Assembly (NCBI GenBank): GCA_025934375.1
Contig: JAICYD010000007.1
Location: forward strand, 1-64,000
Source: Streptosporangiaceae bacterium
GTDB taxonomy: Bacteria > Actinomycetota > Actinomycetes > Streptosporangiales > Streptosporangiaceae
Length of the DNA stretch: 64,000 nucleotides
Reading direction: 5' to 3'
In this document: piece by piece, positions 1 to 64,000 of the stretch
Position numbering within the stretch: the first letter of the stretch is position 1
Layout: the number at the start of each line of letters is the position of its first letter
Program-made: the position numbers and the translations under genes
The notes under the pieces: model-generated
Told to the model about the DNA's origin: nothing
Databases searched by the model: none
The model's input: only the letters and a program-made list of their open reading frames with translations

Positions 1-290
1 GAGCCTGGTAGTCCTGCCGAGCCTGGTAGTCCTGCCGAGCCTGGTAGTCCTGCCGAGCCTGGTAGTCAAGCGGAGCCCGGTAGCCCTCCGGGGAGGGGTA
101 GCCCTGCGGTGCAAAGGAGTCCTGCGGTCCCCGGTAGCCCTGCGGTCCCCCGGAGTCCTGCGGTCCCCCGGAGTCCTGCGGTCCCCGGTAGCCCTGCGGT
201 GCTTGGTAGCCCTGCGGTGCCCGGAAGTCCCCCGGTGCCCGGAAGTCCCCCGGTGCCTGGTGGTCCCCCGGTCTCCGGTAGTCCTGTGGT
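1..290 (-). repeat. 18-bp in-frame tandem repeat (hexapeptide array)
   Basis: About 16 degenerate 18-bp units, read on the minus strand as QAPQGYR/RAPGDF/GGPQDS/QARQDY hexapeptides. The three units at the left edge (positions 1-60) are nearly identical at DNA level, so the array probably continues outside the window. Confidence 0.85.
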
Positions 291-1711
291 GTCCGGTCAC
301 CAAAGCGCGCCTGGTGCCCTAGACGAGGCCCGGGCTGGCTATACTGCGCGTCGGGCTGCCGGTCCTCCCATGTGCGCCGTTCGCCACGGGCCTGCTCCTC
401 AGCCTGCGCCTGACGGTCGAAGACCAACCGCCACTCACGCGGGGTCACTGGCCGCGATGACGGTGCCTCGCCCGGCCGTGGCTCCTGGGCTGGCCGAGGA
501 CCAGGGACCGGCGCCTCGGGGCGCAGCGGCCGGGCCTGCCGGCGGGGCAGGTCGTCAGCGGCGAGCGGGCGGGGCGAGGGAGCTACCGAGGCCGCAGGCG
601 GCGGCGTCACCTCGGCAGCCGACGGCGTCATCTCTTGGACGACCGCCAGGGGGGCACCTTCTTCGGTGGCGACGGCTCCGGGGACGACAGCCTGGGGAAC
701 GGTGGCCTGCGGAGCACCAGCCTCAGGGACGACAGCCTCGGGGACGACAGCCTCGGAGACGTCCGCGTCGGGGACGACAGCCTCGGGGACGACAGCCTGG
801 CGAACGCTGACCGCCGGAGCGACAGCCTCGGAGGCGTCCGCGTCGGGGGCGAGGGCCTTGAAAGTGATGATCTCCGGGGTGAAGGACTCAGGGGCGATGG
901 CCTGAGGGCGGGTGGGGGCGTCCGCCAGGGTCGGGGCACTCAGCGGGAACGGCTGCCCGGGCAGCGGGTGCGCGTCATGGGGCCCGGCCGGGGCGGGGCC
1001 CTCATCTGCGATGGTGTCATCCGCGCTATCCCAGGTAATTCCGGAGTCGCGCCACAGTTCGTCCGCGATCTGCCAGCCGGACCGGTTCGCCGGGTCCTGC
1101 ACGCCGTATCCGTGGCCCGCCGGGACCCGGAACCCGGGTCCGCCAGCCCGCCCGCGCAGCGCCTCCGTCGGCCCCACCACGGGCGCGCGCCACTCCGTGG
1201 CCCGCGGGTAGCGCAGCCGAGCGATCCAGTCCTGCGCGTCATCGCTCGGGTGCTGGTCATATTGCGGCCATTCGCCGCCTGGTTGATCATCTCCCGGCGA
1301 CGGCGGCTCCTGCGCCCGGAGCGCTTGCGGAAGCCAGGCCGGCGCCGGTACCGGTGCGGTGGGCACGGGCGGCACGGGGAGATCGTCGTCCGAGGACTGG
1401 TTATCCGGGCGGGCTGGTTCCGTGTCCGTGGTGCCGAGGGGGGCCGCTTCCCTCGGCACCGACAGGAACCAGCCCGCCGGACGCGCCACGCCGGGCCACG
1501 TGGGCCAGGCGCTGGCACCGCCGGATCCAGGCTGAGCCGGGCTCCCATAGCCTGGCTCACCCGTCTCGGCAGTCTCATGAAACTCGGGGGCGCGTGTGGG
1601 GAGGTGCGGGGACGCATCCGCCGCGGCGGCATTCCCGGGCGCGGGGGTTTCTGGCGCCGCGAACTCCGCACGGGGCGGGAAGCTATTCGCTCTCGGGTCG
1701 GCGTCGCTCAT
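1..1711 (-). CDS. Proline-rich repeat protein of unknown function, C-terminus beyond the left edge
   Basis: The minus-strand frame stays open from an ATG at 1711 to the window edge (570 codons, no stop). A GGAG stands about 7-11 nt upstream of the ATG. The protein begins MSDADPRANSF and is Pro/Ala/Glu-rich and mostly disordered. A more ordered stretch near residues 165-250 contains DWIARLRYPRATEW and GWQIADELWRDSGITWD. Then come a 5-residue repeat (VVPEA-like, about residues 290-345), a basic stretch with TPREWRLVFDRQAQAEEQARGERR-like composition, and a C-terminal hexapeptide array (APQGYR/APGDFR/ARQDYQ) that is still running at position 1. No signal peptide or membrane segment is visible. 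I do not recognise a family. Open frames on the plus strand here are shadows. Confidence 0.7.
   Translation of the reverse strand, partial: MSDADPRANSFPPRAEFAAPETPAPGNAAAADASPHLPTRAPEFHETAETGEPGYGSPAQPGSGGASAWPTWPGVARPAGWFLSVPREAAPLGTTDTEPARPDNQSSDDDLPVPPVPTAPVPAPAWLPQALRAQEPPSPGDDQPGGEWPQYDQHPSDDAQDWIARLRYPRATEWRAPVVGPTEALRGRAGGPGFRVPAGHGYGVQDPANRSGWQIADELWRDSGITWDSADDTIADEGPAPAGPHDAHPLPGQPFPLSAPTLADAPTRPQAIAPESFTPEIITFKALAPDADASEAVAPAVSVRQAVVPEAVVPDADVSEAVVPEAVVPEAGAPQATVPQAVVPGAVATEEGAPLAVVQEMTPSAAEVTPPPAASVAPSPRPLAADDLPRRQARPLRPEAPVPGPRPAQEPRPGEAPSSRPVTPREWRLVFDRQAQAEEQARGERRTWEDRQPDAQYSQPGPRLGHQARFGDRTPQDYRRPGDHQAPGDFRAPGDFRAPQGYQAPQGYRGPQDSGGPQDSGGPQGYRGPQDSFAPQGYPSPEGYRAPLDYQARQDYQARQDYQARQDYQA
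678..845 (-). repeat. 15-bp in-frame tandem repeat (VVPEA pentapeptides)
   Basis: Plus-strand unit GGGGACGACAGCCTC recurs with small changes. On the coding (minus) strand it reads E-A-V-V-P pentapeptides. On the plus strand it mimics a pentapeptide-repeat protein (DDSLG), which is a shadow. Confidence 0.8.
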
Positions 1712-2104
1712 CTTCTCACTCCGAGTCCCTGAATAATCACGTTGAGTAGTCATTCGAGGCGTGCACCTTCACCCAGAACTTCGTATCCGTTGCCCTGCTG
1801 GTTCGATGGTAACGAGGGAATCGCAGAATTCCGAGACCCAGGGGCCAGAAATTTTAACAAATTGTTGGTCATTAGCTACTCCATGTAGCCATAGTGGGGT
1901 TTCGCCCATTCGCGCGTGAAGAAGGCAGTCAATTGATGACAGCGCGTTCAGCGGGGAATTCGGCCTTCAACGTGACCAGTGTTATCAGGATAAGACAGAT
2001 GGACCCATGAGACTTTGTGCCGATTACGCTGAGTCGCGGCTGTGTCGGCAGCGCCGACTGGCCAGCCGGGCTTTCACGCTTCCCGGCCCCGCCGCCCGCC
2101 GGAC

Positions 2105-2160
2105 GCCCCGTCCCCGCCAGCCGAGGTCATGCGCCCCGTCCCCGCCAGCCGAGGTCATGC
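2105..2160. repeat. 28-bp perfect tandem duplication
   Basis: Two identical 28-bp copies (2105-2132 and 2133-2160), each starting GCCCCGTCCCCGCCAG and ending GAGGTCATGC, followed by a partial degenerate third copy. Confidence 0.9.
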
Positions 2161-2199
2161 GCCGGCGCCAGCGAGCCGGTCTCTATTCCGTGGCTCGGT

Positions 2200-2425
2200 G
2201 GCCATCACCCCGGAGTGATTCCGGGTCCGGAGGGCCATCGACCCGCTCTAGCCGTGTCAAGAGGGCCATCGACCGCCAGAAGTCCCGTGCCCCAGTGGCC
2301 ATCGCCCCGGAACTATCCAGGGCGCAAGGGCTAGCGACCCGGCCTAGGCAGGGCGCTTACCGGGGCACAAGGGCCACCGACCCGCCCGGGCGAGACGCGT
2401 ACCGGGCCGCAGGAGTGACCGACCG
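2200..2425. repeat. Degenerate GGCCATCGACC motif at about 32-bp spacing
   Basis: Motif-like copies begin near 2200, 2233, 2264, 2297, 2329 and 2372, with a weaker one near 2413. Steps are 33, 31, 33, 32 and 43 bp. Sequence between motifs is not conserved. Confidence 0.5.
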
Positions 2426-2495
2426 GGGGCCCCTGCGGCTGGCCTTATGCGATGTCGTGGCCGTGTGCCTGGCTGTCGCGGTGGCAGTGCCTCAG

Positions 2496-3608
2496 TCAGC
2501 CCGACTTGCCGGTCCGGTCGTGGATGAGGCCATAGCCGATCGCCTCGGCGACCGTCAGGGTCCGCGCGCGGCGGGCGTCCTCACGGACCTTGTCGGCCTC
2601 ACGCCCGCACGCCCCGGCGATCCGGTAATACAGCGAGTCCAGCATCCGCTCGGCCTGCTGCTGGCGCTCGGTTACCGCCGCGACCGTGCCGCCCAGTTCC
2701 AGTCGCGGCTCGGACAGGGCGAACGAGGCGTTAGGGTAGGCCAGCCTGCGCGAGCAGGCGGCGAGCACGCCCAGTGCCGCGCCGTGTATCTCACCGCTGG
2801 CGTGAGCATTCACCGGGACCCGGAGCGTTTCCAGGACGCCCATCACCGCGAGCGCCGCGGGCAGTTCGGCGCGAAGGTTCTGCAGCTCGATCCGGATCGG
2901 CTCATCACCCTCGGCGTCCAGCGTCAGGAGTTGCGCCGACAGCCTGGTGGCCGCGTCCTCGTCCAGGATGCCCGAGGCCATGACGATCCGCTTTTCCAGC
3001 AGCCGCGCGTAGAGCTGATCTTGCCAGTCGGCATGCGGATCGGCCCAGACCCGCACTCCGGGAACCGGGCCCGGCCCGCCGGGGCCGCCCGGTGTGCCCG
3101 GCTCCGGCACTCCCGGCCAGCGGGGCGCTCCCGGCCACCCGGGGTTTCCGGGCCCGCCCGGTCCCTCGGGCCGACCAGGCTGGCCGGGCCGACCGGGCTG
3201 GCCGGGCCGGGGGAACTCCGGGGGCCAGTCACCCTGCCGCAGCGGCGCCGCCCCGCCCCGGCCGGGCATGTCGAAGGAACTACCGGGCATCGTGTCATCC
3301 TCTCCGGCCACGGCCCGGCGGGGGCTGTCGACGCCGGGCTTCCAGGCGATCAGGCCGCCGATCGCGGCCGCGTACCGCTCAAGGGTGGAGGCGCGCACGT
3401 CGGTGGTGCCCGCCTCTAGCCGGGCGACCGCCGACTGGGAGGTGCCCATCCGCGCGGCGACCTCCGTCTGGGACAGTCCCGCCGCCTGACGCCGCGCGAC
3501 CAGGTCACGGACCATCCCCGCGCGCTCGGCGGCCATCCGGCGCAGCGCCATCTCGCGGAACCCCGGCAGCACCGGCAGGTCGTCCGGGAACTCTCCGGGA
3601 CCGTCCAT
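2496..3608 (-). CDS. XRE-type HTH regulator fused to a ClpP-like (probably inactive) domain
   Basis: 370 aa in three parts. Residues about 35-90 form an XRE helix-turn-helix (AAGLSQTEVAARMGTSQSAVARLE). Residues about 100-185 are a Gly/Pro-rich linker (PGRPGQPGRPEGPGGPG). Residues about 190-365 have the ClpP/crotonase fold pattern (MASGILDEDAA...DPIRIELQN-like, then NAHASGEIHGAALGVLAA and YPNASFALSEPR). In active ClpP the serine lies in GxAASMGA and the histidine in IHQP. Here the matching places read GEIHGAALG and LSEPR, so both catalytic residues seem lost. I infer a DNA-binding protein that uses a ClpP-like domain for oligomerisation or sensing. An inverted repeat lies 12-29 bp before the ATG, and no clear Shine-Dalgarno is visible. 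Confidence 0.8.
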   Translation of the reverse strand: MDGPGEFPDDLPVLPGFREMALRRMAAERAGMVRDLVARRQAAGLSQTEVAARMGTSQSAVARLEAGTTDVRASTLERYAAAIGGLIAWKPGVDSPRRAVAGEDDTMPGSSFDMPGRGGAAPLRQGDWPPEFPRPGQPGRPGQPGRPEGPGGPGNPGWPGAPRWPGVPEPGTPGGPGGPGPVPGVRVWADPHADWQDQLYARLLEKRIVMASGILDEDAATRLSAQLLTLDAEGDEPIRIELQNLRAELPAALAVMGVLETLRVPVNAHASGEIHGAALGVLAACSRRLAYPNASFALSEPRLELGGTVAAVTERQQQAERMLDSLYYRIAGACGREADKVREDARRARTLTVAEAIGYGLIHDRTGKSG

Positions 3609-3619
3609 ACGTCAAACGA

Positions 3620-3637
3620 TATCTCAAATTCGAGATA
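3620..3637. promoter_or_regulatory. Candidate operator of the XRE/ClpP-like regulator
   Basis: Inverted repeat TATCTC-aaattc-GAGATA, with an almost symmetric spacer, just upstream of the regulator start. Its place and size suit autoregulation by an XRE dimer; this is inference. Confidence 0.5.
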
Positions 3638-3836
3638 GCCGCCAGCGCGTCGCATCTAGCACGACCCCCATCGATCCTGACAAACCGGAACTCTGCGGAC
3701 CAGGGAACCAAAATCGCGGGCATTTCGTCCCATTTACCCGCTCGCTAGTACGCAGAGCAAACGAGTGGGACGAGAGTGACTCCCGGACAGCGGGGCGGAT
3801 AGGCTGCCGTCACCTTGAGCGAGGAGGAACCCTCAC

Positions 3837-5039
3837 ATGCCTGCCGACTCTGCCGGAGTGCCCGCGCCGTTCCTTTCCTTCGTCGCCGAGCAGCCGCTGA
3901 CCGACCACCACTGCCACGGGGTGCTCGCGGAGGGCGGCGACCTGGAGGAACTGCTGACCGAAGGGGACGGCGGGCCACGCGCGGGCGGGACCGCCTTCGA
4001 CTCGCTGCCGGGGCTGGCGTTTCGCCGCTGGTGCCCGCCGCTGCTCGGCCTGCCGTCGCACGCGCCCGTCGAGGAGTACGCCGCCCGCCGCGCCGAGCTC
4101 GGAGGCGCGGAGGTCAACCGGCGGTTCCTGGGCGCCTCCGGGCTCGGGGCGCTCATCGTGGACACCGGGTACACCCCTGCTGACCTGCTATCCCCCGCGC
4201 AGACGGCCGCGTGCGCGGGGAGCGGCACCGCCGCTTTCGAGATCGTCCGGCTGGAGCAGGTGGCCGAGTCGCTGGCGGCCAGGGGCACCAGTGCCCGGGA
4301 CTTCCCCGACGCCTTCCGCTCCGCGCTCGCCGATCGCGTCGCCCGCCCCGGCGTCGTCGGGCTGAAGTCGATCGCCGCCTACCGAGTCGGGCTGGACCTG
4401 GCCCCCGGACGGCCATCGGAGCAGGAGGTCATCGCGGCCACCGGGCGCTGGACCGGCGCCGGCGGTGGCAGCGGCGACGGCGGCGGCAGCGCCGGCGACA
4501 GCCCCGCGCATCCCGTCATCGCTCGGCTGGCCGAGGAGGCGCTGCACCGGTTCTTCATCTGGACGGGCGCCGACCTCGGACTGCCGATCCAGTTCCACGT
4601 CGGGTACGGCGACCGCGACGTTGACCTCCACCGGTGCAACCCGCTGCTGCTCACGCCGCTGCTGCGGGCGCTGGAGCCGTCCGGGGTGCCGGTCATGCTG
4701 CTGCACAACTATCCCTACCACCGGGAGGCCGGCTATCTCGCGCAGGTCTTCCCGAACGTCTATGCCGACCTCGGCCTGGCCACGCACAATGTCGGCAGCC
4801 GGGCACCGGCGCTGCTCGCCGAGGCACTGGAGATGGTCCCGCTGCGCAAGTTCCTGTTCTCCTCCGACGCCTTCGGCCTGGCCGAGCTGTACTACCTGGG
4901 CGCCCTGCTGTTCCGGCAGGCCCTGTCGCGCTTCTTGCGGCGGATGCTCGACGATGACGACATCACGCTCGCCGACGCCGAGCGGATCACCCGCCTCATC
5001 GCCGTCGGCAACGCCGCCCGCGCCTACCGGCTCAGCTAG
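3837..5039 (+). CDS. Amidohydrolase-family protein (FluG N-terminal-like)
   Basis: 400 aa. The metal-binding HxH is H25/H27 in LTDHHCHG. Later landmarks of the amidohydrolase-2 TIM barrel are PIQFHVGYGD (about 250-260), LLHNYPYHREAGYLAQVFPNVYADLG (about 285-315) and FSSDAFGLAELYYLG (about 340-355), the last supplying the conserved Asp. The arrangement is like the amidohydrolase half of FluG/glutamine-synthetase-like proteins, acting on an unknown C-N substrate in the cytoplasm. The start is supported by GAGGAGGAA 8-9 nt upstream. A short Gly/Ser-rich insert (GAGGGSGDGGGSAGD) near residues 205-220 is probably a surface loop. It is a single-gene unit. Confidence 0.8.
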   Translation: MPADSAGVPAPFLSFVAEQPLTDHHCHGVLAEGGDLEELLTEGDGGPRAGGTAFDSLPGLAFRRWCPPLLGLPSHAPVEEYAARRAELGGAEVNRRFLGASGLGALIVDTGYTPADLLSPAQTAACAGSGTAAFEIVRLEQVAESLAARGTSARDFPDAFRSALADRVARPGVVGLKSIAAYRVGLDLAPGRPSEQEVIAATGRWTGAGGGSGDGGGSAGDSPAHPVIARLAEEALHRFFIWTGADLGLPIQFHVGYGDRDVDLHRCNPLLLTPLLRALEPSGVPVMLLHNYPYHREAGYLAQVFPNVYADLGLATHNVGSRAPALLAEALEMVPLRKFLFSSDAFGLAELYYLGALLFRQALSRFLRRMLDDDDITLADAERITRLIAVGNAARAYRLS

Positions 5040-5154
5040 CGCCCAAATCCCCGGCAATGGGGAATTCCGTGCCATTTCGGGACTACGCGTTAGATTTTGC
5101 CGCGTTATTCCATCAAGGATGGCAGGCAGAATCACCATGGCCCGGAGAGGCTAG

Positions 5155-5454
5155 ATGATGCGGGGATCGACGTGGGCCGAGGGCAGGGCGCTGACCCGGG
5201 AGGCGCTCAGGCAGCGGCGCCGGAGCCGCTGGAGGCTTGCCGAGTGGGGATTCGAGATTGCCGCCAGCTGCCCGCGATGCGGCCGGCCCCAGCTGCGCCA
5301 GGGAAAGGTGGCGCGCCGGGCGATGCCGGATGACGCCGCGGGGGAACTGGACGGCAGCGTCCGGCTGTGCCGCACGAGAGGCTGCAAGTACGCCGCGTTC
5401 CGCGGCCCGGACGGCACCTACCTGGAGCCGATCCCCACGTCCATCCGCTGGTAA
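5155..5454 (+). CDS. Small zinc-ribbon-like protein
   Basis: 99 aa with a basic N-terminal helix (TREALRQRRRSRWRLAEWG) followed by CPRCGRP and, about 35 residues later, CRTRGCKYAAF. These form a CxxC...CxxxxC pair typical of zinc ribbons. The ending FRGPDGTYLEPIPTSIRW is hydrophobic and ordered. GGAGAGG stands just upstream of the ATG-ATG start, and codon use has the G/C-rich third position of neighbouring genes. Function unknown; nucleic-acid or protein binding is an inference from the ribbon only. Opposite-strand frames are shadows. Confidence 0.65.
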   Translation: MMRGSTWAEGRALTREALRQRRRSRWRLAEWGFEIAASCPRCGRPQLRQGKVARRAMPDDAAGELDGSVRLCRTRGCKYAAFRGPDGTYLEPIPTSIRW

Positions 5455-5530
5455 GCGAATCGAATCAAATGCGCGCTCGCCACGTAACGAAACGGGGCGA
5501 ACGCGCATTTACCGCTCTGGGCGCGGGCAC

Positions 5531-6667
5531 CTACAGGCCGCAGGCACTGGCTACCGCCTCGGCGGAGGCCTCGCGCTGGCTGGCGGCGGGGATGCCGGCC
5601 CGCTCGAAGTCGGAGACGTAGATGTCCGCGGCGGCCGACGGACTCGAGGCGGCATTCAGCGCGGGGATGTACTGCGCCCATCCCTGGTTGTAGGTCAGCA
5701 GCGCGGACAGCTGGGTCTGCAGGTCGGCGGAGACGTTGCCGGTCACGAACCCGGACGGCAGCGGCGTCCAGCCGATCAGGCCGCCGCCGCCGGTGCCGAC
5801 CGACTCGGGGTCGCCGTGGGACTCGCGGTAGACGCTCCCGGCGACGCCGGCGGCCGCGTTGTGCGTGTAGCCGTGCGCGAGCAGGTAGCTCACGATCGCG
5901 GTCACGTTGGCCGGCAGCATGCCGCGCGAGGTGTCGCACGCCAGCGCGGCCTTCGCTGCCTTGGCCGCCGCCGCCTTCGCCGCCGCCGCCTTCGCCGCCG
6001 CCGCCTTCGCCGCCGCCGCCTTGGCCACCGCTGCCTTGGCCACCGCTGCCTTCGCCACCGCCGCAGCGTGCGCCTTGGCGGCCTGCGACGCGACCGCGGT
6101 CTTGCCGAGCATGGTCAGCGCCTGGCGGGAGGTGGCCATGTTCGACGCGATCGCCTCGGACAGGCGGCTGACGCCGGCGCCGTTGGCGGCCGCGAGCCGT
6201 GCGGCGCCGTTGGAGGTGCCCGCCTTGGTGATCACGGCGGTGGTGACCGCGAATGCCGGGGCGCTGGCGCGGGCCAGGGTGTTGCCGCCCGACAGCGCGT
6301 ACCCGCTCGGCGGGGCCGACGAGACCGCCGCGGTCAGCGTGCCCGGAGCAGTACCGCCCAAGCCAGTGCCGCCCAAGCCAGTGCCGCCCATGCCGACGAG
6401 GCCATAGGCGGCCGCCCCAGCCGCGATCGTTGCGGCTATCGCCGCGGCAGGGGCGGCCTTCCTGGCCCGCGAGCGGGCCGCCTTCCGGTCGGGGAAGGAA
6501 CGCCCCGGGGCGGCATGCCTGGCAATGCGCTCACCAGCGTCGCCACGCGGGTCATGCTCCCAGCCGCCGTACGTGAGGTACCCGAGGTGCCCGCTGGAGT
6601 GCTGTCCCGCGTGTCCCGCTCGCGCGGGGCCGATCTTCCGCGTCCCATTCCGCCTGCTACCGGTCAA
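5531..6667 (-). CDS. Exported protein with Lys/Ala repeat and C-terminal phage-tail-lysozyme domain
   Basis: 378 aa. A basic region near residues 55-70 (RKAARSRARK) precedes a hydrophobic segment at about 71-95 (APAAAIAATIAAGAAAYGLVG) that should be a signal or anchor. A linker follows, then AKAAV/AKAAA pentapeptide repeats at about 200-240 that probably form a long helix. Residues about 255-375 match the tail-lysozyme/peptidoglycan-cleaving pattern (LLAHGYTHNAAAGVAGSVYRESHGDPES, GGGLIGWTP, LLTYNQGWAQYIPALN), with the likely catalytic Glu in YRESHG. Role: cell-wall remodelling at the surface. The start is uncertain because the signal segment lies far inside. No phage genes surround it. Confidence 0.75.
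   Translation of the reverse strand: MTGSRRNGTRKIGPARAGHAGQHSSGHLGYLTYGGWEHDPRGDAGERIARHAAPGRSFPDRKAARSRARKAAPAAAIAATIAAGAAAYGLVGMGGTGLGGTGLGGTAPGTLTAAVSSAPPSGYALSGGNTLARASAPAFAVTTAVITKAGTSNGAARLAAANGAGVSRLSEAIASNMATSRQALTMLGKTAVASQAAKAHAAAVAKAAVAKAAVAKAAAAKAAAAKAAAAKAAAAKAAKAALACDTSRGMLPANVTAIVSYLLAHGYTHNAAAGVAGSVYRESHGDPESVGTGGGGLIGWTPLPSGFVTGNVSADLQTQLSALLTYNQGWAQYIPALNAASSPSAAADIYVSDFERAGIPAASQREASAEAVASACGL
5946..6070 (-). repeat. 15-bp in-frame tandem repeat (AKAAA pentapeptides)
   Basis: About eight 15-bp units (plus strand GCCGCCGCCTTCGCC and variants) encode Ala/Lys pentapeptides in the lysozyme-domain protein. Confidence 0.85.
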
Positions 6668-7057
6668 CTGTTGCCTTACGACGTATCCGCACCCGGCTAC
6701 GCGGCACGTCTTCTGCCTCTCACCTGGCCTGTCCAGAATTGCTCAACGAAGCTTGCCAGCGTATTAAGCCTGGTCAGTGGATGTTTTTCCCGAATAGCCC
6801 AGGAAGGCTATCTAGTCCCGGCGCGACACCACGCACCAGGTTCACCGGGAGAGACGGGGGTTCCGGTCCCGCGCCGCGCGCCGCGCGCCGACCCGGGCTA
6901 GCCGGGCAACCACCCGAAATGACTAGTCACCACTAAGCGACCACGCCAATACTCCAGGTGATTTTGATGACCTTATGAGATCGTATAGATACATAGAGTT
7001 ATTCAACTATGCTGGCCGGGCGGGAATGGGGCCGGAGCGCCGGGTGCGTTGAGTTCC
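6668..7057. other. Gene-free stretch between lysozyme-domain gene and miaA
   Basis: 390 bp with no supported gene. Positions 6900-7010 are AT-rich. The stretch must hold the promoter and leader of the lysozyme-domain gene. I looked for a c-di-AMP riboswitch, common before actinobacterial wall hydrolases, and could not support one. Confidence 0.4.
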
Positions 7058-7957
7058 CTAAAGCAGGGATAGGGCGCGGTGCAGCAGTTCATCGCCGGCC
7101 TCGGCCCAGCGGACGCGAGGGTCGCGCCGGAACCAGGACTCCTGGCGGCGGGCGAAGCGGCGGGTCGCGCGTATTGTCTCGTCCCGGGCCTGCTCAAGGG
7201 ACCAGTCGCCGTCGAGGTAGCGCAGCACCTGCTGGTAGCCCAGGGCTCGGCTGGCGGTCTTTCCGTCGCGAAGCCCGTGCCGGCCGGCCAGCGTGGCGAC
7301 CTCGTCGGCGAGGCCGCGGGCGAACATCCGGTCTACGCGCGCCTCGATTCGCTCGTCGAGCTCGGGCCGCGACAGGCGGATCCCGACCTGGACGGCCCGG
7401 CGGCCCCCGTCGTAGCTGGGCATGGTCGCGCTGAACGGCTGCCCCGAGATCTCCATGACCTCCAGCGCCCGGACGATGCGGCGGCCGTTGGATGGCAAGA
7501 TCGCGGCGGCCGCAGTGGGGTCAGCGGCCTTGAGGCGATCCCACAGCGGGGCCGGCCCGGCTGCCGTTAGCTCCGCCTCCAGGCGGGCGCGGACGGCCTC
7601 GTCGGTGCCGGGGAAGTCCAGGTCACCGAGCGCGGCGCGGACGTAGAGGCCCGACCCCCCGGCCAGCACCGCGACCTTGCCGCGGGCCTGGATGTCATCG
7701 ATGACACCGCTGGCGATCCGCTGGTACTCCGCGACGCTGGCGGCCTCGGTGACCTCCCAGATGTCGAGCAGGTGATGCGGGACGCCGCGGCGCTCGGCGA
7801 GCGGGAGCTTGGCGGTGCCGATGTCCATGCCGCGATACAGCTGCATCGAGTCAACGTTGACGACCTCGCCGCCCAGGCGCTGGGCGAGGCCGATGGCCAG
7901 GTCGGACTTGCCGGTCGCGGTGGCGCCGACGACCGCGATCACCGTCCCGGGGCGCAC
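7058..7957 (-). CDS. miaA: tRNA dimethylallyltransferase
   Basis: 299 aa. MiaA transfers the dimethylallyl group of DMAPP to N6 of A37 in tRNAs that read UNN codons. Visible hallmarks are the P-loop GATATGKSDLA (residues 11-21), VVNVDSMQLYRGMDIGTAKL with the tRNA-recognising Asp, GGSGLYVRAAL, and the C-terminal SRALGYQQVLRYL and ETIRATRRFARRQESWFRRD. The GTG start lies 8 bp downstream of the miaB stop, so the two are probably cotranscribed. That places A37 isopentenylation next to its methylthiolation. The length is normal for the family. Confidence 0.96.
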   Translation of the reverse strand: MRPGTVIAVVGATATGKSDLAIGLAQRLGGEVVNVDSMQLYRGMDIGTAKLPLAERRGVPHHLLDIWEVTEAASVAEYQRIASGVIDDIQARGKVAVLAGGSGLYVRAALGDLDFPGTDEAVRARLEAELTAAGPAPLWDRLKAADPTAAAAILPSNGRRIVRALEVMEISGQPFSATMPSYDGGRRAVQVGIRLSRPELDERIEARVDRMFARGLADEVATLAGRHGLRDGKTASRALGYQQVLRYLDGDWSLEQARDETIRATRRFARRQESWFRRDPRVRWAEAGDELLHRALSLL

Positions 7958-7965
7958 GAGCGGGC

Positions 7966-9507
7966 TCAGCGCCGGCTGCCGTCATCCGAGGGGGCGAACG
8001 GAGTGTCCCCCCGTACCCCCCCGGGCATGCCCAGCAGGACCGGGGCCGGGGCCGGCGACCGGCTGGCCGTCGGCGCGGGGGCGGCCTGGCGGGCTTCCCA
8101 GGCGTCCCCGGCCCGGGTGCGGCGCACGTCCAGCGGCGCGGCGTCGGCGATCAGGTAGTGGGGCGCGGTGCCGGTGACGACGGTGGTGACGATGTCGCCG
8201 GGCCGGGGCGCATTGTTATAGGGGGCATCGCGGTGGGGCGCGAAGTGCACGAGGCGGTTATCGCGGGCACGGCCGGACAGCCGCCGGGTAGCAATGTCCT
8301 TGCGGCCCTCGCCCTCGGCGACCAGCACCTCAACGGTGGCCCCGCTGAGCTTGGCGTTCTCCTCGGCGCAGATCTGCTCCACCAGGGCGACGAGGCGGTT
8401 GTAGCGCTCCTGGACGACGTCGTGCGGGACCTGACCGGGCATCGTCGCGGCGGGCGTGCCCTCCCGGATCGAGTACTGGAAGGTGAACGCGCTGGCGAAG
8501 CGGGCCTGGCGGACGAGGTCAAGGGTGTCGGCGAAGTCGGCCTCGGTCTCCCCGGGGAAGCCCACGATGATGTCGGTGGTGATCGCGGCGTGCGGGATCG
8601 CCGTGCGCACGTTGTCGAGGATGGCCAGGTAGCGGTCGCGGCGGTACGCCCGGCGCATGCTCTTGAGGACCGCGTCGGACCCGGACTGCAGCGGCATGTG
8701 CAGGCTCGGCATGACGTTGCCGGTGGTCGCCATGGCCTCGATCACGTCACCGGTGAAGTCGCGCGGGTGCGGGGAGGTGAAGCGGACCCGCTCCAGGCCC
8801 TCGGCCGCCAGCTCACCGCAGGAGCGCAGCAGCTTGCTGAACGCGAGCTTGTCGCCGAACTCGGCCCCGTAGGAGTTGACGTTCTGGCCGAGCAGGGTGA
8901 CCTCGAGGACGCCGTCGGCGGTGAGCGCGCGGATCTCGTCGAGGATGTCGCCCGGGCGACGGTCCTTCTCCTTGCCGCGCAGCGACGGCACGATGCAGAA
9001 GGTGCAGGTGTTGTTGCACCCGACGGAGATCGACACCCACGCCGAGTACGGCGACTCACGCCGGGCCGGGAGCAGCGAGGGGAATGTCTCCAGGGTCTCC
9101 TCGAACTCCGCCTGGGCCTCCTGGCGCTGCCGCGCCCGCTCCAGCAGCTCGGGCAGGGCGCCGATGTTGTGGGTGCCGTAGACGACGTCCACCCAGGGCG
9201 CGCGCTGGGTGATCTTGGTGCGCTCCATCTGGGCCAGGCAGCCGCCGACCGCGATCTGCATCCCCTTGTGCGCCTTCTTCACCGGGAGCAGGTGGCCGAG
9301 GTTGCCGTACAGCCGGTCGGCGGCGTTCTCGCGCACCGCGCAGGTGTTGAACACGATCAGGTCGGCGGTGTCGCCCTCGCTGGCCCGGGTGTAGCCGGCG
9401 TCCTCCAGCAGCCCGGCGACGCGCTCGGAGTCATGCGCGTTCATCTGGCACCCGTAGGTGCGGACCTCGTAGGTCCGCCCTTCCTGCGCCCGCAGTCCTT
9501 CTCCCAC
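7966..9507 (-). CDS. miaB: tRNA-2-methylthio-N6-dimethylallyladenosine synthase
   Basis: About 513 aa from the GTG at 9507, chosen because conserved sequence starts at [13 protein letters not shown] and the divergent peptidase gene begins at 9578; a longer upstream frame would run through that gene. The order is UPF0004 domain with Cys ligands ([22 protein letters not shown]), radical-SAM motif [11 protein letters not shown] (CxxxCxxC, [4Fe-4S]), TIM barrel, and TRAM domain (about 375-445). It inserts sulphur and a methyl group at C2 of i6A37 made by MiaA. The C-terminal tail after TRAM is Ala/Pro-rich and contains a copy of the GC-rich dispersed element ([13 protein letters not shown]). Confidence 0.95.
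7988..8030. repeat. GC-rich dispersed element, copy in miaB tail
   Basis: Contains GGGGGCGAACGGAGTGTC followed by CCCCCGTACCCCCCCGGG. Same core as copies near 39840 and 58135. Here it is read antisense by the miaB frame. Confidence 0.75.
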
Positions 9508-9577
9508 CTGACCAGGATAGGGGCGCCAGGGGAATGGGAGTTGCTTTCGTGTACGCGCGGTGGTGTTGGATAGGCCC

Positions 9578-11662
9578 ATGGACCACGAGACCAACAGCGC
9601 GCCGTACGGAACCTGGGAGTCGCCGATCACCGCCGCCGAGGTGGCCCGGGGCCAGGTGCCGTTGTCGTTCACGACAGTCGCCGGCGATGAGGTCTGGTGG
9701 CAGGAGGGTCGCCCCGACGAGGCCGGCCGGACGACGGTCATGTCCTCCGGTGACCGTTCCGGGGCGGCGCGCGAGATGCTGCCCGCGCCGTTCAACGCCC
9801 GCAGCCGGGTCCACGAGTACGGCGGACGGTCGTACCTCGCTGTGCCCTCTGTCAACACTGTGCCCTCTGGTGACACCGGGCCCTCGGCTAACCCTGGGCC
9901 GGCCTCCGGGGGCGCGCTCGACCTCGTGTTCGCGAACTTCGCCGACCAGCGGCTATACCGGACCGCGGCTGACGGGGGGGACGAACCATTCGCGCCGGCG
10001 CCGCTGACGCCGCAGCCCCCGGTCCCGGCCGGGCTGCGCTACGCCGACATGGTCCCCTCCCCCGACGGGCGCGAGATCTGGTGCGTGCGGGAGGCCCACT
10101 CCGTGGACGGCTCGATCAGCCGCGCCATCGTCGCGGTGCCGCTCGACGGCTCGGCCGCGACGGACCCGGCGGCCGTCCGCGTCCTCGTCACCGGCGCGGA
10201 CTTCTTCGCCTCGCCTACCCCGTCCCCGGACGGGACGGCGCTGGCGTGGGTCAGCTGGGACCACCCGCGGATGCCCTGGGACGGCACCGAGCTGCGGGTG
10301 GGCCCCGCGTCCGGGACCACCGTCGAGTCCTCGGCGCTGGTCATGGGCGGCCCGCGGGAGTCGGTCCTCCATCCCTCCTGGGCCGGTCCCGGCAGCCTGT
10401 ACGCGATCTCGGACGCCTCCGGCTGGTGGAACCTGTACCAGGTGGACGCCACGGCCGGGGCGTCGCCGCGGCCGCTGTGCCCGCGCGAGGAGGAGTTCGG
10501 CGGGCCGATGTGGCAGCTCGGCGCGCGCCCCTACGGGGTGCTCGGCGACGGCCGGCTCGCGGTGCTGCACGGCACCGGGGGAATGCGGCTTGGCCTCCTG
10601 GACCCGGCGACCGGCGCGCTGGCCCCGGCGGCCCTCGGAGACGGCGGCGAGCGGTACCGGGCGTTCGGGTTCTCCGGGCTCGCCACCGCCGGCGATACGG
10701 TGACCGCCGTCGCCGGGGGCCCGGTGACCCCGTGGACGGTGCTGCGGGTGCGGGCCTCCGGCGACCCCGGCGCGGAGGCCATCCGGCGCGAGGGCAGCGC
10801 CGCCGACCCGGCCTACCTGCCGGTCCCCCGCCATGTCCCGCTCTCGGTCACGCCGGACGGCCCGGTGGTCCACGCGCTGGTCTACCCGCCCACGTCGCCG
10901 GTCGCCTCGGGGCCGGAGGGGGAACTGCCGCCGTACATCGTCTGGGTGCACGGCGGGCCGACCGCGAACGTGCTGCCGGTGCTTGACCTGGAGAAGGCGT
11001 ACTTCACCAGCCGCGGCATCGGAGTGATCGACGTCGACTACGGCGGCTCGACCGGGTACGGGCGGGCCTACCGGGAGCGGCTGCGCGGGGCGTGGGGAAT
11101 CGTGGACGTGGACGACGCCATGAACGCGGCGCTGGCCCTGGCCGCCTCCGGCGAGGCGGACCGCGAGCGGCTGGGGATCCGGGGCGGGTCGGCCGGCGGC
11201 TGGACGGTCCTCGCGTCGGTGACCAGCGGGCTGGCCGACGGCCGCGAGCCAGTGTTCGCGGCCGGGACCTCCTACTTCGGCGTCAGCGACCTCAAGCCGT
11301 TCGTCGAGATCACCCACGACTTCGAGTCGCGGTACCTGGACGGCCTGGTCGGCCCGCTGCCGGCCGCGGCCGACCTGTACGACGAGCGGTCCCCGCTGGG
11401 CCACGTCGGCCCCGGGACCTGCCCGATCCTGCTGCTGCAAGGGCTGGACGACCCGATCGTGCCGCCCCCGCAGTCGGAGTCGATCGCCCGCGACCTGGCG
11501 GCGCACGGCATCCCGCACGCCTACATCGCCTTCGAGGGCGAGTCGCACGGCTTCCGCAAGGCCGAGACCATCATCGCCGCGCTGGAGGCGGAGCTGGCGT
11601 TCTACGGGCAGATCATGGGCTTCACGCCGCCCGGCGTGCCGCCGGTGAAGCTGGAGCGCTAA
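9578..11662 (+). CDS. Prolyl-oligopeptidase-type (S9) serine peptidase
   Basis: 694 aa from ATG 9578; a GTG at 9560 is also possible. The N-terminal two thirds form a beta-propeller-like region with [20 protein letters not shown] and GGWW-like blades. The C-terminal alpha/beta-hydrolase domain starts near 430 ([16 protein letters not shown]). The catalytic triad is Ser in GGSAGGW (about 543), Asp in [11 protein letters not shown] (about 628) and His in [11 protein letters not shown] (about 660). This is the dipeptidyl-peptidase/acylaminoacyl-peptidase family, with no signal peptide, so it likely cleaves oligopeptides in the cytoplasm. A hexapeptide-like repeat ([18 protein letters not shown]) sits near residues 88-108. 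It is divergent from miaB and convergent with rny. Confidence 0.92.
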
Positions 11663-11672
11663 GGCCTGGTTG

Positions 11673-13340
11673 CTAGCGGGCGAACTCGGTCGCTCGGGAT
11701 TCGCGGACGACCGTGACGCGGATCTGGCCAGGGTAGGTCAGCTCCTCCTCGACCTGCTTGGCGATGTCACGGGCGATCACCTGCGCGTGGATGTCATCGA
11801 CGGCGTCCGGCTTGACCATGATCCGGATCTCCCGGCCGGCCTGCATGGCGAAGACCTTCTCCACGCCCTCGTGCGCGGCGGCGATCTCCTCCAGCCGCTC
11901 AAGCCGCTTCACGTACATCTCCAGCGACTCCCGGCGCGCCCCCGGACGGCCGCCGCTGATCGAGTCGGCCGCCTGGGTGAGGACCGCCTCGACGGTGCGG
12001 ACCTCGACCTCGTTGTGGTGCGCCTCGATGGCGTGCACCACGTCGTCCGGCTCGCCGTACTTGCGGGCGATCTCCGCGCCGATCAGCGCGTGGCTGCCCT
12101 CCACCTCATGCGTCAGCGCCTTGCCGATGTCGTGCAGCACCGTGCAGCGCCGCAGCAGCAGCGAGTCCATTCGCAGCTCGCTGGCCATCATCCCGGCGAT
12201 GTGCGCGGACTCCACGAGGTGCGCGAGGACGTTTTGCCCGTAGGACGTCCGGTACCGGAGCCGGCCGAGCAGGTCGATCAGCTCCGGGTGCATGTCGGTG
12301 ATGCCGAGCTGGGTCATGGCGTCCTCGCCAGAGCGGCGGCATAGCAGCTCGATCTCGGCCTTGCCGCGCTCGTAGGCCTCTTCGATCCGCTGCGGGTGGA
12401 TGCGCCCGTCCGTGATGAGCCGCTCCAGGGTGAGCCGGCCGATCTCCCGGCGAACCGGGTCGAAGCACGACAGCAGCACCGCCTCCGGCGTGTCGTCAAT
12501 GATCAGGTTGACGCCGGTGATGGACTCGAAGGCACGGATGTTGCGGCCTTCGCGGCCGATGATGCGGCCCTTCATCTCATCGCCGGGCAAGTGCATGACC
12601 GACACGACCGACTCGCTGGTCTGCTCGACCGCCACCCGCTGGATGGCCAGCGTGACGATCTTGCGGGCGCGCTTGTCCGCTTCCGCCTTGGCCTGCGCCT
12701 CGATATCCCGGATGGCCAGCGCGGCCTGGCGCTTGGCCTGGGTCTCGATGGAACCCACGAGCTCCGCCTTGGCCTGCTCGGCGGTCAGCCCGGCGACGCG
12801 CTGCAGCTCGGCCTGGCGGGCGACACCGGCCTCGGCGAGCTCGGCGGCCTGCCGGTCCAGTTCCTGCTTGCGCTCGTCAAGCGCGACGACCTTGTCCTCG
12901 ATCCTTCTCAGCTCGTCATCAAGGCGCTGCTCGCGCTCGCCGAGCCGCGCCTCCCTTCGCTCCAGGTCGCCCCGCAGCTCGCGGATCTCGTCCTTGACGG
13001 CCCGGATCTCCTCCTCGACCTCGCGCCGTCCCCGCGCCGCGCGCGCCGCCTGCTCAGCCTCCCGCGCTGCCCGGTGCTCGGCCTGCTCGGCGCGCTGCGC
13101 CGCCTGCAGTTCGGCCGCCTGGGCCTGTTCGCTGGCCCGGCGCACGATCTCCTCAGCCTCGGCAACCGCCCGTGCCCTGATCTCGGCGGCCGCGCGCTCG
13201 GCCCGCTCGGACTGCCCCTGGATGACGCCGGCGGCGGCCCGCGACCCCGGCTGCAGGCGACGTTGCACGTAGATGACCGCGACGAGCGCGACGACAATGC
13301 CCAGCAGCCCGACCACCATGAAGGCGACTCCGCTGTCCAA
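11673..13340 (-). CDS. rny: Ribonuclease Y
   Basis: 555 aa from a TTG at 13340, chosen because AAGGAG lies 7-8 nt upstream and the product begins LDSGVAFMVVGLLGIVV, directly before the membrane anchor; a longer frame upstream has no ribosome site. Order: N-terminal membrane helix (about 6-27), long charged coiled coil (about 35-200, AERAAAEIRARAVAEAEEIV and similar), KH domain (GRIIGREGRNIRAFESITGV, about 255-275) and HD domain (LHDIGKA, about 400). It is a membrane-tethered endoribonuclease that initiates mRNA decay. The window also encodes RNase J, so both decay nucleases are present. Confidence 0.93.
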   Translation of the reverse strand: MDSGVAFMVVGLLGIVVALVAVIYVQRRLQPGSRAAAGVIQGQSERAERAAAEIRARAVAEAEEIVRRASEQAQAAELQAAQRAEQAEHRAAREAEQAARAARGRREVEEEIRAVKDEIRELRGDLERREARLGEREQRLDDELRRIEDKVVALDERKQELDRQAAELAEAGVARQAELQRVAGLTAEQAKAELVGSIETQAKRQAALAIRDIEAQAKAEADKRARKIVTLAIQRVAVEQTSESVVSVMHLPGDEMKGRIIGREGRNIRAFESITGVNLIIDDTPEAVLLSCFDPVRREIGRLTLERLITDGRIHPQRIEEAYERGKAEIELLCRRSGEDAMTQLGITDMHPELIDLLGRLRYRTSYGQNVLAHLVESAHIAGMMASELRMDSLLLRRCTVLHDIGKALTHEVEGSHALIGAEIARKYGEPDDVVHAIEAHHNEVEVRTVEAVLTQAADSISGGRPGARRESLEMYVKRLERLEEIAAAHEGVEKVFAMQAGREIRIMVKPDAVDDIHAQVIARDIAKQVEEELTYPGQIRVTVVRESRATEFAR

Positions 13341-13448
13341 CGGGCACTCCTTTCGTCCGTCGCTCCCGGCAACTCGCGCGCTCCTGGCACGCGACGACAC
13401 CGGCTCCCTGCCCCCTGACGCGACGGGCCTCGCCCGCGCCCCTGGCCC

Positions 13449-13465
13449 CTAGCACTCAGTGCTAG
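13449..13465. promoter_or_regulatory. Palindrome resembling CIRCE half-sites
   Basis: CTAGCACT-c-AGTGCTAG, perfect 8-bp arms with 1-bp spacer, about 110 bp upstream of the rny start. The half-site resembles TTAGCACTC of CIRCE, but the 9-bp CIRCE spacer is absent, so HrcA binding is unlikely as it stands. Confidence 0.45.
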
Positions 13466-13725
13466 CGACGGTTGCCGCCTGGTTGCCCTTAGCCGGTCAC
13501 CCGCACAGCGCCTGATAACGCCTCACTGCCGTGAGGTTAAGCGTTTATAACGGTTTGGGCAAGTAAGCACGGACGTGGCCGACAACAAATTACCTAGGGT
13601 AACTACTTGACCTGCGTCGATACCCGCTGGACAGCGAGTGGGTCACGCAAAGGAGCGGCCCGCGCAGACGCCTGCGGCGGCGGGCGGGGAAAGCGCCCGG
13701 GCCGCGGATAGCGCACCAGGATCGC

Positions 13726-13773
13726 ATATGCTTGCGGTTTCCGGCACCGTAGCACCGGAAACTGCAAACATAT
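13726..13773 (-). terminator. Long hairpin after recA-recX (terminator candidate)
   Basis: Two 19-nt arms (13726-13744 and 13755-13773) pair with 17 matches, one G-U-type pair and one mismatch around a 10-nt loop (CACCGTAGCA). It lies 44 bp past the recX stop. There is no T-run, as is common for actinobacterial terminators. Confidence 0.65.
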
Positions 13774-13816
13774 ATTCGGCTACGGCTGTGGGCCGCCCTC
13801 TGGGAGTCCCTCGCCT

Positions 13817-14518
13817 CTAGGAGTCCAGGGCATCGGCGGGCGGCTCGTCCCCCAGGAAGGCGTCGGAATCGGCTGCCCCGATGCCCTCCGCTTCCAGGGC
13901 TTCGCGGATGACCCGGAAGGCGAGCCCGGGAGGATAGCCCTTGCGGGCCAGCATCCCCGCCAGCCGGCGGACGCGCGCCTCGGGGGCCTGGCCGATGGTG
14001 GCGGCGAGCTTTCGCTCAACGAGCCGCCGGGCGGTCTGCGCCTCCGCGTCCGGGCCGAGCTCATCGACGGCCTCCTTGATCTGGCCGTCGTCAACCCCGC
14101 GCTGGCGGAGCTCGGCGGTCAGCGCCCGCCCGGACAGCCCGCGCCCGTGGTGGCGTGATTCGACCCACGCCCTGGCGAACGCGGCGTCATCGATCAGCCC
14201 GGCACTGGTGAACCGCCCGAGCACGCCCTCAGCCGCGTCGTCGGGTATCCCGCGCTTCCTGAGCGCGTCGGCCAGCTGCGCGCGGGTCCGGGGCGCGAGC
14301 GTGAGCAGCCGCAGGCAGACCTGCCGTGCCCGCTCCTGCGGGTCGTCTTGACTCGCGGCCGCTACATGCTGCGCCAGCACGGCCCTTGTCATTGAGTCGA
14401 GCAGGCCTGGCTCGGGGTACCCGGCCGACTCGGCGTCCGCATGCTCCGTATGCTCAGTCCGCCCGCCGCGTGTCCGTTGTCCGGACTCGCGGCGGGCGGA
14501 CGGGTACTCGCCGGGCAT
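13817..14518 (-). CDS. recX: Regulatory protein RecX
   Basis: 233 aa. RecX binds RecA filaments and limits their activity. The N-terminal about 60 residues are charged and variable. Three helical RecX repeats follow: ARQVCLRLLTLAPRTRAQLADALRKRGIP (about 64-92), FTSAGLIDDAAFARAWVESRHHGRGLSGRAL (about 101-131) and ELRQRGVDDGQIKEAVDEL, ending with RLAGMLARKGYPPGLAFRVIREAL. The start is 5 bp past the recA stop, so the pair is translated from one transcript, the usual recA-recX operon. Confidence 0.93.
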   Translation of the reverse strand: MPGEYPSARRESGQRTRGGRTEHTEHADAESAGYPEPGLLDSMTRAVLAQHVAAASQDDPQERARQVCLRLLTLAPRTRAQLADALRKRGIPDDAAEGVLGRFTSAGLIDDAAFARAWVESRHHGRGLSGRALTAELRQRGVDDGQIKEAVDELGPDAEAQTARRLVERKLAATIGQAPEARVRRLAGMLARKGYPPGLAFRVIREALEAEGIGAADSDAFLGDEPPADALDS

Positions 14519-14523
14519 GACCT

Positions 14524-16773
14524 TTAGCTGTCGGCGGGCTTGGGCACGCTGTTCAGCTTCGGCCCGGCAGCCTTCCCGGCTGACGCTCCCGCTGGGCCGA
14601 CTGGCGCGGCGGGGGCACCGGCGGGAGTACCCGCGGGCACGGAGGCATCCGCGTCCAGGCGCGGGCCGACGCCGAGCTTCTCCTTGATCTTCTTCTCGAT
14701 CTCGTTGGCGGTGTCGGGGTTGTCGCGCAGGAAGTTGCGGGCATTCTCCTTGCCCTGCCCGAGCTGGTCGCCCTCGTAGGTGTACCAGGCCCCGGACTTC
14801 CGCACGATTCCCTGCTCCACGCCCAGGTCGATGAGACCGCCTTCCCTGGAGATCCCGACTCCGTAGAGGATGTCGAACTCGGCGACCTTGAACGGGGGGG
14901 ACATCTTGTTCTTCACGACCTTGACGCGGGTCCGGTTCCCGACCGCGTCGGTCCCGTCCTTGAGCGTCTCGATCCGCCGGATATCCAGCCGCACCGACGC
15001 GTAGAACTTCAGCGCCTTGCCACCAGTCGTGGTTTCCGGGCTGTTGTGCACCATGACGCCATCAACGAAGTAGTTGTGCAGGCCCTCGACCTCGATGTCG
15101 AAGCGCTTCATCGAACGTGTTGGCGGCTTCACGTGAATGTCCAGGATCGGCGCGGCCATGAGCCGCTCTCCCGAAGGCGCGAACTGAGGCGCGACCGCGA
15201 ACTTGCCACGGAATCGCGGCAGCAGCTTGTAGTCCATCGACGGGTGAACGTACGGGGCGACGATCTTCTGGAACTTCTCCGATGCCTCGGTGGTGAACCG
15301 GATCGCGTGTACCTGGCGGGCGCCCTTAGTGACGAGCTGTACGTCAAGCTTGCGGGTGTCGCGCAGGTACTGGACGAGCCGCTCCCGTGAGCCTGGGCTC
15401 ATCGCCTCGACCACGATCTCGATCCGGCCCGTTCCCCCGGCAGTGCGCTCTTGGACGCCCTTCGAACGGACGACAAAACTCCCGTCGTCCATGTACCAGA
15501 TCGCCAGCGCCAGCGGGGTGAGGCTCTTGAGGTACTCCCAGGTAAGGTGCTTCTTACCGTCGCCGAAGTACACGGCATCATGCAGCTCCGCCAGTTCCGG
15601 GAGCGGGGTGAAGTCAGCGAAGACCGCGCCCTTGGCGTTCTCGGTCCGCGAGTGACCAATGTTCCCTAGCAGGGACACCTTCCAGTCAAGGTAGGCGACC
15701 TGCCTAGCACCGTGCCCCATGCGGAAGCGGGTCCCGTTCCGGCCCCGCCGGTTGGGCGAGAGGTTCCCATCGCCCATCAGCGCTCCCAGGATGACCTGGA
15801 GCTGCTGGTCGCCGAGGACCTTCTTCTCAGCGACTAGCACTCGGTCACCAGGGATAAGCTCCCCGGCTTCACGCCAGCCACCCGGAGTGCGGATGAGGTG
15901 GTTCTCGGTCGCGGCGAACTGGGCAACGCCATTCTTGCCCGACTTCGCGACGGTGAACTGGAGGAACCGATCCGCGTTCCCGTTGTCGAACCAGTTCACG
16001 ATCTTGCGCGGAACCATGCTGTCGGTGGCGGCGTCGTAAGAAAGGACCTCGACATCCATCCGCTGGTTGACGATCTTCCCAATCTTTTCCTGGGTCCCAT
16101 CCGCGAGAGTCACGCGAGTGCCGTAGGACATGCACCCGAACATGACGCCGACCTTTTCGCGCAGCTGGTTGATGAAGATCGCGGTGGTCTTCGTCTGGCT
16201 GAGCGCGCCGGTGATCTTGCGCAGGGCCTGGGACATGAGGCGGGCCTGGAGGCCGACGTGGCTGTCGCCCATCTCGCCCTCGATTTCCGCCTTCGGCACC
16301 AGGGCGGCGACCGAGTCGACGACGACGATGTCGATGGCCCCCGAACGGATCAGCATGTCCATGATCTCCAGGGCCTGCTCACCGGTGTCCGGCTGCGAGA
16401 CGAGCAGCTGGTCGGTGTCCACGCCGAGCTTCTGCGCGTAATCGGGGTCGAGCGCGTGCTCCGCGTCGATGAACGCCGCGATCCCGCCGTTCTTCTGCGC
16501 ACTGGCGACCGCATGCAACGCGACGGTAGTTTTACCTGAGCTCTCCGGCCCGTATATCTCAACGATCCGGCCGCGCGGCAGGCCACCGAGGCCGAGCGCA
16601 ACGTCGAGGGCGATCGAGCCCGTGGGAATGATCTCAACGGGAACCCGGGTCTCCTCGCCAAGGCGCATGACGGTGCCCTTGCCGAACTGGCGCTCGATCT
16701 GGAGGAGGGCGGTCTCCAGGGCCTTTTCCCTGTCGCTGGCCCGGTCCGGGGCCGTCTTGCTACTTGGTGCCAT
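14524..16773 (-). CDS. recA: RecA recombinase precursor with in-frame intein
   Basis: 749 aa precursor. Extein residues 1-213 and 578-749 together make a 385-aa RecA. Visible are Walker A GPESSGKT (75-82), Walker B-like [12 protein letters not shown] (147-158), loop L1 [22 protein letters not shown], and after splicing the L2 sequence [13 protein letters not shown]. The intein starts at Cys214 and ends His-Asn577, with Ser as the +1 residue. RecA drives homologous recombination and LexA cleavage. The tail is Ala/Pro-rich. GGGGAG precedes the ATG by about 8 nt. A LexA-type box with TATAGT lies about 320 bp upstream. recX follows after 5 bp. Confidence 0.97.
15043..16134 (-). other. RecA intein with LAGLIDADG homing endonuclease, 364 aa
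   Basis: Begins [18 protein letters not shown] (block A, nucleophile Cys214). [12 protein letters not shown] is block B (TxxH). [11 protein letters not shown] and [13 protein letters not shown] are the two LAGLIDADG motifs of a DOD endonuclease. [16 protein letters not shown] and VMVHN are blocks F and G, followed by Ser+1. All splice residues are intact, so it should excise itself. It is inserted in the L2 DNA-binding loop between FG and SPETTTGG, the position I recall for the M. leprae RecA intein. Its codon use is less G/C-extreme than the flanking exteins. Confidence 0.96.
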
Positions 16774-16814
16774 GAGAACTCTCCCCTGCCGCCGGCTTCA
16801 TGCTGCCGGGTTTG

Positions 16815-16885
16815 GACTGCTGAGCTTGTTTGACTGCTGAGCTTGTTTGACTGCTGAGCTGGTTTTTGGACTGCTGAGCTTGTCG
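16815..16885 (-). repeat. Four 17-bp direct repeats in the recA leader
   Basis: GACTGCTGAGCTTGTTT at 16815, 16832 and 16849 (the third with GG for TT), and a fourth at 16869 after a 3-bp insertion. The recA ATG lies about 40 bp downstream on the minus strand. Confidence 0.9.
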
Positions 16886-17089
16886 GGCGACCGCCAGGTG
16901 CCCCCCGCGACCGACACTCCACACGCTACGCGCCACCACCGACATTCGAGGGCCACAACGCCCCGGCCAGCGAAAACGTGCTCAGCCGCCACCATCTCCA
17001 CGCCGCCATCATCTACGCCGCCATCATCTCCACGCCGCCGCCAGGCGGCCCGGCCCCCGAGTGACGTCCCGCGGAGGCCGGACATCCCT

Positions 17090-17113
17090 CACTATAGTTG
17101 AACGGATGTTCGA
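17090..17113 (-). promoter_or_regulatory. LexA-type SOS box and -10 element for recA
   Basis: TTGAACGGATGTTCGA (17098-17113) has the actinobacterial/Gram-positive SOS box form GAAC-N4-GTTC. On the minus strand it abuts TATAGT (-10 candidate). Binding of LexA would block this promoter. Confidence 0.85.
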
Positions 17114-17196
17114 CCGTCGGCAAGACACGCCGATCCGTTCGATCAGCTCGGGGCGGGCAGGACCACCACGCGGGCAGGACGACGACGACGGTACTC

Positions 17197-17245
17197 CGAC
17201 GAGGGCAGCACTACGACGAGGGCAGCACTACGACGAAGGCAGGGC
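17197..17245. repeat. 17-bp tandem repeat at the 3' end of the aminotransferase gene
   Basis: CGACGAGGGCAGCACTA at 17197 and 17214 and a partial third copy from 17231, which overlaps the last codons of the minus-strand gene ending at 17228. Confidence 0.8.
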
Positions 17246-18379
17246 CCGGCGCAGCATCGCCAGGTCCTCCGGGGTGACGTCCACGTGCGGGCTGATCCGC
17301 AGGTACGGCTCCTTCATCTCGCGCGGCGCGCGGGCGGTGACCGCGGCCGTCGTCACGATCTGGTGCTCGGCCAGCAGCAGCGCGCGGACCGCGGCGACCT
17401 TCTGCCCCGCCGCCGGGCGCAAGGCGGTGATCGCGCACCCGCCCGCGCTCCCCTCCGGGGCCTCCACGACCTCCCAGCCCGGCACGTCCGCCAGCGCCTC
17501 GCGCGTCAGCCGCCCGACCGCCGCCAGCCGGGACCGCACCTGCGCCGGCCCCAGGGCGACGTGCTCGGCCACCGCCGCGCACAGCCCGATCCGCCCGGCG
17601 ATGTGCGCCTCATGGGATTCCAGCAGCAGCACCGGCGACTCGCCGGGGGCCAGGAGATCCCGGTCCATCTCCGAGGCCCGCGGCCGCAGCCGCCGCCACC
17701 ACGACGACGCCACCGCGATGACCCCGACGCCGCGCGGCCCGCACAGCCACTTACGCGACGTCGCGTAGATCGCGTCCGCGTCGCACGCGGCGTCCACGTG
17801 CCCCAGCCCCTGCGCCGCGTCCACCCACACCGGAACGCCCGCCTCGTGGCAGATCCCGGCGGCGGCGGCCACCGGCTGCACGAGCGGGCGGTGCGAGGCG
17901 ACCAGGTTCAGGTGCACGAAGGCCGGCGGGGTCATCGCCACGAACTGGCGCAGCGCGTCCAAGTCGATGAGCCCGGAACCATCGACCGCCAGCGTCGCGA
18001 TCCGCAATCCCCGGTCGGCGAACGCGTCCAGCGCCGGCCCCCACTCACTGGGCAGCACCGCCACGGTCGAGCCGGCCATCAGCGGCCAGGCCCGCAACAA
18101 GACGCCCAGCGCGGCCGTCGCGCTCTCCACGAACGCGATCCCCCCGGCCTCGACCCCGAGCAGCTCCCCCAGAGCCGAACGGCCGGCCGCGAGGACCGGC
18201 CCGGCCTGGGCGGCCGCGACGTAGGCACCGGTGACCGACTCGCGCTCGGCGTACCCGGCCACCGCGGTCAGCGTCTGGCGGGAGGAACGCCCGGCCGCGG
18301 CCGTGTCAAGGTGCACGAAAGTGGAGAGGGGGCGCAGGCCCTTGAAGCGACGCCATGGCTCGTCAGGGGGATTGGTCAC
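17228..18379 (-). CDS. Class-V aminotransferase-like PLP enzyme (EgtE-like)
   Basis: 383 aa, GTG start. Fold-type I PLP enzyme: the cofactor Asp is in VPVWVDAAQGLGH (D187) and the Schiff-base Lys in YATSRKWLCGPRGVG (K210). A conserved N-terminus reads FVHLDTAAAGRSSRQTL. Sequence and length resemble EgtE, the C-S lyase of ergothioneine synthesis in mycobacteria, or the related isopenicillin-N-epimerase-like group. No egtA-D genes are in the window, so a role in ergothioneine cannot be confirmed. It is a single gene between DUF3046 and recA. Its 3' end carries a 17-bp tandem repeat that leaves the last codons Pro-Ser-Ser. Confidence 0.8.
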   Translation of the reverse strand: MTNPPDEPWRRFKGLRPLSTFVHLDTAAAGRSSRQTLTAVAGYAERESVTGAYVAAAQAGPVLAAGRSALGELLGVEAGGIAFVESATAALGVLLRAWPLMAGSTVAVLPSEWGPALDAFADRGLRIATLAVDGSGLIDLDALRQFVAMTPPAFVHLNLVASHRPLVQPVAAAAGICHEAGVPVWVDAAQGLGHVDAACDADAIYATSRKWLCGPRGVGVIAVASSWWRRLRPRASEMDRDLLAPGESPVLLLESHEAHIAGRIGLCAAVAEHVALGPAQVRSRLAAVGRLTREALADVPGWEVVEAPEGSAGGCAITALRPAAGQKVAAVRALLLAEHQIVTTAAVTARAPREMKEPYLRISPHVDVTPEDLAMLRRALPSS

Positions 18380-18420
18380 GCAAACACCCTAATCAGGATG
18401 GGCCGGCCGGGTGCCGAACT

Positions 18421-18615
18421 TCAGCGCAGCGACTCCGGCACGTTGAATGTCTCGCAGACCGCCCGCCAGACTTTCTTGGCGTCCTCGCCTTCGGCTAGCG
18501 CCTTGTTGACGGTGCGCCCGCCCAGGGTGCTCAGGACCTGGTCCTTCGCCACGCTATCGGCGTACCCCTCGCCGAAGAGCGTCGTCATCCGCTCCCAGAA
18601 CATCGTCAGCCGCAC
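18421..18615 (-). CDS. DUF3046 protein
   Basis: 64 aa. The sequence MRLTMFWERMTTLFGE, then YADSVAKDQVLSTLGGRTVNKALAEG, then VWRAVCETFNVPESLR is the hallmark of DUF3046, a small actinobacterial family usually found beside recA. Helical, soluble, no known activity. Here an aminotransferase gene separates it from recA on the same strand. Confidence 0.9.
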   Translation of the reverse strand: MRLTMFWERMTTLFGEGYADSVAKDQVLSTLGGRTVNKALAEGEDAKKVWRAVCETFNVPESLR

Positions 18616-18715
18616 CCTTTCAGGCTACTCACAAGCGGGCATGCGACGGTGGGGTCCTGGGTAGTGATCCTCGTGGCGCCCACCCCCTCGCGCCAGGACA
18701 TGAGCAGGAGTGGCG

Positions 18716-19360
18716 ATGTCGTCATCGACGGAAGAGTCCGCGCCCGCCGACTCCACCCCCGCCACTGTCAGCCCTCCGGTCAGCAAGCTCGCCATCGCCG
18801 CCCTGGTGGCCGGCGTGCTGCCGCTGGCGCCGGTCGCCCTCGGCCTGGGCATCGCCGGCGTGGTCGTCACCCGGGCCGGCCGGCGGCGCGGCCGCGGCCT
18901 GGCCATCGGCGGCCTGCTCGCCGCGACCGTATGGATCGCCGTCGGCGTCACCCTGGGCACCGTGGCGAGCCTCACGCACGGCTTCCACAAGCCGGTGAAG
19001 ATCGAGTACAACTACTCTCACGCCGCGGTGTTCGGCCTGCGGCAAGGCAATTGCGTCCTCACTCCCAACGAGTCGGTGGCGCCAGTGGTCCCCTGCACCA
19101 CGCCGCATGACGCTGAGGTATTCGCGACGTTCACGCTGCCCGCTGGCCCGTGGCCCGGCTCGGCCGCGGTGGAGCAGGCGGCCAACGATGGCTGCGGCAC
19201 CCGGCTGTCCGGCTACCTGAACCCGCAGCTGGCGATCAGCTTGTCACAGGACTACGTGTACCCCGGCCAGGTGGCGTGGCAGGCGGGCACCCGCACCGTG
19301 GTGTGCGAGGTCCGCGCGGCCAGCGGCCAGCTCGACCAGTCAGTCCGCGGCGCCTCCTGA
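18716..19360 (+). CDS. Membrane protein with DUF4190-like N-terminus and extracellular domain
   Basis: 214 aa from ATG 18716, chosen because AGCAGGAG lies 5 bp upstream; a GTG two codons earlier is possible. After a Ser/Thr/Pro-rich cytoplasmic head, two hydrophobic segments at about 22-50 and 60-85 (KLAIAALVAGVLPLAPVALGLGIAG and LAIGGLLAATVWIAVGV) resemble DUF4190. The remaining about 120 residues (GNCVLTPNESVAPVVPCTTPHDAEVFATF..., CGTRLSGYL) look like a septum-formation/secreted-domain fold with four Cys likely to form disulphides. Function unknown. It lies upstream of the kinase gene on the same strand, with a 199-bp gap. Confidence 0.75.
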   Translation: MSSSTEESAPADSTPATVSPPVSKLAIAALVAGVLPLAPVALGLGIAGVVVTRAGRRRGRGLAIGGLLAATVWIAVGVTLGTVASLTHGFHKPVKIEYNYSHAAVFGLRQGNCVLTPNESVAPVVPCTTPHDAEVFATFTLPAGPWPGSAAVEQAANDGCGTRLSGYLNPQLAISLSQDYVYPGQVAWQAGTRTVVCEVRAASGQLDQSVRGAS

Positions 19361-19559
19361 CCGGACGCGGGAGGGGAGGAAAAGCGCGGCCACCAGGGGC
19401 TCGTTCGGGAGTGAAGAGAGCCTGAGAGACCATAGGAGAAGGAGTTGTTATTGCTTCGTTACTGGCTAAGTCAGGCCGCTACGCCTTCGTTTCCGTTCTG
19501 ATGGAGGGGAAAGGCCGCCGGGGCGGGCGGCCGGGGGCAGGACGGGGGCAGGAGGAGAC

Positions 19560-22040
19560 GTGACTGTCTACACCAGGCCGGATCCGGCACTGGCATCACT
19601 GGGCCCTGGCATGCGCGTGGCCGGGTACCAGCTCGAGGAAAGCGTCGGCCAGGGCGGGATGGCGGTAGTGTTCCGCGCCCAGGACGAGCGCCTCAAGCGC
19701 GTGGTCGCGCTGAAGCTGCTGGCGCCGGGACTGATCAAGGACAAGACCGCCCAGGAGCGGTTCCTCAACGAGGCCTACGCGGCGGCCGCCGTCGATCACC
19801 CGCACATTATCCCGGTGCACGACGCCGGGAACTCCGACGGCCTGCTGTACATCGCCACGAAGTTCGTGCCCGGCGGCGACCTGCGGGCCGCGCTCGCCCG
19901 GGAGCCGGGCCTGCCGCGCCCGGCCAGGATCGCGACCCTGCTGTCCCCGGTGGCGTCGGCGCTGGACGCGGCGCACCAGGTGGGACTGGTGCACCGCGAC
20001 GTCAAGCCGGCGAACATCCTGGTGGACTCCAGCCCCGGACGTCCCGACCACGTGTACCTGGCGGACTTCGGGGTCAGCAAGTGGACGGTGCTCCCGTCCA
20101 CCATGACGGGGGTCGACCTGACCTCGGTCAACCTGACGGGCACGGGCTTCTTCCTCGGCACGCCGGAGTACTCGGCACCGGAACAGGTGCTCGGCAAGCC
20201 GGTAGGCCCGCGGACCGACCAGTACGCGCTCGCGGTGGTGGCGTTCACGCTGCTCACCGGGGAGCGGATGTACCGCGGCGATCAGCTGGCGGTGATGTAC
20301 GCGCAGGTGTCCGACGCGCCGCCGGCGGCGACGTCGTTCCGGCCGGAACTGCCGGCCGCCGTCGATGATGCCCTGTGGCGCGCGCTCGCGAAGGACCCCC
20401 GCGACCGGTTCGGCAGCTGCGGGGAGTTCGCCGACGCCCTGCGGTCCGCGCTCGGCCTGTCCGCCTACGGGGCCCTCGTCAGCGACTACCCGGATACCCA
20501 GCGCATGGCGGCACCCGGTATGGCAGGACCTGGCACGGCAGGACCTGGCACGGCAGGGCCAGGGACCGCGGGGCCCGGTCCGGCGGCACCCGGTACGTGG
20601 CCACGACAGCAGGACCCGACGGGGGCGCGGGGCACGCGGCCGATGCCGCCCGATTACCAGCCGACGTATCAGCCGACGTATCGTCCAGACCCCTATCACG
20701 AGGCGGGAACCTACCCGGGAGCGGGATCCTACGGCGGGGCGGGAACTCAGCCAGGGGCGGGACCCTACCCGGGGACGGGATATCCAGGCCAGCCGCCTGC
20801 CCAGACGGCGCCCCCGGGCCGCGGGCGGCGACGGCGATCGCGAGCCGTTCCCGCTACGGTTACCGCGCTGGTGGTGGCGGCCGTCGCGGCCGGATCGGTC
20901 CTGGCCCTGGCGCACTATCACGTCTTCTCCAGCACCCCGTCCGCGTCGGGCGGGACGGGTGGCTCGTCGGCGGGGGCCAGCAACGCCGCCGACAACAACA
21001 CGGCCGGCGCCGCCGCCGTCGCCGACCTGGCCCCGTCCGGCGTGACGGCCGGGTCCAATTACCTCACCGCGAGCCAGGGGCCGGGCCACAGCCTGGTGCT
21101 GTCGCAGGCCGCGGCGGGCGGGGCGGCCTGGAGCTCGCAGACCGTGGCGAAGGGGGGGACGACCTTCTCGGTGCCGTCGGTCGCGGTGAGCGGGACCACC
21201 GTCCGGGTCGCCGCCCAGGGGCCCGGCCACTCGCTGATGCTGTACAGCTCCGAGCTGGGATCGAGTTCCTGGTCCCCCTCGACGGTGGCGGGCGGCGGGA
21301 CGACCTTCTCGGCGCCGTCCATCGCGGTCGGCGACGGCAAGGTGGTGATCACCGCCCAGGGCGGGAGCGGGAGCGTGCTGCTGTACTCGGCGGCCATCGG
21401 CGAGCAGGGCTTCCAGCAGCATGAGGTCGCGCCGGTCGGCACGGCGGCGTCGGCGCCGTCTGTCGTCATCGATGACGCCGTGGGCGGCACGCCCGGGTCG
21501 GGCACGGCCGTGGTGATCGGCGTCCACGAGCGGGACCACGGCGTGAAGCTCTACTGGTCCCAGGACGGCACGTCGTCCTGGCAAACCCAGACGGTCGTCG
21601 CCCCGCACACGGCGCTCGGCGCGTCTGCCCTGACCCTGGACGGCACCACCTTGGCGATGGCGACCGAGGGCGTGGACCACAGCCTGCAGATGAACTACAC
21701 CCCGAGCCCGACGGTCGCCTGGCGTTCGGCGGGGGTCATCGCTGGCCCGGGGACCGCGTACGCGGCGCCGTCCATGGCGGCCAACGGCAAGCACGTGGTC
21801 GACGTCGCCGTGCAAGGCCCGGACGGGAGCCTGGCGTTCTACTGGGCCAAGCGCGGCACCACGATCTGGACCAAGGAGGTCGTGGCCGGCGCGCACAAGG
21901 CCCTCGCGGCCCCGTCGGTCGCCTCCAACGGGAGCAACTCCATGATCACCGCGATCGGCCCGGGGAACGTGGTGTCCTCTTACTTCAACGTCAACGGCAC
22001 CCAGACTTGGCAGCCCGTCCAGGTCACGACCCAGTCATGA
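19560..22040 (+). CDS. Transmembrane serine/threonine protein kinase with repeat sensor domain
   Basis: 826 aa, GTG start with GGAGGAG just upstream. The kinase domain (about 20-300) is complete: glycine loop VGQGGMAVVF, Lys52 in VALKLL, catalytic HRDVKPANIL (Asp147), ADFGVSK (Asp169) and GTPEYSAPEQ. A Gly/Pro-rich juxtamembrane linker (about 315-425) with AGPGT repeats follows. One membrane helix is at about 430-452. The outside part (about 475-825) has 7-8 repeats of roughly 45 residues, each with a GPGHSLxLY-like strand, W-SxxTVA and SAPSxAV, like a beta-propeller/lectin (PLL-like) domain. I infer a receptor kinase that senses a surface ligand. Confidence 0.92.
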   Translation: MTVYTRPDPALASLGPGMRVAGYQLEESVGQGGMAVVFRAQDERLKRVVALKLLAPGLIKDKTAQERFLNEAYAAAAVDHPHIIPVHDAGNSDGLLYIATKFVPGGDLRAALAREPGLPRPARIATLLSPVASALDAAHQVGLVHRDVKPANILVDSSPGRPDHVYLADFGVSKWTVLPSTMTGVDLTSVNLTGTGFFLGTPEYSAPEQVLGKPVGPRTDQYALAVVAFTLLTGERMYRGDQLAVMYAQVSDAPPAATSFRPELPAAVDDALWRALAKDPRDRFGSCGEFADALRSALGLSAYGALVSDYPDTQRMAAPGMAGPGTAGPGTAGPGTAGPGPAAPGTWPRQQDPTGARGTRPMPPDYQPTYQPTYRPDPYHEAGTYPGAGSYGGAGTQPGAGPYPGTGYPGQPPAQTAPPGRGRRRRSRAVPATVTALVVAAVAAGSVLALAHYHVFSSTPSASGGTGGSSAGASNAADNNTAGAAAVADLAPSGVTAGSNYLTASQGPGHSLVLSQAAAGGAAWSSQTVAKGGTTFSVPSVAVSGTTVRVAAQGPGHSLMLYSSELGSSSWSPSTVAGGGTTFSAPSIAVGDGKVVITAQGGSGSVLLYSAAIGEQGFQQHEVAPVGTAASAPSVVIDDAVGGTPGSGTAVVIGVHERDHGVKLYWSQDGTSSWQTQTVVAPHTALGASALTLDGTTLAMATEGVDHSLQMNYTPSPTVAWRSAGVIAGPGTAYAAPSMAANGKHVVDVAVQGPDGSLAFYWAKRGTTIWTKEVVAGAHKALAAPSVASNGSNSMITAIGPGNVVSSYFNVNGTQTWQPVQVTTQS
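20510..20600 (+). repeat. 15-bp in-frame repeat (AGPGT) in kinase linker
   Basis: Units around GGCACGGCAGGACCT encode A-G-P-G-T pentapeptides between the kinase domain and the membrane helix. Confidence 0.7.
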
Positions 22041-22094
22041 CCTGGTTGAGCTTGGGTTAGGCGGCCGTCGGCGTTAGCCAGTCGATCGTCGGCG

Positions 22095-22841
22095 CTAGCA
22101 GCCGCCGGGCGGCCCTGGAGTGCCAGGGCCGCTTTGGGGGTCATCGACGTAGCCGCGCCAGATGTCGCGGGTCACCGCGCCGAAGTGAATGACGTACCAG
22201 ACGCCGCGCCAGGAGATCAGGGACGCGATGCCGAACGAGCGGACCTTTCCCTCCTTGTCGCGGTAGACGACCCGGGCGCCGGGGAGGTGCCAGTAGCCGA
22301 CCTTGTTGTAGCAGGCGTTCACCGGAACCCAGACGGCGTAGCCCTTCGGCACGATCACGGTCACCAGCCGCGCGCCGCTCCCGACGAGCTGGTGCGCCTT
22401 TTTCACGTCCAGGGCGTAGTCGTACCAGAGCCGGCTGGTCCAGTCGCCTTCCGGATACGCGATGGCCTTGACCTGCTTGTACGCCGCCACGGGGAAGAAC
22501 GCCGGCCGGGCGTAGCCGGCCGTCCCTGTCGTCACCGACAGCCACACGTCGGCGACGAGGTTCCGGAAGGCGGCGTTGTCGGTGCGGGGCATCGACGGGG
22601 TCTGCGCTCGGGCACCGTCGCCGTCGGGCGCGACCGGAAGGGCCGCCGGCCCGGCCGGCGTGGGCGCCGAAGTGCCCTGAGCGGTGTTGCCCGGAGCCGT
22701 CGTGCCCCTAGCCGGACCGGCCGTGGCGGTGACTGTCGCTGTTATCGTCGCCGGTCCCGGGCCGGGCGCGCACGCGCACAGCCCGACGCTGGCGGCGAGC
22801 GCCAGCGTGGCGGCCAGTGCGGGTGCTCCCCTCGACTTCAC
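22095..22841 (-). CDS. Secreted or lipid-anchored protein of unknown function
   Basis: 248 aa. The N-terminus MKSRGAPALAATLALAASVGLCAC is a signal peptide; LCAC is a possible, non-ideal lipobox. A Thr/Pro/Ala-rich linker follows to about residue 80. The domain from about 88 (AFRNLVADVWLSVTTGT...) has conserved-looking aromatic motifs (LWYDYALDVKKAHQL, VPKGYAVWVPVNACYNKVGYWHLPG, VVYRDKEGKVRSFGIASLISWRGVWYVIHFG) and ends GPPGGC. I do not recognise the family. It is convergent with the kinase gene and divergent from lhr. Confidence 0.7.
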   Translation of the reverse strand: MKSRGAPALAATLALAASVGLCACAPGPGPATITATVTATAGPARGTTAPGNTAQGTSAPTPAGPAALPVAPDGDGARAQTPSMPRTDNAAFRNLVADVWLSVTTGTAGYARPAFFPVAAYKQVKAIAYPEGDWTSRLWYDYALDVKKAHQLVGSGARLVTVIVPKGYAVWVPVNACYNKVGYWHLPGARVVYRDKEGKVRSFGIASLISWRGVWYVIHFGAVTRDIWRGYVDDPQSGPGTPGPPGGC

Positions 22842-22946
22842 GCCGCATGAATCTGCCGGGATTCGGGCGCCCTGTCAAGGACGCGGGCTGCCTGGCTGCC
22901 TGGGCGGGTGGCCTCGAATGTCAGTGGGTGGATGCATGATGGGGGG

Positions 22947-25900
22947 ATGGCATCCGGATCGGCTGTTAGTAGCGCCGACGCCCTCGACGGGTTCTCGCCC
23001 GCGACCCGGGCGTGGTTTGAGGGCGCGTTCGCGGTGCCCACCCAGGCGCAGGCGCAGGCATGGCGGGCCATCAGCAAGGGCGAGGACACGCTGGTCATCG
23101 CGCCGACCGGCTCGGGCAAGACGCTTTCCGCGTTCCTGTGGGCGATCGACCGGCTGGCCGCGACGCCCCCTCCGGCTGACCCGAAGCGGCGCTGCCGGGT
23201 GCTGTACGTCTCGCCGCTGAAGGCGCTAGCGGTGGACATCGAGCGGAACCTGCGCTCCCCGCTGACCGGGATCCGGCACGCGGCGCACCGCCTCGGGCTG
23301 CCCGAGCCGGATATCGCGGTGGCGGTGCGGACCGGGGACACCGCGACGGAGGAACGGCGCAAGCTGGCCACCAAGCCGCCGGACATCCTGATCACGACCC
23401 CGGAGTCGCTGTTCCTGCTGCTCACCTCGCAGGCACGGGAGACGCTGCGCGGGGTCGAGACGGTCATCATCGATGAGGTCCACGCGGTCGCCGGGAACAA
23501 GCGCGGCGCGCACCTGGCCCTTTCGCTAGAGCGACTGGACGCGCTGGCAGGCGCTTCCGGAACTGAGCCAAGCCCGCTCCCCCCCGGGGGAGCACTGCCG
23601 GGGGGCCGGCAGGGGGGTCGCCCCCCGGGGGTGCAGAGAGTGGGCCTGTCGGCTACGGTGCGGCCGCCGGAGGTGGTGGCCGCGTTCCTGGGCGGGGCAC
23701 GGCCGGTCACGGTTGTGCAGCCGCCGAGCGCCAAGCAGATCGAGCTTGAGGTCATCGTCCCGGTCGAGGACATGAGTGACCTGGAAACCGCGCAGGGACT
23801 GAGCACGGGGCCAGACGGGGAGCCGACCGACGATCCAGTCGCCCGCCGGTCGATCTGGCCGCACGTCGAGGAGCGGGTGCTCGACCTGATCGAGGAGCAC
23901 AAGTCCACGATCGTGTTCGCGAACTCGCGCCGCCTCGCGGAACGGCTGTGCGGGCGGCTTAACGAGCTGGCGAACGAGCGGGCGGCCCTGGAGGGGCAGG
24001 GTCTTGGAGAGCACAGTGACGCGGACCTGGTCATAGCGCGGGCGCACCACGGGTCGGTGTCCCGCCAGGAGCGCAGCGACATCGAGGAGGCGCTGAAGGC
24101 CGGGAAGCTGCCCGCGGTGGTCGCGACGTCCAGCCTGGAGCTCGGCATCGACATGGGCGCGGTCGACCTGGTGATCCAGGTCGAGTCGCCGCCGTCAGTG
24201 GCCAGTGGCCTGCAGCGGGTGGGCCGCGCCGGGCACAACGTGGGTGACGTTTCGCGAGGGGTCTTCTTCCCCAAGTACGCCGGCGACCTCGTCCAGTCCG
24301 CCGTCGTCGCCAACCGGATGCGCGCGGGCGAGATCGAGGAGCTGCGCATACCACGCAACCCGCTGGACGTGCTCGCGCAGCAGGTCGTCGCGATGACCGC
24401 GCTCGATGACTGGCCGGTTGACGAGCTGGAGCGGGTGATCCGGCGTTCGGCTCCCTTCAGCGGGCTGACCAGGCCGGTCCTGGAAGCGGTGCTGGACATG
24501 CTCGCCGGGCGGTATCCGGGCGAGGAGTTCGCCGGGCTGAAGCCGCGGCTGGTCTGGGACCGGGTCGCCGGGGTTATCCGCGGCCGGCCAGGCGCGCAGA
24601 AGCTGGCCGTGACCAGCGGCGGGACCATCCCGGACCGGGGCCTTTTCGGGGTGTTCCTGCCCGCCGGCGACGGCGGCAGGCAGCCGCGCCGCGTGGGCGA
24701 GCTCGACGAGGAGATGGTGTACGAGTCGCGGGTCGGCGACGTGTTCGTGCTCGGGGCGTCCTCGTGGCGGATCGAGGACATCACGCCCGACCGGGTGCTC
24801 GTGCTGCCCGCCCCTGGACAGCCGGGCAAGCTGCCGTTCTGGCACGGCGACACGCCGGGCCGGCCAGCCGAGCTGGGCAAGGCGATCGGGCAGGCGGTCC
24901 GTGAGCTGGCCAAGCTGCCCGATGAGGAGGCGGTCGCGAAGGTCACCGAATCGGGCCTGGACGAGCTGGCCGCGGCTAACCTGGTGCGCTACCTCGCTGA
25001 CCAGCGCCAGGCGACGGGCCACGTGCCCGATGACCGCACGCTGGTGGTCGAGCGGTTCCGCGACGAGCTGGGCGACTGGCGCGTGGTGCTGCACAGCCCG
25101 TACGGGGACCGGGTGCACGCGCCATGGGCACTGGCGATCACCGCGCGGCTGCGCGAGCGATACGGCGGCATGGACGTGCAGGCGCTGCACACCGACGACG
25201 GGATCATCATCCGGGTCCCCGATTCCGATGAGCCGCCGCCCGCCGGGATCGTGCTGATCGACCCCGACGACATCGGCGACATCATCACCGCCGAGGTGGG
25301 CGGCAGCGCCCTGTTCGCCTCCCGGTTCCGTGAGTGCGCGAGCCGGGCCCTCCTGCTGCCGCGACGGCAGCCGGGGCGCCGGACCCCGCTGTGGCAGCAG
25401 CGGCAGCGCAGCGCGCAGCTGCTGGAGGTCGCCAGCCAGTACCCCGGGTTCCCGATCACGTTGGAGACCGTCCGGGAGTGCCTGCAGGACGTGTTCGACG
25501 TGCCGGCACTGACCGAGCTGCTCCGGGACCTAGCCGCCCGGCGGATCCGGGTCGTCGAGGTCGAGACGCCGACGCCGAGCCCGTTCGGCAAGTCCCTGCT
25601 GTTCCGGTACATCGGCGCGTTCATGTACGAGGGGGACGCGCCGCTGGCCGAGCGGCGCGCCCAGGCCCTCGCGCTCGACCCGTCGCTGCTGGCGGAGTTG
25701 CTGGGCACCGAAGGGCTTCGCGAGCTGCTTGATCCGGCCGTGGTCGCCGAGACCGAAGCCGACCTGCAGCACCTGTCCCCCGGACGGCGCTGCCGAGACC
25801 TGGAGGCGCTCGCGGACCTGCTGCGCACCTCCGGGCCGTTGACCGCACGGGAGGTGGCGGCGCGGTGCCGGGTCCCGGATGGCGCTCCCGCAGGCGGCAC

Positions 25901-28109
25901 TGTCGTAGAGGGCACCGTTGTAGAGGGCACTGTCGCAGAGGGCACCGTTGTAGAGGGCAGTGTCGCAGAGGGCAGTGTCGCAGAGGGCACCGTCGCAGAG
26001 GGCACTGTCGCAGAAGGCACCGCGCGGGATGGGGCGGACAGCTGGCTGGCCCGGTTGGCGGCGGAGCGGCGCGTGATCGCCGTGCGGGTAGCCGGGCAGG
26101 ACATGTGGGCAGCCATCGAGGACGGCGGTCGGCTGCGCGACGCGCTCGGAGTGGCCCTGCCGGTGGGCATCCCCGAGGCCTTCAGCGCGCCGGTCGCCGA
26201 TCCACTGGGCGACCTGATGGTGCGATGGGCCAGGACGCACGGACCGTTCCGGGCCGGGGTCGTGGCGGAACGGTACGGGCTCGGCGTCGCGGTGGTGACG
26301 ATGGCCCTGCGCCGGCTGGCGGCGGACGGCCGGATGGTCGAGGGCGAGTTCCTGGGTACCGGGGACAGCGGGCACGGCGGCAGCGAATGGTGTGACCCCG
26401 AGGTCCTGCGGATGCTGCGGCGACGGTGCCTGGCCCGGCTGCGCAAGGAAGTGGAGCCGGTGCCCCCGACGGCGCTGGGCCGGTTCCTGCCCGCCTGGCA
26501 CGGCATCGAGCCGTTCGACGTGGGTGACCTGGTCGCGGGCGCGGGCAGCGCCGGGAGCCGGTACCCCCCGAGCGCGGGCGCGCGGCGATCGCGGCGGCGG
26601 CACGCGGACGCGGGGATGGTGCTTGAGGCGATCGAGCGCCTGGCGGGCGCCCCGGTTCCCGCGTCGGCGCTGGAGACCCTGGTGCTACCGGGTCGCGTGC
26701 CCGGCTACACCCCGGCCCTGCTTGACGAGCTGACCTCGGCGGGGGAAGTGATCTGGACGGGGGCCGGATCGGTGGGCAGCGGCGACGGGTGGCTGGTGCT
26801 CGCGCCCGCCGAGAGCGCGTCGTTCCTGCTGCCCGAGGCGGGCGAGCTGACCACGACTCCGCTGCATGAGGCGATGCTGGTGGCGCTCGACGGCGGCGGC
26901 GGGCTGTTCTTCCGCATGCTGAGCGACCGGGTGGCGGCCGTGACCGATGACCACCCGCCGGAGGATGGCGAGCTCGCGACGGCGCTGTGGGACCTGGCCT
27001 GGGCGGGCCTGGTCACCAACGACACGCTCGCCCCGGTCCGGGTCGTGCTGGGCGGCGGTGGCCAGCCACGGCGGTCAGGCGCCCGCGGCGCCCCCGCGGC
27101 GGGCGGCACCCTTGCGGCCGATCTCCCCGGCGACGGGGTCCCGAGCCTGGGCGGCACCGGTTCCGGTGAGGCGGCCCGCCTGACGAACGCCCGGCCAGGC
27201 CCCGGGGCGTTCCGGGCCGGGATCCCGGGGGTCTTCAACCCGCGACCCGCCGGGCGCAGCTATGGGCGAGGTGGTTCCGGCGGCTACCGGGGAGCCGGCT
27301 ACGGGAGCGCGAGCTACCGGGCCAGCGGGCGCCGCCCGGCGATGCCATCGCGCACCGGCCCGCCCAGCGTCACCGGGCGCTGGTCCCTGCTCCCGGACCG
27401 GGTAGGGCTGCCGAGCAGCGCTGATGGCCCCGCCGGCACGATGCGGGCGCATGCCGTGGCGCTCACCCTGCTGGATCGCCATGGCGTGCTCACCAGGGGC
27501 GCGGTGGCCGCCGAGCGGGTCCCGGGCGGCTTCGCGGCGGTGTACCCCGTGCTGCGGGCGATGGAGGAGACCGGCCAGTGCCGGCGAGGCTACTTTGTCG
27601 AAGGGCTGGGCGCGGCCCAGTTCGCGCTGCCCGGGGCCGTCGACCGGATGCGGGCGCTGGCCGGTGACTTGATGACTCCCGATCCCCCGGCGCCCGCGGA
27701 CTGGGAACTGCCGGCGGCGCGGGCGGTGCCCACGGCGGCGCCGTTCGTGATGGCCGCCGCCGACCCAGCCCAGCCGTATGGCGCGGCGCTGCCCTGGCCC
27801 GAGCGGCCCGAGGACGCCGCCACCGGCCATAAGCCCGGGCGCAAGGCGGGGGCGCTGGTCATCTTGGCCAACGGCGCGCTCGTGTTGTACGTGGAGCGCG
27901 GCGGCAAGTCGCTGTTGTCGTGGACCGATGACCCGGCGCTGCTTGACCCATGCGCGGCCGCGCTGGCCGCCGCCGTGCGCGATGGCGCGCTCGGCCGGAT
28001 CACTGTCGAGCGGGCGGACGGCGGAGCCGTCTACGACACCCCGCTGGCGCGGGCACTGCAGTCCGCGGGATTCCGGCCCACCCCGCGAGGCCTGCGCCTG
28101 CGCGGCTGA
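22947..28109 (+). CDS. lhr: Lhr-family ATP-dependent helicase
   Basis: About 1720 aa. The start is taken at MASGSAVSS because conserved sequence begins at FSPATRAWFEGAF; in-frame starts at 22908 and 22932 also exist. Motifs: Q-like PTQAQAQAW, Walker A APTGSGKT (about 52-59), IIDEVHAV (about 172-179), SATVRPPE, and QRVGRAGH (about 423). The Lhr winged-helix and beta-barrel core follows (to about 850), then a long C-terminal extension. It is a 3'-5' DNA/RNA-DNA translocase linked to repair. Odd points are a GC-rich element between motifs II and III, a GTVAE pentapeptide array (residues about 983-1025), and a Gly/Tyr/Arg-rich stretch near 1420-1460. The length exceeds that of typical Lhr (about 1500). 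Confidence 0.95.
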   Translation: MASGSAVSSADALDGFSPATRAWFEGAFAVPTQAQAQAWRAISKGEDTLVIAPTGSGKTLSAFLWAIDRLAATPPPADPKRRCRVLYVSPLKALAVDIERNLRSPLTGIRHAAHRLGLPEPDIAVAVRTGDTATEERRKLATKPPDILITTPESLFLLLTSQARETLRGVETVIIDEVHAVAGNKRGAHLALSLERLDALAGASGTEPSPLPPGGALPGGRQGGRPPGVQRVGLSATVRPPEVVAAFLGGARPVTVVQPPSAKQIELEVIVPVEDMSDLETAQGLSTGPDGEPTDDPVARRSIWPHVEERVLDLIEEHKSTIVFANSRRLAERLCGRLNELANERAALEGQGLGEHSDADLVIARAHHGSVSRQERSDIEEALKAGKLPAVVATSSLELGIDMGAVDLVIQVESPPSVASGLQRVGRAGHNVGDVSRGVFFPKYAGDLVQSAVVANRMRAGEIEELRIPRNPLDVLAQQVVAMTALDDWPVDELERVIRRSAPFSGLTRPVLEAVLDMLAGRYPGEEFAGLKPRLVWDRVAGVIRGRPGAQKLAVTSGGTIPDRGLFGVFLPAGDGGRQPRRVGELDEEMVYESRVGDVFVLGASSWRIEDITPDRVLVLPAPGQPGKLPFWHGDTPGRPAELGKAIGQAVRELAKLPDEEAVAKVTESGLDELAAANLVRYLADQRQATGHVPDDRTLVVERFRDELGDWRVVLHSPYGDRVHAPWALAITARLRERYGGMDVQALHTDDGIIIRVPDSDEPPPAGIVLIDPDDIGDIITAEVGGSALFASRFRECASRALLLPRRQPGRRTPLWQQRQRSAQLLEVASQYPGFPITLETVRECLQDVFDVPALTELLRDLAARRIRVVEVETPTPSPFGKSLLFRYIGAFMYEGDAPLAERRAQALALDPSLLAELLGTEGLRELLDPAVVAETEADLQHLSPGRRCRDLEALADLLRTSGPLTAREVAARCRVPDGAPAGGTVVEGTVVEGTVAEGTVVEGSVAEGSVAEGTVAEGTVAEGTARDGADSWLARLAAERRVIAVRVAGQDMWAAIEDGGRLRDALGVALPVGIPEAFSAPVADPLGDLMVRWARTHGPFRAGVVAERYGLGVAVVTMALRRLAADGRMVEGEFLGTGDSGHGGSEWCDPEVLRMLRRRCLARLRKEVEPVPPTALGRFLPAWHGIEPFDVGDLVAGAGSAGSRYPPSAGARRSRRRHADAGMVLEAIERLAGAPVPASALETLVLPGRVPGYTPALLDELTSAGEVIWTGAGSVGSGDGWLVLAPAESASFLLPEAGELTTTPLHEAMLVALDGGGGLFFRMLSDRVAAVTDDHPPEDGELATALWDLAWAGLVTNDTLAPVRVVLGGGGQPRRSGARGAPAAGGTLAADLPGDGVPSLGGTGSGEAARLTNARPGPGAFRAGIPGVFNPRPAGRSYGRGGSGGYRGAGYGSASYRASGRRPAMPSRTGPPSVTGRWSLLPDRVGLPSSADGPAGTMRAHAVALTLLDRHGVLTRGAVAAERVPGGFAAVYPVLRAMEETGQCRRGYFVEGLGAAQFALPGAVDRMRALAGDLMTPDPPAPADWELPAARAVPTAAPFVMAAADPAQPYGAALPWPERPEDAATGHKPGRKAGALVILANGALVLYVERGGKSLLSWTDDPALLDPCAAALAAAVRDGALGRITVERADGGAVYDTPLARALQSAGFRPTPRGLRLRG
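23577..23635. repeat. GC-rich palindromic element within lhr
   Basis: Runs of C and G in mirrored blocks (CCCCCCGGGGG..., GCCGGGGGGCCGGC, GGGGGGTCGCCCCCCGGGGG) encode PLPPGGALPGGRQGGRPPG, placed between DEVH and SATVRPPE of the helicase core. It is a divergent member of the dispersed GC-rich family; the GAACGGAGT core is absent. Confidence 0.55.
25896..26020 (+). repeat. 15-bp in-frame tandem repeat in lhr (GTVAE)
   Basis: Eight to nine units of GGCACTGTCGCAGAG and variants encode G-T/S-V-V/A-E pentapeptides between two Lhr C-terminal domains. Confidence 0.9.
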
Positions 28110-28177
28110 CGCCTCCCTCCCGCGCTCCCAGCGGCCCAGCCCTGCCGGGCATGCCGCTAAGCGAGCGCTAAACCAGC

Positions 28178-28217
28178 AACCCGGCACCAGCCATTTAATG
28201 TAACTTTCTGCCGGGTT
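28178..28217 (+). terminator. Hairpin downstream of lhr (terminator candidate)
   Basis: AACCCGGCA (28178-28186) pairs perfectly with TGCCGGGTT (28209-28217) across a 22-nt loop, about 70 bp past the lhr stop. The right arm ends in TT but there is no T-run. Confidence 0.5.
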
Positions 28218-28517
28218 ACCGGGGCGAAGGACGCGCCGGCGTGCGCTGATGCCGCAGCCTCGCGCGAGCAGGACGAGCGAGGCGTATTCCGAACCTGAAC
28301 GTTCACGCGCGCCTGCGTCAGTCCCGCTGCCGCCCGCGCCGGGTACCGGGCTAATCCCCGTCATTGGAGCCGCCGACGGCGCCGGATCATGGAAGGCTTT
28401 CGCTTCCGGTAAGAAAATCGTCTAATACGCGGTTCTTCTCGCATTAGGCGAAAACACTCGCCCCTCTCGGCAACAGGACCGAGAAGCGAGACGGACCCAT
28501 GCGAGAACCTGGGGAAA

Positions 28518-28569
28518 GCCAATGCTGATGGTTGTGCCGCGATTCGCGGCGGCAACCATCAGCATTGGC
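28518..28569. other. Long near-perfect hairpin of unknown role
   Basis: 17-nt perfect arms (28518-28534 and 28553-28569, GCCAATGCTGATGGTTG) enclose a second stem GCCGCG-att-CGCGGC. The two stems together give 23 pairs broken only by a T/GG bulge. It could be a bidirectional terminator, a small RNA or a repetitive element. Confidence 0.65.
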
Positions 28570-28839
28570 CGCGCCCCGTTAAGTCCAGAGCGAAACGCTC
28601 GTGATCGTAGCGACCAGCCAAGATCTCTGTGGAAGGTGAGGTAAGGCGCGGCTGCCCCGGCGGGGCCTGCCAGGTGGCGCTGGCCACGCGGGCGCGCCCC
28701 GCCCGGAGCGCTGGGCCCGGAGCGCTTAGGTCCGCGGGACGCGGCGCCCCGGCCCGGGCGGCCAGGACCACGCGGCCACCCGCTGATCCCGCGGGGTGAA
28801 TGCGAGTCGCGCCCGGCAAGCGCCGGGCCGGCGGCCCAC

Positions 28840-28905
28840 ATGACAAAAATGTCATCGCCTCCGCCGCCCCGGGAGCTTGACATTTAATTCGGGAAAAAGT
28901 TCAAA
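28840..28905 (+). promoter_or_regulatory. Operator and promoter of first membrane-protein/oxidase operon
   Basis: Palindrome ATGACA-aaaa-TGTCAT (28840-28855), then TTGACA (28877-28882), 17 bp, and TTCAAA (28900-28905). The same palindrome and TTGACA occur before the paralogous operon at 34163-34244, which is why I regard it as a real site. Confidence 0.6.
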
Positions 28906-29007
28906 TTACTGACAGCTCATTAAGCATCGTGATTGAGCCGGCCAGTACCGCCCAACCCGCGACGGCGCTTCTGGACTGAAGTTCCCTTCCGCCCGGAGGT
29001 GGTGAGC

Positions 29008-29874
29008 GTGCGTTCTCTGGCGATCCCTGAAAAGGGTGCCGACCGGCGACTCAGCGGCCACGGCATCCTAGTCATGGCAGTCCTGCTAGGCCTTGCGGTA
29101 ATCGGGCTCGATCAATTCCTGCGCGTATCCCCAGCTCAATTCGCCATGCAGCCGGGGACAGAGATCCAGCATTGGATAGCGGACTCGCTAATGGCGACGC
29201 CGCTGTTCGCGGCGGGGATCTTGGCCGGGGACTGGATCGCGGGGCGCGCACGCCTGACGGCGGATCGCCGCACGGACCTCCTCAAGCGGGCGATGCTCAT
29301 CAGCGTGGCCACCGCCCTGGTGCTGTCGCCGGCGTGGTTCCAGGTTGACCGGACCGATAACCCCATCACGTCTCAGCCCCTCGTCTTCCCGCAGGCCCAT
29401 GACAGCGGCGACGTGTACTGGGTGACCTCGCCCGTGATCGTGGCCCTGGCCTGCGCCTGCCTGGTCCCGGTGGCGGCGTGGGCCGGGCACCGGCTCTCCC
29501 GCGGCCTCCGGGCGAGCCGGGCGAGCCGGGCGAGCGGTGCCCTGCGGGTGGCCGCGATGGTCATCCTCATCGGCGCCGTTCCCGTCCTGGCGTGGCTGCT
29601 GCACCAGGCAGCGCTGCACGCCTACTCGAGTCGCGTCTTCTACACCAGCGCGGCGGCCGCCGGCGGGCAGCCGGACGCCGCGCCCTTCGCCCTCGGCTAC
29701 CAGGCCGCCCACGCCCTGCAAGACGGGCTGGCCGGGCAGGCCGCCGGGCTTCCGGTCACGGTCGCGTTCCTGCTGGCCGGCGTCGGCCGCCGGCCAGCAG
29801 GAACCCGCCAGCCGACGCGTATCGGCCGCGGGAACGTCCCCCCGGCCGAACCAGCCACCCCGGAAGGTACCTAA
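29008..29874 (+). CDS. Polytopic membrane protein, partner of multicopper oxidase (copy 1)
   Basis: 288 aa from GTG 29008, chosen because GGAGGT ends 7 bp upstream; the frame extends back to a TTG at 28933. About five membrane segments are visible (GILVMAVLLGLAVIGLDQF, SLMATPLFAAGILAGDWIAG, AMLISVATALVLSPAWF, VIVALACACLVPVAAWAG, VAAMVILIGAVPVLAWLLHQ), plus AAGLPVTVAFLLAGV near the C-terminus. It is clearly homologous to the protein at 34344-35264 (VIGLDQF/VIGLEQF, VFYTSA/VYYTSA, YQAAHALQDGLAG/YQVAHAFQDALAG). I do not know the family. Each copy is directly followed by a multicopper oxidase, so a membrane partner or copper/electron handling role is inferred. Confidence 0.8.
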   Translation: MRSLAIPEKGADRRLSGHGILVMAVLLGLAVIGLDQFLRVSPAQFAMQPGTEIQHWIADSLMATPLFAAGILAGDWIAGRARLTADRRTDLLKRAMLISVATALVLSPAWFQVDRTDNPITSQPLVFPQAHDSGDVYWVTSPVIVALACACLVPVAAWAGHRLSRGLRASRASRASGALRVAAMVILIGAVPVLAWLLHQAALHAYSSRVFYTSAAAAGGQPDAAPFALGYQAAHALQDGLAGQAAGLPVTVAFLLAGVGRRPAGTRQPTRIGRGNVPPAEPATPEGT

Positions 29875-29883
29875 CAGGAAGGC

Positions 29884-32154
29884 ATGAAAGCCATGAAACG
29901 CCTTAGCCGAAGAAACGTGCTCGCACTCGGGGCGGTGGCCGGCACTGGCGCCGCGATCCGCTTCGAGGCACCAACGCTGTTCACGGGGGCCTACGCCTCC
30001 GTCCAGGCCCCGCAGACACCGTTGCCCGGCACGAGCGTCCAGAAGTTCGTCAGCCCGGTGCCGACCTTCGTGGGCAAGCGGGTCTCCGGTCCCAACCTGC
30101 AGGTCAATATGCTCGAGTTCCAGCAGAAGGTGCTACCCGACGCCTTCTACGCCACGCTCGCCGACGGGTTCCGGAGGGGCACTTACGTCTGGGGCTATGC
30201 CAACGGCCAGCTGAACGGCGCGGCGACGCCGCAGTGGCCCGGTGCCTCGCTGGAGGTGAAGCGCGGCTTCCCGGCCACGGTCAAGTTCATTAACAACCTG
30301 CCGACCAGTTCCAACCTTCGCAAGCTTCTCACCGTCGACCAGACGATCCACTGGGCCAACCCCCTGAACGCCTCCATGTCGTTCCAGCCGTACACCGGGC
30401 CGCTGCCGGCAGTGGTGCACCTGCACGGGGGCGAGGACCAGTCGACCTCCGACGGCGTGCCCGAGGGCTGGTTCACCAACACCGGCCTGCACGGCAAGGG
30501 ATACTCGACGGTCTCCCCGACCGCGCCCAACGCGGCGATCTACAATTACCCCAACGGCCAGCAGGCCACCATGCTGTGGTTCCACGACCACGTGCTCGGC
30601 ATCACCCGCCTCAACGTTTACTCGGGGCTGGCCTCCTTCTACCTCATCCGCGACCAGTTCGACACCGGCCTGGCCAGCAACCCGCTCGGGCTGCCGGCCG
30701 GCAACTACGAGGTCGAGATGATGCTCCAGGACCGGCAGTTCGACACCAACGGCCAGCTGCTGTTCCCCGACAGCAACAACAACCCGTCACTGGTGGACGG
30801 CCCGCCGAGCAACCCCGACATCCACCCGTACTGGATCCCGGAGTTCTTCGGCGACGTGAACTGCGTCAACGGCCGGGCGTACCCGTTCTTGTGCGTAGAG
30901 CCGCGCCGCTACCGGTTCCGGTTCGTCAATGGCTCCAACGCGCGGTTCTACCGGATGGGCCTGGTGGACGCGGCCAGCGGGGCGACCGGCCCGGCCGCGT
31001 ACATCATCGGCATGGACGGCGGCCTGCTGGACACCCCCATCAAGATGGCCATGCAGCCGGAGGACGAGAATCCGGGCGTGCCGGGCCCGACGACGCGGCT
31101 GTTCATGGCGCCCTCGGAACGGCTCGACGTCATCATCGACTTCGCCGGCCTGGCCGGGAAGACGCTCACGCTGACCAACGACGGCCAGGTCCCGTTCCCC
31201 AGCGGCGACCCGCTCGACCCGGCCGACCCCACCCGCGAGGTCATGCAGTTCAAGGTCACCTTGCCGCTGCAGGGCACCGACACGTCCTTCAACCCGGCGA
31301 GGGGCGGGTCGCTGCGCGGCGGGCGCAATCAGGAGCCGAAGATCGTGCGGCTGGCCAACGGCGCCGGCGGCCTGGGCGCCGGCGTGACGCCCAACGTCAC
31401 CCGGCAGCTGGTGCTGGTCGAGTATGAGGACCAGAACGGCAGCGGCACGAACACGCAGGGCACGCCGATCATCGACTTGATCAACAACACCAAGTGGAAC
31501 GGGCACCGCGACGGCGGCGGCTTCGCGCCGATCCCCGGGAGCACGCCCGACCAGTTCGGCCAGGGCCTGCAGATCACCGAGCTGCCGCGCGTGGGGTCGA
31601 CCGAAGTCTGGGAGTTCCTCAACACGACGGTGGACGCCCACCCGATCCACGTCCACCTGATCGAGTTCCAGCTGCTGAACCGGCAGGCCGTCACGATCAA
31701 CCCCGACACCGGGCAGGCCGCTTACCTGGACGACTGGTCGACCGACTTCCCCGGCGGCACGTTCAACGGTGAGGCGGCCGACGGGTCGTGGAGCCCGGTT
31801 ACCTATGCCCCGAAGACGTGGATTCCCGGCTACGGCCCGCCGCGTAACTACTTCACGCCGAACGCCGACGGCGCGCTCGGCGGCAACCGGCCCTTCTCGG
31901 CCTACCTGACCGGGCCGGTCATCGCGCCGAACGCAGAGGAGATCGGCTGGAAGGACACCGTCAAGGTCTACCCCGGCTACGTCAACCGGTACATCATCCG
32001 CTGGGCGCCGCAGGCCACCGCGGTCAACGGCGTCTCCCCCGGGCAGAACCTGTACTCCTTCGACCCGACCAAGGGCCCGGCGTACATGCTGCACTGCCAC
32101 ATCCTCGACCACGAGGACAACGAGATGATGCGCCCCTACATCCCGGTCAAGTAG
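29884..32154 (+). CDS. Tat-exported CotA-like multicopper oxidase (copy 1)
   Basis: 756 aa. The Tat signal is SRRNVLALGAVAG near the N-terminus. All four copper motifs are present: VVHLHGG (H179, H181), WFHDHVLGITR (H234, H236), HPIHVHLIEF (H586, H589, H591) and LHCHILDHEDNEMM (H737, C738, H739, H743, axial M748). The pattern and the MMRPY end match the CotA/bilirubin-oxidase/phenoxazinone-synthase branch, which oxidises phenolic or metal substrates and reduces O2 to water. AGGAAGGC precedes the ATG, 9 bp after the membrane-protein gene. A second, very similar oxidase lies at 35261-37528. Substrate unknown. Confidence 0.95.
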   Translation: MKAMKRLSRRNVLALGAVAGTGAAIRFEAPTLFTGAYASVQAPQTPLPGTSVQKFVSPVPTFVGKRVSGPNLQVNMLEFQQKVLPDAFYATLADGFRRGTYVWGYANGQLNGAATPQWPGASLEVKRGFPATVKFINNLPTSSNLRKLLTVDQTIHWANPLNASMSFQPYTGPLPAVVHLHGGEDQSTSDGVPEGWFTNTGLHGKGYSTVSPTAPNAAIYNYPNGQQATMLWFHDHVLGITRLNVYSGLASFYLIRDQFDTGLASNPLGLPAGNYEVEMMLQDRQFDTNGQLLFPDSNNNPSLVDGPPSNPDIHPYWIPEFFGDVNCVNGRAYPFLCVEPRRYRFRFVNGSNARFYRMGLVDAASGATGPAAYIIGMDGGLLDTPIKMAMQPEDENPGVPGPTTRLFMAPSERLDVIIDFAGLAGKTLTLTNDGQVPFPSGDPLDPADPTREVMQFKVTLPLQGTDTSFNPARGGSLRGGRNQEPKIVRLANGAGGLGAGVTPNVTRQLVLVEYEDQNGSGTNTQGTPIIDLINNTKWNGHRDGGGFAPIPGSTPDQFGQGLQITELPRVGSTEVWEFLNTTVDAHPIHVHLIEFQLLNRQAVTINPDTGQAAYLDDWSTDFPGGTFNGEAADGSWSPVTYAPKTWIPGYGPPRNYFTPNADGALGGNRPFSAYLTGPVIAPNAEEIGWKDTVKVYPGYVNRYIIRWAPQATAVNGVSPGQNLYSFDPTKGPAYMLHCHILDHEDNEMMRPYIPVK

Positions 32155-32193
32155 CCAGCCCGTTCCGCCACCACGTCGCGAAGGAGCAGTCCC

Positions 32194-34143
32194 GTGCCCG
32201 GCATGACGTCAGGAGTGACTACCAACGACCCGGTGCTGCAGGCGGCCTTCTGGTCCGCCCTGCTGCGCCAGCTCGGCATCGTTGTCGTGATCTTCCTCGC
32301 CCTCCTGCTGGCGTACGGGCTGCTCCGCCGACGGCTCGCGGGTGCCCCGGTACCCGCGACCGCCACCACGCCCGCGGAGCCGAGGGCACGGCGGATCCTG
32401 CGCGTTTCGTTCGGCATCTTGTGGATCGTGGACGGGATCCTCCAGGTCCAGCCGCAGATGGCCGCGGGCCTTCCGGCACAGGTGGTCCAGCCGGCCGCGT
32501 CATCATCTCCGGGCTGGGTGCAGGCCCTGGTGAACGCCGGCGGCACCATCTGGTCCTTCCACCCCGTCCAGGCGGCGGCGGCCGCCGTGTGGATCCAGGT
32601 CGGGATCGGGCTGTGGATGCTCGTGGTCCCCACTGGCTGGTCCTCCCGGCTCGCCGGGCTAGGCGGCGCGGCCTGGGGGCTGATCGTCTGGATGTTTGGC
32701 GAGGCATTCGGCGCGATCTTCGCGCCGGGGCTGAGCTGGCTGTCCGGGGCGCCCGGCGCGGTCACCCTCTACATCGTCGCCGGCGTGCTGCTGGCCCTGC
32801 CGGAACGGGCCTGGACCGGGCAGTCGCCTGCCGGGGGGACGACCCCGCGGGGCATCATCATCCGTACCCCCCGGGATCCGGCCGATGGAAGGGCGAGTGT
32901 ATCGGCCGGGCAGCGACTCGGCCGACTGCTGCTGGCCGGCATGGGCGCGTTCTGGCTGGGCATGGCGGTGCTGCAGGCGTGGCCAGGGCGCGGCTACTGG
33001 CAAGGCGGCGCCGACGGCACCCTCACGAGCATGATCGACGACATGGCCGGCCTCACGCAGCCGGCGCCGCAGGCCCGGATGATCAACGGGGTCGCGTCGT
33101 TCGCCAGCGCGCACGGCTTTTGGGTGAACCTGGTCGCCGTCGCCGCGCTCGCCCTGGCCAGCCTGGGACTCCTCGCGGGCGCAGGCGCGCCGGCCGGGCC
33201 TGCGAGGCTGCAGACGGCGCTGCCGGCCCGCCCGCGCGTGCTGCGGATCGTCATGCCCGCCGCCATCGCGCTGTGCCTCATCGTCTGGGTCCTGATTCAG
33301 GACCTCGGAGTTCCCGGCGGTCTCGGCACCGACCCGAACAGCATGGTCCCGTGGGTGGTGCTGCTGTGGACGGGCTACCGCGCCGCCACCGGCCAGGAGG
33401 ATTTCTCCCCCGAACGCTCCGTGGCGCCTGCCAGTTCCGCCCGTGGCCCGCTGGCCGGCGGCTGGGCGGCGGCCAGCGCCCGCCCGCTGGCCAGCGCCTA
33501 CTCCGTCGTGGCGGTCGGCGCGCTGGGCATGACCCTGGTCGGGGTCGTGCCGCTGGCGGCGGCCTCGCTCAGCCCGCACGCCGACCCGCTCATCGCACGC
33601 TCCATCGCGGGCGCGCCCTATCAGGTGAACCGGCCGGCCCCGGACTTCCACCTGGTCAGCCAGTCCGGTCAGCCGGTAAGCCTGGCGTCGCTGCGCGGCA
33701 CCGTCACGCTGCTGACGTTCCTGGACCCGCAGTGTACCGATGACTGCCCGGTCGCCACCGAGCTCAAGGAAGCCAGCGCCCTGCTCGGCAGCTCCGCGCC
33801 CCACGTGCGCCTGGTCGCGATCGCGGCCAGCCAGCGGCACTTCGGGACGGCGGACACCCAGGCGCTGACCCGCGCGCAGGGTCTGGACACCGTGCCCAAC
33901 TGGCTGTTCCTCACCGGCTCGGCCGCCCAGCTTCAGGCGACGTGGGGCAAGTACGGGATCTTCGTCTCGCACATGGCCCCGGGCGCGTCGAGCGTGATGA
34001 CTGACATGGTCTTCGTGATCGACAAGGACGGCCAGATCCGCCAGGAGATCCGGGACAACCCCGGCCCGGGCACCATCTCCACGCGGTCCTCGTTCGCGAT
34101 GCTGCTTTCGGATGCCGCCCGGCAGGCGCTGAGCCTGAGCTGA
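32194..34143 (+). CDS. Multi-spanning membrane protein fused to a Sco1/SenC copper-chaperone domain
   Basis: 649 aa, GTG start with AAGGAG 8 bp upstream, 39 bp after the first oxidase. Residues about 20-455 hold roughly eight membrane segments (LGIVVVIFLALLLAYGLL, ILWIVDGILQVQP, AGLGGAAWGLIVWMF, GAVTLYIVAGVLLALP, LLLAGMGAFWLGMAVLQAW and others). Residues about 480-645 form a thioredoxin-fold Sco domain: APDFHLVSQSGQPVSL, copper site DPQCTDDCPVA (CxxxC), and SHMAPGASSVMTDMVFVIDKDG with the third ligand His. Sco proteins deliver copper to exported cuproenzymes, so it probably serves the flanking oxidases. A GC-rich element copy lies in the linker near residue 215. Confidence 0.88.
   Translation: MPGMTSGVTTNDPVLQAAFWSALLRQLGIVVVIFLALLLAYGLLRRRLAGAPVPATATTPAEPRARRILRVSFGILWIVDGILQVQPQMAAGLPAQVVQPAASSSPGWVQALVNAGGTIWSFHPVQAAAAAVWIQVGIGLWMLVVPTGWSSRLAGLGGAAWGLIVWMFGEAFGAIFAPGLSWLSGAPGAVTLYIVAGVLLALPERAWTGQSPAGGTTPRGIIIRTPRDPADGRASVSAGQRLGRLLLAGMGAFWLGMAVLQAWPGRGYWQGGADGTLTSMIDDMAGLTQPAPQARMINGVASFASAHGFWVNLVAVAALALASLGLLAGAGAPAGPARLQTALPARPRVLRIVMPAAIALCLIVWVLIQDLGVPGGLGTDPNSMVPWVVLLWTGYRAATGQEDFSPERSVAPASSARGPLAGGWAAASARPLASAYSVVAVGALGMTLVGVVPLAAASLSPHADPLIARSIAGAPYQVNRPAPDFHLVSQSGQPVSLASLRGTVTLLTFLDPQCTDDCPVATELKEASALLGSSAPHVRLVAIAASQRHFGTADTQALTRAQGLDTVPNWLFLTGSAAQLQATWGKYGIFVSHMAPGASSVMTDMVFVIDKDGQIRQEIRDNPGPGTISTRSSFAMLLSDAARQALSLS
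32826..32880. repeat. GC-rich dispersed element, copy in Sco-fusion gene
   Basis: CCGGGGGGACGACCCC...CCGTACCCCCCGGGATCC. It shares the CCGTACCCCCCGGG half with the copies at 7988 and 58089; the GAACGGAGT part is missing. It encodes AGGTTPRGIIIRTPRDP in a loop between membrane segments. Confidence 0.5.
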
Positions 34144-34162
34144 CTCGCGGGGCGCCGGCCCG

Positions 34163-34244
34163 CCCTCATGACAGAAATGTCATGAGGGAAAACGAATGAT
34201 CGAATGCAGAGGATCTTGACAGCCAGGTTTCCGTATCGTTACAT
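34163..34244 (+). promoter_or_regulatory. Operator and promoter of second membrane-protein/oxidase operon
   Basis: Perfect 26-bp palindrome with arms CCCTCATGACA / TGTCATGAGGG around GAAA (34163-34188), then TTGACA (34216-34221), 17 bp, TTACAT (34239-34244). The ATGACA-nAAA-TGTCAT core equals that at 28840-28855. The gap from core to TTGACA is 32 bp here and 21 bp there, a difference of about one helical turn. It could also terminate the gene ending at 34143. Confidence 0.65.
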
Positions 34245-34343
34245 GTAATCGACGCATTTCAACAATTGATAAACTTCAGAAACGGCGCGGCCCCGATGGC
34301 CGCAGTCGGCCGGTTTTCTCTTCGGCCTGGGAGGAGATGACGA

Positions 34344-35264
34344 GTGCCAGATTTCGCGCGCCCGAAAACGGCCAGCACGACCGCGCCGGACGGCCAGGGC
34401 ATATTCACCATGTCGCTGGTGCTCAGCTTTACCGTTATCGGGCTGGAGCAATTCCTCTATACGGCGCCGGCGCAATTTCAGGAGGCGCCGGGCTCGGGGA
34501 TCTTGCGGTGGGCATGCGACTCACTGATCGCCCTTCCGTTGTTCGCGCTGGGCGTGTGGTCCGCCCAGCGGATAGCCGACTGGCGCGGCATCGGCGCGGA
34601 CGGCCGCGCCGACCTGCTCCGGCGGTCCCTGCTCACCACGGCCAGCCTGGCCGTGGTGCTGATACCGGGCTGGTTCGCCCACAACTGGCTGAACAACCTC
34701 ACCCAGAGCGAGCCCCTGGTCCCGGTGCACGTCCACGGCAAGACCATTGGCGCGAACGTGCACTGGGTGAGTGACCCCGTGGTGTTCGCACTGCTGCTCG
34801 TCCCCCTGCTCGGGCTGGCCGGCTGGGGCGGCTACCTGATTGCCGCCCGGGTGCGGTTCCGCATCCCCGCGGCCGCCGACATCGCCGTCCGGGCGGCGCT
34901 GATCGCGGTGAGCGCCGCCGCCGCGCCGGCGGTGGCCTGGTTCGTGCAGAAGGCCGCTGACCGCTCCAATTCGGCCCAGGTGTACTACACCAGCGCGCTG
35001 CTTTCCGTCCACGTACATACGCATGTCCTTTTCAAGGACGGGCGGCCGGTCGCGCTTCCCAAAGGGCCGCCGGTCACCCCGGCGCCTTATGTATTCGCCT
35101 ACCAGGTTGCCCATGCTTTTCAGGATGCCCTCGCGGGCATGGCCATTGGCCTTCCGGTGGCCATCGTCGCGCTGTTCTGGATGGCCCGGCGGCATCGCGC
35201 CGGTGACCAGCAAATTGACCACCAAGTCCCCATCGTGTCCCTTAGGGAGGCAACCGAACAATGA
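34344..35264 (+). CDS. Polytopic membrane protein, partner of multicopper oxidase (copy 2)
   Basis: 306 aa, GTG start 9 bp after GGAGG. Same architecture as the protein at 29008-29874: VIGLEQFLYTAPAQF, SLIALPLFALGVWSAQ, LAVVLIPGWFAHNW, VVFALLLVPLLGLAGWGGY, AYQVAHAFQDALAGMAIGLPV. Two outside loops are richer in His than in copy 1: VPVHVHGKTIGANVHW (about 132-148) and SVHVHTHVLFKDG (about 221-233), which could bind copper. The stop overlaps the start of the second oxidase (ATGA), so translation is coupled. The leader upstream contains a GGCC-rich hairpin near 34290-34330. Family not recognised. Confidence 0.8.
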   Translation: MPDFARPKTASTTAPDGQGIFTMSLVLSFTVIGLEQFLYTAPAQFQEAPGSGILRWACDSLIALPLFALGVWSAQRIADWRGIGADGRADLLRRSLLTTASLAVVLIPGWFAHNWLNNLTQSEPLVPVHVHGKTIGANVHWVSDPVVFALLLVPLLGLAGWGGYLIAARVRFRIPAAADIAVRAALIAVSAAAAPAVAWFVQKAADRSNSAQVYYTSALLSVHVHTHVLFKDGRPVALPKGPPVTPAPYVFAYQVAHAFQDALAGMAIGLPVAIVALFWMARRHRAGDQQIDHQVPIVSLREATEQ

Positions 35265-37528
35265 GCAGTGAAGGCCGCATGAGCCGCCGCACCCTGATGA
35301 AGGTGGCGGGCCTGGCGGGCGCGGGAGCGGCGATCCGCATCGAGGCACCCGCGGTATTCGGGTCCGCGAGCGCGAGCGTCAACGTTCCCCAGACCCCGCT
35401 GGACGGCAGCACCCTCACCAAGTGGGTCACTCCGGTACCGACATTCAACGGCCGCCGGGTGCAAAGCTCCACCCTGCAGGTCGGCATGTACGAGTTCCAG
35501 CAGAAGGTGCTGCCGGACTCGGTCTACGCCTCACTGCCCGCCCCGTTCAACAAGGGCACCTACCTGTGGGGATACGGCGTCGGCGCTCCCGGTGCGGCGC
35601 CCAACTACCCTGGCTTGACGGTCGAGCAGAAGAAGGGCACCGCGGCCACCATCACCTACGTCAACAACCTGCCGACCAACCCGGTGCTGCGCAAGTACCT
35701 GACCTATGACCAGACGATCCACTGGGCCGATCCGCTGAACACCGGCCACACGGCCGCCACGTACACCGGCCCGATTCCCACCGTGGTCCACCTGCACGGC
35801 GCCGAGGACCAGTCAACGTCGGACGGCGTGCCCGAGGCCTGGTTCACCAACAACGGCCTGCACGGCAAGGGGTACTCGACCTTCCAGGCCACGTCACCCA
35901 ACGCCGCCGCCTACAACTACCCGAACGGCCAGCAGGCCACGACCTTGTGGTTTCACGACCACACGCTGGGCATCACCCGGCTCAACGTCTACTCCGGCCT
36001 GGCCGCCTTCTACCTGCTACGCGACCAGTTCGACACCGGCCTGGCCAGCAACCCGCTCAAGCTGCCGGCCGGGAACTACGAGGTCGAGCTGATGCTCCAG
36101 GACCGGCAGTTCGACACCAACGGGCAGTTGCTGTTCCCCGATAGCAACGCCAACCCCTCGCCGGTCGACGGGCCGCCGAGCAACCCCAACATCCACCCGT
36201 ACTGGATCCCGGAGTTCTTCGGCGACGTGAACGTCGTCAACGGCCGGGCCTACCCGTTCCTGAAGGTGGAGCCGCGCCGCTACCGGTTCCGCTTCCTGAA
36301 CGCCGCCAACTCGCGGTTCTACCGGATGGGCCTGGTCAACGCGAGCAGCGGGGCGATCGGCCCGGCGTTCTACGTCATCGGCAACGACGGCGGCCTGCTG
36401 GATGCCCCGGTCAAGCTCACCGGCCAGACCGAGCCGCCCACCGACGGCACCCCGTCCCCGACGACCCGGCTGTTCCTGGCGCCGTCCGAGCGCATGGACG
36501 TGATCATCGACTTCACCGGGCTGGCCGGGAAGACGTTCACGCTGACGAACGACGGGAACGTGCCGTTCCCCAGCGGCGACCCGCTGGACCCGGCCGACCC
36601 GACCCGCGAGGTCATGCAGTTCCAGGTCACGCTGCCGCTGCAGGGCACCGACACCAGTTACAACCCGGCGACCGGAGCGGCGCTGCGCGGCGGGTCCAAC
36701 CAGGAGCCGAAGATCGTCCGGCTGGCCAACCCCGCGACCGGCGCACTGGCGGCCGGGGTCACCCCCTACCACACGCGGCAACTCGTGCTGTTCGAGTTCG
36801 AGGACCCGTTCGGCAACAACGGCAACACCGCTGGCACCCCGATCATCGACGTCATCAACAACACCAAGTGGAATGGCCGCCGCGACGGCGGCGGGAACCA
36901 GCCCGTACCCGGCTCGGGCACCGACCAGTTCTCACAGGACCTGCACATCACCGAGTTCCCCAGGGTCGGCTCGACCGAGGTGTGGGAGTTCCTCAACACG
37001 ACGGTGGACGCCCACCCCATCCACATCCACCTGATCCAGTTCCAGCTCATCAACCGGCAGGCGGTGGTCCTCGACCCGGACACCGGCCAGGCTGACTACC
37101 TGAACGCCTGGGCGGCGGCGTTCCCCGGCGGGACGTTCAACGGCGAGGCGGCCGACGGCACCTGGAGCCCGATCACGTATCAGCCTGGTACTATCATCCC
37201 TGGTTACGGGCCTCCGCTAAACTACTTCAACGAGAACGCGGACGGCGCGATGGGCGGTAACCCCGCCTTTTCCCCGCACCTGACCGGTCCCGTTATCCCC
37301 CCGAATCCGCACGAGATCGGCTGGAAGGACACGGTCAAGACGTATCCCGGTTACGTGAACCGGTTCGTGATCCGCTGGGCCCCGCAGGCCACCGCGGTCA
37401 ATGGCGTGTCCCCCGGGCAGAACCAGTACTCGTTCGATCCCACCGTGGGCCCGGCGTACATGGTGCACTGCCACATCCTCGACCACGAGGACAACGAAAT
37501 GATGCGCCCGTACATCCCAGTACACTGA
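35261..37528 (+). CDS. Tat-exported CotA-like multicopper oxidase (copy 2)
   Basis: 755 aa. The Tat motif is MSRRTLMKVAGLAG. It is a close paralogue of the oxidase at 29884-32154, with long identical stretches such as DRQFDTNGQLLFPDSN. All copper motifs are intact: VVHLHGAED (H177, H179), WFHDHTLGITR, HPIHIHLIQF and VHCHILDHEDNEMM. The start ATG overlaps the stop of the membrane-protein gene. A perfect 36-bp palindrome follows the stop and should end the transcript. The retained ligand set in both copies implies both are active; the duplication may give different substrates or expression. Confidence 0.95.
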   Translation: MSSEGRMSRRTLMKVAGLAGAGAAIRIEAPAVFGSASASVNVPQTPLDGSTLTKWVTPVPTFNGRRVQSSTLQVGMYEFQQKVLPDSVYASLPAPFNKGTYLWGYGVGAPGAAPNYPGLTVEQKKGTAATITYVNNLPTNPVLRKYLTYDQTIHWADPLNTGHTAATYTGPIPTVVHLHGAEDQSTSDGVPEAWFTNNGLHGKGYSTFQATSPNAAAYNYPNGQQATTLWFHDHTLGITRLNVYSGLAAFYLLRDQFDTGLASNPLKLPAGNYEVELMLQDRQFDTNGQLLFPDSNANPSPVDGPPSNPNIHPYWIPEFFGDVNVVNGRAYPFLKVEPRRYRFRFLNAANSRFYRMGLVNASSGAIGPAFYVIGNDGGLLDAPVKLTGQTEPPTDGTPSPTTRLFLAPSERMDVIIDFTGLAGKTFTLTNDGNVPFPSGDPLDPADPTREVMQFQVTLPLQGTDTSYNPATGAALRGGSNQEPKIVRLANPATGALAAGVTPYHTRQLVLFEFEDPFGNNGNTAGTPIIDVINNTKWNGRRDGGGNQPVPGSGTDQFSQDLHITEFPRVGSTEVWEFLNTTVDAHPIHIHLIQFQLINRQAVVLDPDTGQADYLNAWAAAFPGGTFNGEAADGTWSPITYQPGTIIPGYGPPLNYFNENADGAMGGNPAFSPHLTGPVIPPNPHEIGWKDTVKTYPGYVNRFVIRWAPQATAVNGVSPGQNQYSFDPTVGPAYMVHCHILDHEDNEMMRPYIPVH

Positions 37529-37585
37529 CCCCTCCCGCACTGAGGTGCCTCCGAGCCGCGACCTGGCTGCTCGGCAGCACCCAGA

Positions 37586-37621
37586 GGTTGCCATCGCCGG
37601 ACTAGTCCGGCGATGGCAACC
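37586..37621 (+). terminator. Perfect 36-bp palindrome after second oxidase gene
   Basis: Arms of 18 nt (GGTTGCCATCGCCGGACT and its complement) with no spacer, 57 bp past the stop. RNA from either strand would form an extremely stable stem, so it is a likely terminator for the oxidase operon. Confidence 0.75.
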
Positions 37622-37728
37622 AAGGGATCATCAGGAACAGACGCCGAACCCGCAACGGCTGGATGTGGGCCCCAGTAAGCAGGCGGATGGCTCGCGAACC
37701 GAGCCACCACGAGCATTGGAGACCTCAC

Positions 37729-38538
37729 ATGCTGCCGATGAGGAGCAGCCGACCGGGACGAGCCCCGGGCCGGGGCCGGCGCGGGCGCGCCCGGGCACTA
37801 GTCATCGCCGCCGCGACGGTGACGGCGCTGGTGGCGCTGGCCGCGCCCGCCTGGGCGCACATCACGGTAACCCCCGGGACCGCCCAGGCGGGATCGGCCG
37901 CCGAGCTGACCTTCCGCGTCCCCAACGAGGCGGCCAAGGCCAACGTCACCCAGGTCCAGATGCAGATCCCCACGGACCACCCCATCGCCCAGCTTCTCGT
38001 CAAGCCGGTCCCCGGCTGGACCATCACCGTCACCACGGTGACCCTGGCCAAGCCGGTCACCACCGACGACGGGACGTTCAGCACCGCCGTCTCCGAGGTC
38101 ACCTGGGCGGGCGGCACCATCGCTCCCGGTCAGTACCAGGACTTCTCGGTGTCCGCCGACCCCCTGCCCGACGGGGTTTCCCAGCTGGCCTTCAAGGCGA
38201 TTCAGACCTACTCCGACGGTAGCGTCGTCCGCTGGATCGACCTGCCGCAGGCGGGCCAGCCCGAGCCCGAGCACCCGGCCCCCATCCTCACCCTGGCCCC
38301 GGCGAGCGCGTCCCCGGCCACCGGGGCCACCGCACCCGGGAACGCTCAGCCGAACGCGACCGGGACCGCCACCAGCAACCCGACCGCCACCTGGCTGGGC
38401 GTGGCCGGCCTCCTAGCCGGGCTGCTGGGCCTGGCCACCGGGCTGAGCGCGTGGCGGCGGACTTGCCTGGCCGCCGGCGGCCCGGGCGCGCCCGGGAAAG
38501 CGACGAAGGATGCCGATCGTGAAGTCAGCAGCCGCTAG
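37729..38538 (+). CDS. YcnI-family (DUF1775) exported copper-binding protein
   Basis: 269 aa from ATG 37729, with GGAG 7-8 bp upstream. Twin basic N-terminus, then signal core ALVIAAATVTALVALAAPAWA. Cleavage after AWA would leave a mature N-terminal His (HITVTPGTAQAGS), the copper brace known for YcnI. The DUF1775 domain (to about 165) has TFRVPNEAAKANVTQVQMQIP, VKPVPGWTITV and EVTWAGG. A Pro/Ala linker and a C-terminal membrane helix (WLGVAGLLAGLLGLATGLSAW) anchor it. It overlaps the CopC-CopD gene by 29 bp, as in ycnI-ycnJ pairs, indicating periplasm-side copper uptake or trafficking. Confidence 0.93.
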   Translation: MLPMRSSRPGRAPGRGRRGRARALVIAAATVTALVALAAPAWAHITVTPGTAQAGSAAELTFRVPNEAAKANVTQVQMQIPTDHPIAQLLVKPVPGWTITVTTVTLAKPVTTDDGTFSTAVSEVTWAGGTIAPGQYQDFSVSADPLPDGVSQLAFKAIQTYSDGSVVRWIDLPQAGQPEPEHPAPILTLAPASASPATGATAPGNAQPNATGTATSNPTATWLGVAGLLAGLLGLATGLSAWRRTCLAAGGPGAPGKATKDADREVSSR

Positions 38539-40567
38539 CGGCGGGGCCGGCGAGGCGGGCGGCCGCCGGTTCCGGCGGGCGCGGCTGGCCGGGGTAAGAG
38601 TGAGCGTGCTGGCCGGGGCCGCCGCGATCGCCGTCGCCGCCCTCAGCGCCGCCCTCAGCGCCGCCCTCGCCCCGGCGGCGATGGCGGCCCCCGCGGCAAC
38701 CGTCAGGCCCGCGCTTCCCGCGCACGCCACGCTGGTCACCACCAGCCCCGCCGACGGCGCCGTGGTGGCCGCCGAGCCAGCCAGGATCACGGCGGGCTTC
38801 GACCAGCCCATCGGGGTCAGCGCGGACAGCCTCGTCGTCTACACCCCCGGCGGGCAGCGTGCCGACGCCGGCGGCACGCAGCACAACGGGCCGTTCGGCA
38901 TCGCCGTCTCGCTCACCCCGGGCCTCGGCCAGGGCACCTACACGGCGGAGTGGCACGTCGTGTCGGCCGACTCCCACGAGGTGCAGGGGGCGTTCACGTT
39001 CTCGGTGGGCGCGCCGAGCGTCACCCACGTCCCGGCGATCAAGTCACCCGACGCGGCGACGGTCGCGACCTTGTACGCCATCGCGCGCTGGCTGGAGTAC
39101 GCGTTCTTCACGCTGCTGGCGGGCGCGGTCGCGTTCCTCATCGTCTGCTGGCCCTCCGGTGCCCGCCGTAAGGGGGTGCCGGGGCTGGTCATCGCCGGCT
39201 GGGCCGGGCTGATCGGCTCGACGCTGGCCGCCTTGCTGCTGCAGGGCCCGTATTCGCAGAACGTTGGCCTGGGCCTGCTGCTGAACCCCGCCCTCGAGGT
39301 GTCCACGCTGCACACCCGCCTGGGCAGCACGCTGCAGGCGCGGCAGGTGCTCACTATCTGCGCGGCCATCGCCGCCACGGCGATCATCCGCCGGCTGCCG
39401 CGCCTGACCGCTAGGGTCCGGGTGGTGGCCGGGACCGGGTGGGCGATCGTGGTCGCCGGCATGGCCGCCACGTGGGCGACCGCCGACCACGCCAGCACGG
39501 GCTTCCAGGTACCGCTGGCGATCGCCGCCGACATGGTGCACCTGATCGCGATGGCGGTGTGGGGCGGCGGGCTGGTCATGCTGGCCGCGTTCACGCTGCG
39601 CGGGCCGTCCAGCCGCGCGGCGGCGCTGGCAGTGCGCCGGTTCTCACCGATCGCCCTCGGCTGCGTCATCGCGGTGGCCGTCACTGGCGGGTACATGGCC
39701 TGGCGGCTGATCGGCACCTGGGGCGCGCTGTTCGGCACCGCGTACGGCTGGCTCATCATCGCCAAGTCGGCTGGCTTCGCGGTCCTGGTCGGCCTGGGCT
39801 ACCTGGCCCGCCGCTTCATCCGCCAACGCCTGCTAGCCCAGGGGGGCGAACGGAGTATCTCCCTGGAACCCCCGATACGGCCGCCCTTTAACGGCCTAGA
39901 ACCCCCAGCGGAGGCGGCCGCCGCCAGCGAGCTCGCGCTGGCGAGCGTGGCGGCCGGCCGCGCCGGCAGCGGGGCCGGCCCGGCCGACGACGGCGGTCAC
40001 CGGCCAGGCAGCGACGGAGCCGGCGGTAACGGTCCCGCCGAGGAAGGGCCCGACGATCAGCCGCCGGATGGCGGCCAGCCGGACGGGGAGCCGGACGATC
40101 CCCAGGTGCCGAGCATGCGGGACCTGCGGCTGTCGGTTGTCGCCGAGGTAGGCGTGGTGGCCCTCGTCCTCGCGGCGACGGCGATCCTGGTCAACACGGC
40201 CACCGGCCGGGAAAGCTACGCGCCCCCGGTCAACGCCGTCGAGCAGTTCGACACCGGCGGCCCGAATGGCACGGGCTCGGTGGACGTCGTGGTCACGCCG
40301 GCCCGGCTCGGCGGCAACCAGCTGACGATGACCTTCGACACCCCGGCGGGCCGCGCGTTCGTCCCCGCCCAGGTCCAGGCCGCGCTGTTCCTCCCGGCCC
40401 GGAACCTCGGCCCGCTGCCCGTCACGCTTACCCCGGCCGGCCCGGGCCGCTACCGGGCCAGCGCGGCGACATTCACCTTCACCGGCCAGTGGCAGCTACG
40501 TATCACCGTGCGCAGCGACGACTTCGACGAAATCACCGTCGTCGTCCCCGTCGTCGTCCACCAGTGA
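38510..40567 (+). CDS. CopC-CopD fusion copper transport protein (YcnJ-like)
   Basis: 685 aa. Signal peptide, then CopC domain (about 65-165) starting after AHA with AHATLVTTSPADGAVV and the ligand region WHVVSADSHEVQG. About eight membrane helices of CopD follow (about 185-440: WLEYAFFTLLAGAVAFLIVCW, VHLIAMAVWGGGLVMLAAF, SAGFAVLVGLGYLARRF). A low-complexity Gly/Asp/Pro linker (about 450-535), another helix (VGVVALVLAATAILV), and a C-terminal YtkA/FixH-like beta domain ending VVVPVVVHQ complete it. Role: copper import across the membrane with YcnI. ATG 38510 or GTG 38519 are both possible starts. A GC-rich element copy lies at the CopD/linker junction. Confidence 0.92.
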   Translation: MPIVKSAAASGGAGEAGGRRFRRARLAGVRVSVLAGAAAIAVAALSAALSAALAPAAMAAPAATVRPALPAHATLVTTSPADGAVVAAEPARITAGFDQPIGVSADSLVVYTPGGQRADAGGTQHNGPFGIAVSLTPGLGQGTYTAEWHVVSADSHEVQGAFTFSVGAPSVTHVPAIKSPDAATVATLYAIARWLEYAFFTLLAGAVAFLIVCWPSGARRKGVPGLVIAGWAGLIGSTLAALLLQGPYSQNVGLGLLLNPALEVSTLHTRLGSTLQARQVLTICAAIAATAIIRRLPRLTARVRVVAGTGWAIVVAGMAATWATADHASTGFQVPLAIAADMVHLIAMAVWGGGLVMLAAFTLRGPSSRAAALAVRRFSPIALGCVIAVAVTGGYMAWRLIGTWGALFGTAYGWLIIAKSAGFAVLVGLGYLARRFIRQRLLAQGGERSISLEPPIRPPFNGLEPPAEAAAASELALASVAAGRAGSGAGPADDGGHRPGSDGAGGNGPAEEGPDDQPPDGGQPDGEPDDPQVPSMRDLRLSVVAEVGVVALVLAATAILVNTATGRESYAPPVNAVEQFDTGGPNGTGSVDVVVTPARLGGNQLTMTFDTPAGRAFVPAQVQAALFLPARNLGPLPVTLTPAGPGRYRASAATFTFTGQWQLRITVRSDDFDEITVVVPVVVHQ
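39838..39885. repeat. GC-rich dispersed element, copy in CopC-CopD gene
   Basis: GGGGGGCGAACGGAGTATC followed by a degenerate right half (TCCCTGGAACCCCC). It encodes GGERSISLEPP after the last CopD helix, in a different reading frame from the copy at 58135. Confidence 0.75.
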
Positions 40568-40635
40568 CCGCCGCGCACCCGGCACCAGGCGCTGGTGCCC
40601 GGCGCCGTCGCGGCCGACGCGATCGGCTGGGGTGA

Positions 40636-41277
40636 ACATCGCGAGGAAATGGTCGTCCAGTTCCCGGGCGCTACCGCCACGCCACCGCCCTCGACCGCGA
40701 GCTCATCGCCGACCTCGCCGAGCACGCCCGCGAAGCCGAGCCCATCATCCCCCAGTTCGCCGAGCCCTGGCTGGAGGTAGAGCGGGAGGCGGCCATCATT
40801 CACGCCTGGGCCCTGGACGTGCTCCCCGGTCAGTTCCAGACGTACGACTACGCATGCGCCATCTTCATCAAGGGAGGCTTGGACGAAGACCGGGCGGCAG
40901 CGCGAGCGGCTGCCCGCGTCAAGCGCGCGGGGATCCTCGACGGCCCCGAAGGCACCCGGATGACCGCCATACTCTACGAACCCATCCTGCATCGCCTCGT
41001 CGGCACCTTCGAGATCATGGAAGCCCAGCTCGCCCGCCTACTGGCGCTGGCCGACCGCCCCAACATCGTCGTCCAGGTGATCCGGGAACCCGCGTACTTC
41101 CCGGGCCATAACGGGCAGTTCGAGATCGCCAGGGGCCGGATGATTCCCGATACCCTGAACATGATCAACATCGAGGACCACACCACGACCACGCCAGCGG
41201 TGGTCGACATGGCCATCGCGTTGTTCGAAGTTCCCGCCACCGCCTGGCGTGCCCTGCTCGCCGAGGTCCGGGGTTAG
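40636..41277 (+). pseudogene. 5'-truncated remnant of an XRE/DUF5753 regulator
   Basis: The in-frame stretch after a TGA at 40633 reads LIADLAEHAREAEPIIPQF, EPWLEVEREAAIIHAWA, VLPGQFQTYDYACAIF, and later FEIMEAQLARLLALADRPNIVVQVIR and FPGHNGQFEIA...TWRALLAEVRG-like sequence. This is the DUF5753 domain that follows an XRE helix-turn-helix in Streptomyces-type regulators. The DNA-binding half is missing and the gene abuts copC-copD (68 bp). The only early start in frame is a GTG at 40819 without a ribosome site, giving 152 aa. The usual DUF397 partner gene is absent. Probably a relic. Confidence 0.7.
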
Positions 41278-41408
41278 CCCGACGTCACCGCGCGCCACTG
41301 GCGGACGTGCCACGGGCCGACAACCCGGTTCAGCACGAACGGGTCGCCGCTGGCGAACTCCTCGGCCGCCTCGCGGGTGGTGAAGAGATTTTTTACCCGG
41401 AAGAGTTT
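41274..41408 (-). pseudogene. C-terminal fragment of a YciI-like protein
   Basis: 44 codons ending FTTREAAEEFASGDPFVLNR and VVGPWHVRQWRAVTSG, which match the C-terminal half of YCII-related proteins. The frame has a stop at 41409, no start codon, and its upstream end lies inside the 34-bp palindromic repeat at 41400. The 3' end overlaps the DUF5753 remnant on the other strand. Confidence 0.6.
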
Positions 41409-41433
41409 TCATCGCATACGATGAAAACTCTTC
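41400..41433. repeat. 34-bp palindromic repeat, left copy
   Basis: Perfect 15-bp arms GAAGAGTTTTCATCG / CGATGAAAACTCTTC around CATA. A 29/34 identical copy in the same orientation lies at 46111-46144, on the other side of the molybdenum hydroxylase locus. Confidence 0.85.
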
Positions 41434-41637
41434 ATGATAGAAAAACCCTTCGGCAAAGCGGAGCCGCCGACCGCGCGGGCAGGCTTGTCCGGCATCGTCA
41501 CCGTTATTTGCGGCAGAACCACTCACCGAGGTAAGTCTCAGGTGTCCGCGAGATGGCATGTCCCTTGCGGTACGTGGAGTAACAGTGGCGGCTGGGGCAG
41601 GGGTGCATTGCGGGAAAGGTGACGCGCGCCCCGCCGG

Positions 41638-43983
41638 TCAGCGGGCAGCCTGGATCGCGGTCCAGACTTTCTCGGCGGTCAGCGGCATGTCCAGGTGGGT
41701 GATCCCGTAGGGGCGCAGCGCGTCCATCACCGCGTTGACCAGGGCCGGGGTGACGCCGATGGTGCCGCTTTCGCCCATCCCCTTGACGCCCAGCGGGTTG
41801 GCCGGCGACGGCGTGCAGACCAGGTACGACTCCAGCAGGGGCGGCATCGACTCGGCGAAGGGCACCGCGTAGTCCATCAGCGACGCCGCCAGCGGCTGAC
41901 CGGCGGCGTCATAGGCGACCTCCTCGCACAACGCCTGGCCCAAGCCCTGGGCGATCGCGCCGTGGACCTGGCCCTCGACCAGCAGCGGGTTGATGACCAC
42001 GCCGCAGTCGTCGACCGCCACCACGCGCAGCACTCGCACCGCCCCGGTAGCCGGGTCGACCGCGACGACGCACCCGTAGGAGCCGGACGCGTACGTCTCT
42101 GGCGGCGCGCCCGACGCCGCCGTCGCCGACAGGCCGCCCAGCCGGGCCGCCGCCTGGGCGACGGGCAGCGGCGCGTCCGCCCGCTTGGCCGCCTCCAGCA
42201 CGGCCTGGCAGGCGCGGTAGATCGCCGTGCCGCCGGCGACGGCGCTGCGGGAGCCGAACGTCCCGTACCCGAACGGCGCGGTGTCGGTATCCCCGAACAC
42301 CACGGTGACGTCCTCGCACGGCACGCCCAGCAGGTCGGCGGCCAGCTGGGCGAACGCGGTCTCGTGGCCCTGCCCGTGCCCGCTGGTCCCCACCGCCACG
42401 GTGACCGCGCCCGACGGCGACACCGTCACCGTCGCCTGGTCCCCGGCGTCCGGCGCGCCCCCGGCGTGTCCCGCGCCGGGCGTGATCCCGCCGGGCTCCA
42501 CGAACGAGGCGATCCCGACGCCGAGCAGTTCCCCGGTGGCCGCCGCCAGCCGCGCCCGCTCGGTCTCCAGCGCGGTGCGGTCCAGCCGGGTGAGCATCTC
42601 CTGCAGCCCGGCCTGGTAGTCGCCGCTGTCGTACACCAGTCCCGTGCACGTGGTGTACGGGAACTCGCCTGCGCCGATGAAGTTCCGCCGCCGCAGCTCG
42701 GCCGGGTCCAGTCCGGTCGCGGTGGCGGCCAGGTCCACGAGCCGCTCGCAGAAGTAGGCGCCCTCGGGCCGCCCGGCGCCCCGGTAGGGGCCGATGGGCG
42801 GCGTGTTCGACAGCACGCCGACCAGTTCCACGTCGATCGCGGAGATCCGGTAGCCCTGCGGCAGCATCGGGCCGAGCCGTCCCAGCAGTGATCCGGGGGC
42901 GTTCGGCGTGAGGTAGGCGCCAAAGCCCGCGTGCACGACGCCGCGCAGCGCCGTGATCCGCCCGTCGGCGGCCACGGCCATCTCCAGGTCCGCCACCTGG
43001 TCACGGCCGTGCGTGGTGGCCAGGAACGACTCGCCGCGTTCCTCGATCCACTTCACTGGCCGGCCAACCGTCAGCGCCGCGAAGATCACCGCGACCTGGT
43101 CGGGGTAGATCGGCCCCTTCGCCCCGAACGCCCCGCCCACGTCCCCGGCGACCACGTGGATCCGCTCAGGCGGCAGTCCGAGCATAGCCGACAGCCAGCG
43201 CCGGGACCCGTGCGGCCGCTGCGTTGGCAGCCGCACCTCCAGCCGCCCGTCCCCGGCCCGCGGGTCCCCACGGACCCAGGCCAGGACGCCGCGCGGCTCC
43301 AGCGTCACCGGGGCGATCCGCTGGCTCGTCATCCGCTGCCGGACCCGGTGCGCCGCCCGCGCGAACGCCGCGTCCGCGTCCCCGGCGGCCAGCCTCGCCC
43401 GGAACGAGACGTTCCCCTCCGGGCCGCCGTCGTGAAGCACGGGCGCGCCCGGGGCGGCCGCCGCCAGCGGGGAGGTCACCGCGGGCAACTCGTCGTAGGT
43501 GACATCGACCAGCTCGGCCGCGTCGGCGGCTAGCGCCGGGGTCCGGGCCACAACCAGCGCCACCGGCTGGCCCGCCCACATCACCGTGCCGGCGGCGAGC
43601 ACCGGGAACGGCGGGTTCAGCGCCCCGGCCGGCATCCCTTCGCCGCCGGGCATCGGCCCGACCCCGGCGGCGTCCAGGTCGGCGGCGGTGAGCACCGCGA
43701 CCACGCCGTCCGCGGCCCGCGCCCCGCGCACGTCCACCGAGGCGATCCGGGCATGCGCGACCGGGCTGCGCACCACGAACGCGTGCAGCGTTCCCCCGGG
43801 GGGACTACCCTCCGTACCCCCCGATTGGGTTCCCGGGGGGTCCACGTCGTCCACGTACTGCCCGCGGCCGGTCAGCAGCGCGGGGTCCTCTCGCCGCACC
43901 ATAGCGGTCCCCACCCAGCCGCTCCCGCCGCCGGCCCCCGGAGAGGACGCGCCGTAACGAGGCCGCCGCGACTGCTCATTCAT
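41638..43983 (-). CDS. Molybdopterin-binding large subunit, xanthine dehydrogenase / form-II CoxL family
   Basis: 781 aa from ATG 43983, which overlaps the stop of the FAD-subunit gene (ATGAATGA). It contains the MoCo-domain landmarks VGTAMVRREDPALLTGRGQYVDD, LHAFVVRSPVAHARI, GGAFGAK, PYRGAGRPEGAYFCERLVD (form-II-like AYRGAGR, not the form-I CODH loop AYxCSFR), GTSGHGQGHETAFAQLAADLLGVP and catalytic GMGESGTIGVTPALVNAV with its Glu. It forms an L-M-S trimer oxidising an aldehyde, purine or similar substrate; the substrate is unknown. A GC-rich insert (DPPGTQSGGTEGSPPGG) interrupts the conserved N-terminal region between YVDDV and LHAF. Confidence 0.92.
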   Translation of the reverse strand: MNEQSRRPRYGASSPGAGGGSGWVGTAMVRREDPALLTGRGQYVDDVDPPGTQSGGTEGSPPGGTLHAFVVRSPVAHARIASVDVRGARAADGVVAVLTAADLDAAGVGPMPGGEGMPAGALNPPFPVLAAGTVMWAGQPVALVVARTPALAADAAELVDVTYDELPAVTSPLAAAAPGAPVLHDGGPEGNVSFRARLAAGDADAAFARAAHRVRQRMTSQRIAPVTLEPRGVLAWVRGDPRAGDGRLEVRLPTQRPHGSRRWLSAMLGLPPERIHVVAGDVGGAFGAKGPIYPDQVAVIFAALTVGRPVKWIEERGESFLATTHGRDQVADLEMAVAADGRITALRGVVHAGFGAYLTPNAPGSLLGRLGPMLPQGYRISAIDVELVGVLSNTPPIGPYRGAGRPEGAYFCERLVDLAATATGLDPAELRRRNFIGAGEFPYTTCTGLVYDSGDYQAGLQEMLTRLDRTALETERARLAAATGELLGVGIASFVEPGGITPGAGHAGGAPDAGDQATVTVSPSGAVTVAVGTSGHGQGHETAFAQLAADLLGVPCEDVTVVFGDTDTAPFGYGTFGSRSAVAGGTAIYRACQAVLEAAKRADAPLPVAQAAARLGGLSATAASGAPPETYASGSYGCVVAVDPATGAVRVLRVVAVDDCGVVINPLLVEGQVHGAIAQGLGQALCEEVAYDAAGQPLAASLMDYAVPFAESMPPLLESYLVCTPSPANPLGVKGMGESGTIGVTPALVNAVMDALRPYGITHLDMPLTAEKVWTAIQAAR
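43790..43850. repeat. GC-rich dispersed element, copy in the molybdenum subunit gene
   Basis: CCCCCGGGGGGACTACCCTC then CCGTACCCCCCGATTGGG and CCCGGGGGG. It shares CCGTACCCCCCG with other copies and is read antisense by the gene, adding about 17 residues to a normally tight segment. Confidence 0.6.
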
Positions 43984-44920
43984 CCGCGCCTGCCGGGGCA
44001 TCGGCGCGGGACAGCGCCCTGGCGAGCGCGCGGCGGGCCATCACGGCGGCCAGGTGGACCCGGAACGGCCCCGAGGCGTGCTGGTCGGCCAGCGGCTCGG
44101 CGCCGGCGGCGGCCATCGCGGCCTCGAGGGCGCCGGCGAGCATGGCGTCCAGTTCGGGGCCGCCCGCGCTGTCGCCGTCCGCCAATTCCGCGCGCAGGGC
44201 GGAAACTGAGCGGGAGGCCAGGTCTCGTTGCGGCAAGTCGATGCGGAAGGCACGGGGCGCGATGCCGGTGACCGCGACCCGGGTCCCGGTGATGGCCTTG
44301 CCTTGGACTTCAATGACCGTGCAGGCGCCGGCGAGGGGCAGGTGGCTGGCGGGATGCGCGAACTTCTCATACGCCTGGCCAGCGGGCGCGGCGGGGACCG
44401 TGACCGCGGTGACCAGCTCGTCGTCGGCCAGGTCGGTGCTGAAGACGCCGCGCAGGAAGTCCTCCAGGGCGACGGTGCGGGTGCCCGCGCGGCTGGCGAT
44501 CGTCACCCGCGCGTTCAGGGCGAGCAGGACCGGGGGCAGGTCCGCGGCCGGGTCGCCGTGCGCGAGCGCGCCGCCGACCGTGCCCCGGGCGCGGACCTGC
44601 GGGTCGGCCAGGACGGTGAGCGCGTCGGCGATGGCGGGGAACCCGGCCGTGATGCGGGGGTCGCGCTGCAGGTCGCGGTAGGTGGCGAGCGCGCCGATGC
44701 GGAGCTGGCCGCCGTCGGCGGCGATGTCCTTGAGCTCGGCGAGGTCGCCGATGTCGAGGAGGGTGGCGGGCGTGGCTAGCCGCAGCTTCATCATGGGCAG
44801 CAGGGACTGGCCGCCGGCCAGGACCTTCACGTTGTCGCCGGCCGTCGCGGCCGCGTCCAGCTGGGCCAGCGCGCCCGCTAGCGAGCCGGCGCGGGCGTAG
44901 GCGAAGTCGGCGGGGAACAT
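43976..44920 (-). CDS. FAD-binding medium subunit (CoxM/XdhB-like)
   Basis: 314 aa from ATG 44920 (MFPADFAYARAGSL), where the family conservation starts; upstream codons in the same frame are a shadow of the Fe-S gene. The FAD motifs are VLAGGQSLLPMMKLRLA and TVGGALAHGDPAADLP (PCMH-type FAD fold). The C-terminal CO-dehydrogenase flavoprotein domain has YEKFAHPASHLPLAGACTVI. It carries electrons from the Mo centre via FAD. The gene begins 5 bp after the Fe-S subunit stop and overlaps the large-subunit start, so the three genes form one S-M-L operon. Confidence 0.93.
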   Translation of the reverse strand: MFPADFAYARAGSLAGALAQLDAAATAGDNVKVLAGGQSLLPMMKLRLATPATLLDIGDLAELKDIAADGGQLRIGALATYRDLQRDPRITAGFPAIADALTVLADPQVRARGTVGGALAHGDPAADLPPVLLALNARVTIASRAGTRTVALEDFLRGVFSTDLADDELVTAVTVPAAPAGQAYEKFAHPASHLPLAGACTVIEVQGKAITGTRVAVTGIAPRAFRIDLPQRDLASRSVSALRAELADGDSAGGPELDAMLAGALEAAMAAAGAEPLADQHASGPFRVHLAAVMARRALARALSRADAPAGADE

Positions 44921-44925
44921 GTCCG

Positions 44926-45495
44926 CTATGCGCCCCGCAGCTCGGCGGCCGCGTCGAGGGCGGCGGCGACGATGTTCTGGTACCCGGTGCAGCGGCAGAT
45001 GTTGCCCGCGAGGGCGTGCCTGACCTCGGCGTCGGTCGGGTCGGGGTTGTCGGCGAGTAGCTGGCGGATCATCATCACCATGCCGGGCGTGCAGTAACCG
45101 CATTGCAGCCCGTGGTGGCGCCAGAAGGCCCGCTGCACCGGGTGCAATGACACGGGCTCAGGAGAGGCCGGCGGCTCGCGGCCCGCCGCCCGGGAGCCTG
45201 CGGCGGCTAGCGTCCCGCCCCTTGCTGTTATCTCGGCGAGGTCTGGCGCGAGGCTCTCGATCGTGGTGACCTCATGGCCGCTGGCCTGCGCGGCGAGCAC
45301 GGTGCAGGACTTGACGGCCACCCCGTCCAGGGCGACGGTGCACGCGCCGCACTGGGTGGTGTCGCAGCCGACGTGCGTGCCGGTCAGCCGGAGGTTGTCG
45401 CGCAGGAAATGGACGAGCAGCGTCCGCGCCGGGACCCGCGCGCGGCGTGGTACCCCGTTGACGGTCACGTCCACGTCCACGTCGACGTCCGGCAT
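44926..45495 (-). CDS. [2Fe-2S] small subunit (CoxS/XdhC-type ferredoxin)
   Basis: 189 aa from ATG 45495, chosen for AGGGAGG 5-6 bp upstream; the frame is open further up but lacks conserved sequence. A short DVDVDVDV acidic strand opens the protein. The plant-type cluster is [11 protein letters not shown] (with one more Cys in VKSCTVLA). The second, helical domain has [11 protein letters not shown] and [10 protein letters not shown] loop of about 25 residues ([21 protein letters not shown]) is longer than usual. First gene of the molybdenum hydroxylase operon, divergent from the Rrf2 regulator. Confidence 0.94.
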
Positions 45496-45520
45496 CCGGC
45501 CCTCCCTGGGGTAGCGGCTC

Positions 45521-45536
45521 CTGCGATCGATTGCAG
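45521..45536. promoter_or_regulatory. Palindrome in the hydroxylase/Rrf2 divergent promoter region
   Basis: CTGCGATCGATTGCAG, 16 bp, symmetric except one pair, 26 bp upstream of the Fe-S subunit start. A candidate operator for the divergently encoded Rrf2 protein; inference from place only. Confidence 0.45.
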
Positions 45537-45619
45537 CATAACGATACGAGCCGGGGACGGGCAGGCCTTGCCCCGCGCTTAGCGCGTCGATGTCACTAAA
45601 CCGATCGGGAACGTGCATA

Positions 45620-46078
45620 ATGGCGGGCATGCGACTGTCTGCCCGCGCCGACTACGCGCTCCGCGCGGCCATCGAGCTGGCCGCGGCCCCCGACGGTCAC
45701 GTTACCGCCGAGCAACTCGCCCATGCGCAGAACATTCCGGGCAAGTTCCTGGAGACTATCTTGACGCAGCTGCGCCGGACAGGGCTAGTGCGCAGCCAGC
45801 GCGGCCCGGACGGCGGCTTCTGGCTGGCCCGCCCGGCCAGCGAGATCTCCCTGGCTGACATCATCCGCGCGATCGACGGCCAGCTGCTCGGCGTGCGCGG
45901 CGAGCGGCCGGAGAACATCAGCTACCCGGGGGCGGCCGAGCCGCTGCAGCGGGTGTGGATCGCGCTGCGGGCCAACGAGCGGGCCATCCTGGAGACGGTC
46001 ACGCTCGGAGATATCGTCTCCGGCGAGCTCCCCGACGTCGTGAAATCGCTGACCGCCAGCCCCCAGGCCTGGGTCTAG
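45620..46078 (+). CDS. Rrf2-family transcriptional regulator
   Basis: 152 aa from ATG 45620 ([21 protein letters not shown]); ATG 45629 is the alternative. The winged helix includes [44 protein letters not shown], the Rrf2 signature, followed by [14 protein letters not shown] and a dimerisation helix. It has no Cys at all, so it cannot bind an Fe-S cluster as IscR or NsrR do. It must use another signal, as CymR-like members do. Divergent from the molybdenum hydroxylase operon with 124 bp between starts, it is probably its regulator. Confidence 0.88.
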
Positions 46079-46110
46079 GCGCCCCGCGCCCCGAAGACTG
46101 GTTGCAGCTC

Positions 46111-46144
46111 GTAAAGTTTTCATCGAATACGATGACTACTCTTC
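46111..46144. repeat. 34-bp palindromic repeat, right copy
   Basis: GTAAAGTTTTCATCG-AATA-CGATGACTACTCTTC. It matches the left copy at 41400-41433 in 29 of 34 positions. The inner arms TCATCG/CGATGA are intact and the outer ones partly decayed. Confidence 0.8.
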
Positions 46145-46248
46145 GGCATGCGCGAACTCTTCGGGATGAATGCGGTGGGCTGCTGCTCGTGGCAGCGAAA
46201 CGGCCCCGGTGATCGCGCGCCGTGGCCGTCGTCGCCTCGCGGGTACGG

Positions 46249-46752
46249 TCAGACGGTGACCATGTCGGTCACGTCGCGGACGCTGCCGCCGTGTCCGGCG
46301 AAGCCGACCCGCCGGTCGCCGAAGTCGTCGCCGACGGAGGCCACGCCGATCGAGGGCACGCCGATTGAGGGCACGCCGATTGAGGGCACGCCGCCGAGGT
46401 CGGCCGGGGCGGAGTCGGGCGTCTCGGCGGGAACCGGCACCCGGTCCGCCGCGATGCGCAGGCTGGCCTCGCGAAGGGCGGGCTCGCGTGGCGCGCCGAG
46501 GACGGTGTCCTGCTGGAGCTCGGCGAGCGCGAAGTTATCCGAGACCTCACGGAACACCTGCGACAGGGGCGTCTCCAGGGCGGCGCAGATCGCCGCGAGC
46601 AGTTCCGATGAGGCTTCCTTGCGGCCGCGCTCCACTTCCGACAGATAACCGAGCGACACCCTTGCCGACGCGGAGACCTCGCGCAGAGTGCGGCCCTGCC
46701 TGATCCGCAGCCGACGCAGCACGTCGCCAAGCAATTGACGAAGCAGTACCAT
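46249..46752 (-). CDS. clgR: ClgR-type XRE transcriptional regulator
   Basis: 167 aa from ATG 46752, chosen for AAAGGAG 8 bp upstream. The sequence [20 protein letters not shown] and the helix-turn-helix [38 protein letters not shown] are typical of ClgR, the activator of clp protease and other stress genes in actinobacteria. The C-terminal third is variable and holds a GVPSI pentapeptide repeat where other ClgR proteins carry the degradation tail, here ending DMVTV. Last gene of the conserved pgsA-cinA-clgR set; a palindrome lies 60-80 bp upstream. Confidence 0.9.
46339..46395 (-). repeat. 15-bp in-frame repeat in clgR (GVPSI)
   Basis: GGCACGCCGATTGAG repeated three to four times with minor changes, read on the minus strand as G-V-P-S-I pentapeptides. 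Confidence 0.85.
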
Positions 46753-46811
46753 CGTCGCACTCCTTTCCCGAGCTTCTACCAAGCCGTCGAGGCAGAACCG
46801 CTGATGAGTCC

Positions 46812-46831
46812 ACCGTACCTTTCCATACGGT
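46812..46831. promoter_or_regulatory. Inverted repeat upstream of clgR
   Basis: ACCGTA-cctttcca-TACGGT between the cinA stop and the clgR start. It could be an operator of a separate clgR promoter. Confidence 0.4.
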
Positions 46832-47428
46832 TTACCCGCGAGAGCACACCATCCAGTGTTCGCTCCTGACGTAACGCTGTAATCGTGGACACTCTTCCCG
46901 CAGTCGCCCGAGCAGCAGCCCGAGCACTCTCTCTACCGTTAGTCTACGTATCTCGTTCCGGTCGCCGGCCAGCGCTATCGTCCGAACGATCGTGTCGTCG
47001 ACCAGGCTCACCGCGATGTGCACCGTTCCGGGCGACTGGCCGTCTTGCGAGTCAGGGCCCGCCACCCCCGTGGTGGCCACGCCAACCGTCGTCCGCAGGC
47101 GCTGCCTGACCCCCGCCGCCATGGACGCGGCGACCGGCGCGTAGACCGGTCCGTGCTCGGCCAGCACGTCCTCGTCCACGCCGAGCAGGCGCGCCTTCAA
47201 GTCGGTGGCGTAGGAGACGACACCGCCGCGGAACGCGGCCGACGATCCCGGGATATCGGTCAGCGCCGCGGCGACGAGCCCGCCGGTCAGCGACTCCGCC
47301 GTCGCGACGGTCCAGCCGGACTCGCGCAGCAGCCGCAGCACCTCGGTGGCCAGCTCCCGCGCGGCACTCCCGGCTGAGCCTGGGCCCGCCGCCTCTGGTT
47401 CTGGCACTAGTTCCCCCTCCGCGCTCAT
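46832..47428 (-). CDS. cinA: CinA C-terminal-domain protein (nicotinamide-nucleotide amidohydrolase)
   Basis: 198 aa, the single-domain PncC form without the N-terminal MoCF-like domain. Motifs: [45 protein letters not shown], then [19 protein letters not shown] and [21 protein letters not shown]. It hydrolyses NMN to NaMN in NAD salvage. The ATG lies 2 bp after the pgsA stop (pgsA-cinA coupled). The N-terminal about 20 residues are Pro/Gly/Ala-rich and variable. The tail ([17 protein letters not shown]) is somewhat longer than usual. Confidence 0.9.
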
Positions 47429-47430
47429 GA

Positions 47431-48174
47431 TCAGGCCCGGTCGTGGGTCTGCCTGCCGTCGTGCCCGGTGCCGCTGTCCTGGCTGGCACTGCCGGCCTGG
47501 GTCGCAGACCCGTCCTGGGTCGCACTGCCGTCCTGGGTCACACTGCCGGCCTGGTTAGCACTGCCGTGCTGTCTCGCGGGCTGCCGGGTCAGGCGCACCG
47601 CGCGTACTACGTAGTCAACGCCGGTCACCAGCGTTACCACGAGGGCGGCGCCCATGACGATTTCCTTAACGAGCGCGGGCGGGCTAAGCGACGGCGGGAG
47701 CAGGTACAGGCAGATGGCGGCGATCTGGAGCAGCGTCTTGAGCTTTCCCCCGGCGCTCGCGGCGATGACGCCCCGCCGGATGACCGCGAACCGCAGCGCG
47801 GTCACGCCTATCTCACGGGCCAAGATGAGCGCGGTCACCCAGCCGGGCAGCTCACCGAGCGCCGTCAAGCTGATCAGCGCCGCGCCGGTCAGCGCCTTGT
47901 CCGCGATCGGGTCGGCGATCTTTCCGAAGTCGGTGACCAGCCCGCGGCTGCGCGCCAGCTGGCCGTCGAGGAAGTCGGTCAGGGACGCCACGCCGAACGC
48001 GGCCAGCGCCGCCAGCCGCCAGCCGGTGCTGGCCGGGTGACCCGCTTCGACGAGGAAGACCACGAAGACGGGGACGAGCAGCAGCCGCACGACGGTCAGC
48101 CCGTTGGCCACGTTGACCAGGCCGGCGTTACGCGGGTCGACGGTATCGGGACCTGGCGGGTGAGGGTCAGCCAC
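47431..48174 (-). CDS. pgsA: CDP-diacylglycerol-glycerol-3-phosphate phosphatidyltransferase
   Basis: 247 aa integral membrane enzyme. The CDP-alcohol phosphotransferase motif DGQLARSRGLVTDFGKIADPIAD (DG-x2-AR-x8-G-x3-D-x3-D) is complete near residues 67-89. Several membrane helices follow (LTGAALISLTALGELPGWVTALI, LLQIAAICLYLLPP, LVKEIVMGAALVVTLVTGVDYV). It makes phosphatidylglycerol phosphate, the precursor of PG and cardiolipin. The C-terminal about 45 residues are a soluble GSATQ-type repeat tail of unknown use. Lies 39 bp downstream of rimO and 2 bp upstream of cinA. Confidence 0.93.
   Translation of the reverse strand: MADPHPPGPDTVDPRNAGLVNVANGLTVVRLLLVPVFVVFLVEAGHPASTGWRLAALAAFGVASLTDFLDGQLARSRGLVTDFGKIADPIADKALTGAALISLTALGELPGWVTALILAREIGVTALRFAVIRRGVIAASAGGKLKTLLQIAAICLYLLPPSLSPPALVKEIVMGAALVVTLVTGVDYVVRAVRLTRQPARQHGSANQAGSVTQDGSATQDGSATQAGSASQDSGTGHDGRQTHDRA
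47467..47572 (-). repeat. 15-bp in-frame repeat in pgsA tail (GSATQ)
   Basis: Plus-strand units like GCACTGCCGTCCTGGGTC, read on the minus strand as G-S-A-T-Q-D/A pentapeptides at the C-terminus of PgsA. Confidence 0.8.
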
Positions 48175-48213
48175 GACCCCGGACCTCCGAGGGCGCGCCC
48201 GTCGCGAGCCCGG

Positions 48214-49686
48214 TCATATCCGGCTGGCCAGAAGGTCCGCCCCGTCGGAGCCGGTCACCCGCGCGGTCACGAGGTCGCCGGGGGCGACCCCGCCCGTAGG
48301 GCCTTCCAACGCGCCTTCCACCGTGAGCAAGACCGTGCCGTCCACGTCCGGTGCCTGGTGCTCGGCGCGGCCCTCGAACTGGCCGTCGTCCAGCGCCTCC
48401 TCCACGAGCACCTGGATCGTATCGCCGATCCGGTCGGCAGCCCGCTGCGCCATCACTTCCTCGGCCAGCCGGGCGAACTCATCGACCCGGCGGCTTACCT
48501 CGTCCTCATCGACCTTGCCCTCGGCCGGGAAGCCGGCCGCCTCGGTGCCATCCTCGTCGGAGTAGCCGAAGATCCCGATCGCGTCCAGCTGCGCCTCGCT
48601 GAGGAACAGCTCGAGCTCGTGCAGGTCATCGGGGGTCTCGCCGGGGAAGCCGACGATGAAGTTGGACCTGATGCCCGCCTGGGGGCTGGCTTGCCTGATC
48701 CGGTCGGTCAGCTCCAGGAAGCGCTTGCGGTCCCCGAACCGGCGCATCGACCGCAGGACCGGGCCGCTGGCGTGCTGGAAGGACAGGTCGAAATAGGGCA
48801 CGACGCCGGGGGTCGCGGTCATCACGTCGACCAGGCCGGGGCGTACCTCGGCCGGCTGCAGGTAGCTGACCCGCACCCAGGACAGGCCGTCGATGGCGGC
48901 CAGCTCGGGCAGCAGCTCCTCAAGGAGCCGCAGGCTGCCCAGGTCCTTGCCGTATGACGTGGAGTTCTCGCTCACCAGCAGCAGCTCGCGGGCTCCCTGG
49001 CCGGCCAGCCAGGCCGCCTCGGCCAGCAGCTCCGGCGGGCGCCGGGAGACGAAGGAGCCACGGAAGGACGGGATCGCGCAGAACGAGCAGCGCCGGTCGC
49101 AGCCGGAGGCGATCTTCATGGGGGCGCTCACCCCGCCCGAGAGCCGGCGCCGGACAACCCGCGGGCCGGAAGCGGGCGCCACGCCCGCCGGAAGGTCGGG
49201 GATCATCTCGTCGCCGGTCAGCGTGGTGCCGGGGACAGCGGTCGTCTCGCGGGCCTGCTGGCGGCTGGCCGGGCTGACCGGCAGCAACGTCCGGCGGTCC
49301 CTGGCCACGTGCGCGGGCCTGCGCCGCCCGGCCATGACGTCGTCCAGCCGGGCGGAGATGTCGGCGTAGTCATCGAAGCCGAGCACCTGGACATCGGCGT
49401 CCTCGGCGTCCAGGGCGTCGGCCAGCTCGCCTCCGTACCGCTCGGCCAGGCACCCGACGGCGACCACCTTGGCGCTGGAGTCCTCGGCGGCCAGCAGCTC
49501 GTCGATGGACTCCTGCTTGGCGGCCTGGATGAAGCCGCAGGTGTTAACCAGGACAACGTCGGCTTCCTCCCCCTCGCCGCGCAATGTCCAGCCGCCAGCG
49601 GCCAGCCGTGCGGCTAGCTCTTCGGAGTCGACCTCGTTGCGGGCGCAGCCCAGCGTTACCAGGCTGACGGTACGGGAACTAGGCAC
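48214..49686 (-). CDS. rimO: Ribosomal protein S12 methylthiotransferase
   Basis: 490 aa. UPF0004 domain: [47 protein letters not shown]. Radical-SAM cluster: [18 protein letters not shown] (CxxxCxxC, about 200-207). TRAM domain at the C-terminus ([29 protein letters not shown]). It methylthiolates Asp88 of ribosomal protein S12; TLGCARN, instead of the YGCQMN of MiaB, separates the two. Upstream is the RodZ-like gene and downstream pgsA, the usual actinobacterial order. Confidence 0.95.
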
Positions 49687-49789
49687 ACGCAGAGGGTACG
49701 TGATGGGGCTTTGTTTCCCGCACTCAGGCCCGCCCGCGCACTGGTTCTGGGACCTTTTGCCGGGTAATGTGCCAGGTCCCCGGGCCTCG

Positions 49790-50527
49790 CTAGGCGACGG
49801 TCGTGCCGCCCTGGGGGCTGACGTTGACGGTGGCCGGGTTGACGGTCTTGGGCGTCGCGTTCCTGCCGTTGACCATCAGCGTGATCCCGGACGGGTTGCC
49901 GAGCCGGACCGCGACGCGGTGCCTCTCCAGCCAGGTCATCGACTTGCCCGCCTGGACGACCCCGTTGTACAGCTGCTTGCCGGAGGCGTCGGTGATGCCG
50001 ACCCAGCAGTCCTGGCTCGCGGTGAGCTTGATCTGCGCCTCGCCCGGCGGGAGCACCGGGCGGGTCGGGCGCCGGGGGGCGGCCGGCGGCGTGGTGGCCG
50101 TCGGCGTTGGCCTGAGCGCGGCGACCGGAGTGGTGGGCGGCTTGCCGGGGTGCGAGGTCGCGATCCGGTAGACGCCAAAGCCGGCCACCAGGACCAGCGC
50201 CACCGCAAGGATCTTGCCCAGCGGGAAGGACCGCGGCTGGCGGATCTTGATCGGGGTCGATGGCTCGAAGACGTCCGCCGCCGAGATCGCGCCGGGCGGG
50301 CCGTGCTCCTCGTCGTACTCCCTGATCAGCGGGGCCGGGTCGGTCCCGACGACCGCGGCGATCGAGCGGATGTGACCGCGGGCGTAGAAGTCCCCGCCAC
50401 ATGACGAGAAGTCGCCCTGCTCGATGGCCCGGATGATCGACTCCCTGATCCGGGTCTGCTGGCTGACCTGGGTGACAGTGAGACCGGCCTGACGGCGTGC
50501 CTCCGCCAGAGCTTCCCCGATGCTCAC
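49790..50527 (-). CDS. RodZ-like membrane protein (HTH_25 and DUF4115)
   Basis: 245 aa. The N-terminal helix-turn-helix [40 protein letters not shown] (1-40) and [22 protein letters not shown] are of RodZ type. One membrane helix lies at about 104-121 ([17 protein letters not shown]). A Pro/Thr linker and a C-terminal DUF4115 beta domain ([42 protein letters not shown]) follow. RodZ links MreB to the wall machinery in rods; in actinobacteria the role is less clear. Lies between ftsK and rimO, separated from ftsK by a strong hairpin. Confidence 0.88.
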
Positions 50528-50632
50528 GCCGCGCCTCCTGGAATGATCGCCGTGAATACCATAACTCCATGTGCCCAGTCAGTCACCTCATGTAACTGAC
50601 TTGGCGGGCTGGCTATTTTTGAGGTCGGCTCC

Positions 50633-50676
50633 CCGGGAGTCGCGGAGCGTCCCCTTCCGGGAGACGCGACTCCCGG
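50633..50676 (-). terminator. Hairpin directly after ftsK
   Basis: CCGGGAGTCGCG (50633-50644) pairs perfectly with CGCGACTCCCGG (50665-50676) around a 20-nt loop, adjoining the ftsK stop codon. In minus-strand RNA it is followed by an A/T-richer stretch. Confidence 0.7.
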
Positions 50677-53600
50677 CTACCCGCCCCGCAACGACGTGAG
50701 CACTTCATCGAGGTCGTCCGGCCTGCGCAGTACATCGCGGGCCTTGGAACCTTCGCTGGCCCCGACAATACCGCGACTTTCCAGCAGGTCCATCAGCCGG
50801 CCGGCCTTCGCGAAGCCGACGCGCAGCTTGCGCTGGAGCATCGACGTCGAGCCGAACTGGGTGGTGATGATCAGCTCGGCGGCCTGCACGAGAAGGTCAA
50901 GGTCGTCGCCGATATCGGCGTCGATCTCGCGCGCCTTGTCCGGGGCCGCCGCGACGTCTTCCCGGTACGCCGGCTCAGCCTGCTTCTTGCAGTGCGCGAC
51001 GATGTCGCGGATCTCCTTCTCCGAGACGAAGGCGTTCTGCAGCCGCAGGGGCTTGGACGCCCCCATCGGCAGGAACAGCGCGTCGCCCTGGCCGACCAGC
51101 TTCTCCGCGCCCGGCTGGTCCAAGATGACCCGCGAGTCGGCCAGCGAGGAGGTCGCGAACGCCAGCCGCGACGGCACGTTCGCCTTGATCAGGCCGGTCA
51201 CGACGTCCACGCTTGGGCGCTGGGTGGCCAGCACGAGGTGGATGCCGGCCGCCCGCGCCAGCTGGGTGATCCGGACGATGCTGTCCTCGACGTCGCGGGG
51301 GGCGATCATCATCAAGTCGGCGAGCTCGTCGACGATCGTCACCAGGTAGGGGTAGGGCTCATACACCCGCTCCGAGCCGGGCGGCGGGACCAGCTTCCCG
51401 GCCCGCACCGCCTTGTTGAAGTCGTCCAGGTGCCGGTACCCCGAGGCCGCCAGGTCGTCGTAGCGGCGCTCCATCTCCCCGACCACCCATTCCAGCGCCT
51501 CGGCCGCCTTCTTAGGGCTGGTGATGATCGGCGTGATCAGGTGCGGGATGCCCTCGTAGATGGACAGCTCGACCCGCTTGGGGTCGATCAGGATCATCCG
51601 CACCTCATCCGGAGTGGCCCGCATCAGCACGGAGGTGATGAGCCCGTTGAGGCAAACGCTCTTGCCGCTCCCGGTTGCCCCCGCCACCAGCACGTGCGGC
51701 ATCTTCGCGAGGTTCGCCAAGACGGTGTGCCCCTCGACGTCCTTGCCCAGGCCCACCACCATCGGGTGATGGTCGGCGACCGCCTGCGGGGAGCGCATCA
51801 TGTCGCCAAGCGAGACGATCTCCTTGTCGGCATTCGGGATCTCCACGCCGATCGCGGACTTGCCCGGGATGACCGGGAGGATCCGCACGTCGGCCGACTT
51901 GACCGCGTAGGAGATGTTCTTCGACAGCGCGGTGACCCGCTCGACCTTCACGGCCGGGCCGAGCTCGATCTCATACCGGGTGACCGTCGGCCCCCGGCTG
52001 AACCCGGATACCGTCGCGTCCACGTTGAACTGCTCCAGCACCTCCTGCAGCGCGGCCACGACCACGTCGTTGGCCTTGGTCCGCGACTTCGGCGCCGACC
52101 CCGGCTTCAGCAGCGCGGGCGGCGGCAGGGTGTAGTTGCCGGCCGCGGCGCCGCTCAGGGTGAGCTGCTCACCCGGCTTGAGCGGCCCCTGCGGGTCGAA
52201 CCCCTTGCCGCCGCCAGCGGTTCCGGCCCGGCCGGGCGGGGCGCTGGGGTCGGGGACGCCCGGCGCCACCGGGCCCGCGGCCTCGCCGGCGGAGGCTGGG
52301 CCCGCCGGGTCCTCGAGAGCGCCGGGGTAGGCGCCGGGATCGGCCGCGTCCGGTTCCGCGGGCGCGGCGAAGCCGAGCTCCTCGAGCAGGTCCTCGCTGA
52401 TCCGCGCCGCCCGGGGCGCGCTCCCGGCCGCCGCGCCGGCCCCGCGTCCCGGGTTTCGCCGCCCGCCGAGCACCGGGGTGTCGTAGGGCCGCAGGTGGTC
52501 GCCCGACTCGATGGCCGACGGCCGCAGCCGGATCGCCCGGGGGATCTGACCGCGCCGCGGCTTCGCCTCGCCGAGCTCCTCGTCGTAGTCGTCCTCGTAG
52601 TCGGCGTCCTCGTCGTCGTAGCCGGTCACCGGCTGCCCGTGCCCGAACAACTGCCGGAACTCCCCCAGCCGCTGCGGGATCTGGTGCACCGGGGTGCCGG
52701 TGATCACCAGGACACCGAACCCGGCCACCAGGCCTAGCAGCGGCGTGGCAACCCACGGGGTGACCAAGTGGACCAGCGGGTAGGAGGCGAGGAAGCCCAG
52801 GAACCCGCCGGATGAGCGGATCGCCGCGGCGCCGGCCGTCAGCGCCGGGGTCCCCTTGGCGATGTGCATGAGGCCCAGCCCGCCGATGCCGAACGCCGCC
52901 CAGCCGATCGCCACCTGCGCGGCCGGGGAGTCGTGATCGGGATGGCGCAGGTACCGCCACGCCAGCAGCAGCGCCACCAGCGGGACCGTGAACGCCAGGT
53001 CCCCGAAGACGCTGCTGGTCCCGAGGTAGATCCCCCGCCCGACGGCATTGTGCATGCGCATCCACACGCCGGCCGCGAGCAGGATCGCCGTCCCTAGCCA
53101 GAACAGCCCGACGCCATCGCGCTGGTGATCGGGATGCAGGTCCTGGGCACTGCGCCCGACCCGGCGGACCGTGAACCCGAGCACGCCGGCCACGAGCATC
53201 CACCCCGCAGAGGCCGACCGGACGGTCCATCCCGCCAAGATCACCAGCGGGTCGCTGGACCGGGCCGCCTTCGCCGGTGCCGACTGGCCCCGGGTTGCCT
53301 TCGATGATGCTGACCTCGACGATGACCCCGACCGCCCGCCGCCCCCGCCCTTACGGCCCGAACCGCCCTTGGCGCCACCGCCCTTGGCAGCACCGCCCTT
53401 GGCAGCACCGCCGCGCCCCGATCCGCCCCGGCCCGCGCCCCCGGACCCGCGCCCGGCGCCCGAGCGAGGGCCGCCACTTCCGCCGCCGCCGCTCCCGCCG
53501 GAGCGGGACCCAGCGGACCGGGAGCGCCCCGTCTGGCCCCCGCTTGCCCGGCCGCCGCCAGAGCCCGCCGCGCCTGATCGGCCGCCGGCGGGACCGCTGC

Positions 53601-53859
53601 CCATGCTCGCGCTGGCGCGCGGAGCCGGCGACCCGGCCCCAGCCCGCGACCGCGGCTGCGCTCGGGCCCCCCGGCCGAGGTCGCCCGCGGCGCGGGACGC
53701 GGCACCCCCGCCACCGCGGGGGTAGTCCGTCCCGCCCGTCATTCCCGGCGGGTCATCGTCGAGGATCTCGTAGAAGTCGTCGTCAGCATCGGCCTGCCCG
53801 CCTCGCGAGCGGGCAGTGCCCCTTGGAAGCGAGCCGCCCCTGGGCGCACGGGTAGCCAT
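50677..53859 (-). CDS. ftsK: DNA translocase FtsK
   Basis: 1060 aa from ATG 53859 ([11 protein letters not shown]); the frame stays open 190 codons upstream through the divergent gene region, without conservation. A Gly/Ser/Lys/Arg-rich N-terminal head (about 60-190) precedes four or five membrane helices (about 200-370). An acidic linker ([18 protein letters not shown]) follows, then the alpha/beta motor with Walker [14 protein letters not shown] (about 727), Walker [14 protein letters not shown], and the gamma winged helix ([35 protein letters not shown]) that reads KOPS sites. It pumps DNA through the septum and activates dimer resolution. Confidence 0.96.
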
Positions 53860-54016
53860 GATGACAAACGTAGCGAGGACCCTCGCCGTCACCCAGCACG
53901 CCGCGTGCGCCGGCGTGTCGGCGGGCGGCCAATCGCGCGGCCCCCAGCGCGGCTTGCGCGCTAGCTTACGAGCGGGGACGCTTGCCTTACCAGCCACCAG
54001 CAACGGGGAGTAGCGA

Positions 54017-54601
54017 GTGCGCCAGCGGATGCTCACCAGGAAGGCCCTCGTCGCCGCGCGCCAGTCGGCGGCGGGCACGGCGGCCTCCCTCGGCGCGGCC
54101 GCCGTCCTCGGCGCCGCGGTCCTGGTCGCGGGCACATCCGTCCCGGCCTGCGCTGGCAGTTGCCCGGCGGGCACCCCGCTGCTGGAGCCCCAGGCGTACG
54201 CGAAGTTCGCCAGCCCGGCCGTTGGGCTGCGGTTCGCCCGCGGCCTGTTCGCCGGGGTGGCGCTGCCGCCGGGCGCGCGACCGGCCGCCGCCCCGCCGGA
54301 GCTGCGCATCCCGCCGGGCTGGGGCCTGACCCCGTCCTCCGATGTGGGCCAGGTCTGGCAGGTGCCGCTGCCGGCCGTGGCCGTGGGCGGGTTCTTCGCC
54401 CAGCACCCGCCGCGCGGCACCGTGATCGCCACCTACCGCGCCGGCCGCGGCGTCCCGGTCAGCGCCATCACCGTGTCGGCGATGTACTACCAGGCATTGT
54501 CGGCCCCGGCGGCATTGACCGGTGGCCAGGTGGTGATCGTGGTGGACCCGGCCGGCGCCAACCGTACGTTCATCCGCATCGACGCCCAGGCGGTGCTGTG
54601 A
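54017..54601 (+). CDS. Exported protein of unknown function
   Basis: 194 aa, GTG start with GGGGAG 6 bp upstream. A basic N-terminus and a hydrophobic segment ([23 protein letters not shown], about 24-47) form a signal peptide. The mature part has a CAGSC pair close to the cleavage site, [34 protein letters not shown], and an ordered C-terminal strand pattern [14 protein letters not shown]-like to [27 protein letters not shown] do not recognise a family. Divergent from ftsK and convergent with the acetyltransferase gene. Confidence 0.7.
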
Positions 54602-54611
54602 GGCGCCCCCG

Positions 54612-55421
54612 TTAGGCGGCCGGGGCGACCCGGTAGTGGTAGCGGTGGGAGTAGGTGAAGCCGCAGCGCTGGTACATGGCCTGGGCGGCCGCGTTGTCGA
54701 CCTCGACCTGCAGGAACACGCGCTGGGCGCCCCTGCTGGCAGCCTGCTCGCAGAGCGCCCGGGTGATCATCGTGCCCAGTCCCCGCCGTCGGCGAGCCGC
54801 CGATACCTCCACGGCGGTGATCCCGGCCCAGCCGCCGCCCACCGACAGGCGGGCGATCGCGATCGGCGCGCCCGCCTCATCCCGGACGCTCGCGAAGCCC
54901 TGCCACGGCGCGGACAGCAGCAGGGTCCGCGCGATGGCCGGGAGCTCCCGGCCCCGGTAGTGGTACATGGCCAGCCACGCGTCGTCCGGCTCGGCGTCTA
55001 TCCGCAGCGTGGCCCCGGACGGCAGCGTGGCCCCGGACTGCAGTGCGGTTCCGGACGGCCCGGACCGCGGCCCGCGGGCCGCGCCGGCCCCACCGACCAT
55101 GACGAAGGCCGGGCCGGAGCGGGTCGGCCAGGACCGCCCGGCGAGGAAGGAATCGACAGGGCCGCCGTCCCCGGCCAGGGGCACGGGCACGGCGATCATC
55201 GGGGGAAGGCCGCGGGCACGGTACCAGCCGGTGACCACCGCGAGGGCATCGGCCAGCGGGATCCCGGGATCCCCGACGGCCAGCGCGGAGTTGGCGCGGC
55301 CGGTGAACCCGTCGGCGGCGCGCAGCAGCCAGTCGCCCAGGCGCTCCTCGCGCGTTCCCCGCCAGTGGCCGGCCGCGATCAGCTCCAGCTGGGAGATCAC
55401 CGGGTCCGCGCCCGGCCTCAC
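54612..55421 (-). CDS. GNAT-family N-acetyltransferase
   Basis: 269 aa from a GTG at 55421 that overlaps the bioB stop (GTGA); a GTG at 55397 ([11 protein letters not shown]) is the alternative. The N-terminal domain ([35 protein letters not shown]) resembles the Rv0428c/cg3035-type two-domain acetyltransferases. The C-terminal GNAT fold carries the acetyl-CoA loop [14 protein letters not shown] (R-x-x-G-x-G) and [27 protein letters not shown] hexapeptide repeat (three 18-bp units) sits in the middle. Substrate unknown. Translationally coupled to bioB, though no link to biotin is evident. Confidence 0.88.
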
Positions 55422-56491
55422 GCGTTGGCGGGAAGATCGGTGCCCGCGCCGCGGTGGCGGGTGCGGACCTGGGCGGGGCCATGGCTCGCGCGGTGCGCGG
55501 GAAGGGTCTGCTCGGCGGCGCCCTCGACGGTGAAGCCGGCGTCGGCGATCATCTCCAGGTCGGCCTGCCCGGCCTGGCCCTCGGAGGTCAGGTAGTCGCC
55601 AAGGAAGATCGAGTTGGCGATGTGCAGCGCCAGCGGCTGCAGCGTCCGCAGGTGGATCTCCCGGCCGCCGGCGATGCGGACCTCCGCGTCCGGGCAGGTG
55701 AAGCGGACCATGGCCAGTATGCGCAGGCAGCGCTGCGGCGTGAGGGTCCACGTTCCGGCCAGCGGGGTGCCCTCGAACGGGATCAGGAAGTTGACCGGCA
55801 CCGAGTCGGGGTCCAGGGCGCGCAGGGCGAAGGCCACGTCGACCAGGTCCTCATCGGTTTCCCCCATGCCGGCGATGAGGCCCGAGCAAGCTGATAGCCC
55901 CGCGTCACGGGCCTTGCCGACGGTGGCGACGCGGTCGGCGTACTCGTGGGTGGCGCAGATCTCGGCGTAGTGACCGCCGGAGGTGTTCAGGTTGTGGTTA
56001 TAGGCCGTCGTGCCGGCCGCCGCCAGCCGCTCGGCCTGCCCGTCGGTGAGGATGCCCAGGCAGGCGCAGACCTCGATGCCGGGGTGCTCAGCCTTGAGCC
56101 CCCCGATGGTCGAGCAGACGCGATCGATGTCGCGGTCGGTCGGCCCGCGGCCGCTGGCGACCAGGCAGACCCGCTTGGCGCCGGCTCGCACTCCCGCCTC
56201 GGCGGCCTTGCTGACCTCGGCGGACTTCAGCCAGGTGTACTTGAGCACGTCGGCGGCCGATCCGAGGCGCTGCGAGCAGTACGAGCAGTCCTCCGGGCAC
56301 AGCCCGCTCTTGACGTTGACGAGGTAGTTCAGCTTGACCCGGCGGCCGAAGAACTCACGGCGGACCCGGAACGCGGCGGCGACCACGTCCATCAGCTCGT
56401 CGTCGCCGCTGGCCAGCACCGCCAGCGCCTCCTCGCGGGTCAGCAGCTCTCGGCGGATCGCCTTGTCGGCGAGGAGGGCAAGCCAGGTCAT
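55418..56491 (-). CDS. bioB: Biotin synthase
   Basis: 357 aa from ATG 56491 ([15 protein letters not shown]). Radical-SAM enzyme that inserts sulphur into dethiobiotin. The SAM cluster is [10 protein letters not shown] (about 68-75). Other motifs: [70 protein letters not shown] and [36 protein letters not shown]. The last carries the Arg of the auxiliary [2Fe-2S] site. The C-terminal about 40 residues are variable. No other bio genes are in the window. It is followed by an acetyltransferase gene overlapping its stop. Confidence 0.95.
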
Positions 56492-56556
56492 GGTCAGCAA
56501 GGTATCAGCGGGGCCGATAGAGTCGCGAGGCGAGCAGTTTGTGAGGAGTGCCACGC

Positions 56557-57510
56557 ATGCGCATCGCCATCCTTGATGATTACCAGCACGCCGCGCTGGC
56601 CCGCGCGGACTGGGCCTCCCTGGGCGCGCGGGAGGTGACGCCGTTCCACGGGCACATCCCGGACACCGCCGGCCTGGTGGCCCAGCTGCGCCGGTTCGAC
56701 GTCATCGTCGCCATGCGCGAGCGCACCCCGTTCACGGCCGAGCGGTTCCGGCTGCTGCCCGGCCTGCGGCTGCTGGTGACGACGGGGATGGCCAACGCCG
56801 CGATCGACCTGGACGCCGCGCGCGCGGCAGGGGTCACGGTGTGCGGGACGCGGGGCAGCGGCTCGGCGACCGCCGAGCTGACCTGGGCGCTGATCTTGTC
56901 GCTGGCCCGGCACGTGCCCGCCGAGGACGCCGCGATACGCGACGGCGGCTGGCAGCACACGGTGGGCTTCGGGCTGCGCGGCCGTGTGCTGGGCGTGGTC
57001 GGCCTGGGGCACCTGGGCAGGCAGGTGGCGGCGGTCGGCAGCGCGTTCGGCATGGAGGTGCTCGCGTGGAGCCAGCACCTCACGGCACCAGCGGCGGCCG
57101 CCGCCGGCGTGACCGCGGTGACCAAGGACGAGCTCTTCGACGCCGCCGACATCGTGACGATCCACTACAAGCTCAGCCCGCGTTCGGAGGGCATCGTGGG
57201 GGCACGCGAGATCGGGCTCATGAAACCCACGGCGTACCTGGTCAACACCTCGCGCGGGCCGCTCGTTGACACCGACGCGCTGCTGGCCGCGCTGACCTCC
57301 GGCGCCATCGCCGGCGCGGCGCTTGACGTCTATGATGAGGAACCGCTGCCAGGGGGACATCCGCTACGGAACGCGCCGCGGACGGTGCTCACGCCGCATA
57401 TCGGGTATGTCACCGATGACGGGTACCGCGTGTTCTACGGCGAGGCGGTCGAGGACATCGCCGCGTTCGCGGCCGGACACCCGGTACGGCTACTGGCCGC
57501 GCCCGCGTAG
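56557..57510 (+). CDS. D-2-hydroxyacid dehydrogenase (NAD-dependent)
   Basis: 317 aa from ATG 56557, with GAGGAG 8 bp upstream. Rossmann NAD motif [16 protein letters not shown] (about 148-163). Catalytic Arg in [12 protein letters not shown], Glu in [14 protein letters not shown], and His in [17 protein letters not shown]. It belongs to the phosphoglycerate/glyoxylate-hydroxypyruvate reductase-like group. The N-terminus [23 protein letters not shown] is the form often annotated as hydroxypyruvate reductase-like, but the substrate is not determined. Divergent from bioB (65 bp between starts) and followed by an AT-rich gap of 87 bp. Confidence 0.92.
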
Positions 57511-57597
57511 AAAAAAGACTATTCCTACTACTTAAGTTGACTATACGGCGCTGACCGTGGTCTCCTAGAGATAGACGAGCGTGACGGGAGGAAGTCG

Positions 57598-58719
57598 ATG
57601 CGGCCCCGCGACCTGCTGACGGACGCCCTCCTCGGGCGGCTGCGCGGCAGCGACGGCGCCGACCCGCCGGCGCTCACCCGCGACATCACGCGGCTGCGCG
57701 ACGCCGGCTACCTGTCGGTCACGCTGCCGCCCGAGCTCGGCGGCCTGGGCTGCACGCTGCGCCAGGCGGCCTGCGGGCAGCGGCGCCTGGCGGGCGTGGC
57801 CCCGCGGACGGCGCTCGCGATCAGCGCGCACCTGTACTGGACGGGAGCGGCCGCCGACGCTTACCGGTCCGGCGACGCGTCGGTGAAGTGGATCTTGCTG
57901 GAGGCGGCGCGGGGGGCGCTGTTCGGCGGCGGCCACGGGGAGCCCGGCAACGACCTCAAGCTCGCCGCGCCGGACTCCCGCTGCGACCCGGCCGGGGAGA
58001 GCGGGTACCGGTTCCGCGACCCCGGCACCGCGCTCGCCAGCGTCACCCCGCACTGGGACTGGCTGGCGGTACACGCCCTGACGCTGCTATCTCCCGGGGG
58101 GGCGACCCCCCGTACCCCCCGGGAGTCTCCCGGGGGGGCGAACGGAGTATCCCCCCGTACCCCCCGCGAGTCTCCCGGGGAGGCGAACGAACCCCGGGGC
58201 CACCAGGCCGTGCTCGCCTTCGCCGGGCGGGGGGCGCGATGTACCCCCGCCTACCGGGTGGTCCGCGTGCTGCCGCCCGGCGTCCCGTCCGACGTGTTCA
58301 CCGCGAGCGCGATCGGCTGGGGCTGCTCACTGCTGGCCAGCGTGGAGTTCGCCGCCGCCCGGCAGGCGTTCCGGCGGGCCGTGGCCCTCACCGGGGCGCT
58401 CGGCGACGGATACTCCGCCCAGCCGACGGCCGCCTGCCCCCACCCCGCCCCGCGGGCCGGCAACCCGCTGGACCGCTGGCCGGTCGCCGAGGCCAGCTTG
58501 CGGCTGGACGCGCTCAAGGCGCGCATCGCCGAGGTCACCCACCCCTGGCCGCTCGTTCCCGAGCCCGGCCCTGACGTCGGCGGGCAGCAGCTCATCGCCA
58601 TCTTCGCCATGCGGCACGAGGTCGCCGAGGGCGCCGCCCGGGTGCGGGCCCTCAGCGCCTCCGTCACCGGCGCGGCCGGCGCGACGCCGGCGCCGCGGTC
58701 GGCGGCCAGTCCCGCCTAA
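57598..58719 (+). CDS. Acyl-CoA dehydrogenase-like protein, divergent
   Basis: 373 aa. The N-terminal helical domain has LRDAGYLSVTLPPELGGLGCTLRQAA and LAISAHLYWTG. The FAD-binding part has GALFGGGHGEPGNDLK, similar to the flavin loop of acyl-CoA dehydrogenases. The C-terminal helices (ASVEFAAARQAFRRAVALTGALG and LRLDALKARIAEV) are short. I see no clear catalytic Glu, so activity is doubtful. A tandem triple copy of the GC-rich element ([35 protein letters not shown]) interrupts the middle domain. GGGAGG stands 8 bp before the ATG. Function unproven. Confidence 0.75.
   Translation: MRPRDLLTDALLGRLRGSDGADPPALTRDITRLRDAGYLSVTLPPELGGLGCTLRQAACGQRRLAGVAPRTALAISAHLYWTGAAADAYRSGDASVKWILLEAARGALFGGGHGEPGNDLKLAAPDSRCDPAGESGYRFRDPGTALASVTPHWDWLAVHALTLLSPGGATPRTPRESPGGANGVSPRTPRESPGEANEPRGHQAVLAFAGRGARCTPAYRVVRVLPPGVPSDVFTASAIGWGCSLLASVEFAAARQAFRRAVALTGALGDGYSAQPTAACPHPAPRAGNPLDRWPVAEASLRLDALKARIAEVTHPWPLVPEPGPDVGGQQLIAIFAMRHEVAEGAARVRALSASVTGAAGATPAPRSAASPA
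58089..58200. repeat. GC-rich dispersed element, three tandem copies
   Basis: Three units start TCTCCCGGGG. Unit 2 contains GGGGGGCGAACGGAGTATC and CCCCCGTACCCCCCGCGAG. Unit 1 lacks the AACGGAGTAT part, and unit 3 lacks the right half. The in-frame product is a Pro/Gly/Arg-rich loop. Confidence 0.85.
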
Positions 58720-58740
58720 TGCGCGAGCAGGGCACGCCGG

Positions 58741-59334
58741 CTAGCGCGCCCAGCCGCGATCGCGCGCCCAGCGCGGGTGGCGGCCGGAGGCGGCCAGCGC
58801 CTGGTCCAGCGCGGAAGCGTCCGGCGGGACCACGATCGGTTCCGCGAACCCCTGGTACTGCCGGAACAGCTCGGCGTTGGCCTCCACGGCGGATGCCACG
58901 ACCCGCGCGGTGGCATCCGGCAAGGCGTACGCCTGCCCGGTGGCGACCGCGAGGTCCCAGGCGTGCAGCACCATGTCCATGAGGTTCATGGCGGCGACGT
59001 CGGCGGCCTCCATCGGCGTCCCCATGACGTCGAGCTTGCGCTCCCAGGCGGCCGGGTCGGCCCAGGCCGCCAGCGCCCGGTCCAGCTGCTCACGGTACCG
59101 GACGGCGAAGTCCGCGGCCGCGGCGAAGTCGGTGTTCATGAGCTCGTCGGCCACCGACTCCCCGTGCGCCCGCCGCTCCAGCGAGTACGACGTCCACAAG
59201 ATGAGGTGGTTCATCAGCGCGCGCACGTCCCAGTCGGTGCACGGGGTTGGCCCGTCGAACTGGTCCGGCGAGACCCCGGAGACCACGCGCGCGGCCGCGT
59301 CAGCGGCCTCGGTCAGCTGAGGATGCAGGTTCAT
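58741..59334 (-). CDS. TIGR03086-family (DinB/mycothiol-type) protein
   Basis: 197 aa from ATG 59334 (MNLHPQLTEAADAAARVV), at which homology begins. Conserved features are FDGPTPCTDWDVRALMNHLILWTSYS (metal-binding His), FAVRYREQLDRALAAWADPAAWE, and MNLMDMVLHAWDLAVATGQ with a second His; these form the DinB-like four-helix metal site. The family belongs with mycothiol-dependent maleylpyruvate isomerase N-domains, and the actual reaction is unknown. Convergent with the acyl-CoA dehydrogenase-like gene, divergent from the AraC regulator (73 bp). Confidence 0.88.
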   Translation of the reverse strand: MNLHPQLTEAADAAARVVSGVSPDQFDGPTPCTDWDVRALMNHLILWTSYSLERRAHGESVADELMNTDFAAAADFAVRYREQLDRALAAWADPAAWERKLDVMGTPMEAADVAAMNLMDMVLHAWDLAVATGQAYALPDATARVVASAVEANAELFRQYQGFAEPIVVPPDASALDQALAASGRHPRWARDRGWAR

Positions 59335-59407
59335 GAGGACAGACGGTAGCCACTGCCTGGCGAGCCGTCTTGAACAAACCCGACAGCGCATCAGGCATGC
59401 TTAGACC

Positions 59408-60202
59408 GTGGAAGGAACCGAGGGCGTGCGCGGGGTGCTGCGCCCGGACGGTGCCGCGGGCCGGTTCACGCTGGCCCGTCACCCCCCGGACGGCGACCTC
59501 GCGCCGTTCGTCGACTACTACTGGATCGTCCGCTGGGACCTAGGCGAAGAGCCGCCCTACGAGCAGTCGATCCTGCCGCACCCGTGCGTCCACCTGGCCT
59601 TCGAGGCCGGCGGGGCAGCCGTCTACGGCATCGACACCAAGATCTTCACCCGCCGCCTCACCGGCCAGGGGAAGGTCCTCGGGGTCCGGTTCCGGCCTGG
59701 CTGCTTCCGCCCCTTCAGCCCCAGGGCCATTTCTCGCCTCAACGACACCGTGGTTCCCGCTGCTTCCCTCCTTGGCCGCGGCGTGGCATCCGCCAACGAG
59801 GCGGTCATGGCCGCGGGCACCGACGAGGAGATGATCAGCGTCGCCGCCGGGCTGCTGCGCGAGATCCGCCCGCCCCGGGACCGCGTCGCCGAGCAGGTGG
59901 CCGCCATGGTGGAGCGCATCTCCGCCGACCTGGGGATACGCCGGGTCGCGGACCTGACGGAGGCGTTCGGCTGGCCCGAGCGCAAGCTGCAGCGGGTGTT
60001 CAGCGAGTACGTGGGCGTCTCCCCCAAGTGGGTCATGCGGCGCGCGCGGCTGCACGAGGCCGCGCTGCGCGCCAGCTCCGGCGAGGCGGTCGACTGGGCC
60101 ACGCTGGCGAAAGACCTCGGCTACGCCGACCAGTCGCATCTGACCAGGGATTTCACCACCACGATAGGGACGCCGCCGGCCCGCTACACCGCGTCGGCCT
60201 GA
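59408..60202 (+). CDS. AraC-family transcriptional regulator
   Basis: 264 aa, GTG start. The N-terminal domain of the DUF6597 type (LAPFVDYYWIVRWDLGEEPPYEQSILPHPCVHLAFEAGG and VLGVRFRPGCFRPF) likely binds an effector. The C-terminal double helix-turn-helix reads LGIRRVADLTEAFGWPERKLQRVFSEYVGVSPKWVMRRARLHEA and WATLAKDLGYADQSHLTRDFTTTIGTPPARY. Divergent from the TIGR03086 gene, which may be a target; this pairing of AraC and DinB-like genes is common, but the link is inferred. Confidence 0.9.
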   Translation: MEGTEGVRGVLRPDGAAGRFTLARHPPDGDLAPFVDYYWIVRWDLGEEPPYEQSILPHPCVHLAFEAGGAAVYGIDTKIFTRRLTGQGKVLGVRFRPGCFRPFSPRAISRLNDTVVPAASLLGRGVASANEAVMAAGTDEEMISVAAGLLREIRPPRDRVAEQVAAMVERISADLGIRRVADLTEAFGWPERKLQRVFSEYVGVSPKWVMRRARLHEAALRASSGEAVDWATLAKDLGYADQSHLTRDFTTTIGTPPARYTASA

Positions 60203-60305
60203 CCCGCCGCCGCAGCCCCCATCTAGTCACTCGAGAGCTCTTCCGTCGCCGGCGCATATCCGTCAAACTGCTGTCAGCGACGGCACTCCCACCAGTGAGG
60301 ACATA

Positions 60306-61796
60306 ATGGCGGCGACTCCGGAACAAGCGGTACCAGGTCAGGCGACTTCGGCGCCGGCCCCCGGGCTGAAGCGGTCCCTGTCGGTCTGGCAGGCGGTCGG
60401 CCTGTCGCTGGCGCTGATGGCGCCGAGCATGGCCGCGAACATCAACCCGCAGGGCGCGGCCGGCGCCGGGCGGGCGATCCCGCTGGCGTTCCTCATCGCG
60501 GCGGTCGGCGTGCTGCTGGTGGCCTACACGTTCGTGCGGCTCACCCAGTACTTCCGGCACGCGGGCTCGGCCTACGCGTTCGTCGGGGCGACCCTCGGGC
60601 CGCGCGCCGGGGTCGTCGCCGGCTGGGGGCTGGCCGGCACCTACACGTTCTACGCGGTGGTGACGGCGTCGGCGGCCGGCATCTTCGGCGCGGGCCTGCT
60701 GGATGACCTGGGCCTGTGGAAGAACCAGCCGACGTGGTCGCCCATCTTGTTCGCCGCGGTGGCGGTGGTGCTCGCCCTCGTCCTCGCCTCGATCCCGGCC
60801 AAGGGCGGCACGAACGTGCTGCTGGTCGTCGAGGCGGCCACGGTGGCGCTTATCCTCGTGGTCACCGTCGTGGTGCTGGCGAAGGTCATCGGCCACAGCG
60901 CCCCCGGCGGGGCGCACTTCACGATGAGCGTGTTCACCCTGGGCAGCGGCACCGGGGTATCGGCGCTGTTCCTGGGCGTGGTCTTCGGGTTCTTGTCGTT
61001 CGCCGGCTTTGAGGCCTCGGCGACCCTGGGCGAGGAGGCGCGCAACCCCTCGCGCGACATCCCGCGGGCGATCCTGGGCGTGGCGATCTTCGGCGGCATC
61101 TACTTCGTGGTGGTCACCGCGGCGGAGGTCATGGGCTTCGGCACCACCGACAAGGGGCTGACCGCGTTCGCCCACTCCAGCTCACTGCTCGGTGACCTGG
61201 GTACCTCCTACGTCGGGTCCTGGGTGGGCAACGTGATCACCGCCGGGACCACCGTCAGCGCGTTCGGCTGCTGCCTGGCCTGCACGGTCGGCGGGGCCCG
61301 GCTGGTCTACGCGATGTCGCGGGACACCTTCGGCGACCGCGGCGCGGGCCGCAGCGCGCGCTGGGGCTCGCCGGTCATCGCGACCTTCATCGTCGCCGCG
61401 GCGGCGGTGGTGATCTTCGCGGTCTACGTCGCGGTCTCCACCGACCGCGCCGGAGTCACCTTCAACGCGTTCCTGTGGTCGGGCACCATCGGCACCCTCA
61501 TCTTGCTGGTGGTGTACGTCCTGGCCACGATCGGCATGTCGCGGCTGGTGTTCGTGCAGCGCAAGCTGCCGGGCGTGCCGATGTGGCAGGTGGCGATCCC
61601 GGCCGCGGCGATCGTCGTCCTCGGCTACACCTTGTACCGGAACGTCTGGCCGTACCCGACCGGCGACGGGCGCTGGTTCCCGGTCGTCGGCGGGATCTGG
61701 CTGGCCGTGGCCGTCGTCGGCGTGATCGCCGCCCCCGGGACGGCCCGCCGCCTCGGCGAGAAGCTGGCCGCCCGCGAGGGAATCAAAGCCGACTAG
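60306..61796 (+). CDS. APC-superfamily amino acid permease
   Basis: 496 aa with about 12 membrane segments. The first helices have SVWQAVGLSLALMAPSMAANINPQGAAGAGRAIPLAFLIAAVGVLLVAYTFVRL with the APC glycine-rich break. Also visible are GFLSFAGFEASATLGEEARNPSRDIPRAILGVAIFGGIYFVVVT, the conserved inner loop, and ARLVYAMSRDTFGDR. Transports amino acids or polyamines by cation symport; substrate unknown. ATG 60306 follows an AT-richer stretch of about 100 bp after the AraC gene on the same strand, so coregulation is possible. Convergent with rnj across a GC-rich hairpin zone. Confidence 0.92.
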   Translation: MAATPEQAVPGQATSAPAPGLKRSLSVWQAVGLSLALMAPSMAANINPQGAAGAGRAIPLAFLIAAVGVLLVAYTFVRLTQYFRHAGSAYAFVGATLGPRAGVVAGWGLAGTYTFYAVVTASAAGIFGAGLLDDLGLWKNQPTWSPILFAAVAVVLALVLASIPAKGGTNVLLVVEAATVALILVVTVVVLAKVIGHSAPGGAHFTMSVFTLGSGTGVSALFLGVVFGFLSFAGFEASATLGEEARNPSRDIPRAILGVAIFGGIYFVVVTAAEVMGFGTTDKGLTAFAHSSSLLGDLGTSYVGSWVGNVITAGTTVSAFGCCLACTVGGARLVYAMSRDTFGDRGAGRSARWGSPVIATFIVAAAAVVIFAVYVAVSTDRAGVTFNAFLWSGTIGTLILLVVYVLATIGMSRLVFVQRKLPGVPMWQVAIPAAAIVVLGYTLYRNVWPYPTGDGRWFPVVGGIWLAVAVVGVIAAPGTARRLGEKLAAREGIKAD

Positions 61797-61805
61797 CCGT
61801 GCTTC

Positions 61806-61882
61806 CCCAGGGGGCTAGCGCCCCCTTCGACCCCCGAAAGGGGGGGAGACCCCCCTTTCACCCCCCCAGGGGAACCAGCACA
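61806..61882. repeat. GC-rich hairpin cluster between APC permease and rnj
   Basis: Nested mirrored C and G runs (GGGGGCTAGCGCCCCC, GAAAGGGGGGG / CCCCCCTTTC, outer CCCCAGGGG) between two convergent stops. It may act as a bidirectional terminator and looks like a diverged member of the dispersed GC-rich family. Confidence 0.6.
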
Positions 61883-61987
61883 AACCGCTGGCCCCTGGGC
61901 CTCCGGATGCGCCCATTGCCTGCAACCCCGGTCAGCACGGGTACCGGGATAGGGCAGTCATCCAGGTCCCCGCCTGCCGGGGTCCGG

Positions 61988-63673
61988 TCAGACTTCCACC
62001 ACTACGGGGATGATCATGGGGCGGCGGCGGTAGGTGTCGCTGACCCACTTGCCGATGACCCGGCGGGCGAGCTGGCGCAGCGCGTGGGCGTCGGAGATGC
62101 CATCGGCGGTGGCGCGGGCGAGGGCGTCCTCCACCTTCGGCAGGACCTCCTCGAACGCCATCTCCCCGATGCCGGACCCGCGGGCGTGGATCTCCGGGCC
62201 GCCGACCACCTTGCCGCTGCTGGTGTCGACCACCATGATCACCGAGACGAATCCTTCCTCGCCGAGGATGCGCCGGTCCTTCAGCGAGGACTCGGTCACC
62301 TCCCCGACGGTCAGGCCGTCCACGTACACGTAGCCGCACTCGACCGCGCCGGCGATGGCCGCCTTGCCGCCGACCAGGTCGACGACCACGCCGTCCTCAG
62401 CGATGACGATGCGCTCATCGGGGACTCCGGTCAGCGAGGCCAGCCGCGCGTGCGCCCTCAGGTGCCGCCATTCCCCGTGCACCGGCATGAAGTTCCGCGG
62501 CCTGACCAGGTTGAGCAGGTAGAGCAGCTCCCCGGCGGGCGCGTGCCCGGACACGTGGACCAGCGATGACTCCTTGTGCACGACCCGCGCGCCCAGCCGG
62601 GTCAGCCCGTTGATCACCCGGTAGACAGCGGTCTCGTTGCCGGGGATCAGCGAGGAGGCGAGGATGACGGTGTCGCCGGCCGCGATCCGGATGGGGTGGT
62701 CCCGCCCCGCCATCCGTGACAGCGCGGACATCGGCTCGCCCTGCGAGCCGGTGGAGATCAGCACGACGTCGCCGGGCGGCATCTCCTCGGCCTCGCGCAG
62801 GTCGATCAGCAGCCCGCCGGGGACGTGCAGGTAGCCCAGGTCCCGGGCGACGCCCATGTTGCGGACCATGGACCGGCCGACGAAGGCGACCTTGCGCCGG
62901 TGCCTGACCGCCGTGTCCAGCACCTGCTGCACCCGGTGCACGTGGGAGGCGAAGCAGGCGACGATGATCCGCTGGTCGGCCTGGGCGAACACGTCGCCGA
63001 GCACGGGCGCGATGTCCCGCTCGGACCGGACGATGCCCGGCACCTCGGCGTTGGTCGAGTCAGACAGCAGCAGGTCAACGCCCTCAGCGCCCAGCCGGGC
63101 GAAGCCGGCCAGGTCGGTCAGCCGTCCGTCCAGCGGCAGCTGGTCCATCTTGAAGTCGCCGGTGTGCAGCACCACCCCGGCCCGGGTCTTGATGGCCACG
63201 GCCAGCGCGTCCGGGATCGAGTGGTTGACGGCGAAGAACTCGCACTCGAAGGGGCCGAACGTCCCCGTGGTGCCCTCCTTCACCTCCACCACCTCGGGGG
63301 TGATGCGGTGCTCGGCGAGCTTGGAGCGCATCATGGCGAGGGTCAGCTTCGAGCCGACCAGGGGGATGCCGGCCCGCTCGCGCAGCAGGTAGGGGACAGC
63401 GCCGATGTGGTCTTCATGGGCGTGCGTCAGCACCAGCGCCTCGACGTTGTCGAGCCTGCCCTCCAGGTAGCGGAAGTCAGGGAGGATCAAGTCGATGCCG
63501 GGCTGGTCCGACTCGGGGAACAAGACCCCGCAGTCGACGACGAGGAGCCGGCCACCGTATTCGAAAACCGTCATGTTGCGCCCGATCTCGCCGAGGCCGC
63601 CCAGGGCGACGACGCGCAGCCCCTCATCGGGCAGCGGGGGCGGTGGGGCGAGTTCAGGATGCGGGTAGCTCAT
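61988..63673 (-). CDS. rnj: Ribonuclease J
   Basis: 561 aa. Metallo-beta-lactamase/beta-CASP nuclease with endo- and 5'-3' exonuclease activity. Metal motif THAHEDHIG (H84, H86, D88, H89), then NHSIPDALAV, VLHTGDFKMD, the beta-CASP motifs LLSDSTNAEVPG and STGSQGEPMSALSRM, HVSGHAPAGEL, and FMPVHGEWRHLRAHA. The C-terminal domain ends in YRRRPMIIPVVVEV. The N-terminal PHPELAPPPPLPDEG is a short disordered start. Lies behind dapA, the standard actinobacterial dapA-rnj arrangement. Together with RNase Y it suggests a Bacillus-like decay set. Confidence 0.95.
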   Translation of the reverse strand: MSYPHPELAPPPPLPDEGLRVVALGGLGEIGRNMTVFEYGGRLLVVDCGVLFPESDQPGIDLILPDFRYLEGRLDNVEALVLTHAHEDHIGAVPYLLRERAGIPLVGSKLTLAMMRSKLAEHRITPEVVEVKEGTTGTFGPFECEFFAVNHSIPDALAVAIKTRAGVVLHTGDFKMDQLPLDGRLTDLAGFARLGAEGVDLLLSDSTNAEVPGIVRSERDIAPVLGDVFAQADQRIIVACFASHVHRVQQVLDTAVRHRRKVAFVGRSMVRNMGVARDLGYLHVPGGLLIDLREAEEMPPGDVVLISTGSQGEPMSALSRMAGRDHPIRIAAGDTVILASSLIPGNETAVYRVINGLTRLGARVVHKESSLVHVSGHAPAGELLYLLNLVRPRNFMPVHGEWRHLRAHARLASLTGVPDERIVIAEDGVVVDLVGGKAAIAGAVECGYVYVDGLTVGEVTESSLKDRRILGEEGFVSVIMVVDTSSGKVVGGPEIHARGSGIGEMAFEEVLPKVEDALARATADGISDAHALRQLARRVIGKWVSDTYRRRPMIIPVVVEV

Positions 63674-63804
63674 CTATTCCCGCCACTGCGATAACTCGAG
63701 ATCACGTCCATCATTTCAGTTGAGCATAGTGAGGTTGTTATCCGGCTCAGCGGGCCGGCGTGTCGGCTGGCCGGCGCGCGGGGCGCCGGACGCCGGCCCC
63801 GGCG

Positions 63805-64000
63805 TCAGCCCGGAAGCTTGACGCCGCCTGCCGTCAGGTCCTCGCGGAGCTGGCGGCGCTCGTCCTCGCTCGCCGGGATCAGCGGTCCGCGCACTCCCCC
63901 GCCGGGCAGGCCGAGCATTTCCATGGCCGCCTTGGTCAGCACGGCGGCCTGATTGCGGAACAGCCCCACGTTGACCGGGAGCATGTCCAGGTGAAGCTTG
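63805..64000 (-). CDS. dapA: 4-hydroxy-tetrahydrodipicolinate synthase, C-terminal part
   Basis: The minus-strand frame enters from the right edge and ends at TGA 63807-63805 (64 codons visible). The sequence PVNVGLFRNQAAVLTKAAMEMLGLP, GGGVRGPLIPASEDERRQLREDL and AGGVKLPG is the characteristic DapA C-terminus. DapA condenses pyruvate with aspartate semialdehyde in lysine and diaminopimelate synthesis. The catalytic barrel lies outside the window. The next gene, rnj, starts 131 bp downstream. Confidence 0.9.
   Translation of the reverse strand, partial: KLHLDMLPVNVGLFRNQAAVLTKAAMEMLGLPGGGVRGPLIPASEDERRQLREDLTAGGVKLPG

Follow-up and report, generated by a model that had tools for sequence, protein, structure and literature searches.

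Two described enzymes, the CotA laccase of the Bacillus spore coat and the phenoxazinone synthase PhsA, have the same architecture as the multicopper oxidases (MCOs) described here, including all of the T1, T2 and T3 ligand motifs and the axial methionine. Compared with CotA, the present enzymes are about 240 residues longer, carry a Tat signal and are encoded alongside a membrane partner and a Sco gene. Maturation of the extracellular copper oxidase GlxA in Streptomyces lividans depends on a Sco protein (PMC4736821), and the Streptomyces sco operon (Sco, ECuC and a CopCD-like transporter; GlxA, DtpA) resembles our locus in that a CX3C Sco protein is encoded near CopC-CopD, serves an extracellular copper oxidase and involves a Tat substrate (PMC3603459; PMC4736821). 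It differs in that here the proposed target would be an MCO of the same operon, the Sco protein carries a large fused membrane domain, there is an orphan membrane protein (MP), and ECuC and DtpA are absent. The cutFOG operon of Rhodobacter offers a precedent for a dedicated partner whose gene precedes that of an MCO: CutF is reported to be needed for the activity of the MCO CutO and to act via a putative Cu-binding motif (PMC8456105). MP is a different kind of protein from CutF, being a polytopic protein of about 300 aa with no conserved Cu-binding motif. In the Bacillus ycnKJI system for copper acquisition by YcnI and YcnJ, a DUF1775 YcnI protein adjoins a CopC-CopD protein, as it does here, although in our case the pair lies beside an MCO island and outside its recurring core.

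The window analysed is a stretch of 64,000 nucleotides (positions 1 to 64,000 of contig JAICYD010000007.1, assembly GCA_025934375.1) from a Streptosporangiaceae bacterium of soil, referred to below as G000. Between positions 29008 and 37528, two tandem MP-MCO units flank a gene for a membrane-Sco fusion, with the genes for YcnI and then CopC-CopD downstream, and all of the genes from MP1 to CopC-CopD are co-directional (Table 1). The start of MP1 is best set at a GTG codon 10 nt past a GGAGG sequence, in agreement with the coordinate given in the initial annotation, and an ATGA overlap joins the MP2 and MCO2 genes. That annotation had also described the units as duplicated, and this is borne out by the homology of MP1 and MP2 (∼37–38% identity, E 5e-46) and by the 74% identity of MCO1 and MCO2 over their full length. 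As the identical tandem order occurs independently in a separate metagenome-assembled genome (MAG), G399, the arrangement is not due to misassembly of this window. Further downstream, an ORF at 40819–41277 matches DUF5753, which we take to be the C-terminal part of XRE-type regulators; it has no HTH domain and is possibly a remnant.

Table 1. Features of the accessory block and the evidence for each.
Feature	Position	Strand	Evidence
MP1: membrane protein, ∼6 TM helices, orphan family	29008..29874	+	family search, alignment
MCO1: Tat-exported CotA-like multicopper oxidase, 756 aa (predicted)	29884..32154	+	Pfam Cu-oxidase_2/_3, PDB CotA
Membrane domain + C-terminal Sco domain fusion	32194..34143	+	Pfam SCO1-SenC, alignment
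MP2: second (putative) membrane partner, 306 aa	34344..35264	+	homology to MP1
MCO2: second CotA-like multicopper oxidase, 755 aa (predicted)	35261..37528	+	Pfam, PDB, motifs
YcnI-like (DUF1775) exported copper-binding protein; optional neighbour	37663..38538	+	Pfam DUF1775 E 2e-47
CopC-CopD fusion; optional neighbour, copper uptake	38510..40567	+	Pfam CopC E 4e-21, CopD E 3e-18
Whole accessory block between lhr and coxL	28110..41637		∼105 bp gap in G401

Both oxidases carry the Pfam Cu-oxidase_2/_3 domains and start with a Tat motif (SRRNVLA in MCO1). MCO1 matched CotA in the PDB with an E value of 8e-68, and among solved structures MCO2 was closest to CotA (E 4e-73), then to phenoxazinone synthase (8e-43) and bilirubin oxidase. 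The four Cu-ligand motifs (HxHG, WxHDH, HPIHxH and HCHxxxH...M) are complete in MCO1 and MCO2, as they are in all of the full-length MP-linked MCO homologues found in other genomes. Judged by their ligand motifs and closest structures, the two proteins are thus predicted to be CotA-like multicopper oxidases. More specific assignments were rejected: against the model for PhsA as an o-aminophenol oxidase (NF045554) the proteins scored 226–230 bits, far under the equivalog cut-off of 950, and against that for the cuprous oxidase CueO (NF008205) they scored 88–92 bits with a cut-off of 525 and have no Met-rich region, methionine making up ∼1.6–2.1% of their residues.

The block sits between lhr (22908–28109) and a gene for a CoxL-like molybdopterin oxidoreductase (41638–44001, minus strand). 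In G401, which belongs to the same genus, a gap of about 105 bp separates the ends of lhr and coxL; in G402 the two are separated by other genes, among them a transposase-like ORF, and in G403 a different gene follows lhr. Because the lhr-coxL junction differs in these three genomes, the block is an accessory one at a variable site; loci L112, L110 and L111 document the variable junction.

The initial annotation had proposed that the membrane protein is kept beside an oxidase, an idea that homologues found mostly elsewhere would contradict. MP was searched for in about 397 phylum, 343 family and 395 class genomes, which are overlapping sets, and in a further pattern-based scan of 84,980 species. 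Real homologues were present in only four genomes, all of them MAGs: G000 with two copies, G399 (GZL_ISSM_2_bin.89) with four, and G416 (CP_BM_ER_R8_5) and G397 (clean1703) with one each, the last three being Streptosporangiaceae or actinobacterial MAGs. A CotA-like MCO gene lies directly downstream of MP for all eight copies, so that within these four genomes of one family the proposed neighbourhood holds without exception. Seven of the eight linked MCOs are long, and that on contig C36 of G399 is broken after ∼160 aa of MCO-like sequence. At this locus (L014, 924–2558) MP is in frame with the first ∼160 aa of the MCO and unrelated sequence follows; the fusion is either a broken unit or a chimera created in assembly. 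On another G399 contig (C64) the MP and MCO genes also overlap by ATGA. The Sco fusion is the next gene after the MCO in each of the five triads that could be checked (unit 1 of G000, unit 1 of G399, G399 C64, G416 and G397). In the MP tree and the MCO tree alike, each unit of G000 pairs with its counterpart in G399 (unit 1 with unit 1, unit 2 with unit 2) with full support, from which it follows that the tandem is older than the split of these genomes; elsewhere the MCO tree is resolved only in part, and we do not claim full congruence of the two trees. Weak profile matches to MP in G092 and G614 were chance matches to an EamA-like transporter and an acyl-CoA-dehydrogenase-like ORF, and further matches of 16–18 bits over short stretches were, by score, of the same kind. 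A search of plasmids with MP gave no match.

Oxidases related to MCO1 and MCO2 also occur without MP. The relative G400 has the MCO, with the Sco fusion beginning just after it and no MP upstream, and MP is therefore not strictly required. G491 and G432 have more distant MCOs (about 42–50% identical by tblastn) and no MP, and none of 23 further CotA-like MCO loci in the family (∼32–37% identical to MCO2) has an MP homologue; at two of the 23 a multi-TM gene ends within ∼100 bp upstream, encoding an MFS-like protein in one case and a P-type-ATPase-like fragment in the other. The MCO-Sco pair of G400, together with the very narrow distribution of MP over four genomes, would be consistent with MP being a lineage-specific passenger that lies beside the MCO by shared descent of an island and has no role in its function. 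We consider this quite unlikely. MP has diverged much faster than MCO (38% against 74% identity between the units of the window) and the linkage has nevertheless persisted across this large divergence. It also holds at different genome sites, both on two further contigs of G399 and in G416, where lhr is on one contig and the MP unit on another and the core is therefore not bound to one site. Translational coupling and purifying selection argue in the same direction: between G000 and G399, dN/dS was 0.36 for MP1 and 0.27 for MP2 (0.26 for MCO1, 0.21 for MCO2 and 0.27 for the Sco fusion), and with values of 0.27–0.36 MP is, by this measure, a maintained protein under purifying selection. Given that the pairing is found in every relative with MP, these results suggest that the membrane protein serves the oxidase, with the sample of four MAGs from one family representing few independent events.

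The Sco fusion has a SCO1-SenC domain at residues 483–614, above the Pfam cut-off, and a CX3C motif (C514/C518) and a distal histidine (H593) that are invariant in five aligned homologues, the features expected of a Sco/SenC copper chaperone. Its AlphaFold model has a mean pLDDT of about 47 (5-row alignment). For the membrane part, hhalign identified a stand-alone membrane protein as a homologue (E 1.5e-22), and a DoxX-like label for this domain was dropped, there being no Pfam match behind it. The stand-alone homologues form a family of ∼340 aa with no Pfam match, encoded near CopA/CsoR genes (L081, 16310–17323; paralogues at L073, L077 and L084). Many members of the Streptosporangiaceae encode a full-length Sco fusion, beside COX1, CtaG, Cu-ATPase or VKOR genes. 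At L080, L072, L087, L076 and other loci it is found beside ∼210-aa exported-looking and ∼400-aa lipoprotein-like proteins, in clusters that also contain CtaG and COX1 genes; one protein of each size was tested and neither matched a Pfam family above the cut-off. Since in this family the fusion is usually beside respiratory oxidase and copper-ATPase genes, it is not dedicated to the MP-MCO system; it is a general copper-enzyme assembly or delivery protein of the Streptosporangiaceae that has been brought into the MP-MCO module, and it may serve respiratory oxidases as well.

MP itself, a protein of ∼300 aa with about six TM helices, gave no significant match in Pfam, NCBIfam, PHROGs or the sequences of the PDB, which agrees with the earlier view that it could not be placed in any recognised family. 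MP2 has a histidine-rich stretch, VHVHTH, near residues 221–226, and in an alignment of eight sequences H257 is the sole invariant histidine and no cysteine or methionine is conserved. The AlphaFold model is helical and of low confidence (mean pLDDT about 47, 8-row alignment). A profile of MP matched neither the membrane domain of the Sco fusion nor the stand-alone paralogue of that domain in profile-profile comparison, and a role as a CtaG-type assembly factor was rejected, there being no profile similarity to Caa3_CtaG (hhalign probability 0.1%). The strict pairing of MP with an oxidase, and the use of the same Sco fusion by the heme-copper oxidase clusters of relatives, raise the idea of a respiratory or energy-linked system in which MP would be a quinol- or electron-transferring subunit feeding the MCO as a terminal oxidase. 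This is very unlikely, as a cytochrome b-type protein needs at least two conserved TM histidines and the single invariant one leaves MP with no bis-His heme site; there is also no conserved cysteine cluster, and MP matched none of the cytochrome b, CtaG and quinone-reductase families.

The YcnI protein, whose mature N-terminus reads AHITVTPG, and CopC-CopD had been included by the initial annotation in the same system as the oxidases. Only part of that grouping was sustained: the copper-delivery Sco fusion belongs to the recurring unit, but YcnI and CopC-CopD lie outside its conserved core. Neither YcnI nor CopCD had a match beside any of the other MP-MCO units covered, and neither G397 nor G416 has a YcnI match anywhere in its genome; a dedicated role for YcnI-CopCD was rejected because these two genomes lack YcnI. 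In G402, which has no MP, YcnI and CopC-CopD adjoin a different CotA-like MCO, 31% identical (L107, 2157–6600), suggesting a more general association of YcnI-CopCD with MCOs that extends beyond the MP core. Such an association, the copper-handling neighbours of the oxidases in the window and the fact that CueO is a more distant relative of these enzymes would fit a copper-tolerance module, in which the MCO would be a CueO-like cuprous oxidase detoxifying Cu(I) extracellularly with YcnI, CopCD and Sco as partners. We regard this as unlikely: the MCOs are nearest to CotA and PhsA and not to CueO, their low methionine content leaves no Met-rich Cu(I) region, YcnI and CopCD are of the uptake and not the efflux type and are not conserved with the core, and no Cu-exporting ATPase or CsoR was seen within the block.

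The explanation that we favour, at about even chances, is that the locus forms an accessory module built around an exported laccase-type oxidase, in which the Sco fusion would load copper and MP would act as a dedicated membrane partner. The MCO would be made in the cytoplasm and, to judge from its signal motif, exported via the Tat pathway. Outside the membrane, the membrane-tethered Sco domain would supply or redox-prepare copper for it, a step that we have modelled on the action of Sco on GlxA in S. lividans (PMC4736821) and that the intact CX3C motif and distal histidine would underlie. MP would be co-translated with the MCO and contact it, most likely as an anchor or an assembly/maturation factor rather than in electron transfer or copper transport, since it has one invariant histidine and no conserved cysteine or methionine. 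YcnI and CopC-CopD would add local copper acquisition in this genome. The substrates of the MCOs are probably small phenolic-type compounds or metals, oxidised with O2. We infer, as the initial annotation did, an envelope copper-oxidase system in which MP and MCO may form a complex. A stronger proposal, that MP founds a new family of MCO-specific partners and that MP, MCO and Sco form a stable membrane-bound complex for copper loading in situ, is possible but doubtful; if true, the complex would be an assembly type not described for CotA-like laccases.

The operon is thus real and recurring and contains an unclassified membrane protein, the surrounding pieces being of known kinds. The rarity of MP, in four genomes, limits its general reach. 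In actinobacteria, the copper supply and surface retention of exported multicopper oxidases are poorly known, and a small module of an oxidase, a membrane Sco protein and a dedicated, fast-evolving membrane partner would make a compact, testable model, with MP as a new family of membrane proteins among the factors that assemble copper enzymes.
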